Part shown: positions 1 through 37,825 of the stretch, piece by piece
How the letters are laid out: the number at the start of each line of letters is the position of its first letter
Position numbering within the stretch: the first letter of the stretch is position 1
IMG/VR virus record: IMGVR_UViG_3300047510_000932
Location: 1 to 37,825 of that record
Source: a virus
DNA: 37,825 bases
Strand: one strand, 5' to 3'
Notes under the pieces: generated by a model
Seen by the model: the letters and a program-made list of their open reading frames with translations, nothing else
The model's database searches: none
What the model was told of the DNA's origin: nothing
Position numbers and translations under genes: made by a program

Positions 1-345
1 AATATTATAACAGAAACATGTTATACTTCTAATTTTGTAAACCTCAGTGAAAAAACTTTTAAACCCATTATATGTAAACGACCATTTTTAATATTGGGGG
101 TACCGGGTTGTTTGCAGCATTTAAAAGATTTAGGATTTAAAACTTTTAATAAATGGTGGAACGAGAGCTATGATTTAGAATTAGACAATGCTAAACGTCT
201 GCAACAAGTTTATTATATTACAGAAAACATTTTAAATACACCGTTTGAAGATTTAAAAATAATGTTAAACGAAATGAATGATATATTAGAACATAACCAT
301 AATCATTTAAATTACGTGTCAAAACACTTAGTTCCATTAATTTAA
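1..345 (+). CDS. Glycosyltransferase-like protein, C-terminal part (cut by window edge)
   Basis: The frame is open from base 1 to the stop at 343-345, so this is the last 114 codons of a longer gene whose start lies outside the window. The translated end carries a block with SEKTFKP, then RPFLILGVPG, then LGFKTFNKWW. It lines up with the C-terminal third of the minus-strand protein at 337-1527 (SEKIYKP, QPFILFSQP, LGFRTF), so the two are paralogs. The pattern of an acidic residue, then EK.xKP, then P.I..G.P, then GF.TF recalls the nucleotide-sugar-binding half of GT-B-type glycosyltransferases such as fucosyltransferase-like families. That link is from memory of the pattern and the substrate is unknown. 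It is the only plus-strand gene seen and it overlaps its converging paralog by 9 bases at the stops. Confidence 0.75.
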   Translation, partial: NIITETCYTSNFVNLSEKTFKPIICKRPFLILGVPGCLQHLKDLGFKTFNKWWNESYDLELDNAKRLQQVYYITENILNTPFEDLKIMLNEMNDILEHNHNHLNYVSKHLVPLI

Positions 346-1527
346 AAATTTAAGTAACTCAAAATAGTAATCTTTATTATTGTTGTATCTAAATTTTAAA
401 TTATCGTAATTATGAACTAAAATATCTAAAAATTCTTTTGTCATGTCGTTTAATTGATTTTTTGGCATCGATAAAACTCTTTGAATTTGAGTTAATGCTG
501 CTAAAAATCGTTCTCTATCATTTTTTATATTATCATAATCTTCATTAATGTATTTAGAATGAAACGTTCTGAATCCCAACTCTCTAAGATATTTTAAACT
601 ATATGGTTGAGAAAATAATATAAAAGGTTGTAAAAATACCATAGGTTTGTAAATCTTTTCGCTAAAAAACATTTGATCTTCAATGTACTCAAAGTAAGTT
701 TCTGAAACTATGTGTAGATAAGAATTTAAATATTTTTCAATATTAAAATCATGTGTTGGATTATCAACTGCTAACTTAACATCATATTCTTTCGGCAAGG
801 TACTTATTAGATTTTTTTTCTGATATTTACGCAATGTTTTATAATTAAAAAAATATTTTTTTTCTATTTGTAGTATTTCGTCTAAATTTACAGCATTATC
901 TCCTATTCCCATAGTTAATATACCATCGTTTCTATAATCATATAGTTCTGTATATAACATTAATCTCTGTGCTTTAGGTCTTCGTTGCAGGCAAATAAAC
1001 TTATGATCTCGTGTTTTATTAGTAAATATATTTTCTAGAACAGTATGATATACAGTTTCATCGTGAAAATTAATAATATTTTCCCAGAAATTATAATAAA
1101 TGTTTTTTATACCCTTTTTTGATTTTTTTATTAAATTTCCTGTAATTAAAATAAAATCAGAATATTTTAAATTATATTTTTTTATAAGCTTATCATTTAA
1201 TAAATCTTCAAATCTAGATAACTCGTATCCTTCTAAAATATTAATGATAAGCAATTTGCATTTTTCATTTTTTATATCGTTTATGATATTGTCTGGAACA
1301 TCAAAATTATAATGATCAGCATAATGAAAAAAGTTACACGACAGATTAATGGGATAAAAATATTTTTTATGAAATTTTTCAGTCTTTATAAAATTGGTTT
1401 TTAAGAGATTAGGGAAAGTATCTAAAAATTTTTCACCAATCTCATAAAGAAGATTATTAAATTTTTTATCTAATCCATTGAATTTATATTCATCATTATA
1501 TGAATCAAAATATAAAGGAATTCTCAT
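337..1527 (-). CDS. Glycosyltransferase-like protein, paralog of the gene at 1-345
   Basis: 396 aa, strongly AT-rich. Roughly residues 274-325 hold the block shared with the convergent gene at the left edge: ETYFEYIEDQ, SEKIYKP, QPFILFSQP, LRELGFRTF. This resembles the donor-binding end of GT-B-like glycosyltransferases often seen in marine phage genomes. I see no DxD motif that I would call catalytic. The N-terminal part (residues 1-120) is Lys/Asn/Phe-rich and not recognisable. There is no signal peptide, so it probably acts in the infected cell's cytoplasm. Its ATG overlaps the stop of the radical SAM gene (TAATG), implying coupled translation as the last gene of the cassette that begins at 6663. 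Glycosyl transfer is inferred from the motif block and from three neighbouring glycosyltransferase-like genes; the acceptor is unknown. Confidence 0.65.
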   Translation of the reverse strand: MRIPLYFDSYNDEYKFNGLDKKFNNLLYEIGEKFLDTFPNLLKTNFIKTEKFHKKYFYPINLSCNFFHYADHYNFDVPDNIINDIKNEKCKLLIINILEGYELSRFEDLLNDKLIKKYNLKYSDFILITGNLIKKSKKGIKNIYYNFWENIINFHDETVYHTVLENIFTNKTRDHKFICLQRRPKAQRLMLYTELYDYRNDGILTMGIGDNAVNLDEILQIEKKYFFNYKTLRKYQKKNLISTLPKEYDVKLAVDNPTHDFNIEKYLNSYLHIVSETYFEYIEDQMFFSEKIYKPMVFLQPFILFSQPYSLKYLRELGFRTFHSKYINEDYDNIKNDRERFLAALTQIQRVLSMPKNQLNDMTKEFLDILVHNYDNLKFRYNNNKDYYFELLKFLN

Positions 1528-3038
1528 TATAATTTTTCTCTAATGTTCTTGCAAGAAGAATAAAAATTTTCCATTTCAGGAAAAGTTTTAAGAAAGTTTA
1601 ACCCTCTTCTGCTGTCAATTTGTTTAATAAAATCATAAAATTTTGCTTTATTTTTAATGTCATCGTTTTTGAGATACAACCTGTTTTCTATTATTCTTTT
1701 AAATTTTTCTAATTCAAATTTTTCAAATCCTAAATGTAATCTATAAGGATCTTCACTAGTATTATCTATCATAAAATTTAAACTTGGTATCATATAATTT
1801 AGTAAAAGCTCATCGTCGCAAAGCTGAACATCTAAAAATTCAGGATGTCTTAGATAAGGAATATCAACGCTAACTCTAATATCATTTATGGATTTTTTAA
1901 TTTTACTTTTTCTCAAATCATAACCTGTATTGTTATAAATTATGTCTCTTTTAGGGTTGTAGTTATATTCTTTTTTAAGCTCTAAAATCCATTTTAACAA
2001 ATCTGTAAAACTAGTAACAGCTAAAATGTTATATGTAGCCATTACAGTGCATTTTACAGAAGTCTTTTCTAAAAGCTCTTCAAAACGAGATTTTACTAAA
2101 TTAAAATCTAAGTCTGTTCTAGCGTATTCTGCTTTTTCTCCCCAGCTTTCTATGCTAGTATAAACTGTTATCTTTTTAAAATTAGCAGATTTTTCTAACT
2201 CAGTTATTTTATTTATAAAATTATCCCATATTTTTTGTGGAACACTTAAATTTGTGTTAATACTTAATTCTAAATCCTGTTTTGGGTTTTCTATTAAATA
2301 ATCTAAACTTTTAAGTGTGTTTTTATTAAGAAGAGGTTCACCGCCAGTTATTCTATAATGTTTTAAACTAGGATAAATTTCTGGAAACCATTTCCAAAAT
2401 GCTTCGATATAAGGATTATGCTCTCTATTAGGAATCGATATAGTATCTAAATCTTGCCAACCTTGTGCCCACTGAACACCACCATTACCATCGGTAATTT
2501 TTATAGGACCTTGCTGTTTTAATTCTTCAACCCATTTTGTGCTAAATTCGGGGCCGCAATATACACATTTTAAGTTACAAGCATTTCCAAAGCTTACCTC
2601 TAGATATGAGGGCTTAAAAAACTCTTCTCCTGTAGAATTTACAATAGAGTCGTATTCTTTGATTGCCCAATCTTCGCTGCTCTTATAATGTCTATCACTA
2701 GGATTTTTATTATCTTCAATTCTCCAACAATAATCACATTCGTTAGGACGAACACCGTTGAGCATTTCTTTTCTAGCAGCTTTTAAAACTGTAGTATTAA
2801 AAAGCGCAGCTGGATTTTTTTCTAACTCGTCTAATGGAATTTTGTGCTGTCTAGGATGATGACAGCTATGTACTAATCCTGAACCTAGATGCATAGTTAC
2901 TTGTGTAAATTTTGCTAAACATAAACTAGGGCTTATTGAATTAAGACCTTGTGTAACATTTTCTAAGTTATCAGAATTTTGAATTACCTTACCATTAGTA
3001 TCGATAACTAAATTTAAATCTTTAAAAGTTTTTTTCAT
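1527..3038 (-). CDS. Radical SAM protein with additional N-terminal cysteine set (twitch/SPASM-like)
   Basis: 503 aa. The radical SAM 4Fe-4S motif CxxxCxxC is clear as C154, C158, C161 within ACNLKCVYCG, followed by the SAM-binding TGGEPLL segment near residue 232 and a typical beta/alpha core to about residue 350. Before the core lie C40, C59, C101 and C104 (the last two as ECDYCW), which look like ligands for a second iron-sulfur cluster of the SPASM/twitch kind but placed N-terminally. Family knowledge: such proteins use a 5'-deoxyadenosyl radical to modify peptides, sugars or other small molecules. The substrate here is not evident. It lies between glycosyltransferase-like genes, which suggests sugar or glycoprotein modification (inference). 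A 65-base gap separates it from the upstream gene; its ribosome site is weak. Confidence 0.88.
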   Translation of the reverse strand: MKKTFKDLNLVIDTNGKVIQNSDNLENVTQGLNSISPSLCLAKFTQVTMHLGSGLVHSCHHPRQHKIPLDELEKNPAALFNTTVLKAARKEMLNGVRPNECDYCWRIEDNKNPSDRHYKSSEDWAIKEYDSIVNSTGEEFFKPSYLEVSFGNACNLKCVYCGPEFSTKWVEELKQQGPIKITDGNGGVQWAQGWQDLDTISIPNREHNPYIEAFWKWFPEIYPSLKHYRITGGEPLLNKNTLKSLDYLIENPKQDLELSINTNLSVPQKIWDNFINKITELEKSANFKKITVYTSIESWGEKAEYARTDLDFNLVKSRFEELLEKTSVKCTVMATYNILAVTSFTDLLKWILELKKEYNYNPKRDIIYNNTGYDLRKSKIKKSINDIRVSVDIPYLRHPEFLDVQLCDDELLLNYMIPSLNFMIDNTSEDPYRLHLGFEKFELEKFKRIIENRLYLKNDDIKNKAKFYDFIKQIDSRRGLNFLKTFPEMENFYSSCKNIREKL

Positions 3039-3074
3039 ATATTATTTTATTTCCGTTTTTTAATAGATAAGCTA

Positions 3075-3095
3075 GATCTGTAAAACTTATAGATC
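3075..3095 (-). other. Small inverted repeat between two cassette genes
   Basis: A 21-base near-palindrome, GATCT at each end, lies in the 65-base gap between the stop at 3104 and the start at 3038. The arms pair over nine positions with one mismatch on the transcribed strand and a 3-base loop. No T-run follows in the transcribed direction, so it is not a standard terminator. It might be a processing or attenuation site, or chance in AT-rich DNA. Confidence 0.3.
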
Positions 3096-3103
3096 GACAT
3101 CTA

Positions 3104-4024
3104 TTATAGTTTTTCTATAAACTTTTGGTATGGAATTCTTGTAGGAATTTGATAAACTTCTTTAAAAAATTTACTTTGTTGCTCGTTTAATGGGTTTTCT
3201 GATATTGGAATATCTAAGTTTGTTATCAGCTGTTTTCCGTAATCTATTATAATTTCTAATAAATTATCTTGTGTTATATTTTTTTCATTCCATAGAGAAT
3301 TTAAATATTCAAAATCTCTAACTTGTATGTAATCCCAGTCGGTGCACATTGTTTTAAACAACCCTTCTCGAGCTCCATAGATTGCCCATAACCCGTTTTT
3401 AACATCAGAGCCTACCATCGACCATATATATGCCCAGTGTAAACATCTCCAGTGATTATTTTTAAATTTTTCTTTATCTATTCGAATTCCTTGGTCAGTT
3501 GCAAGTTTTACCCCTTCTCGAAATCCTGCTCTCCAGGCTTGTTGAGGAGTTTCGTTGTTGTATACGTCTGAGTAACAACTGTTCATTTGAATATATTGCG
3601 CATCCCAACAAAAGTCAACTTGTGCATGAGCATTATTAATGTCAGCATTTTCATGAGTACGCATATTAAGAACATATTTTTTAGGCCATAATTTTAAACC
3701 ACCATTACCATACATAAGTCCATTAATTGTGTTTTTTCCGCACCAACTAATAACTGTATTGGTTAAATCAGAATGCTCTTCAAAATCTATTTCTTGATTC
3801 AAAAACTCTTCTCTTATACGATTATCACCGTCAACTGTGATAAATCTATCAGTTTCACTTAGTTCTGCACATGCTTTGTGTGCAGCATCTGAACCTTTTA
3901 CTCCGTGAACACGTTTAGCCCAGGGAACTTTCTTGCAAAGATCTGCATAGTTGCGTTCAGCATTGGGTTCATCATAACTTAGATAGATAATATCGTAGTC
4001 AATTATTTTAATTTTTTTTGTCAT
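3104..4024 (-). CDS. DxD-containing glycosyltransferase-like protein
   Basis: 306 aa. It opens with a beta-strand segment (IIDYDIIYLSYDEPNAERNY) followed by a KRVHGVKG segment and then FITVDGDNRI, where D65-G66-D67 sits at the position of the metal/nucleotide-sugar-binding DxD of GT-A folds. Downstream are a WCGKNTINGLMYGNGG segment and several conserved-looking Trp and Cys residues. I recognise this architecture as a glycosyltransferase-like family common in marine T4-like phages, without a known acceptor. It starts inside the stop of the upstream 205-aa gene (ATGA overlap), so translation is coupled. No signal peptide or membrane segment is seen. The call rests on the DGD motif and the GT-A-like N-terminus; donor and acceptor are unknown. 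Confidence 0.68.
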   Translation of the reverse strand: MTKKIKIIDYDIIYLSYDEPNAERNYADLCKKVPWAKRVHGVKGSDAAHKACAELSETDRFITVDGDNRIREEFLNQEIDFEEHSDLTNTVISWCGKNTINGLMYGNGGLKLWPKKYVLNMRTHENADINNAHAQVDFCWDAQYIQMNSCYSDVYNNETPQQAWRAGFREGVKLATDQGIRIDKEKFKNNHWRCLHWAYIWSMVGSDVKNGLWAIYGAREGLFKTMCTDWDYIQVRDFEYLNSLWNEKNITQDNLLEIIIDYGKQLITNLDIPISENPLNEQQSKFFKEVYQIPTRIPYQKFIEKL

Positions 4025-4638
4025 CCTACAACCTTATAAGCATACGAGTCAAAATACTTGTTTGTGTATATACTTACATCTCTACCGTGAAATTCAAAAT
4101 CAAACTTGAATGGAATTTTTACTTCTTTTTCAATTAACATCTCTAACTCGATATAGAGAGTTCTATATAAGATATTGGGATCGTCTTTTTTTGTAACACT
4201 TAGCAAAATTTTGTCATACAAAGAAAGACCGTGTTCTTTTACAAATTCTAAAGTAGTATTGTCTATGGAAATATTCCAAGTACTGTTTTTAAGATTTTGG
4301 ACTATAATTAAGTCTGCAGACTTACTGCTGTGTTTGGGTATTTGATATAGAACTTTATCATAAGTTGTTAAGGAATTTTTTTCGTTAATATGTTTTAATA
4401 TTACTGTTTTAGTTGCAACGTCATACGCAATTTGATAATCACCTGTCTTTTTTTCTCCAGTTAAAAAAGATTCTGCTGCTTTACGTTCAATTTCTAAAAT
4501 TTCATATTCAGTAACTTCTTTACGTGAAGAAATTTTATGAATAGTTCCTTCAGTTTTGTCGTAATAGATATAGGCTAAATTTGCCGATTGTGTATCAATT
4601 TTTATTTTTTGGAACAAAGACTGTAAATTATTTGTCAT
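4021..4638 (-). CDS. Protein of unknown function in glycosyltransferase cassette
   Basis: 205 aa, not recognised. The sequence alternates short beta-like stretches (ANLAYIYYDK, DYQIAYDVATKTVILKH, STWNISIDNTTLEFV) with one charged helix around residues 42-60 (EILEIERKAAESFL). It has no cysteines, signal peptide or transmembrane segment. The C-terminal part (FDFEFHGRDVSIYTNKYF) looks like a beta-sandwich edge. It overlaps the upstream glycosyltransferase gene by 11 bases and the downstream one by 4, so it is embedded in the operon and probably made in step with its neighbours. An accessory or acceptor-binding role in the glycosylation cassette is possible but only from context. Confidence 0.7.
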   Translation of the reverse strand: MTNNLQSLFQKIKIDTQSANLAYIYYDKTEGTIHKISSRKEVTEYEILEIERKAAESFLTGEKKTGDYQIAYDVATKTVILKHINEKNSLTTYDKVLYQIPKHSSKSADLIIVQNLKNSTWNISIDNTTLEFVKEHGLSLYDKILLSVTKKDDPNILYRTLYIELEMLIEKEVKIPFKFDFEFHGRDVSIYTNKYFDSYAYKVVG

Positions 4639-5473
4639 TTAATCTTTTCCTATACTTTTCTTTAGCATCTGTAACACTTACAAAGTCTTTTTCAGTATAA
4701 TGAAATATTCCTGTTTGTTGATAATTACCAATTTTTAGATTACATTCGTCATCTAAGTATGCACTTATTGTTCGTTGCCAATTATGTGATGACATTTCCC
4801 AATTTTGAACACGAGACTTCATGTGAACAAATGAGGGTATTAACGTTTTTGTATTTGTAACTAAGTGTTTGCAATCTAAAAGTTCTACTGCGATAGCAGC
4901 ACACACATCCATACTAGCAAAATCAGGAGTATTTTCTGTTAAAAATATACTGTAAAATTTTTCCCAATTTTTAAACACAATTTCTAAATTGTCAAAGAAA
5001 TTTTGTGTAAAATTAGACTTTTTAAAATAATAAATTCCAGTGTACAAGTTTGGCAATTTATTATTTGTAAAAGTTTTTCTATAGTAATCGTCGGAAACTA
5101 TCTCGTTACGATAAGTTAAAACATTTGTAGTAAAAAATAAATCATAGTTTTTAAAATATTTCCACCAATGATCGATATTTTCTAACACAATCATGTCTGT
5201 GTCCATTACAATAGTTTCATCGTACGGTGTAGAATAGTAAACTTTCCATCTGTTTTCAATTTTCCAATCACTACTAACTGCAAGATCGTCCCAAGGAATT
5301 TCAATTATTTTATCAAAAAGTTCTGCATCGTTTTTTGAAATTTTATCGTTAGTAATAATAGAAATCGGAAGATTGGGATTAGTTAGTTTTAAACTGAGTG
5401 CTAGCACTATTGCTTGTTCTACATAATTAATCTTATAATTATTTTGTGCAACAATTACTATACCTTTAGACAT
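4628..5473 (-). CDS. GT-A-type glycosyltransferase (tandem copy 2)
   Basis: 281 aa. It starts with a Rossmann-like strand-helix-strand (MSKGIVIVAQNN, then PISIITND) and carries IVMDTDMIVLEN with D91-T92-D93. This is the DxD motif that binds Mn2+ and the nucleotide sugar in GT8/glycogenin-like enzymes. Residues around 120-140 (LFFTTNVLTYRNE) and 155-165 (LYTGIYYFKKS) fit the acceptor side of that fold. It is a clear paralog of the next gene upstream: same MSKG start, same N(N/S)x(K/Q)I(N/D)YV(E/K)Q segment, same PISIIT strand. It begins within the last codons of that gene (8-base overlap). A soluble cytoplasmic enzyme adding a sugar to an unknown acceptor is the best reading. Confidence 0.8.
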   Translation of the reverse strand: MSKGIVIVAQNNYKINYVEQAIVLALSLKLTNPNLPISIITNDKISKNDAELFDKIIEIPWDDLAVSSDWKIENRWKVYYSTPYDETIVMDTDMIVLENIDHWWKYFKNYDLFFTTNVLTYRNEIVSDDYYRKTFTNNKLPNLYTGIYYFKKSNFTQNFFDNLEIVFKNWEKFYSIFLTENTPDFASMDVCAAIAVELLDCKHLVTNTKTLIPSFVHMKSRVQNWEMSSHNWQRTISAYLDDECNLKIGNYQQTGIFHYTEKDFVSVTDAKEKYRKRLNDK

Positions 5474-6317
5474 GTTCTATATCCTGTTCATCGATTACAC
5501 GTTGTAAACTTAGTTTATTCATAACATGTACATTTAAATTGTCAGTCTTTAAAAGTGTATATTCGCCCAGTCTGTCTTCTTTGCTTACTAAAAATGTCAT
5601 AGCAGTGTCTTGATGTTTTATTAAAATATCTTTGTCTGTTATGTAATATATTTTACCAGGCAATTTTTTTGCAAAATTACCTTTTTGAAATCCGTTCATA
5701 ATATGAACAGCTATACTGAAGGCGTAGTCATTTCTATAAATAGTGCTAGGTAATCTATATACACGTACATAATGATCCCATTCTTCTTTAATGTGTTTTA
5801 CTAAATTAAAAAATATTTTGTTTTCTTCTGTTTTTGTAAAATAAACTGCTGTGGCCCAATAAAAATCAATGCCTGTATCACTTACTCGACTAAATTCTAC
5901 TGTATTTCTAACTTGACTAAGATCGTAAGAATCTTCATAGATCATAAAATCATTAGAAGAATTAAACACAGATTTTAATAGAGTGTTGTTTATAATAAAG
6001 TCAGTGTCTAGCAGTAACGTTTGATCATATGGGGTTAAATCATAAGCATTGATTCTAGTGCCGTTTTGCCACTGTACTATTTTTTGACTGTATTCTCCGT
6101 CAAAAAGAATTCGTCGATTGTTGTCTTTTTGTTGAAAATTAATTATTTTATCAAAAATTGAAAAATCAAAACAATCTTTTAAATATCCAGGACTATCAGT
6201 AATAATACTAATCGGAACATCTAAAAATTTTTGTATTCTTTTAGCAAGATACACAGATTGTTTTACATAGTCAATTTGACTATTATTGTTTGCTATTAGC
6301 AGGACACCTTTACTCAT
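5466..6317 (-). CDS. GT-A-type glycosyltransferase (tandem copy 1)
   Basis: 283 aa. It has the same plan as the following gene: MSKGVLLIANNN, IDYVKQSVYLAKRI, PISIITD, and TLLLDTDFIINN with D104-T105-D106 as the metal/nucleotide-sugar-binding DxD of GT-A enzymes. Between the PISIITD strand and the DxD it has a longer charged segment (about residues 60-95) than its paralog, so the two probably differ in acceptor or donor. Further on, FYWATAVYFTKTEENK matches the position of LYTGIYYFKKS in the paralog. It overlaps the 117-aa gene upstream by 8 bases (ATGAGTAA) and the next gene by 8 bases (ATGTCTAA), the same junction design twice, which fits a tandem gene duplication. Confidence 0.8.
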   Translation of the reverse strand: MSKGVLLIANNNSQIDYVKQSVYLAKRIQKFLDVPISIITDSPGYLKDCFDFSIFDKIINFQQKDNNRRILFDGEYSQKIVQWQNGTRINAYDLTPYDQTLLLDTDFIINNTLLKSVFNSSNDFMIYEDSYDLSQVRNTVEFSRVSDTGIDFYWATAVYFTKTEENKIFFNLVKHIKEEWDHYVRVYRLPSTIYRNDYAFSIAVHIMNGFQKGNFAKKLPGKIYYITDKDILIKHQDTAMTFLVSKEDRLGEYTLLKTDNLNVHVMNKLSLQRVIDEQDIEHV

Positions 6318-6663
6318 GATTGATTAATTTTTCAACACTTCTATTAGATTTTAATTTACTATAATCATAGTAATATTTGTTTAAAGCTTGAAAGTATTGA
6401 TCTTGAATATCTTCTAAAAACTTAGATAGATCTGTAATAGAAACAGGTATTTCGTTGTCATCTACAAACACAGTATCAGTAGTAATATCTTTTTCTACTA
6501 ACATGTTAGCATAATTAATTAATTCTATACTAATAGTAAATTGACTACCATTATAAAAATAAATTAAGCTTTCTTTGAATTGCTCTTGTAAAACTCTACG
6601 TTGATTTGAAAGAGTTTTCATATAATTGGCAAATTCTAATGCTTTTTCAAGGCGCTCGTCCAT
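6310..6663 (-). CDS. Conserved small phage protein, first gene of the cassette
   Basis: 117 aa, Tyr/Leu/Lys/Glu-rich, mostly helical by eye: an N-terminal helix (residues 1-30, MDERLEKALEFANYMKTLSN), a short strand pair (LIYFYNGSQFTISIELI), a second beta segment (DTVFVDDNEIPVSI), then a long C-terminal helix with many Tyr (YFQALNKYYYDYSKLKSNRS). I remember similar short proteins in marine T4-like phages but know no function. The start is firm: GGAGGT at 6668-6673 sits four bases before the ATG. It is the promoter-proximal gene of the operon running to 337 and overlaps the first glycosyltransferase by 8 bases. Confidence 0.78.
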   Translation of the reverse strand: MDERLEKALEFANYMKTLSNQRRVLQEQFKESLIYFYNGSQFTISIELINYANMLVEKDITTDTVFVDDNEIPVSITDLSKFLEDIQDQYFQALNKYYYDYSKLKSNRSVEKLINHE

Positions 6664-6667
6664 ATAT

Positions 6668-6673
6668 ACCTCC
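6668..6673 (-). promoter_or_regulatory. Strong ribosome-binding site of the cassette's first gene
   Basis: The minus strand reads GGAGGT, a near-full Shine-Dalgarno sequence, four bases before the ATG at 6663. It is the best such site in the cassette and supports high translation of the 117-aa leader gene. Confidence 0.75.
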
Positions 6674-6683
6674 GATTTAGTAA

Positions 6684-6712
6684 AGTATATATGGAAAATC
6701 TTTAAAAGTCAA
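6684..6712 (-). promoter_or_regulatory. Near-consensus sigma70-type promoter for the glycosyltransferase/radical SAM cassette
   Basis: On the minus strand TTGACT (6707-6712) and TATACT (6684-6689) are separated by exactly 17 bases. Each hexamer is one base away from the bacterial consensus. Transcription would start about 6677, giving a very short leader before GGAGGT and the ATG at 6663. No [AG]ATAAATA late box is present in this gap, in contrast to gaps between the structural genes. This implies the cassette can be transcribed by unmodified host RNA polymerase, so early or throughout infection (inference). Confidence 0.72.
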
Positions 6713-6724
6713 TCAGTTAGTGAA

Positions 6725-7726
6725 TTAAAGTGTAGATATATTTGTACCTGTTGGCAAATCTGCCGTAGGTATTACTACAGTATCAGTTACTGTACCGTTA
6801 ATATTAACTGAGCCGTCAGGCTGTAGAAGTTTAAGAGCGCTAGTAAAATTGCCTAACACAGGCTCGTCGATACCAAAAGTAAGATTATTAGGAAGTCCGT
6901 CCTCAAACTCTATTCTAAACTGTAGTTCTCTATCATTAAGCTGTAGTGCTCTAATATAATAATGATTACGAGCGTAGGTTGCGCCGCCAGTTTGATCATA
7001 ACATAGCTGATATGTTGATGTTAAATTATAATTTCCAATTGAGTAACTTGAACCAATACCGTTATTAGACACTGTCTGATTAGCTTTAAAACTAATAGTT
7101 CCCATGGCATTTAACTGGGTTTGCCAATCTAAAGTCTTTTGTTGTGTTCCTGTGTATGCAACAGATGCATTAAATCTTATTTCGCCGCCTGCGTTAAAAA
7201 ATTGTCGTCTCTGTTGCGCATCATCAAATGTAACTTTTACAATGTGTACAATAGTACCATTCCATGATCCTTGTGTGGCAAATACTCGTGTACTGGCTAC
7301 TGGAGCTCCTGCTGTTGTAAGAAGATTTACTTCAGCAGCCTGCGTAGCAGCATTTATTAAAAGTCTATCTGTTTCTATATTTGTTGCTAGAGTTTCTAAT
7401 GCCTGAATATATGCTAGTTCAATTATATCTGCGCTAGGATTAGTAGCAAAGCCGCCTTCTACAAAAGGATTTATGGTAGTAGCACCAGCGCCAACTTGAT
7501 GAACTCGTAAACGTATTAAGTCAATATAAAGGTTTTCGTATTGTTCTGCTGTAACTTTGTCAGTTGCTAATCCGTTAGTGTTGAAATTTCCCACTACGGC
7601 TGTAGTAGAAAACGCCTGGCCATATCCATAATTAGGTGTAGATACTACAGAATTTCCTAATATTTTATTTACTAAAGTTCTAAGCGTATTATATCTGCTC
7701 GCTGCTATAGGTATAGTTGTGGACAT
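6725..7726 (-). CDS. Virion structural protein, paralog of the gene at 7776-8705
   Basis: 333 aa, low in Cys, rich in Asn/Thr/Gln/Ala and beta-strand patterns, typical of tail or fibre components. It aligns along its length with the 309-aa gene just upstream: RYNTLRTLVNKILGN vs RLNNLQARVELILGN, YGYGQ vs QNGYGQ, RLRVHQVGAG vs RARIHQVGPG, SWNGTIVHIVKVTF vs PWNGLIVHEVQVNF, RRQFFNAGGEIRF vs RRHFFNTGGEIWF, and SIGNYNL vs SIGNYDL. This pair-type protein occurs in marine T4-like phages; no biochemical role is known to me. It has its own late promoter box (7744-7751) and a good AAGGGG ribosome site (7733-7738). It is the last of the structural genes before the glycosyltransferase cassette. Confidence 0.8.
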   Translation of the reverse strand: MSTTIPIAASRYNTLRTLVNKILGNSVVSTPNYGYGQAFSTTAVVGNFNTNGLATDKVTAEQYENLYIDLIRLRVHQVGAGATTINPFVEGGFATNPSADIIELAYIQALETLATNIETDRLLINAATQAAEVNLLTTAGAPVASTRVFATQGSWNGTIVHIVKVTFDDAQQRRQFFNAGGEIRFNASVAYTGTQQKTLDWQTQLNAMGTISFKANQTVSNNGIGSSYSIGNYNLTSTYQLCYDQTGGATYARNHYYIRALQLNDRELQFRIEFEDGLPNNLTFGIDEPVLGNFTSALKLLQPDGSVNINGTVTDTVVIPTADLPTGTNISTL

Positions 7727-7743
7727 TCTTCACCCCTTCGAAG

Positions 7744-7751
7744 TATTTATT
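7744..7751 (-). promoter_or_regulatory. T4-type late promoter box for the 333-aa structural gene
   Basis: The minus strand reads AATAAATA followed by CTTCG, 17 bases upstream of the ATG at 7726, in the 49-base gap after the paralogous gene. It matches the T4 late -10 element TATAAATA at seven of eight positions and recurs in other gaps here. Confidence 0.6.
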
Positions 7752-7775
7752 TTAATTATATGCTAATAAAATAAA

Positions 7776-8705
7776 TTACGACAAAGTTGAAGAATTAAAA
7801 TAAGACGGTGCAGGTACTTCTACATAATCGCCTATTGCACGGTATTGTCTAACTGTGCTTTCAAGTCTTCCATCAACATTATTATCAACATTATTATCTA
7901 CAACTACATCATTAAACTCAATACGGAAGACTATTCTTAAATTGCCGTCTAATCTTGCTTTAATAGTGTAAATATTACCTGCATATATTGCACTGTATGT
8001 GCCAGAACCAATTTTTTGATAAATTATTTGTAATGATCCGTTTAAATCATAATTACCTATGCTTGACCCGCCGCCTGTGGTTGAAATTGTTGCGTTAGCT
8101 CCAAACTTTATAGTTCCTACTTGACTGCATAGCTGTGCCCAGTCTAAACCTTTTGGAGTAGTAGCTAAACTGTTATTAGCTTGAAACCATATTTCGCCGC
8201 CGGTATTAAAAAAATGGCGTCGTTGATCTTCAGTAGTAAAGTTAACTTGTACTTCATGTACAATTAAACCATTCCACGGAGATACTCGAACGCTGCTAAT
8301 AGCAGGCTCGATTGCTGCTTGACTAGGATGTATTATAAGCTTATCAGCTTCAATTTGAGTCATTAGACGTTCGAAATCGGCAATACCCTTTTTGGTGCCA
8401 TCAGCATCAACACTGGTTATTCCAGAGTTGTTAACAAAAAAGCTAGTTTCTTCGGCAATTACATTTAAATTTTGTATTACTTCAGCAATACCTAAATCTC
8501 CCGGACCAACTTGATGAATTCTAGCACGTATCATGTCAGCATAAATGTTATTTAAATCGTCTGCTTCTATAGTGGTGTCGCCGTCATTGAGAACGTTTAC
8601 ACTAGCTATGGTTTGTCCATAGCCATTTTGGCCGGCACCGTTACCGAGTATAAGTTCGACTCTTGCCTGTAGATTATTAAGTCTTGCTGCTGTGATTTCT
8701 GTCAT
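7776..8705 (-). CDS. Virion structural protein, paralog of the gene at 6725-7726
   Basis: 309 aa, with an N-terminal helix (TAARLNNLQARVELILG), a YGQ turn, the RARIHQVGPG segment near residue 55-65 and a C-terminal beta-rich half (WNGLIVHEVQVNF, FFNTGGEIWF, SSIGNYDLNGS, IVFRIEFND). These blocks repeat in the 333-aa neighbour, so the two arose by duplication. Near residue 270 it carries DNNVDNNVDG, made by a 12-base tandem duplication that the paralog lacks. Translation starts at an ATG just after the stop of the fibre gene, with TAAGGAAT (stop and Shine-Dalgarno combined) upstream. No late box lies in the 9-base gap, so it is probably co-transcribed with the 492-aa gene. Likely a tail or fibre-associated component; exact place in the virion unknown. 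Confidence 0.8.
   Translation of the reverse strand: MTEITAARLNNLQARVELILGNGAGQNGYGQTIASVNVLNDGDTTIEADDLNNIYADMIRARIHQVGPGDLGIAEVIQNLNVIAEETSFFVNNSGITSVDADGTKKGIADFERLMTQIEADKLIIHPSQAAIEPAISSVRVSPWNGLIVHEVQVNFTTEDQRRHFFNTGGEIWFQANNSLATTPKGLDWAQLCSQVGTIKFGANATISTTGGGSSIGNYDLNGSLQIIYQKIGSGTYSAIYAGNIYTIKARLDGNLRIVFRIEFNDVVVDNNVDNNVDGRLESTVRQYRAIGDYVEVPAPSYFNSSTLS
7872..7895 (-). repeat. 12-bp in-frame tandem duplication
   Basis: Two perfect copies of a 12-base unit (plus strand ATCAACATTATT) follow each other, plus a 3-base remnant. They encode DNNV twice in the 309-aa structural protein. Being a multiple of three, copy-number change would alter length without breaking the frame. Confidence 0.85.
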
Positions 8706-8714
8706 GATGATTCC

Positions 8715-10193
8715 TTAAACTTTTAGTACACATTCTACTAGTTTTTCGCCCTCATCATTGTTTGTTTCTAATGCAATTCCAACTAAACCGTTTGTTGTTA
8801 ATGTCGAAGCAACACCCGCTTCCCATGCATACACTGCTTGCCCTTTTTTAACTGGTCCTAATACTCTAACCGGAACACGGCCTTTAAGACCGATTGCTTG
8901 CCCTTCAGCATCGCTGTTCATTAGATATGCAGGGTTGTCTGAAATAACACCGATAGCTAAATCACTGTTTTTTGCTGCTCTAGTTTCAGCAGTGCCGCCT
9001 ACTGCCATTACAGTTCCAACTGGGTATTCTTGATCGGTTGTATATTTTTCAGCAAGATCAGCATAGCGTGCCTGTGTTGCTGTACCTTGAAACAGATTAG
9101 CTGCTAAATTACCTGTAGGATCTCTTACTGCTACACTGTTATTGGTAGCACTGACGCTAGCTGTACGGAAATCTGATCCTACTCTTAGTGCAGTTGCCCT
9201 GCTTGCTTCTCCGATGAAGTTTAAGGCATGTATTTCTTTCCAGCGTATACTGGTTGATCCCATATCAAAAGCGTTATCAGCAGCAGGTAGGAAACCAACA
9301 GTACTAAATGCAGCAACATGAGTTAATACGCCTGATCCGTTAGTAGTTTTAATTTTTACTATACTGCTTTGTCCGCTAACATTTTGTATAACACCTTCAG
9401 TACCATTTTCAACAATAAGTTGAAAATCTTGACTGTCGCCGATTGTGAGTCCAGTATCACCAAATTCAACTACACTATCAAAACTAACTCCTGATTTTTG
9501 TACAAATTCAGAAGCAGCAACACCGCCGAGTTTTTCAGCATTTGATGCCGTACCCCAAAACCTAAAGTCTCTTCCGGCAACACCTGTGCTATTTGTTACA
9601 CCTGCATCAGCAAGTTGTGTCCATTTGAGCGTGATACCTTTTTTAATTCTGTTAAACCCAGTAATCGGAGTACTGGCATTTAAGTCAAATTCATTAGGAC
9701 TTATAACAAATACAATTTCATCTTCTATTGTCGATACAATAACACCTCTAGTAGCGCCTGTAGAATCTAATACTTCACGACTCTGCATTTGTGTAACGCC
9801 TTCGCCTGCGTTTTGTGGTCCTATTAGTATATAACTAACTCCATTATACACATACAGTTGATCGTTAGCACTGTCCCACCAAAAATCACCTATAGCTAAT
9901 CCAGTAGGCTCAGTTGTGGCTATTTCGGCGCCGCCTGTAGTACGGAATTTAGTACCATCATAAAACTTTAATTTACTATTAGCAGTGTCAAACCAAATTT
10001 GACCGCTTAGGGGTCTAGCGGGCTGGTTAGCTCCTGCAAAGTTTTCTAACAGATAAAGAAAGTTTTCGTTCTGTATTTCGCCATATCCGGCATAGTTTTT
10101 ACCTATAAACTTTAGATCAGTTGTCTGATCTATTGTTCCGTCTTCAACTACAGTCAGTAGTGTATTATTGTATCTATCAATTTGATATGCCAT
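8715..10193 (-). CDS. Tail fibre-like protein with shared N-terminal module and ADLAEKY-type C-terminal domain
   Basis: 492 aa. Residues 1-220 form the module common to the three fibre genes here: LLTVVEDGTI, GKNYAGYGE, NFLYLLENFA, GQIWFDT, LKFYDGT, GDFWWDS, then FRFWGTASNAEKLGG. Residues about 230-370 are beta-rich shaft with NAFDMGSTSIRWKEIHALNF. From about residue 376 a distinct tip starts at ADLAEKYTTDQEYPVGTVM and runs through AIGVISDNPAYLMN and LKGRVPVRVLGPVKKGQAV. This tip resembles C-terminal domains of many phage appendage proteins, including the G2/IMC autoproteolytic type, but I cannot show cleavage residues. Expected role: virion fibre or adhesin contacting the host, trimeric if like its relatives. 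A late box and AGGGG ribosome site precede it. Confidence 0.82.
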   Translation of the reverse strand: MAYQIDRYNNTLLTVVEDGTIDQTTDLKFIGKNYAGYGEIQNENFLYLLENFAGANQPARPLSGQIWFDTANSKLKFYDGTKFRTTGGAEIATTEPTGLAIGDFWWDSANDQLYVYNGVSYILIGPQNAGEGVTQMQSREVLDSTGATRGVIVSTIEDEIVFVISPNEFDLNASTPITGFNRIKKGITLKWTQLADAGVTNSTGVAGRDFRFWGTASNAEKLGGVAASEFVQKSGVSFDSVVEFGDTGLTIGDSQDFQLIVENGTEGVIQNVSGQSSIVKIKTTNGSGVLTHVAAFSTVGFLPAADNAFDMGSTSIRWKEIHALNFIGEASRATALRVGSDFRTASVSATNNSVAVRDPTGNLAANLFQGTATQARYADLAEKYTTDQEYPVGTVMAVGGTAETRAAKNSDLAIGVISDNPAYLMNSDAEGQAIGLKGRVPVRVLGPVKKGQAVYAWEAGVASTLTTNGLVGIALETNNDEGEKLVECVLKV

Positions 10194-10219
10194 TTAGTTT
10201 AACCCCTAAACATTTATAT

Positions 10220-10227
10220 TATTTATC
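10220..10227 (-). promoter_or_regulatory. T4-type late promoter box for the 492-aa fibre gene
   Basis: The minus strand reads GATAAATA, 26 bases upstream of the ATG at 10193, just after the stop of the 623-aa gene. AGGGG (10203-10207) follows as ribosome-binding site with a 9-base spacer. Confidence 0.6.
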
Positions 10228-10231
10228 GTTT

Positions 10232-12103
10232 TTATGAATATGTAGTAGTGCTTTGATATTGCCACGCTGATCCAGTTGATTGATAAACCATCATAGTTCT
10301 AGAAGGTGTAAGAATAACTATACCACTAGCGCCTGCAGGATCAAACACAATATCTTGTACTACTGATTCATTTTGTGTTCCGTTTGAGTCAACTGCTATT
10401 AAACTAACATTTTTAATACTTTCAACATCAACACCTTGAACTAGAGCACCACTATACGATGTTGTGTGTATTCTTGCTACTTTACCTGTAGTAATACTTG
10501 TAGGAGTATAAAGATCTGTTAGATAAGTGCCAACTGCATTTTGAAGTGCTGATCCGCTACCTAAACCAGTAATATCCATGCTAAAAACTATAGGTTCAGT
10601 AGCAATCTCTTCATCAACATATATTTTAGTAGCAGCGTCTTGATCGTTTTCAGGATCTGCTAGCCCAGTAATTTTTCTGCTATCTTGAATAGCAATGTTG
10701 CCGCCAGCAGTGATATTAATTCCACTAGTAGCTTGTAAATTCATAGCTGCGTTTGAACTTACAATGGTTCCGTCTATGCCTATACTGTCTACGTTTAGAT
10801 ATAGTAGTGTACCTATCTCATTTAAATCTAGTGCCTTGGTAACATTTACTAATGAAGTATTTGTAAGCTTATCGACTCCGCCGATTTTATAAGTTGAGTT
10901 AGTGTTTAGTAAGTCAAAGTTTACATTAGAAGTAAATGCATTAGTAGCATTTTTCCAGAGTATATCTTTACTACCTGACGTACTATTGATACTAATTCCT
11001 GACGAATCAACGAGTGCGTCGGTTAATTCTGTACTATCGTTTGGTACGCCAATTTCAATAATTTTATCTTCAACTCGTAATGTTGCTACATCTAATGCAA
11101 CTCGTGTGCCTTCTACTATTAAATTTCCAGTTACTCTAAGATCACCTTCAACATCAAGTGTATATTCTGGTAAACGATCTACATTAAATATGCCAACTCT
11201 AGCTGTACTTGCGTCTATATAAATTCCGTCAACAGTAAGTGAACCAAATGCACTACTGCGAACTCTAAGACTAATATCGTGATCAGTTAGCTGATTTTCA
11301 AAGTAAAATCTAGGACCTACAACTTTTTGAACATGATTTTGAGATAACCCAATTGATAGGCCGCCCGAGTTTTGTATTGCTAATGTACCTGATGTAATAC
11401 CATTTGCGTTTGATGGTAAAAACGAATCCGCAGTTCTAGTCTGGCCACCTGCTGTAATAAGCGCATTGGCTGATTCTGCTGTTCCTCTATACTTAAAGTT
11501 TTCTTTATCAATAACATTAAATCCAGGAAATATAGTTCCATTAGGATTAGTTAGTGTAACAAGTCCACTAATTCGTTGACTAAAAATAGGAGTAAATTCT
11601 AGATTACTAAACAGTCCTACCAGTTGATTTCCTACATACAGATAAGTCACTGTTCTTGAACGACTTTGTTCGTCTAGTAAACTACCTATTTGAAACCCGC
11701 TTATCCCTTGTTGCTGAGTATACTGCGGACCTACCAGTATTAAGTCTGTTCCGTCAAACGCATACAATTGATTTCTTAAATTGTCAATCCAAAGATCACC
11801 AGCAACCATTTGAGGACGAGTATTTTGTACAAATGGGCCGCCGCTGGCTTTCCATACATTACCGTCAAACACTTTTAGTCGTTGTTCACTAGTATCCCAC
11901 CATAACTGTCCAGATAAAGGATTGCTCGGTGCTGCGGTGTTGGCAAAATTCTCTAGTAATTTTATAAAATTTTCATTAAAAAACTCGCCATAGCCAGAAT
12001 AGTTTCTACCAACTAACACAAGATTAGTGCTGTTGGTATCGATCTGTCCATCGATCAAATCAGTTAACAGTGTTCCGTCAGTCTTGTTTAGTTGATAACT
12101 CAT
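10232..12103 (-). CDS. Tail fibre-like protein with shared N-terminal module
   Basis: 623 aa. The first 220 residues repeat the module of its neighbours: DGTLLTDLIDGQI, GRNYSGYGE, NFIKLLENFANTAAP, GQLWWDT, LKVFDGNVW, GDLWIDN, then FKYRGTAESANAL. The centre (about 300-485) is a shaft of beta repeats with YTLDVEGDLRVTGNLIVEG, RVEDKIIEIG and NLQATSGINITAGGNI, followed by the fibre hallmark ITGLADPENDQDAATKIYVD near residue 488. The C-terminal 130 residues are a separate beta domain ending in two long strands; I do not recognise it. It starts only two bases after the stop of the 684-aa gene, without its own late box, so the two are probably on one message. Expected function: virion fibre subunit for attachment; receptor unknown. 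Confidence 0.8.
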   Translation of the reverse strand: MSYQLNKTDGTLLTDLIDGQIDTNSTNLVLVGRNYSGYGEFFNENFIKLLENFANTAAPSNPLSGQLWWDTSEQRLKVFDGNVWKASGGPFVQNTRPQMVAGDLWIDNLRNQLYAFDGTDLILVGPQYTQQQGISGFQIGSLLDEQSRSRTVTYLYVGNQLVGLFSNLEFTPIFSQRISGLVTLTNPNGTIFPGFNVIDKENFKYRGTAESANALITAGGQTRTADSFLPSNANGITSGTLAIQNSGGLSIGLSQNHVQKVVGPRFYFENQLTDHDISLRVRSSAFGSLTVDGIYIDASTARVGIFNVDRLPEYTLDVEGDLRVTGNLIVEGTRVALDVATLRVEDKIIEIGVPNDSTELTDALVDSSGISINSTSGSKDILWKNATNAFTSNVNFDLLNTNSTYKIGGVDKLTNTSLVNVTKALDLNEIGTLLYLNVDSIGIDGTIVSSNAAMNLQATSGINITAGGNIAIQDSRKITGLADPENDQDAATKIYVDEEIATEPIVFSMDITGLGSGSALQNAVGTYLTDLYTPTSITTGKVARIHTTSYSGALVQGVDVESIKNVSLIAVDSNGTQNESVVQDIVFDPAGASGIVILTPSRTMMVYQSTGSAWQYQSTTTYS

Positions 12104-12105
12104 TG

Positions 12106-14160
12106 TTATGTTCCAGTATAGATAATATAATTAATAGCCAAGTACGGATTCATTACGTTTAATGGATCGCCTAGTGATCCTGTAGTTTGTATTCCGCCGC
12201 TTGATGCTATGCCTTGTGTGCCGCCCAATCCAGGTTCAATAGTTAGAGTAACAGCGTTATCGTCTACAGGTTCGCCCGATCCTGCTCTAATTCCATAGTA
12301 CTGTGTTCCACTATCACCTCGTAGATCGTGTTCGTGTTCTGGTAAATTATTTAGGCCTATACTACTAGTTTCTGTTCCTGCATTTCCACCAATAACATCA
12401 GCAGCAATATTGGTAACTCTGTTTGCACTAGGACCACCAAGATTATCGAGTCCTAAGGGGAAACGTCCTCTCATATCGGGTAACGCAAAAGTATTAACAC
12501 CACTGTCACTAAGTAATAAAGGATCTTTAAAATTATGTCTAATAGCTTCCCATAACAAAGTGTAATCAGATTTCAACACTTCTGAACCATCACAGAGCAG
12601 CCAACCTGACGGTGGTGTTTCTCCTCCAAAAGGTACAAAAACGCCTGCAGGTATAAGAGGAATTGTTTTTAAGAAATTGCGTTTAGTAATTTTGTAAACA
12701 CCGCTTTCGCCAACTACTCTATTAATTAATATTTCATCTGCATTATTAGCATCAAATATTGTTTCTTTATTTGAAATAAAACTGTTAGAAATTCTTATAT
12801 CAAATGTTTTTGTAGTTCCGCCAATTTGTCCATCAAAAGCAAAACTGGTATTTTCAACATCGCCACTAACTCCAAAAGTAGTAGCACTAGCTAATCTGTC
12901 GGCCGAGCCTGCACGGCCACTAACTGTGCCACTTACATTTCCTTGTAGATTTCCAAAAAATGTTTGAGCATACACTTGATCGTAGCGTAGATTTGTTGTA
13001 CCAATGTTTCTAGTAACATTTTGATCAGGAGCAATGTTTTCTGATATAATAGCTCCGCCTACATCAAGATTTCCGCCTATGTAAGCATTAAGAGCTACAG
13101 CTAAACCACCGTTAGTAACAATAGATCCTGTACTGATATTGCTGCTGTTTACAGTGCTTTCAACTCTTAAAACGCCGGTTTGCGGTTCTCCTGTTTTTGA
13201 TGATATCTTAACGTTTCCTTTAACATCAAGTGCTTCTTCAGGAGCAGCATTGTTAACACCAACTAGACCAGCAGCGTCAATTCTTAATATAGTAGGAGTA
13301 CTTGTACCACTTCTTAATCTAAAGTCAATGTTAGATCCACTAGTATTGTGCTGTATAACACCTGCTTCACCGTCTATGCCTATTGACAGTTGGCCGCCGG
13401 TACCTATTTTTAGACCTTCATTATTTTTAATTCTTAGATCAAAGTTAGTTGACGAACTAGCATTGCCTCTTAAGAAGTTACTAGCAGATACAGTTTCGCC
13501 TGCTACTACTAAATTTTCTGCCTTTTCTGCAGTTCCCCAATATTTTAAAACGTTTAATCCGACCAGTGCTTCGGCACTGATGTTCATACCAGGATTAATA
13601 CCATTTCTAAAACCAGGTATTGCTGTTTTGGGAACAAACGGCTGTGCGCTGACTATAATAGCTGTTTGATTTTGAATTTTAATGCTCAGTACTGTGTAGG
13701 TAACATCATCTGTGCCTACGATAGCTTCTGATTGTGTGCCAGTAAGCAGGCCATCACTAAACTCAGGGCCTACCAATACCCAGCTTGTTCCAGTAAACAA
13801 ATAAAGCTGCTGACTTTCTGTGTTTACCCATAGATCGCCTGCTGTAGAGTTAGCTACTGCCGGTTCTGCTGTAGCTTTTTTGAGGCCGCCTGCTGCTACC
13901 CAATTAGTACCATCATATATTTTTAGTTGATCAACACCTACACTGGTATCATACCAAAGTTGTCCTTCAACTGGACGTAGAGGCGCAGTTGAATTAGCAA
14001 AGTTTTCTAAAAGATGTAAAAAGTTTTCAGCTACAACTTGCCCATACCCTGTGTAGTTACGTCCTACAAAAGTTAAACTTGTTTCATCGTTGACTGTTCC
14101 ATCTTCAACGGTTATAATGCCTTTGTTAACAGCGTCAGTGTATCTAATCTCATATGGCAT
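12106..14160 (-). CDS. Tail fibre/collar-domain protein with shared N-terminal module
   Basis: 684 aa. Residues 1-230 carry the common module (GIITVEDGTVNDE, GRNYTGYGQ, NFLHLLENFANSTAP, GQLWYDT, LKIYDGTNW, GDLWVNT, LKYWGTAEKAENL). The middle is fibre shaft (IDAAGLVGVNNAAPEEALDV, DQNVTRNIGTTNLRYDQVY, FFGNLQGNVSGTVSGRAGSA). From about residue 500 it has a classic phage tail-collar domain: GVFVPFGGETPPSGWLLCDG, then FALPDMRGRFPLG, then a NNLPEHEH segment and a final PYLAINYIIYTGT. This domain is common at the distal end of T4-like short fibres and fibre proteins. AAGGAG overlapping the previous stop gives a strong ribosome site. Likely late virion fibre, host recognition. Confidence 0.88.
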   Translation of the reverse strand: MPYEIRYTDAVNKGIITVEDGTVNDETSLTFVGRNYTGYGQVVAENFLHLLENFANSTAPLRPVEGQLWYDTSVGVDQLKIYDGTNWVAAGGLKKATAEPAVANSTAGDLWVNTESQQLYLFTGTSWVLVGPEFSDGLLTGTQSEAIVGTDDVTYTVLSIKIQNQTAIIVSAQPFVPKTAIPGFRNGINPGMNISAEALVGLNVLKYWGTAEKAENLVVAGETVSASNFLRGNASSSTNFDLRIKNNEGLKIGTGGQLSIGIDGEAGVIQHNTSGSNIDFRLRSGTSTPTILRIDAAGLVGVNNAAPEEALDVKGNVKISSKTGEPQTGVLRVESTVNSSNISTGSIVTNGGLAVALNAYIGGNLDVGGAIISENIAPDQNVTRNIGTTNLRYDQVYAQTFFGNLQGNVSGTVSGRAGSADRLASATTFGVSGDVENTSFAFDGQIGGTTKTFDIRISNSFISNKETIFDANNADEILINRVVGESGVYKITKRNFLKTIPLIPAGVFVPFGGETPPSGWLLCDGSEVLKSDYTLLWEAIRHNFKDPLLLSDSGVNTFALPDMRGRFPLGLDNLGGPSANRVTNIAADVIGGNAGTETSSIGLNNLPEHEHDLRGDSGTQYYGIRAGSGEPVDDNAVTLTIEPGLGGTQGIASSGGIQTTGSLGDPLNVMNPYLAINYIIYTGT

Positions 14161-14170
14161 AGTCTACTCC

Positions 14171-14773
14171 TTACCCTGCTAAACTCTGTACTCTTACTGT
14201 ATAATCAATCTGAATTAAACGGTTAAGTGATTTTTGTACAGGATGGAAAATAACATGAGTAAGCAATCTACCTGTGCCGTCTGGATTATAGCTGCGTAGT
14301 CCTAGCTCATCAAACACATATGCGTCATCTGTATTAGTAGCAGTGTCAAACGCTTGTTGACCGTTAGGCTCACCGTAGTCTAACAAACAGCTAACAAGGA
14401 TATCAGTATAGTTAGTGCCACTAACATGCCGAGTTTCTATTTTGTTGCGAGCAGGATCTGTGTTGTTTACTGAGCGGTCATCTACAATCTTAGTATAGGT
14501 TTGATTGTACAAGCTGGCATTGGTACCAGTTGAGTTTGGTGTTAGATAGGTTATAACACCTGTTTGATCAACTGAAGTTCCACCGTTTCCAAAGCTCATT
14601 TCATATATGAATCCTTGACCAGCATTACTTAAACTTTCCGCAAGGGCAATACTCATATTTTCATAATGAATAGCATTTCTTTTGTCAATATAGACGTGAT
14701 TTGTTTCAGGATCAAATATTTTAATATGCCCTTGTACTCTTACACCATTGTTATCTTGCATGTTTCCGCTCAT
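14171..14773 (-). CDS. Small virion structural protein between giant protein and fibre genes
   Basis: 200 aa from the ATG at 14773 (MSGNMQDNNGVRVQGHIKIF). A longer reading to 14821 exists, but it would begin inside the last codons of the giant gene and lacks a ribosome site. The 14773 start has TAGGAA at 14779-14784 with a 5-base spacer and lies 19 bases after the giant gene's stop. The protein has a conserved-looking N-terminal beta part (VQGHIKIFDPETNHVYIDKRNAIHYENMSIALAESL) and a C-terminal beta part (RLLTHVIFHPVQKSLNRLIQIDYTVRVQ). No membrane or signal segment. Similar proteins sit next to baseplate genes in marine T4-like phages; I infer a tail or baseplate accessory role. Confidence 0.78.
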   Translation of the reverse strand: MSGNMQDNNGVRVQGHIKIFDPETNHVYIDKRNAIHYENMSIALAESLSNAGQGFIYEMSFGNGGTSVDQTGVITYLTPNSTGTNASLYNQTYTKIVDDRSVNNTDPARNKIETRHVSGTNYTDILVSCLLDYGEPNGQQAFDTATNTDDAYVFDELGLRSYNPDGTGRLLTHVIFHPVQKSLNRLIQIDYTVRVQSLAG

Positions 14774-14778
14774 TGTTT

Positions 14779-14784
14779 TTCCTA
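14779..14784 (-). promoter_or_regulatory. Ribosome-binding site that fixes the start at 14773
   Basis: TAGGAA on the minus strand stands five bases before ATG 14773. The alternative upstream ATG at 14821 has no such site, so the shorter 200-aa product is preferred. Confidence 0.65.
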
Positions 14785-14789
14785 TACTG

Positions 14790-14797
14790 TATTTATT
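14790..14797 (-). promoter_or_regulatory. T4-type late promoter box overlapping the giant gene's stop
   Basis: AATAAATA on the minus strand, followed by CAGTAT. The TAA stop of the giant gene (14793-14795) lies inside the box. It is 16 bases upstream of the ATG at 14773 and would allow the fibre genes to be transcribed apart from the 15-kb gene. Confidence 0.58.
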
Positions 14798-17700
14798 CTG
14801 GTAGCTCAGTTGTGCCTGCACGCAAGAATCTTGCTATGCTATTTTCCGCAGTTGACAGCGATTCGCCCAATCTAGTCCAAGTTTGACCTATCTTTTTGAC
14901 AACAGTGATTTTAGCTTCATCGGCAGGCACTGTATCTAGTACAACGTTTCCGTTTTCAACTGTAAACTCTGCAGGTTGTTCTACATCACCTGCAGGGCTG
15001 TCTAGAGCAAGATTAGGATCAAACACTGTGATTGCTGCTTTTCTTAATCTAACTCCACTTACAAATACTTCTATTTCGTTAGCGTTGTTTACTCCAAAAC
15101 TAACAGCAAATGTGTCTGTTACACCGTCGGCTACAAAGTTTTGTACCAGTGTTTGATCTTTGTAAGGCACAGTTTTTCCTACGTTTTGGTCAAACACCTT
15201 TTCACCTGCAGGATGTGTTGCCGGTGTGCCTGTGCCCAGTGTACCTCTACGCAACTGACGCAGTGTGTTGCCTTCTTTTACAAAGTATTCAATACGTTCA
15301 CTGTTAATCCAAACGATTCCCGGCATGTTTTGACCCTTGTTTGGTTCAGCCAATGCAGTTCCGTCAACTAGTTCTATTCTTAGATCGTAGTAGTTCAGCG
15401 GTTGTGCTAGTGCTGTTGCTGCGGTATCTAGACGCTTGAAGTGCGTACGGTTCAACATATCTTTAAACTGACGATATGCAAATCTCGCTACATTTACAGG
15501 TGTTGTAAAATGTATTACATCAATCACATCATTAGCAGCAGGGGTGCGTACTAGTCTTAGTTTAGTTCTGTCATTGGTTACGTAGTAGTCAACACTAGGT
15601 GTTAACAGTTCGCCGTTTACTGCTACCCAAACATACTCAGCATCCACTGCTGGTGATCTTAGTGTGATTTCTCCTACTGTTAGTCTGTTGTAGGTTACAT
15701 ACTGTATGTCTTCTGGTATTAATGTTGTTCTGGCAACCACATCATAGTTAATTCTTTCAATGCCCAACAAATCATGATTGCTAAACTGATATATCTCAAC
15801 TACAGTACCATTAGCAGGTGCAGTATTAAGTGTTACAGTTTTATTAGAAATTCTATAGTCGCCGTCTGCAATTACATAAAATTCTAAAAGATCTCCAGGT
15901 ACACCTACTTCATCTGATAATATAACTGAACTGTTATTAATATCTAAACGCCACTGTACTGGAGCTGTAATCTCTATGCCGTTTAAAAATACCTTCACTT
16001 CAGACACATCAAGTGAACCTACAGGCTGTTGGAATGTTTCTAGTGCATATTCTCTGTCGCCCGTGCTTGGTATAGTAAACTGTAGATTGTATCCTGCGTT
16101 TAGTATTGAGTTGCCTACTTTAACAAGTATGTTGTGTTCGTTAGGCTGAGCATAGAACGGAGCAGTTAGCAGTTCAAACTGAGTATCTGTACCGTTGGCT
16201 GTAAATGAGTCTTTGACTATTTGACTGTAGTTTACTTCTGTGCTATTATCAAATACAACCCAATATATTATATCACTTGCTGCGGTCGGTGTGTCGAATC
16301 TAAATGCAGTTCTATTGTTAACACTATTTCTAAACACTAATACAGCCTGTTGTACACCATTCACGGTGACATACACATTAGCATTGTCTGTCCATTCAAC
16401 TGTAGTTACATAATCAGTTTGACCTTCTACAGATGTAAAGAATCCGTAGTCCATGATGTTTTGAGTGCCAAGACCAACAGTAACAATATTCAGTTCTGCA
16501 CCATTGATTGGGTTTAATATTTCAACTGTACGATTAGTCCAGTCTATAGTATACTGGTCTGCTGGTAATATTACATTGTTAAGTTTTACAATCACACTGT
16601 TTTGATTGCCGGGTATAACACCTAGATCATAAACAGTAACGGCACTGTTCATAATGTAGCTTTGGCTATAGATCATGCCTTGGCCGCTACTCTCTCTAGT
16701 ATAGACTTTGATATCCAGTGTATCAAGAACTTGTCCTGGTACTAGTTCTTCTGGACCGCTTGATGTTGTAGGTGTAACAAAACCGTCACCGTCTATAACA
16801 ATCTCTTCCGGGTTAACGCCTCTAGCTGTTTGATATGCTAAATCACCGCCTGACAGTGCCATATCATAGCTGAGAGGATCGGGTATTACACTGCCGTCGC
16901 TAGTAACTTTTCTTACAATCAGTATGTCGCCGTCTAACAATGGTATACCTAGATCGTCAAGATCGATAACCGTAGTTACACCGTTGCCTGTTATGCTATT
17001 AGTTACAGCATTTGGATTTGTAGGTGTTCCATTGTTATAGCTAGGATCGTCTAATCTTACACCGTTCTTATAAAGGTTGTAGACAACGCCGTTAGTTAGT
17101 GGTTGTGATAGTTCGACTGTTATAGTAGATCCATCTGCTACAAATACTTCATCTTCAAATGTGTTATCAAAGGTATCCCAAGTGTCTGTGTACCATCCTT
17201 GGCTATCCCATCCGCTCGGGCCGCCAAAATCAAATCCACGTACTTCAACACCACCATAGTCTACACCGCTCATTAGCTGTGCTAGATCGTTACCTAACAT
17301 ACCTGCAACAGGAGCATAAGCAAACCTAATACGGTCTTCAGCTCCTAGCATACTTAACGGCTTGTAGTATTCAACTGTTATGGTTGCACCACTGGCAGGA
17401 GGACGAGCAAAAGTTATGCGACCTTTTTGGTAGCTGTAACCTTCTACTAACTTTTGTGTTCCAGGACCTGCTGCGCTGGTTATATTGTTATACACAAAAT
17501 CTTTAGCTAAAGATTCAGCTGTTGGCAAATAGTCTACATTCTTGTAGCTGTATTGACTTCTTAACTGTTCAGTGCCGTTTACATATACTTTAACTTTTCT
17601 ATTATCAAGATCCATTGGCCATTCTAGATCAAATACAGATCTTACATTTGAACCTGTGAATGTTTCTGTTTCGGCTAGATCTTCAAATGTGTAAATGCCT

Positions 17701-20700
17701 GCTGTTCTGTCAAACTTGATTCTTATTGAAGGTGTTCTTACCAGTCCGTTGCCTAGTATGGCACTAGCTAAGGCCGGTACGCCTGTGTCGTTCTGCGGTC
17801 CTTCTATTACTACTCTAGGTGTTGTAATATACCCTTGACCCGGATTGGTTACTTCAATCTTAGTAATGCGTCCATAACCTAAGTATGCACGAGCTGTAGC
17901 CCCAGTGCCTTCACTGCTTTCTAAGCGTATTTTAGGTTCGCCGGTATATCCACTGCCAGGATTAGCTATGCGTATTTCTTTTACGCCATAACCTATGTTA
18001 TCCGCCCAATGCTTGCGTGGATATTCGTTAGCAAGAGAATTGGCACCAAACAATACACCGTCACGTATAACTGCACGACTAGCTTCTATACGTTTAGTCA
18101 ACTCATCATAGTAAGGTGCATTATCAAAGTCTGTTACACTGCTGTTGGTATTGTCTAGACTGTTATACGAACTTACAAACTCTCTTATTTTGGTGCTGTA
18201 TGGTTTTACTTCTTCGACATAAGCTTGATAACTAGGTAGCTTATTGTTTTCAAAATTTATCTTTTGTTCAAGCGCACCTAGATTATGTTTAACATTCACA
18301 AAACTAGTTTTGAACATCCAATCAACTCTTGGCTGTTCTGCTAGAATATAACGCAAGCTTGCAAAAAACAGTTGATTGTATTCTACAGCAAGATCAGTAA
18401 TCAATATGTTGTCACGCAGTGTTTCTAGTATGATTCTCAACTCTTTGGCAGGATTATTATCATAGAACCAGCTGTCAAAGCTGCGATTATCAAATCCGAC
18501 TGTATTCTTAGAATAATCATACAAGCTGTCTTTAAACTGTATTGTACCATTTTGACGACCTATAGTCTTATAGTTTATGGTATAATCTTCTGTACGCTCG
18601 CTGGCAACTTTTTCTAACAGCAGCCAGCCGCCACTACCTACGTTTTTGATCTTTACTATATCGCCTACTAGATCATCTAGACTGCTCAATAGATAAGCAC
18701 CATCAACTTCGTAATCAATGTTTGTAAACTGATTGTAGCTTTCTGCATACCAGTCAACATAGTTCCAGTACAAGCTTACATCGTAATCTTGTAGGCTGCT
18801 TCTAAACCATGAGTTAGTGTTGTTGTTCCATGAGTAAAGTGCCCATTTACCGTTTAGTGTTTCATCACTATTTACTAGGACAGTGAATCTTCTTACGTTA
18901 ACTAGTGTGTTTTCGTCATATCCCGAACCGTCATTAACTACTTCTGCTGCAATTACTTGTCCTAGATTATTAATTGTTAGTTCAACTTCTGCATTTACTC
19001 CGCTGCCAACTATTTCAATGCTAGGAGCAACTTTGTACCCGCGTCCGCTTTCTGTGATGTCTACTCTAATCAAACGACCATTCAATACTACAGGTCTCAG
19101 TCTAGCAGGTGTTACTTTGTTTGTACTTACAAATCGTAGATCAGCATAAGTGTCAACTGACAGATCATACAATTTTGTAGCTGTAGATGGCTGTGGTTCT
19201 TTTTCGAACAGTCTGTCAATATCATATTGATCCACTATTAGATTTTGAGATATTACAAGATTTACACGCTCTATAGCTTGCTTGAGTGCTTCTATGCGAT
19301 TTACAAACATGCCCTGTCTTGGACGATTCTGTATACCATAGCGTTTAGCAGCCGGTATGTTTGGATCTGGTACAGGTCTGTTGTTGGTGTCAACACCTAT
19401 CAAGCTATCAAACCACTTGCGTTCAACGTCAGGATCTGGTCTGCTGCGGTCTAACCCGTCTGACATCAATAGGTACTGCGCATGTGTGTTTTGTTCTTTT
19501 TGCGGTCCTGTGCTATAACGTATGTTTAGTACTAAGTCATCTGAAGTTACTAGATTTTCAAAGTTGTTTACTACAAACTTATTTTCACTTAGGAAGCTAA
19601 CAAATCTATAGCCTTGTTCTCTTGGTCTAGCAACTAGATTAGCCATTTCAAAAGTGCTAATAAGTCTGTCTCTGCTTACTGGTACAGTTTTCTTATTCTG
19701 TACCCAGAAGTAATATTTGACACTAAAAGTTTGGCCAACATCGTCATAAGTTAATCTAGCACTATATTTGGCGTCACTATAAACAGATGTACCACTTATT
19801 GCTCTATCAACTCCTGCATCAGTGTCTGCTAGCTGATCCCATTGACTCGGTAGTAAATCGCTTTCTACCCATTCGTAAATGTCAATAGTTGCTGCTGGCA
19901 TCAAACGGTTCCATTCGTTCTTTTGGAACGCAGTTGATCCTTGATATGGGAAAGCAAATCTAGCAGTATTAATGTTCCACCAAGTTTGGCCTACGTGTTC
20001 TGCACCCCAGTATCTTGAAGGATCAACTGTTGTGTCAGTTAAATCGCCAACATTGTATACCGCAGGATCAAATCCTATCTTGTAAGTTAACTCTTGTTCT
20101 ACAACACCCGGGATCTTGCCTTGTATTGGATCAACATAATCAATGTAACTAACAATCTGATTAGTACGCTTGTTGTAAAGGAATATGCCTTCTATTCTAG
20201 AGATGTCAACAGGTGTAACACTTGATCTTAGTGTATTCCAAGCATAAACACCTTTTGGCTTTCTGTAATCAACTACGATACCTTTTGAAGTTTCGTTAGA
20301 CGCATGTGACGGCACACCCACATAAACATGATTATCATTAGCTAACAGTGTTTCACCAAACTCTGACTGTGCAGAATCGTAGCGGAACTGTTCGCTATAA
20401 ACTAATCTATTGTTAAGTTCTTCAAATATATAAACTACACCTGTATCTAGTTTAATGTTTCTAAAATTAGTAAAGTTGTTGTCAAACACAGTTGCGCCGC
20501 TGTCAAAAGTAGCAGGTATTCTTTGATCGCCATTTAAACTAGATACTACAAGGTTATCTTCACCAAAACTAATGTCATAACCAAACTGTTCACTTTCTTC
20601 ATTGTTTGGCGGTGTTAATGTTTGACTTAACACAAACTCGCCGTCTACTTGATTGTAAACATACACTTGACCTTGATTAGTTTTTATAACATCATCTAAA

Positions 20701-23700
20701 GGAGCACTGATAGCAAACTGTGTTCCGCTCGGACGTATGCTAATTTTTCTTGCCCAATCAGTTGTGTTTTGTAATTCAGGAGCATCAATGATTTGATCCA
20801 ACAGGTATTTGTCGCCAGTTTCTCTGTATACCAATACCTTAGTTTCACTAGTGCTGCTGGCATTAACTAGTTCAGCAGTGATTACGATAACTTGTGCATC
20901 TCTGCTTACATCAAATGCGTTGCTAAACTGTGCAATATTAGTTACTGGATCAAACACATCTTCATTGTAAGCATTTACACCAGTTAGATTTGGTAGATAT
21001 CCTACATAATCAATCAACTCACTAAGTTCTTGCCATAGAGCAGTATTAAATGGTTCATCTGCTGCTATGTTAGTCTGTGCTTGATAGAATTTACTGTTGT
21101 ATCGTACAATACTTCCTGTTGCATATCCGTAGCTGTTATCCCAGTCACCTCTGTAGTTGACATCTTTTCCTCTACGCCAGCTAATATTATTCCAATAGAT
21201 TGGATCTTGTATTCTGTTCTCAGTCTCTGACACATTCTTTCTAGCAACATAGTATTCATCTTTGTAGATTACTATATCACCTTGTGAGTAAGCAGTAAGT
21301 TTATATTCTCCACGGAAACTGTCGCTAGGTTTAGTACCGTGACGGAATATTTCTACGCTGCCAGGATGATCTCTACTGCCATTTCCTATGCTTGACACAA
21401 ACAGTGTATAATAGTTGTTGACCTGTTTAATTTTAACAGTTTTACCAAACCCTCTGTTTGCAGTTCCGTATTCGCTTACAAACAGCTTTTTAAACCTGTA
21501 TCTGCCGTCTGGTAGTTTGCGGAATATGGCCACTGCGCCTTCGCCTGCAGGTCCTGCTGTGCCAAACTCATCAGCAGGAATGTGGTAGACCTGTGTATAA
21601 TCCTTGTTGAGGCTGAACGGTGTGTTAGGTTCACGAGCTATACCTGATTCTACTGTTTCGTCAAAGAAGAAATATTCTTCATCTACTACAGGAGGAATAG
21701 CATTCCATGCTCTTGTATCTGTAAAGTTTACTGTGTTTTGGAATACTATGAGTTTACCAACCTGTGCTGTTCCTACCACAATATCATTATTAGGAGAGTT
21801 AACAGTTCCCATAACACGATCGACATCACCCGGTCCTCTAATTGAGTTGTTGGCATTGCGTCTTATTTCGTAACGACCAATATTGTTTTGTTGTGCCCAC
21901 GTGCCTGAGAGAACTTTTACATAAACTCTGACGCTGTTAAAGTTGCGCTGTAAGTAAACAACTTCAGCACTACTAGTTGTTATGCTAGTAAGAGCTAGGC
22001 CGCCTGTGCCGTCTCTAGGAGTTTGAACGTCTTCAATTATGTCTCCTATTTGAGGTTCAAAAGGAAAACCACTAAAGTCAAATCTCGTAAATTCAAAATC
22101 AATGTATCCGTCCCACAGATCATAGACAGTTTGTGTTTTGTTAGTAACAGTGTAGTTTCCAGTAATACCAGCAAGATCAAGTGTGTTGGTTAAGTCTCTG
22201 TTATCAAGATCATACATGCGGAATTCAAAACTGTCTCCTGCTGTCAATGTATCAGTAAAGATTTTTCCAGCTCTAACAACCCAAAGATCTGAAGGTATGT
22301 TTTGTTCTGTTCCGTTCACACCGTCTGCGCCTGCAGGGTCTCCTCTATAGGCTAACTGAGTTACAAAACTAACTCTATCTCTGTTTAAAACATAGTTACC
22401 TATAACACCTATAGTATCTTGAACATTATAGTAAGCATTTAGCGATCTAGTAGATCCTTGTAGTCTTACATCAGCATATACAAGTCCACGACCTACATCA
22501 TAATAACGACCGTTGTTTGAATAGCTAGGTGTTTCTATATACCAAAAACCGTCAATTGTATCACTAGTATTGTAAGTGTCTTCTTCTGTATAAAACCCTA
22601 CAAAGTCTACTGCTTGTATAAACAATTCGCCACTAATATCAAATGTACCATTGGTATTTTTTAGATAAAGAACTGCACTATCTCTTTTAGTGCTTACATA
22701 AAACACTTCTGCTTGACCAGTATCCGTAGTTACAATATCGCCAACACTGGGTAGTGTAACAAAAGTTTCTACAAAAAATACATGATCTATTTTTTCTATA
22801 ATTTCATGATCTTGTTGTAAAAACTCTGGTGTTATTTGAGGTATTACTCCATCAAACGGAAGAAACACATCCAGTGTTGGGTAAGCATAACTACGTCTGT
22901 TCCAAAATAAGTTTATAGTATCACCAGCTTTAGTGCCTAGATACATGTCTTTAGGAGCACGAACTAACAAGTGATCAACAGTATTGTCTTCAAGCCCTGG
23001 ATCACCTGCTACTAGCAGTGTAAGGCTAGTAGAATCTACGTCTGCACTGTTAGCAATGTTAACGTAGGTATCAAATGTGCTGAACGACTGTGTTGCAATT
23101 TGTGGAAGAATAGTTCTGTTAGCTTTCCACAAGCTGTCACGATATTTTACAATTTCATTTTTGTTATATGTAACATCGGCATCAAAGTTTCCTTTAAATC
23201 TAGTTTTTACACCGCTAGCATCGGGTAATCCTACAACTAAATACTCGCCGTCTTCTGAAACGTCGACACTAGATGCAAATCCACTATTAGTTACAGTATA
23301 GAGATTAGGTTCATCTAGCACTATCTCTTGATCAACGTTGAAGTTGAATGTTTCTTTAGTTCTGCGATAGAAGAATATCTTACCGTTGGCATCACCTGGT
23401 GCTGCTACAAAAATGTTGTTGTTGTCAGGAGTTGCTGCAATGCTTGCACCAAAGTCCTGCACAGTGCTGTCAAAATCAGACAGATTTGATAGAGTTTGAC
23501 GATTTACATAAACAGGTGTGTTTTCAAGAACAGCCCAATCACCGTTGTAGTCATCAACCCATACACGTTGATTGTTGTACAATTTTTCTTGTGCTAGTGC
23601 TGCAAGACCAGTTAGATCGTTAGCTCTTACACTTCTTAGCTTAGTTAAAATGTAGTTTGCTGTGCCAAATGGTGTTATTTCGTTATCTGCAGGAACTTGT

Positions 23701-26700
23701 ATTTTAACAACTTCTAGATCAATGCTATCGACTTTATATATGCTATTAAGATTGTTGTCTTGCGCAGATCTTACACCAACTAGATCGCCAGGTTGAACGT
23801 GGTCCTTGGCCCACTTGTCAAGTAGTAGACTCATTAGAGGTATACCTTGACTGTTAGTTTCTTGGTTGTCCTCTAGTTCAATTACTCTAGCATTAGTAGC
23901 TACATGTTGGTAAACATCCCAAGGAGTTGCACCTACTTCGGTAACCCAAACATATTCACCTAGTCCTAAAAGATTTACGTCACCTGTGTTGAGTTCTTCT
24001 GTAGTGCCTACTATGAATGAAACGTCTTCTTCATTTACGTAGCCTGCTGATCTGATATATTCTTTATCCAGCGGTTTAATCGGAAACGGTTTGTGATTGT
24101 AATCTGCAGGTTTGTCGTACATCTCAAATGGCAAGATGCGATATATTTTGTCAAAGTTTAGAGCAGGTAAACTGTTTACAAGTTCAATAGCCTGTGGTGA
24201 CTCTTGCATTTTATCTTGTTTAAGATTAAACTCTATCTGCTGTACACTATCAACTGCACCAAAACGTCCTACTTGTAGCGCCCATTCTTCAAAAAACTCA
24301 AGACTTTCTTCGCCGGCCGAACTAAGCTTGCCAAACAGTTTTGTAAGTGCATTCTTAGTACCTTTGTCTTGTATCATACCTTGATAGAACTTGTACTGGC
24401 TAACATCGTCGTTAATGATGTTAGCAAGGTACTGGCGCTTTTGATAACCTGTTAAATGTTGTGCCATACGCTGTAGTTCAGCGTCAAATCCATCGGTGTC
24501 TAGGTCATAGAAATCTGTAAACTGGTTGATTCTGTAATCAAAGTTAGTGATCAGTTCTGGCGCTGGCTTTTCATTTAGTCTAAACCAGAAGTTACTATTA
24601 AAATCTTTACTACCGGAAACATTTTCAGTAGCCACATAGTAAAACTGTTTATACTTAACCAAGCTACCTATAGCATAATCTCGCCACTGTGTCCATTCTG
24701 TGGTTATTGCTTCGTCGTATACAAAACCAGGAATATTTAGGCCGCCGTTCCAGTTGTCTGAACGATAACCTGCTACTTTAATTCTGTCTCTGCGATAGCC
24801 TGTGCTAGGCTGGTAAACAATATCGTTAAATATTGTGCGATTGTCTAGTAGTACTACGTGTTCTTTTTGTACTAAGGGCAATGCTATTGAGTAAAGCCCT
24901 TCGTCTGTGTTTACAGTTTCTAAACCAAAACTGTTTTGATCTCTTAACAAGCTGCCAAACTCTCTAGGCAGTGATTGACCGTCTGCTTGAAGTATACTGT
25001 AATTGTAAAACTTGTCGTAAATGTCATCAACAACAGCATAATCTCTTTGGAAAAAGAATCTATTAGCTGCCGGCGATATTGTAATCACAGTGCCGCTGGC
25101 CCAACCTTGTGTGGTCCAGAACAAGAACTCTCTTGCTGCTGAATCCCAGTTGTTAACACGACCTTCGTTTTCTACAAAGTTAAAATCAAATCCTATATCT
25201 TCTAGTCTAGCACCATATCCTAATAAAAAGTCAACTACTGCCTGGCTGTTTGCTAGTAACGTTCCGTATGGTATTGATCTAACTTGTGTATTTTCAAAAG
25301 TTCGCTTAAACTCTGCTGTTTTTCCGCCAACAATAGGTAATACTGGTAATCGTGCTAGGTTATCAGTGTCAAAAGTGTTGCCTGACGTAAAAGTTGCCGT
25401 TGCTCTATAGAAGGCATTGGTATTTTGTATAATTTGACCTTCTTGGTATCTAGTATTTGATCGCCATTCTGAAGCAGTTTCTGAGATTCCGCCTACTGTT
25501 ACAGAAACACCACTAGTACCTGTTCTAGGTGCATAGTATTCAAAGAACGGAGCATCGTTGTTATAACCTCTCACAACAAATCCGTTGGCTACCTTTTCTA
25601 CTGCTACACCGCTATAAACTGCTAGATCAACAGGAGAACTAGTATTGAATACTATTTTATAGTTTTCCTGAGGTACAAACACGCCGCCTTCAAACGTTGC
25701 AGCAGGCGATCTGCTTTCAAGTATTAGATTTAACTTTTGTGTGTCAGTAAATCCACCTAGTTTAAAGCCTAGCTGATTTGTCAAACTTGTAAGTTGTGTT
25801 TGATAGTCACTATATACTGCTAGTATGTCACTAGCTACTAGATTGTAAATGTAGTTTACAAAACCAGCAGTTAATATTCTTTGATTGTCAGAAATTGTAT
25901 TAGGAAATACAATGTCTAGATTTGATATTGGTTTACTCGACGCTGCGTAAACCTTTTGACCTGCTAAGTTTTTAGAAATTCTGCTAACGTCAAACCCCGA
26001 GCCCATAGTTTGGGCAGGCTTGTTTAAGAGCAAGCTTGTAATTACAGCAAATGGATACTGCGAACTTCTTCGCCATGCTGTTTCTACAGGTGCTTCATCT
26101 CCAAAGTTAAAGTTACCTGTACTTAATCTCGGTACAAAGTTTTTAACATAACTAGATGCCAATGGTGATTTTAAGCGGCCTTGATCATCTACAGGAATAA
26201 AGTTTACTAGACCAGGTCTAGTAAACTTAGCACGAACTACTGTTTCTTTATTTGGCTCTCTTACGATACCTTGTTCTAAGTCTCTCCACATTATTAAGTT
26301 ATCGCTAGTGTACGGAGCAGGTCCATACACTGTGTTCCACCACTCAGGTTTAATAGCAAATCCTATCATTTCCCATGGATGACTGTGAGGACGGTCTGTG
26401 TCAAACGCACGTTTGTACACGCCTCTCCAAAATCCCGGTATCAGTTTGCCTTGAGGATTATTAGCATTTGAATAGTTGAATGTAAACTCGTTTAGTCTAT
26501 CATAAAAGAAATTGTCAGTATAATCGTTATCTACTAACTTCAGCCATTGGGTAAAATCTGTTAGCAAGCTTCTGTCAATTTCAGTTTTAGAGAACTCACT
26601 AGTTCTAAAATCGCCGCCAAGGAAACTGTAGATATCTGTTATGTCTTCTGACCATTCAACCTTGATGTTATTAAATATTCTATTTTCTAGTTCTATTAGT

Positions 26701-29700
26701 AGATTATCTCTATAGTCAAGATAAGCTCTAATATAGCTGCCGTCGTGACCTCTCACAAAAGGTATACCTACAGGATAAGCATCTATTTCTATGTTATCTT
26801 GGCCGCCTCTAGTATTTTGGGCATTTACTGCCATATACAACGTTCTATTAAGACCTTTAAACTGATACGATTCGACTACTCCTGTGCCGCCAAGTGCTTG
26901 ATCTGCTGCTCGTGCTGCCGAACGTGTAGTATAAACAGGATAGAACCAACCTCTAGTACCTGCTAGAATTGGACCAACGTCAACTTCTCCATAAATCTTG
27001 TATGGGCCTGTAGTGCTAGGTTCTTCAGTTTGATAAGTGTCGTCTATAGTCAGTTCAGGTTCATACTTAGGGAATAGGCCTAGTTTAGAAGGAGTTGGAG
27101 CAATGAAGCTACCGTCAGTTGTAGAGTATTCAACTATTTCGATTATGTCGCCTTCTTGTTGGCCTGCACTGATCAGTGCATAACCGTCTGTGTTAAATGT
27201 GTAGTCTCTGCTGTGTATCAGTTGACGACCGTTTAGATATATTAATACACTAGCTGAACTAACTGTTGACAGTGAGAATGTTCTACTAAGAGCATAAAAA
27301 ATTGACCTAGAATCTAAAACTTCATATTCTATTCTGTTGAGAGGTCCATAACCTATCATGTCTGAGAAATAGAAAGGCTGACTTTTAATTTTGTCCTTGT
27401 TAATATCCGCTAGTATTTTGTCAACATGTATTCTTGTTTCGCCATCAAATCCCAATGTTTCAGCAGTTTCTAAAAACACACGTTTAAACTTGGCATATTC
27501 ATCTCTGCTGTATCTTAGTGCTTTAAAAATATTGTAATCTTTAGTAGTTAAGTGATAGAGAGGTAAGTTGATAGGTCCGGTGTGCTTAACAAACTTCTTA
27601 CCGTAAGCGTCAACGTTGCCTAAGTCTCTTAGATTGCTAGTTCCCGGAAATACACCACTGAAACTGTTAATTTCTTCAATCATACTGTCTACATGATCAA
27701 TAACTTCACCTAACGTAAACTCTGTTACATCTTGATTTTGCGGGTTGCGTTCTAAGTTATGCGGGAACTCGTAGTAGCCGTTGGCATTTTTTTCTGTGGC
27801 GCTGCGAGTTTTAATGACTACTACATCGCCTTCGTTTAGATTATTGTAGAAACGAACAAATGCCCTGGCATCAGTTCTGTCAACTTCATAATCTTGTAGT
27901 TTTACTTTTAGACTATTGTTGACTTGTACAATAACTTTAAGGTCGTTAAGATTGCCTGCCTTATCATAGACATCTATTTCAAAGTTATTTAAAACAAGTT
28001 CGTCTGCTACATACTGTCTTACTACATATTGTTTACTAGTTGATGCTACACTCGACCAGCCATTAACCCAAGCAAAGTCAATTCTATTGTTGTATTTTCG
28101 TAGATTAGCAGTATCAGTAGTCACAGTCACAATGCCGCTATCAGTTTGAACTGTAAAACTGTCAGTGAGTAGATTGAAGTCGAACAGTATATCGCCGCTG
28201 TTTTCAATATTTCTATAGGTTAAAGGAAATCCTAGTTCAGGATCAACAGTGCCAGTGCCTTGTCTATAGCTAAAAAGTTTTGTTCCTCTGAATGTTGCGC
28301 TGTCAAAAACATTAGTGTCAGCAAATTCGTTTCCTTGCGGACAGCAAAGGTCAAACATAGGAGGTTGGTTACGCTGTGTTTTTTCTTGTGCTAGACGCCA
28401 ATCTGTGCCGTTATAGTAGAATGTTTGGCCAGCATATTTGTTGCCTTGGGTAATAAACACAGTTTCGTTTTCTAGCGGTTCACTGTCAGCAGTTTCTACT
28501 AGACTAATCTGTCTACGATTCCCTATTTGTATAAAGTTAACTTGATATATTTTACCACGTACTAGTATGTCAGTATCTGCTGTAAATAATATTCTCATTC
28601 CATCAGCAAAGTCAATACCGTCTACGTTGTAACCTATTTGCCCTTCTATTGTAGAAAATACATCTTTAGTAAAAACGTCTACTAGATCAACATCGCGCTT
28701 GGCTTCTGTACCAAAGTTGTAAAGTTTTAAGCCAGCCTCAAACTCAATAATAGGACGTTTGGCTCTAGATTCTTCGTCAATGTTTACAGGTAGATTGTTG
28801 CGTAAGAAACTAGTTTCTACTACAGTTCGGTGGAACCAACGATTATAGCGACTCCAAGCATTTTTATCTTGTGCTGCTCTGTTAATAACAATATAATCTT
28901 TTTCAGCTGGAAATGAACTAGCATTAGCAAACGGTAATATGTCAAATGCATCAGCATCAAATGGTACTAATTTATTTTGAGAATAGGCTGCTGGAATTGT
29001 AAGATCAATGTCTTTGACTAGACGTATTTTGTCTCCAACACCTTCTACATACCATGAGTTGTTGCTGTATTCGGCAGGTGCAACGTCTCCTGTAAACTCT
29101 AGTTTCATACCATTTGACAGTTCTATACCATCAGCAGTACGGTATGTTTTCTTGCCTAATATGTCAGCAACTACATCAAGAAATGTGTTTTCTTCAACAT
29201 CATAAATTCTAAACAATCCGCTAGTGTCAATATTGTTTTTACTAATATAGTACAGTCTATCAGGAGCATTGGCAGGAATAGTAAATTCTATTGTGCCTTT
29301 TTCTATGTAAACAGTAGCAACTTCTTCTCCATCTTCGCCCAGTTTGCGAATACCATCAGGATACAATGTACTAACGTTTTCATCTTCTTCAAAGGTTACA
29401 CTACCGCTGCTAGGCAATATAATAAAGTCGCCTTGGTCATATTCGTTACCGTAGAGTATGCCATCAAACAATCCACTTGCTCGCAAGCCTTCTCTACCTG
29501 CAGTTAGTATAGCAGCACCCGGCGTGAATGTTCTGCTAATAGCAAAAGCAATAGGATGTCCAGGGGTATCTATTTCAAATCTGTAGGTTTGACCTCTGTA
29601 GAGTTTTAGTGTTGGATTTCTAACAAAACCGTCGTTAAAAATATATGCTGTGTTGTCATCTTCTACTACAGTTGTAACAGTATAAGTGCTAACTATTGTT

Positions 29701-30194
29701 CTTTGTTGGCCGCGCACTGGTACAGATAATGGTCCATTAGGTAACCAGTAATATTCACGAAAGTTTACAAACTTGTCCCAGTCAACGTGCGGGTCCCAAG
29801 CATAGTATTCTTGGCTGTTAAGACGATCATGATTACTGGTGTTGGCTCCAAAAAAGTTTAAAGCTCCTAAATAATCGTTGTAGTCTTTATAAAAAGTAAC
29901 ATTGTCTAGACTGTCTTTAATAACAGCCGCAGGCTCAAATTGATAATTTTCTCTGTTACTGCTTACATCACCCACATAGTTGTCTGTACTACGAAAAGCT
30001 TTGGCAGTTTTACGACCCACAAATCCGCTTAGTTTTTCTGCAACTCCGGGCTGTATTAATTGATCAATAGTTCCTTGTAAAAACTTTCTGTTAGCTTCTG
30101 TTCTAAAAAACTTTGGAATTAGATCAGATGCTGAACGTTTTTCGTTGCCTGGAACTGGTAACGGATTTTCGTTTTGATTGTCGTTGTAAGCCAT
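14793..30194 (-). CDS. Giant multidomain virion protein (5133 aa), probable baseplate/adhesin component
   Basis: One unbroken 5133-codon frame directly after gp6 (TAATG overlap), with GGAGG 12 bases before the ATG. The N-terminus (FFRTEANRKFLQGTIDQL, then STDNYVGDVSSNRENYQFEP) matches a domain I know from large virion proteins of marine T4-like phages. Then: a cupredoxin-like fold near 165-340 with only one plausible ligand, H213; five CBM5/12-like modules near 1571-1601, 1830-1873, 2331-2363, 2958-3006 and 3011-3055 (pattern W...Y..G..V.Y...FY.A); FG-GAP/beta-propeller-like stretches near 2248-2320, 2868-2958 and 3083-3315; GxGY...P.I.I repeats near 3713-3765 and 4076-4131; tandem beta modules with VxVNG near 4290-4900; and a terminal domain with WINSERIEYFVKEG near 4955. 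The position fits where T4 has gp7, so a baseplate wedge function fused to sugar-binding modules is plausible but inferred. No frameshift or stop is seen. Confidence 0.85.
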   Translation of the reverse strand: MAYNDNQNENPLPVPGNEKRSASDLIPKFFRTEANRKFLQGTIDQLIQPGVAEKLSGFVGRKTAKAFRSTDNYVGDVSSNRENYQFEPAAVIKDSLDNVTFYKDYNDYLGALNFFGANTSNHDRLNSQEYYAWDPHVDWDKFVNFREYYWLPNGPLSVPVRGQQRTIVSTYTVTTVVEDDNTAYIFNDGFVRNPTLKLYRGQTYRFEIDTPGHPIAFAISRTFTPGAAILTAGREGLRASGLFDGILYGNEYDQGDFIILPSSGSVTFEEDENVSTLYPDGIRKLGEDGEEVATVYIEKGTIEFTIPANAPDRLYYISKNNIDTSGLFRIYDVEENTFLDVVADILGKKTYRTADGIELSNGMKLEFTGDVAPAEYSNNSWYVEGVGDKIRLVKDIDLTIPAAYSQNKLVPFDADAFDILPFANASSFPAEKDYIVINRAAQDKNAWSRYNRWFHRTVVETSFLRNNLPVNIDEESRAKRPIIEFEAGLKLYNFGTEAKRDVDLVDVFTKDVFSTIEGQIGYNVDGIDFADGMRILFTADTDILVRGKIYQVNFIQIGNRRQISLVETADSEPLENETVFITQGNKYAGQTFYYNGTDWRLAQEKTQRNQPPMFDLCCPQGNEFADTNVFDSATFRGTKLFSYRQGTGTVDPELGFPLTYRNIENSGDILFDFNLLTDSFTVQTDSGIVTVTTDTANLRKYNNRIDFAWVNGWSSVASTSKQYVVRQYVADELVLNNFEIDVYDKAGNLNDLKVIVQVNNSLKVKLQDYEVDRTDARAFVRFYNNLNEGDVVVIKTRSATEKNANGYYEFPHNLERNPQNQDVTEFTLGEVIDHVDSMIEEINSFSGVFPGTSNLRDLGNVDAYGKKFVKHTGPINLPLYHLTTKDYNIFKALRYSRDEYAKFKRVFLETAETLGFDGETRIHVDKILADINKDKIKSQPFYFSDMIGYGPLNRIEYEVLDSRSIFYALSRTFSLSTVSSASVLIYLNGRQLIHSRDYTFNTDGYALISAGQQEGDIIEIVEYSTTDGSFIAPTPSKLGLFPKYEPELTIDDTYQTEEPSTTGPYKIYGEVDVGPILAGTRGWFYPVYTTRSAARAADQALGGTGVVESYQFKGLNRTLYMAVNAQNTRGGQDNIEIDAYPVGIPFVRGHDGSYIRAYLDYRDNLLIELENRIFNNIKVEWSEDITDIYSFLGGDFRTSEFSKTEIDRSLLTDFTQWLKLVDNDYTDNFFYDRLNEFTFNYSNANNPQGKLIPGFWRGVYKRAFDTDRPHSHPWEMIGFAIKPEWWNTVYGPAPYTSDNLIMWRDLEQGIVREPNKETVVRAKFTRPGLVNFIPVDDQGRLKSPLASSYVKNFVPRLSTGNFNFGDEAPVETAWRRSSQYPFAVITSLLLNKPAQTMGSGFDVSRISKNLAGQKVYAASSKPISNLDIVFPNTISDNQRILTAGFVNYIYNLVASDILAVYSDYQTQLTSLTNQLGFKLGGFTDTQKLNLILESRSPAATFEGGVFVPQENYKIVFNTSSPVDLAVYSGVAVEKVANGFVVRGYNNDAPFFEYYAPRTGTSGVSVTVGGISETASEWRSNTRYQEGQIIQNTNAFYRATATFTSGNTFDTDNLARLPVLPIVGGKTAEFKRTFENTQVRSIPYGTLLANSQAVVDFLLGYGARLEDIGFDFNFVENEGRVNNWDSAAREFLFWTTQGWASGTVITISPAANRFFFQRDYAVVDDIYDKFYNYSILQADGQSLPREFGSLLRDQNSFGLETVNTDEGLYSIALPLVQKEHVVLLDNRTIFNDIVYQPSTGYRRDRIKVAGYRSDNWNGGLNIPGFVYDEAITTEWTQWRDYAIGSLVKYKQFYYVATENVSGSKDFNSNFWFRLNEKPAPELITNFDYRINQFTDFYDLDTDGFDAELQRMAQHLTGYQKRQYLANIINDDVSQYKFYQGMIQDKGTKNALTKLFGKLSSAGEESLEFFEEWALQVGRFGAVDSVQQIEFNLKQDKMQESPQAIELVNSLPALNFDKIYRILPFEMYDKPADYNHKPFPIKPLDKEYIRSAGYVNEEDVSFIVGTTEELNTGDVNLLGLGEYVWVTEVGATPWDVYQHVATNARVIELEDNQETNSQGIPLMSLLLDKWAKDHVQPGDLVGVRSAQDNNLNSIYKVDSIDLEVVKIQVPADNEITPFGTANYILTKLRSVRANDLTGLAALAQEKLYNNQRVWVDDYNGDWAVLENTPVYVNRQTLSNLSDFDSTVQDFGASIAATPDNNNIFVAAPGDANGKIFFYRRTKETFNFNVDQEIVLDEPNLYTVTNSGFASSVDVSEDGEYLVVGLPDASGVKTRFKGNFDADVTYNKNEIVKYRDSLWKANRTILPQIATQSFSTFDTYVNIANSADVDSTSLTLLVAGDPGLEDNTVDHLLVRAPKDMYLGTKAGDTINLFWNRRSYAYPTLDVFLPFDGVIPQITPEFLQQDHEIIEKIDHVFFVETFVTLPSVGDIVTTDTGQAEVFYVSTKRDSAVLYLKNTNGTFDISGELFIQAVDFVGFYTEEDTYNTSDTIDGFWYIETPSYSNNGRYYDVGRGLVYADVRLQGSTRSLNAYYNVQDTIGVIGNYVLNRDRVSFVTQLAYRGDPAGADGVNGTEQNIPSDLWVVRAGKIFTDTLTAGDSFEFRMYDLDNRDLTNTLDLAGITGNYTVTNKTQTVYDLWDGYIDFEFTRFDFSGFPFEPQIGDIIEDVQTPRDGTGGLALTSITTSSAEVVYLQRNFNSVRVYVKVLSGTWAQQNNIGRYEIRRNANNSIRGPGDVDRVMGTVNSPNNDIVVGTAQVGKLIVFQNTVNFTDTRAWNAIPPVVDEEYFFFDETVESGIAREPNTPFSLNKDYTQVYHIPADEFGTAGPAGEGAVAIFRKLPDGRYRFKKLFVSEYGTANRGFGKTVKIKQVNNYYTLFVSSIGNGSRDHPGSVEIFRHGTKPSDSFRGEYKLTAYSQGDIVIYKDEYYVARKNVSETENRIQDPIYWNNISWRRGKDVNYRGDWDNSYGYATGSIVRYNSKFYQAQTNIAADEPFNTALWQELSELIDYVGYLPNLTGVNAYNEDVFDPVTNIAQFSNAFDVSRDAQVIVITAELVNASSTSETKVLVYRETGDKYLLDQIIDAPELQNTTDWARKISIRPSGTQFAISAPLDDVIKTNQGQVYVYNQVDGEFVLSQTLTPPNNEESEQFGYDISFGEDNLVVSSLNGDQRIPATFDSGATVFDNNFTNFRNIKLDTGVVYIFEELNNRLVYSEQFRYDSAQSEFGETLLANDNHVYVGVPSHASNETSKGIVVDYRKPKGVYAWNTLRSSVTPVDISRIEGIFLYNKRTNQIVSYIDYVDPIQGKIPGVVEQELTYKIGFDPAVYNVGDLTDTTVDPSRYWGAEHVGQTWWNINTARFAFPYQGSTAFQKNEWNRLMPAATIDIYEWVESDLLPSQWDQLADTDAGVDRAISGTSVYSDAKYSARLTYDDVGQTFSVKYYFWVQNKKTVPVSRDRLISTFEMANLVARPREQGYRFVSFLSENKFVVNNFENLVTSDDLVLNIRYSTGPQKEQNTHAQYLLMSDGLDRSRPDPDVERKWFDSLIGVDTNNRPVPDPNIPAAKRYGIQNRPRQGMFVNRIEALKQAIERVNLVISQNLIVDQYDIDRLFEKEPQPSTATKLYDLSVDTYADLRFVSTNKVTPARLRPVVLNGRLIRVDITESGRGYKVAPSIEIVGSGVNAEVELTINNLGQVIAAEVVNDGSGYDENTLVNVRRFTVLVNSDETLNGKWALYSWNNNTNSWFRSSLQDYDVSLYWNYVDWYAESYNQFTNIDYEVDGAYLLSSLDDLVGDIVKIKNVGSGGWLLLEKVASERTEDYTINYKTIGRQNGTIQFKDSLYDYSKNTVGFDNRSFDSWFYDNNPAKELRIILETLRDNILITDLAVEYNQLFFASLRYILAEQPRVDWMFKTSFVNVKHNLGALEQKINFENNKLPSYQAYVEEVKPYSTKIREFVSSYNSLDNTNSSVTDFDNAPYYDELTKRIEASRAVIRDGVLFGANSLANEYPRKHWADNIGYGVKEIRIANPGSGYTGEPKIRLESSEGTGATARAYLGYGRITKIEVTNPGQGYITTPRVVIEGPQNDTGVPALASAILGNGLVRTPSIRIKFDRTAGIYTFEDLAETETFTGSNVRSVFDLEWPMDLDNRKVKVYVNGTEQLRSQYSYKNVDYLPTAESLAKDFVYNNITSAAGPGTQKLVEGYSYQKGRITFARPPASGATITVEYYKPLSMLGAEDRIRFAYAPVAGMLGNDLAQLMSGVDYGGVEVRGFDFGGPSGWDSQGWYTDTWDTFDNTFEDEVFVADGSTITVELSQPLTNGVVYNLYKNGVRLDDPSYNNGTPTNPNAVTNSITGNGVTTVIDLDDLGIPLLDGDILIVRKVTSDGSVIPDPLSYDMALSGGDLAYQTARGVNPEEIVIDGDGFVTPTTSSGPEELVPGQVLDTLDIKVYTRESSGQGMIYSQSYIMNSAVTVYDLGVIPGNQNSVIVKLNNVILPADQYTIDWTNRTVEILNPINGAELNIVTVGLGTQNIMDYGFFTSVEGQTDYVTTVEWTDNANVYVTVNGVQQAVLVFRNSVNNRTAFRFDTPTAASDIIYWVVFDNSTEVNYSQIVKDSFTANGTDTQFELLTAPFYAQPNEHNILVKVGNSILNAGYNLQFTIPSTGDREYALETFQQPVGSLDVSEVKVFLNGIEITAPVQWRLDINNSSVILSDEVGVPGDLLEFYVIADGDYRISNKTVTLNTAPANGTVVEIYQFSNHDLLGIERINYDVVARTTLIPEDIQYVTYNRLTVGEITLRSPAVDAEYVWVAVNGELLTPSVDYYVTNDRTKLRLVRTPAANDVIDVIHFTTPVNVARFAYRQFKDMLNRTHFKRLDTAATALAQPLNYYDLRIELVDGTALAEPNKGQNMPGIVWINSERIEYFVKEGNTLRQLRRGTLGTGTPATHPAGEKVFDQNVGKTVPYKDQTLVQNFVADGVTDTFAVSFGVNNANEIEVFVSGVRLRKAAITVFDPNLALDSPAGDVEQPAEFTVENGNVVLDTVPADEAKITVVKKIGQTWTRLGESLSTAENSIARFLRAGTTELPE

Positions 30195-33100
30195 TAGAAG
30201 CTGTAACCTCCACTAGTATTGCTTGATGTTGCTGTTGCGGAACTGACTATGCCTGCGGTTGTAGTTGTAGTAACGCTGGTTATTACTGTGCCTGAAGACT
30301 GTAACTCAGTAGCTGTTAGTTCGTCTATTATTTCTACGTCAAATACTGTTGCTGCACTAATAAAGATTTCATCTGGTTCTGATTTTATTTCAAACAAGCT
30401 ACCAAAACTCTGTGATCCTTGTCTAGGCACAATAATAACACTTAACAATTTTGGGCTAAGTTGATTCATAATGTATGCGCTAAGTTCTTGGAAGTAGAAA
30501 GTTTCTCCAAAGTCCCAGTTTTCAATAGCAAAAAATCTGTCAACAGCTTGTATAATATCAGCTTTAAGTTCATTTTCATTAACCACTAGGTCTCTGTTTC
30601 TTACTATCTTAAACTTCACTTGTAGATCTTCTTTTGCTTTATTACCGAACAGTATCTTGTACTTAACTGGATGATATACTATTTCGTCGCTTATTGATTT
30701 TATTGCATTTATTGCGCTGCCATAATTTCTAAACAGCTGATCATTGCTTTCTGGCTTAGGCTCAGTGGCTCTACCGCCTGCAAGATATTTTCTAACTTCT
30801 GTATCGTAGTTTCTAGTAAGCAGATAAGTATCAATGATATTGCTAGCACTTGGATCAATTCTATAGTTTGAATCTGCTACATGAACATAATGGAACTTTA
30901 AACCGCTGCGTCCTACAAATGCTTTGTAATTGGTATTAATAGTAGTATTGTTGCGGCTTTTGTTTAGTGTTTTAAATACGCCTTCTTCGAACAGATAGAA
31001 AACCTGTCCATCAACTTCTCTGCTGTAAACAATAGCAGATTCGTTGGTTACAATTTTAACTGTACTGTTGATGTTGTCAAAATATCTAAAATCTTCTACT
31101 CCGTCACTAGTAGTATAACGCTGCTGGAATACAATCTTTTGCTGTGAGTTAACATTAGGTTCGACTAGTTTTTCAAATAGATCAGGATCGTCAATTACAC
31201 CATCGTCGTCTAGGTCAAAAAATTGTACCTGTATTTTTCTAGTATCAACATAACCTTCTTTGTCTCTGTAGGCGTCGCTAATATTCCATACAAAATCTCT
31301 AGTAAAGCTACTATTAGCGTCAGGTTGTTTATTGATGTTGAGTACTGTGATTTTATCTCTCAGTATTTTACTGGTTTTTGGATCATAGACTTTGTCAGCA
31401 CTGTCAAAGAAGAATCGTATCTCTTCTGCGCTTTCGAATACATATCTGAGGTTTCTATAGGTAATAGTATAGGTTTCGCCATCAGTTTTAAAATACAGTA
31501 ACCAGCTTGAATCTAGGTTTTGTCCGCTAGCATCACCTGTTTTACCTGTAGCAAAATCGTCAACTGTGTTAATGTCAGCTGCTAGAACTAATGTCCACGA
31601 TCTAGTGTTTACATTATATCTTAGTGCGTAATCTCTATAAGCAAATGTTTGATCAATGATTTGTGTTTTTAAATCATCGCTAAGTGATCTAGAAAACTTT
31701 GGTATGATCTGTTCTAGTATGGCACCATCGGGTATTAGATCAACCAGTGTTACAGCGCCGGCTCCAGTTTCTGTAGTCTGTGCTCCGTTGCCTGTAACAC
31801 CTGCAACCTTTGTCCATTTGTAAGAAGTTGCTCCTACTGCTTCACTGTTGGTTGTGTAGGTTCCGTTAGGTAGAAAATATTGTGTTGCGCCTGACTGTGA
31901 CAGAGGAGGTACAAATCTCATCAGTGTACCTGCTTCTACAAGTCTTAGATTATTAGCAGTAAATGATCCCAGTGTATAAGCAGTGCCATCTATGTCTTTA
32001 ATAAAACCTGTATATTGATTCGTAAACTCTGTTGTATTTTCCCATGCAGCATTGAGATCTGTTACAATAATTTGTGGAAACTCGCTGTAATAAAAGTTTT
32101 TTAAGTTAGTACTAGAAATAATGCCTTCAACTACATTAACAATAATGCCTTCAACATCACTTTGTGTACTAAAAGTAAACTGTGTTTTTGTGTCAAATGT
32201 TTCTTTATAAACTACGCCGTCGTCTGCAAACAAGCTAGTGCTTGAATACTTGCCACTTACATCTTTGAGATCAAAATATCTACTGATTCCACTTGATATT
32301 CTGTTTACAGCTTTGGTCTTGATAATATCTTGACTAACAGCAAGCGGACCAATATTATAATCTTCTCCTGTAATTAATCTATTTTGTGTGTAATAAGTTG
32401 CAGGAGCATTTTGTTTAATGCTGTCATTGGATTCTGTAGCAGTACCATTAGCAACTGTGGTTTGTAACCTTAGGCCTAATGTTAGTGTTTCTAGTGATCC
32501 GCTGCGGCCTTGATATGGTATTTCTATGTTTACATTTCCAATGGCGCCGGGTGCAATAACACTAGGTCTGTTAGCACTGGTTCTGTAATAGATTTTAAAG
32601 TTTCCACTGGGAAGATTTCCAAACACACCGTCACTAAACACTAGATTTATTCTATCACCTATTCTTGTAGTAACAGCATATACGTTGCGTATACCTTGGA
32701 ACAAACTGTTATAGATAATATTGTTGCCTTCTACACTGTCAAGCTTGCTCCATTGTATAGTTTCAAATCCGTTAGTGTCTACGGCATATAGCCATACATC
32801 TGAGTTATTAATGTTTTCAGCATCAATAGAAACTACTTGGTTTGGTGTAGGATTAGATACATTAAAAGTTCCGTTGTCTAGTTTGCCTTGACGGAAATGC
32901 ATAAAGAAACCAGTATTAGTGCTGCCTGCACCCTGACCGTCATCACGGAATAAAAATGCAGGACTTGTTCCTGGCAGAGGTGGCTCTTCTCTTATAACTC
33001 CACGATCAAAGTCTGTGCTTACAACTTCAAAACGAGTGCTCACACCTTCGACATTTTTAGAAAACGGAAAAACTGGAACAGTTGTGTTTGTAGCATTAAT

Positions 33101-33664
33101 ACGATATTTTTGTGTTTGCACACCTTCAATGTTTTCGCTCTTTAAAGGATTTCCTACACTGTTAGTAACAGGAAGTGCAGCATTGAGTATTTTAATAAAC
33201 TGTTCAAAGTAGTTGCTGTTTGACTGATCATTCCAGCGTACTACAACGCCACTAAGATTTACACCCGAGCTGTCTCTCACTGTTTCAGTGGTTTTAACTG
33301 TGGTTATTTTTAGTAGACCGTTAGCTGCTTGATTTCGTCTTGGATTATAGGCCAACATTCTAGCAAGACGCAGTATTGATTCTCTACGTTCTGCTGTTTC
33401 TAAAAAGTTTTCTCTAGCGTTTAGATCAATACGGAAACTTAGATTTTGTCCAAGAAACGCAATCATGTCAATCAGCGCAAGATATTCTGAGCTTTCAATA
33501 TAATCATTAAAATCTTCAGGATAGTTTTGACGCAGATAGTTGATCATTGTGCGACGGAGATTATCAAAGTCATAACTTTGAAAATCTGCATTTCTAAAAC
33601 TCTGATAGATTCTTTTCCAATCTTCAGCCACTAATAGTCTATTTTGTCTATCGCTTGCAGACAT
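30194..33664 (-). CDS. gp6: Baseplate wedge protein, gp6-like (enlarged)
   Basis: 1156 aa against about 660 in T4 gp6. The N-terminus (LLVAEDWKRIYQSFRNADFQ, then YLALIDMIAFLGQNLSFRID, ARENFLETAERRESILRLAR) is typical of gp6/baseplate-J proteins. The J-like core motif LVFSDGVFGNLPSGNFKIYY is near residues 335-355. A long insertion (about 450-900) has beta-rich sequence and, at D817-D828, an EF-hand-like loop DLDDDGVIDDPD. The C-terminal region (VKYKILFGNKAKEDLQVKFKI, RFFAIENWDFGETFYFQELSAYI) returns to the gp6 family pattern. gp6 forms the inner ring of the baseplate by dimerising around the hub. The start at 33664 has AAGGAA six bases upstream and a late box 23 bases upstream. The tail is Thr/Ser/Val-rich and ends in TAATG with the giant gene. 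Confidence 0.9.
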   Translation of the reverse strand: MSASDRQNRLLVAEDWKRIYQSFRNADFQSYDFDNLRRTMINYLRQNYPEDFNDYIESSEYLALIDMIAFLGQNLSFRIDLNARENFLETAERRESILRLARMLAYNPRRNQAANGLLKITTVKTTETVRDSSGVNLSGVVVRWNDQSNSNYFEQFIKILNAALPVTNSVGNPLKSENIEGVQTQKYRINATNTTVPVFPFSKNVEGVSTRFEVVSTDFDRGVIREEPPLPGTSPAFLFRDDGQGAGSTNTGFFMHFRQGKLDNGTFNVSNPTPNQVVSIDAENINNSDVWLYAVDTNGFETIQWSKLDSVEGNNIIYNSLFQGIRNVYAVTTRIGDRINLVFSDGVFGNLPSGNFKIYYRTSANRPSVIAPGAIGNVNIEIPYQGRSGSLETLTLGLRLQTTVANGTATESNDSIKQNAPATYYTQNRLITGEDYNIGPLAVSQDIIKTKAVNRISSGISRYFDLKDVSGKYSSTSLFADDGVVYKETFDTKTQFTFSTQSDVEGIIVNVVEGIISSTNLKNFYYSEFPQIIVTDLNAAWENTTEFTNQYTGFIKDIDGTAYTLGSFTANNLRLVEAGTLMRFVPPLSQSGATQYFLPNGTYTTNSEAVGATSYKWTKVAGVTGNGAQTTETGAGAVTLVDLIPDGAILEQIIPKFSRSLSDDLKTQIIDQTFAYRDYALRYNVNTRSWTLVLAADINTVDDFATGKTGDASGQNLDSSWLLYFKTDGETYTITYRNLRYVFESAEEIRFFFDSADKVYDPKTSKILRDKITVLNINKQPDANSSFTRDFVWNISDAYRDKEGYVDTRKIQVQFFDLDDDGVIDDPDLFEKLVEPNVNSQQKIVFQQRYTTSDGVEDFRYFDNINSTVKIVTNESAIVYSREVDGQVFYLFEEGVFKTLNKSRNNTTINTNYKAFVGRSGLKFHYVHVADSNYRIDPSASNIIDTYLLTRNYDTEVRKYLAGGRATEPKPESNDQLFRNYGSAINAIKSISDEIVYHPVKYKILFGNKAKEDLQVKFKIVRNRDLVVNENELKADIIQAVDRFFAIENWDFGETFYFQELSAYIMNQLSPKLLSVIIVPRQGSQSFGSLFEIKSEPDEIFISAATVFDVEIIDELTATELQSSGTVITSVTTTTTAGIVSSATATSSNTSGGYSF

Positions 33665-33687
33665 GTGAGATTCCTTGTTTACTATGA

Positions 33688-33695
33688 TATTTATC
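33688..33695 (-). promoter_or_regulatory. T4-type late promoter box for gp6
   Basis: GATAAATA on the minus strand in the 55-base gap between the gp25 stop and the gp6 start, 23 bases before the ATG, with AAGGAA (33671-33676) correctly placed downstream. Confidence 0.65.
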
Positions 33696-33719
33696 TAGTT
33701 TAGAAAACTGCGTAGTTAA

Positions 33720-34157
33720 TTATAACAGACCATTTTGTTGGTCAAATCGGAATCTTAACTGCTCTGAAATACTGTAGGGAAGGTAAGTGATTTGGCACTC
33801 TACGCTAATGCCTTGCTCGTATGTATCAACTATAATGCTGTCTACATTTACTCTAGGATCATAATTAACAATAGTTGTAACATTTTCTACAATAGCGGTT
33901 TGAACTGAAGCAGTAAAAGGTTCAAAAAGTAGGTCCCAAATAATACATCCAAATGTAGGATCACTTAATTTTTCGCCCTGGCGTATATGAAAATGATTGA
34001 TGATATCCTGTTTGATTAATTCAAAATCGTAAAGACTGTATCCTTTGTTTTTAGTGCTCACAGTGCTAAATCCTCTATAGGCTCTGCCTGTGCTGGCTGT
34101 AGAACCGTTAGGCTTAACTGTTACACGTTTATAAAGATTTTTCTCTAGTTGACTCAT
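33720..34157 (-). CDS. gp25: Baseplate wedge protein, gp25-like (sheath initiator family)
   Basis: 145 aa, close to the 132 aa of T4 gp25. The GPW/gp25 family pattern is clear: LYDFELIKQDIINHFHIRQGEK (residues 42-63), GCIIWDLLFEPF (70-81), then a VENVTTIVNYDPRV segment with the D-P-R turn at 100-102, and a final beta pair (VECQITYLPYSISEQLRFRF). In T4-like and other contractile machines gp25 sits on gp6 in the inner wedge and starts sheath polymerisation. Gene order gp5-gp25-gp6 is the same as in other marine T4-like phages. The gap to the upstream gene is 15 bases. It contains a GATAAATA box so close to the ATG that no room is left for a normal leader, and I see no Shine-Dalgarno sequence. 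Confidence 0.93.
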   Translation of the reverse strand: MSQLEKNLYKRVTVKPNGSTASTGRAYRGFSTVSTKNKGYSLYDFELIKQDIINHFHIRQGEKLSDPTFGCIIWDLLFEPFTASVQTAIVENVTTIVNYDPRVNVDSIIVDTYEQGISVECQITYLPYSISEQLRFRFDQQNGLL

Positions 34158-34161
34158 ACAG

Positions 34162-34169
34162 TATTTATC
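34162..34169 (-). promoter_or_regulatory. T4-type late promoter box immediately before gp25
   Basis: GATAAATA then CTGTATG: the box ends four bases before the ATG at 34157. With T4-type spacing the RNA would begin at or inside the start codon, so either the message is leaderless or this box is not used for gp25. Confidence 0.45.
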
Positions 34170-34172
34170 TTG

Positions 34173-36872
34173 TTATCGACCTCTGGCAGATCCGTCAGCG
34201 TTTTGTGCACCTGGTAATCTTGCGTCGTCAATGTTGCTTGGCGTTACATAATCTGCACCTTGACGATCTCGATTTGTAACTTGTCCGGCGGCGTCGGCTT
34301 CAATTGACGGGACGCCGTCTGTTCTTGTGCTGCTAGGTCCTAGAGGAATAAATCCTCTACGAATCTGAAATGCGCCGCCTTCGTTTTTAGCTGCACTAAA
34401 ATGCATAGCATCGTCGATATCATCCCATGCTCCTCCCCATCCTAGCCCATGCTTGTTAGCTAGCTGGAGTGTATTAGGAGGCATATCCGTCATAGGAGCA
34501 TTTGCAGGTCGTGGACTAAAATATCCATTTGGAAATCCGTTCGTAACTACAGCAGGTGGATTAATATCAATCGCAGCACCACTGGCATGAATTGACCAGG
34601 CGCCGCCGCTGGTTATTTCTCGTTTAGCATATCCTATTAGTGTTTTGATTTCATAACCGGTGGCTTCGAGATCGTCTATAAAGGCTTGGAAGTTTGGAGC
34701 AAATAGTTCTGCAACTTGTGTAGTAAGTCCTCGTTTTCTAGTTCTAATAGTAGCCAACGGGCCGTCACCAACAAAAAAGTAGTTAGTAATATCATTGCCT
34801 GAAGGATCACCTCTAGTTGTATCAACTTGTATGTCGCCGCCATAGGTTCTTGCAGTTCCTTGTGGTACAGTGCCATTTACTAAACCCGAGTCTCCTGTTC
34901 CGCCATCGAATCCTGGAATGTTTCCTGATCCTAGAACAGTTTGACTTGTAGTAATAGATCCAAGATTTTTTGCAAATGTGTCAGGAGTAATTACTCTATC
35001 ATTGCTAGATAATGTACCTGGAGCTTCTCTGTCAGTTTTTTCCTTTTTAAATGCTTTCGGATTCATATTTTCATGATGTGTCCAAGGTTCATGCTGTGGA
35101 GCTCTTGTAAGAATACTTTCATAAGGAACAGGTTGTATTGCTCCTGGAAATACAAATGGTAGAACAATTGTAGGTAGCGGACTAGCTCTGTCTGCATCAA
35201 TTGCATCTATTGCTTGCAGAGCATTTTGTGCAGTTTGTGCTTGTGAACCAGAGGTTGCTAATCCGCTGTTCCAATGTATTTCAGCAGCATCGCCTGCTAT
35301 AACAGTTCCGCCCGACAAGCTAATACCGCTAGATGCACTGTCATAGATTGATCCGCTAGAAGTTCTAGATATACTTGAAGCATTTGATATGATTTCACCG
35401 GATGCTTGTTGACTTATTAACCCTGCTGATGTTTTATAGCTTTGTCCAACACTTACATCAACGTTGGCTGCTTTTAACATATAGTTTTGTCCAGCATTAT
35501 CGTGTATAGCACGACTGGATGTTCTGTAAAAACTGTGACCAGTTTTCATATGTGTATTTTTATCAGACAATATGTTAATGTTTTGATTAGCGTGTAGTTG
35601 ATAGTTTAACTTAACGGTTGTGTTTGATTCTAGATCTACAGCAATATCACTGTTGCCTTTTACTGTGAGTTTATAATCATGTCCTACAAAAAAGTTTGTA
35701 TCCCATACACTTTCTATTTGTACACGGCCGCTTTCCTTGTTGTCTAGATAATGTGCACCATCGCTATAACGAGCAGTAGCTTTCATATTGATGTTACGGC
35801 CTGCTTCTACATTAAAATCTCTTTCAGCAGTGAAATTAATGTCATTGTTCGACATGACACTAACACTGTCTTGTGCATGAATGTCTATTTTGCCATCTGA
35901 TGTGATTTCTATCCAAGCTGTACCACGACTGTTGCCTATGTAGATTAGATCTTCTGAATTGTGTAACAGTATTTGATGACCGGTTCTTGTTCGAATTCTA
36001 ACTAACTCGTTTTGAGGAATTGTTTCGTCGCCGCCGGTTTCACCTGCTTCTTTGTTTATATAGAATGGCGGACCTTCTTCAGCATGTGTAGCACGAACAA
36101 ACTTGTCGTCGCCATCATCCATAACAAAGCTTGAACCGCCTAGTCTGTTGAAGGGTACGTTAGCACGGCGTCCTTCTGGTCCTAGTTCTACTCTAGGGTT
36201 ACCTGCTCTTTTGTCTGCTGGTCCAGGTGTGCTTATACCAAAAACCATACTGGGCGAATCGCGTCTAGCACTACTAGTGGTTGTACCTCTAGTTTCGTCA
36301 AATATTAAACCTTGTACTTCCAGTACATTAGTAAAATCTTTATTGTAAGGTTTTTCAAACAGTGTTGGATCTATTAGTTCGCCGGTTTCTATTAACTTGT
36401 TGTATTCCCCAACAGGTAATTTTGCACCAACTAGATTTTGTGGTGTAGCATCAGTAGTGCGTTCTGTTGATGCACGACCGTCAGGAACCATAAAGTTCAT
36501 ATAATCGTCTTGTATACAACCAATCCAAAATCCAAAGTTAGGATTTCCTTCAGCAAATATAACTAATACTCTTGTGCCAATGTCCGGCGGCACTGCCCAA
36601 AATCCGTAACTTTTTTGAGTATTAGCATAACCATCTTCTATACCAACACCGCGGCTTGATGTAATTCCATAAAACGGAGACAGATATCTAACTGTTACTA
36701 GTTCCCCGCTGCGTTCTGGACTGTTGCCTGCACCTGTGTATTTGAGTAATTCTACTTCTAGATTGCCCATGTATTTAGGATCAAGATTGTTTACTACCAG
36801 TGCTTCATAAGGTCCTGAGTCTTTTACTATTGTATCTCTAGATGCGGTTCTTGTATAGTTTCCTGTAGTCAT
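34173..36872 (-). CDS. gp5: Baseplate central spike, gp5-like, with C-terminal M15-type peptidase domain
   Basis: 899 aa against 575 in T4 gp5. Residues about 15-125 are a gp5/VgrG OB-fold (YEALVVNNLDPKYMGNLEVE, SYGFWAVPPDIGTRVLVIFA, FGFWIGCIQDDYMN). Residues about 295-540 form the repetitive beta-helix of the membrane-piercing needle (ILLHNSEDLIYIGNSRG, KIDIHAQDSVSVMSNNDINF, DFNVEAGRNINMKA). There is no T4-lysozyme domain between them. Instead residues about 690-840 hold a peptidase M15/VanY-like domain: SIHASGAAIDINP with H762 and D769, and DDAMHF with D821 and H824, matching the family's HxxxxxxD and (E/D)xxH zinc and catalytic signature. Role: puncture the outer membrane and cut peptide cross-links of the host wall. 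It starts in a TAATG overlap with the gene upstream. Confidence 0.88.
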   Translation of the reverse strand: MTTGNYTRTASRDTIVKDSGPYEALVVNNLDPKYMGNLEVELLKYTGAGNSPERSGELVTVRYLSPFYGITSSRGVGIEDGYANTQKSYGFWAVPPDIGTRVLVIFAEGNPNFGFWIGCIQDDYMNFMVPDGRASTERTTDATPQNLVGAKLPVGEYNKLIETGELIDPTLFEKPYNKDFTNVLEVQGLIFDETRGTTTSSARRDSPSMVFGISTPGPADKRAGNPRVELGPEGRRANVPFNRLGGSSFVMDDGDDKFVRATHAEEGPPFYINKEAGETGGDETIPQNELVRIRTRTGHQILLHNSEDLIYIGNSRGTAWIEITSDGKIDIHAQDSVSVMSNNDINFTAERDFNVEAGRNINMKATARYSDGAHYLDNKESGRVQIESVWDTNFFVGHDYKLTVKGNSDIAVDLESNTTVKLNYQLHANQNINILSDKNTHMKTGHSFYRTSSRAIHDNAGQNYMLKAANVDVSVGQSYKTSAGLISQQASGEIISNASSISRTSSGSIYDSASSGISLSGGTVIAGDAAEIHWNSGLATSGSQAQTAQNALQAIDAIDADRASPLPTIVLPFVFPGAIQPVPYESILTRAPQHEPWTHHENMNPKAFKKEKTDREAPGTLSSNDRVITPDTFAKNLGSITTSQTVLGSGNIPGFDGGTGDSGLVNGTVPQGTARTYGGDIQVDTTRGDPSGNDITNYFFVGDGPLATIRTRKRGLTTQVAELFAPNFQAFIDDLEATGYEIKTLIGYAKREITSGGAWSIHASGAAIDINPPAVVTNGFPNGYFSPRPANAPMTDMPPNTLQLANKHGLGWGGAWDDIDDAMHFSAAKNEGGAFQIRRGFIPLGPSSTRTDGVPSIEADAAGQVTNRDRQGADYVTPSNIDDARLPGAQNADGSARGR

Positions 36873-37825
36873 TATCTTCGTCCTGAACTTACTGGGCTAG
36901 GTGGTGTTGATCTAGTGGGCGTAGCTGCTGTACTAGTGCCCGGCGGAGGCGATCCTGTAATTACTGCACTATCAAAAGAAGTTGCGTCTGTGGTCCGGCC
37001 GCCTGTAAGTGCAGAATTTAATGCATCAGCATTAAACAGTGATGCTGCACGATCTGCTATACCTGCAATTGCGCCGGTTGGATCTGTTAGAAGATTTCCT
37101 ACAGCACTAGTAACACTTGACTGTAGTTCAGCTACTTGGTTTAAAACTCCACTATCTAATTCTGGTGCAGGCACTGGAGTTTCTGAACCGCTATTAGTTA
37201 TTGCCACATTAGCAGGACCTATATTACCATTAATTACAGGAGTTGCAGATGCCGGTCCAGTGCCGTGTATTGATAGGTCTTTGATTTTTTCGCCTGTTCT
37301 AAAATCATATCTGTCATCTAAAGGATCTGTGTTTCTGTACTGATAGACAGCACCTGTAGCAGGTGGTAGTATTGTAGACGTTAGTGGTCTTGCACCTGCG
37401 TTTCCACCTACATATGCACCTACACCTACACCTGCGGCTTGCGCGGCTGCTTGTGATCTAGGAGTTGTTCCAGTTGATGGAACAACTCCACTCGGGCCAT
37501 CAGCGTTAACCGGTATAGTTGTCGAACCTCCTACACCTCCAGTTCTTATGTCTTCCAGTTCTTGATATATGGTATCAGTGCCTGCTTCTCTTTTTTGTAT
37601 TCTATTAGGATCGTTAGGGCCAGGATCAACTTTTGATCTATTTAAATTGTCTCCTGAATAATAACTTTCTCCCTTTTGCACAGGTCGATGTCTTCCGTTC
37701 ATAGCATATGGTACTGGCATACTTGCAAATTCTTGTGCCATTTTAATCATAAATCTATCAGTAGGTAATGTTCCAGCTAACCATTCATCTAATTGTCTAG
37801 CTTCTTTTAATAATTTCAATATTAG
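36872..37825 (-). CDS. Pro/Ser/Thr/Ala-rich protein upstream of the spike gene (start not in window or TTG)
   Basis: The frame runs open to the window edge. The first possible start inside is a TTG at 37819 (315 aa), so the true start may be outside. The first 60 residues look folded (LLKEARQLDEWLAGTLPTDRFMIKMAQEFASMPVPYAMNG). The remainder is mostly low-complexity Gly/Ala/Pro/Thr/Ser with short motifs such as YQYRNTDPLDDRYDFRTGEKI and LNQVAELQSSVTSAVGNLL, and ends PPSPVSSGRR. No Cys. This composition suggests a flexible virion or assembly protein. It is not similar to T4 gp53, which would be one guess from position. The stop overlaps the spike gene's start, so the products are likely made together and may interact. 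Confidence 0.65.
   Translation of the reverse strand, partial: LILKLLKEARQLDEWLAGTLPTDRFMIKMAQEFASMPVPYAMNGRHRPVQKGESYYSGDNLNRSKVDPGPNDPNRIQKREAGTDTIYQELEDIRTGGVGGSTTIPVNADGPSGVVPSTGTTPRSQAAAQAAGVGVGAYVGGNAGARPLTSTILPPATGAVYQYRNTDPLDDRYDFRTGEKIKDLSIHGTGPASATPVINGNIGPANVAITNSGSETPVPAPELDSGVLNQVAELQSSVTSAVGNLLTDPTGAIAGIADRAASLFNADALNSALTGGRTTDATSFDSAVITGSPPPGTSTAATPTRSTPPSPVSSGRR

Follow-up and report, generated by a model that had tools for sequence, protein, structure and literature searches.

A tail-fibre-linked island with an invariant five-gene core in uncultivated large phages, possibly a glycosylation system for the adjacent fibre

The run of putative glycosyltransferase and radical SAM genes that lies beside the tail-fibre genes of a marine virus raises two questions: which of these genes form a unit, and what such a unit would modify. 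The window analysed here is an entire IMG/VR record of 37,825 bases, which is probably a genome fragment. It derives from an uncultivated clade of large T4-like phages. Upstream of the island are T4-like tail genes encoding gp25-like, baseplate wedge and hub/lysozyme proteins, a 5133-aa protein, and the fibre genes. The upstream tail genes place the closest cultured relatives among PA5oct-, CBB-, and Rak2-like jumbo phages, and the structural protein g6 places them at Sinorhizobium phage Phosso and Agrobacterium phage Atu_ph07. No tRNAs were found in the window, and psbA, a marker of cyanobacterial hosts, is absent from all eight large relatives. The seven minus-strand open reading frames described in an earlier note on this DNA are all present (Table 1), joined by overlaps of 1, 4, 11, 8, and 8 bases and interrupted by a single 65-base gap between o3 and o2.

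Table 1. Features of the island and the neighbouring fibre genes, in window coordinates
Feature	Coordinates	Strand	Description	Basis
o7, 117 aa	6310..6663	-	small conserved protein, opens the core	single copy in 8/8 large relatives; f1/f2 upstream
o6, 283 aa	5466..6317	-	predicted GT8/glycogenin-like glycosyltransferase, o5 paralogue	hhalign to o5; DxD
o5, 281 aa	4628..5473	-	predicted GT8/glycogenin-like glycosyltransferase	profile against PDB glycogenin-1
o4, 205 aa	4021..4638	-	core protein, fast-evolving	median identity 28%
o3, 306 aa	3104..4024	-	GT-A-fold glycosyltransferase family (modelled)	AF2 model, Foldseek, VIA, conserved D65/D67
o2, 503 aa	1527..3038	-	NF033640 'N_Twi' radical SAM enzyme, probably with an auxiliary Fe-S site near the N terminus	319.7 bits; cysteines
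o1, 396 aa	337..1527	-	variable-region protein, possible glycosyltransferase	alignment motif F-SEKI-KP--PFI
o1 paralogue, convergent, 3' end	1..345	+	cut at record end	translation; motif
f1	6725..7726	-	fibre-type virion protein gene, directly upstream of the core, candidate acceptor	position before o7
f2	7776..8705	-	f1 paralogue	
f3	8715..10193	-	tail fibre protein	PHROG tail fibre family; hhalign

The conserved unit consists of the five genes o7-o6-o5-o4-o3 (6663 to 3104), with o2 and o1 as variable accessories. Viral contigs were scanned with o3 and o2 as queries, which yielded 160 loci. The order o7-o6-o5-o4 stands directly upstream of o3 in 72 of the 77 o3-bearing loci, and three more of the 77 have a divergent gene where o4 would be. 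Every core junction is overlapping, and because order and overlap are retained in this way, the arrangement is far beyond chance. The structural protein g6 served as an independent second bait to avoid bait bias; contigs of sufficient length obtained with it show the fibres followed by o7, o6, o5, and o4, and by o3 where the locus extends that far. In each of eight related records of 146-275 kb, o7, the o6-o5 pair, and the core o3 are present once only, besides which a second o3-family copy occurs in these records. Within the island, o3 is the most conserved gene (median identity 71%) and o4 the least (28%). The seven genes had been put forward as one operon, a proposal that independent occurrence of its members in related genomes would count against. 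The five-gene part of that unit holds and stays together, but a seven-gene conserved unit is ruled out: o2 and o1 vary among relatives and partly occur independently, and o2 followed by o1 directly after o3, as in the window, is found in only 6 of 56 relatives.

Cultured phages almost entirely lack the core proteins. Searches with tblastn against 50,697 cultured-phage records gave no match for o1, o3, o6, or o7 and one partial match for o5, while the o3, o5/o6, and o7 families had no profile match in HTVC008M (KC465899), Phosso, Atu_ph07, or Vibrio phage 2.275.O.

The tandem o5 and o6, labelled DxD glycosyltransferases in the earlier note, are predicted to be paralogous GT8/glycogenin-like enzymes, and their DxD motifs are real and conserved. 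The o5 profile matches glycogenin-1 in the PDB (E 9e-8) over profile positions 3-106, in the nucleotide-sugar domain. It resembles the GT8/glycogenin family in this domain, in the DxD motif, and in a C-terminal metal-binding histidine, although only about the first 106 positions of o5 align. The first aspartate of the motif is present in 116 of 125 sequences, D93 in 124, and the C-terminal H258 likewise in 124 of 125. Sequence comparison identifies o6 as GT8-like mainly via o5 (hhalign 99.8%, E 1.4e-27), its direct match to a GT8 structure being weak (glycogenin-2, E 0.19). The o6 residues D104/D106 of the DxD motif, H264, N267, and K268 are kept in all 125 sequences.

The third DxD protein, o3, likewise bears out its label, with D65/D67 in 131 of 132 sequences and a YGxG motif conserved throughout. 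The window protein has no match in Pfam, NCBIfam, or PHROGs; one of 37 relatives touches PF13704 (E 0.018), and a PDB sequence search returned chance matches only. The AF2 model (pLDDT 90) supports a GT-A fold: VIA alignments score Z 10.2 to B4GALNT1, 8.9 to ThuS, 8-9 to ppGalNAc-transferases and COLGALT1, and 8-10 to many GT-A enzymes. Since some nucleotidyltransferases reach similar Z values, the modelled fold is secure and the exact reaction is not. The best Foldseek matches are the peptide S-glycosyltransferases SunS and ThuS (SunS E 7e-4), which are weak and fold-level. As far as these tools reach, o3 represents a new GT-A family outside Pfam, NCBIfam, and PHROGs.

For the core protein o4, the AF2 model (pLDDT 88) gave a best fold-search Z of about 5 to an FnIII-like structure, a weak match that yields no confident family, and its C-terminal half is perhaps a fibronectin-III/Ig-like beta sandwich. 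Its BFVD matches are uncharacterised phage proteins, and a PDB sequence search yielded chance matches only. The proposal that o1 is GT-B-like found no confirmation, as the window protein has no match in Pfam and the 20 o1 members searched gave two, both at chance level. The family alignment contains an F-SEKI-KP--PFI motif, which may resemble one in GT-B/GT10-like enzymes; o1 is a possible glycosyltransferase of unproven class. The convergent plus-strand paralogue at the record end, when used as a query, produced matches to open reading frames in 41 relatives.

On its score, o2 is certainly an NF033640 'N_Twi' radical SAM protein (319.7 bits against a curated cut-off of 170, residues 36-493 across the full model). 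The radical SAM cysteines C154, C158, and C161 and the N-terminal C40, C59, C101, and C104 are present in 136 of 136 family members, in keeping with the earlier description of a radical SAM enzyme with additional cysteines. The N-terminal four probably form an auxiliary Fe-S site. In score and in all seven cysteines o2 is like the twitch-domain radical SAM proteins of NF033640, and nothing contrary was found. We know of no established substrate for this family.

Downstream of o3, relatives diverge. The gene immediately following encodes a radical SAM protein in 54 of 70 loci; in 8 it is o1-like. The spacing from o3 to the radical SAM gene has a median of -1, with 93% of cases at 5 bases or less; the 65-base gap of the window is unusual for the clade. 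UDP-glucose/GDP-mannose dehydrogenase-like genes lie downstream in 26 of 80 loci, and the genes found further downstream in relatives also include an NAD-dependent epimerase, a DegT aminotransferase, extra or SPASM radical SAM proteins, and a 2OG-Fe(II) oxygenase. Gene content and order after o3 differ strongly between phages, inverted genes included, as would be expected of a hypervariable island that simply collects genes with no common product. This explanation has the slimmest chance of those considered, given that the core is invariant, its junctions overlap, the putative catalytic residues are kept, and each of the eight large relatives has a single copy. The earlier suggestion that the genes make and transfer a modified sugar fits the GT8-like paralogues, the GT-A-fold o3, the radical SAM enzyme, and the nucleotide-sugar genes found at the same place in relatives. 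Promoter scans gave 2 TATAAATA sites against 5.7 expected for a T4-type late promoter, hence no signal, and 46 sigma-70-like promoters against 51 in shuffles, hence no excess.

The position of the core is as constant as its content: of 130 distinct loci, 123 have a fibre-type gene of the f1/f2 kind immediately before o7. The neighbouring f3 matches a PHROG tail fibre family (E 1.5e-16) and the fibre of Atu_ph07/Phosso (hhalign 100%). As f2 has no recognised relative among cultured phages, the fibre role of f1 and f2 rests on position.

Tentatively, and with somewhat less than an even chance, the locus is read as a tail-fibre-linked glycosylation island that acts late and in the cytosol, with the adjacent f1/f2 fibre as likeliest target and the downstream genes making or tailoring the sugar. 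The core would be expressed late together with the fibres, a timing favoured by its position in the structural block, though the negative scan for T4-type late promoters counts against it. The GT8-like o5 and o6 and the GT-A-fold o3 may then work in turn as cytosolic enzymes that assemble a short glycan, whose acceptor would most likely be the fibre protein encoded just upstream, with o7 and o4 as accessory or acceptor-presenting proteins. Sugar making or tailoring would fall to o2 and to the swappable radical SAM enzyme, dehydrogenase, epimerase, aminotransferase, and oxygenase. Since these tailoring enzymes are swappable, we propose that related phages can bear different glycans, just as their fibres can differ. 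The matches of o3 include protein-glycosylating enzymes (SunS, ThuS, ppGalNAcT, and COLGALT1), which counts in favour of this reading.

The main rival, rather unlikely in our judgement, is that, during infection, the island alters the polysaccharide on the host surface (LPS O-chain or core) and thereby blocks superinfection by other phages. Lipid-linked glycans on the inner membrane face are also within reach of soluble glycosyltransferases, and bacterial o3 homologues lie near other glycosyltransferase genes (a GT-B gene in L270 and a GT2 gene in L272). Multi-pass membrane proteins were defined by a simple hydrophobicity count as having at least four hydrophobic segments; none occurs among the 545 proteins encoded downstream in 80 loci, nor among the core proteins. 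The downstream set offers no flippase, polymerase, or membrane-bound glycosyltransferase, and none of the 545 has the multi-pass character of Gtr-type O-antigen conversion (GtrA flippase, GtrB, membrane Gtr). The identical scan did detect several membrane proteins in a bacterial o3/radical SAM cluster. A single-copy core locked to one fibre gene within the structural block also speaks against a host-surface role. The absence of multi-pass membrane proteins and the lock to the fibre gene favour an acceptor that is cytosolic and late, the adjacent fibre being the likeliest, over the host O-chain, as a leaning and not decisively.

A gene set similar to this island has been read in favour of host-surface modification elsewhere. 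The closest known counterpart is the 'host recognition cluster' of pelagimyophages and cyanomyophages, a variable island at the tail fibres with mostly GT8 glycosyltransferases as well as UDP-glucose dehydrogenase and radical SAM cassettes; in pelagimyophages, host O-chain modification that blocks superinfection was proposed for it (PMC7029224). The present island is alike in placing variable glycosyltransferase and radical SAM genes beside tail fibres in a structural block. It differs in the fixed five-gene core between the fibres and the variable part, in that the type phage HTVC008M has no match to o3, o5/o6, or o7, and in structural genes that are of the PA5oct/Rak2/Atu_ph07 kind instead. 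The earlier statement that no pathway with this exact set had been described holds as far as the tools reach, with the qualification that fibre-adjacent cassettes of GT8, UDP-glucose dehydrogenase, and radical SAM genes are known from that cluster. Moraphages, which are large aquatic phages with four core glycosyltransferase orthogroups (PMC12619734), are likewise an uncultivated lineage of large phages whose core genome encodes several glycosyltransferases. The mycobacteriophages Che8, Corndog, and Myrna use their own glycosyltransferases to glycosylate capsid and tail-tube proteins (Freeman et al. 2023, per PMC12363180; also PMC12619734). The idea of phage-encoded glycosyltransferases placing glycans on virion proteins is common to them and to our proposal, but the phages and the targets (capsid, tail tube) are others, and the passages concerned describe neither radical SAM enzymes nor a fibre-linked five-gene core. 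The general kind is therefore already known, both as glycosyltransferase/radical SAM islands beside fibres and as phage virion glycosylation; the invariant five-gene core is new as far as the tools reach. Should the fibre reading hold, sugars on the receptor-binding parts would be a feature of many aquatic phages and would affect host range and recognition.

Phage glycosyltransferases often glycosylate DNA, and a thymidylate-synthase-family protein is encoded in three of the eight large relatives, so hypermodification of phage DNA with glycosylated bases was also weighed. It is very improbable: the core is fixed in the tail-fibre block, the other five large relatives (perhaps incomplete) have the core and no thymidylate-synthase-family match, and, to our knowledge, neither the GT8/glycogenin nor the o3 family contains DNA glycosyltransferases.

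The pairing of o3 with radical SAM enzymes extends to bacteria, among which homologues of o3 are present in Bdellovibrionota and in isolates of Rhodobacteraceae. In six of seven Bdellovibrionota-type genomes, an above-cut-off NF033640 gene lies no more than about 4 kb from the main o3 copy; the remaining genome has one about 2 kb from a second o3 copy. Across their 1.8-4.1 Mb, these seven genomes carry few above-cut-off NF033640 genes, from a handful up to roughly a dozen, so the closeness is unlikely to be chance; the genomes are related, however. Three Rhodobacteraceae genomes contain no above-cut-off NF033640 gene, and the link is therefore not universal. One cluster (L285/L286) combines o3, several radical SAM types, and an o1-like gene with, by eye, UDP-glucose-dehydrogenase-like and GT2-like genes. 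Collectively, this suggests that o3 and the N_Twi radical SAM enzymes are functionally tied, a tie that is new as far as the tools reach.

Such a tie, together with SunS and ThuS as top Foldseek matches of o3, is also what would be seen if the o3/o2 pair modified a protein or peptide, with o3 as a SunS-like peptide glycosyltransferase and the radical SAM enzyme as a RiPP-like modifier of a virion protein. At the equivalent site in Phosso and Atu_ph07, radical SAM genes adjoin a protein with a CHxSCHxSCHxS tail, which points the same way. The window holds no Cys-rich or repeat-tailed precursor and the C-termini of f1 and f2 have no cysteine, the SunS match is weak and matched in quality by B4GALNT1 and others in VIA, and the nucleotide-sugar genes of the region indicate sugar chemistry; this reading has a small chance. 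Homology of the core to the Phosso/Atu_ph07 cassette at that site was considered and rejected, hhalign supporting none except for the radical SAM domain.

Extended to the whole clade, the fibre reading becomes a machine in which the new GT-A-fold o3 and the GT8 paralogues glycosylate the adjacent fibre and a swappable radical SAM cassette sets the sugar, giving a variable adhesin coat, and in which o3 and the radical SAM enzyme form a new unit for sugar or peptide modification that predatory Bdellovibrionota also possess. This extended version is doubtful, and we hold it with low confidence. The repeated pairing of o3 with NF033640, in phages and on Bdellovibrionota chromosomes, is a concrete lead to the substrate of this radical SAM family. 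A separate observation from the bacterial o3 scan is that several of the MAG contigs in it are clearly phage.

In Sinorhizobium phage Phosso and Agrobacterium phage Atu_ph07, the cultured phages nearest by the structural protein g6, the site behind the fibre gene equivalent to that of the window's core (o7-o6-o5-o4-o3) is occupied by a different cassette, which comprises a cupin-like protein, radical SAM-like enzymes (four in Phosso and three in Atu_ph07), and a protein of 306/296 aa, respectively. The last ends C-terminally in CHTSCHASCHSSRSRR / CHSSCHASCHNSRSRR, was found, among cultured phages, in these two only, and looks like a radical SAM-modified (RiPP-like) protein. By gene-number count, the Atu_ph07 cassette probably lies at the edge of the structural cluster CDS 170-215 observed by mass spectrometry. 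g6 itself is phrog_11259, a marker common to Rak2-, PA5oct-, and Atu_ph07-like phages.

Features in the window and its relatives
Feature	Location	Strand	Remark
Truncated o1 paralogue	window 1-345	+	convergent
Single 5133-aa ORF	window 14793-30194	-	between baseplate wedge gene and g6
Second o3-family protein (example)	G001:118415-119110		variable region of a relative
Phosso cassette	L242:22668-30817		behind fibre gene
Atu_ph07 cassette	L243:23424-30162		behind fibre gene

Downstream of the core, the variable region of most relatives encodes a second, shorter member of the o3 glycosyltransferase family (~230 aa, around 30% identity to o3; one per large record), and many relatives carry downstream o1-like copies resembling the truncated paralogue of the window.

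Contigs from metagenome-assembled genomes labelled Neomarinimicrobiota, Rickettsiales, Rhodobacteraceae, and others (L249, L279 [PBPT01000016, PBPT01000082], L250, L251, L254, L258, and similar) bear fibre genes together with the core and, because of this gene content, look like members of the window's phage clade binned as bacteria. On Bdellovibrionota-type chromosomes (L285, L286, L287, and L288), large clusters combine several radical SAM families and o3-type glycosyltransferases with desaturase-, oxygenase-, and sugar-dehydrogenase-like genes.
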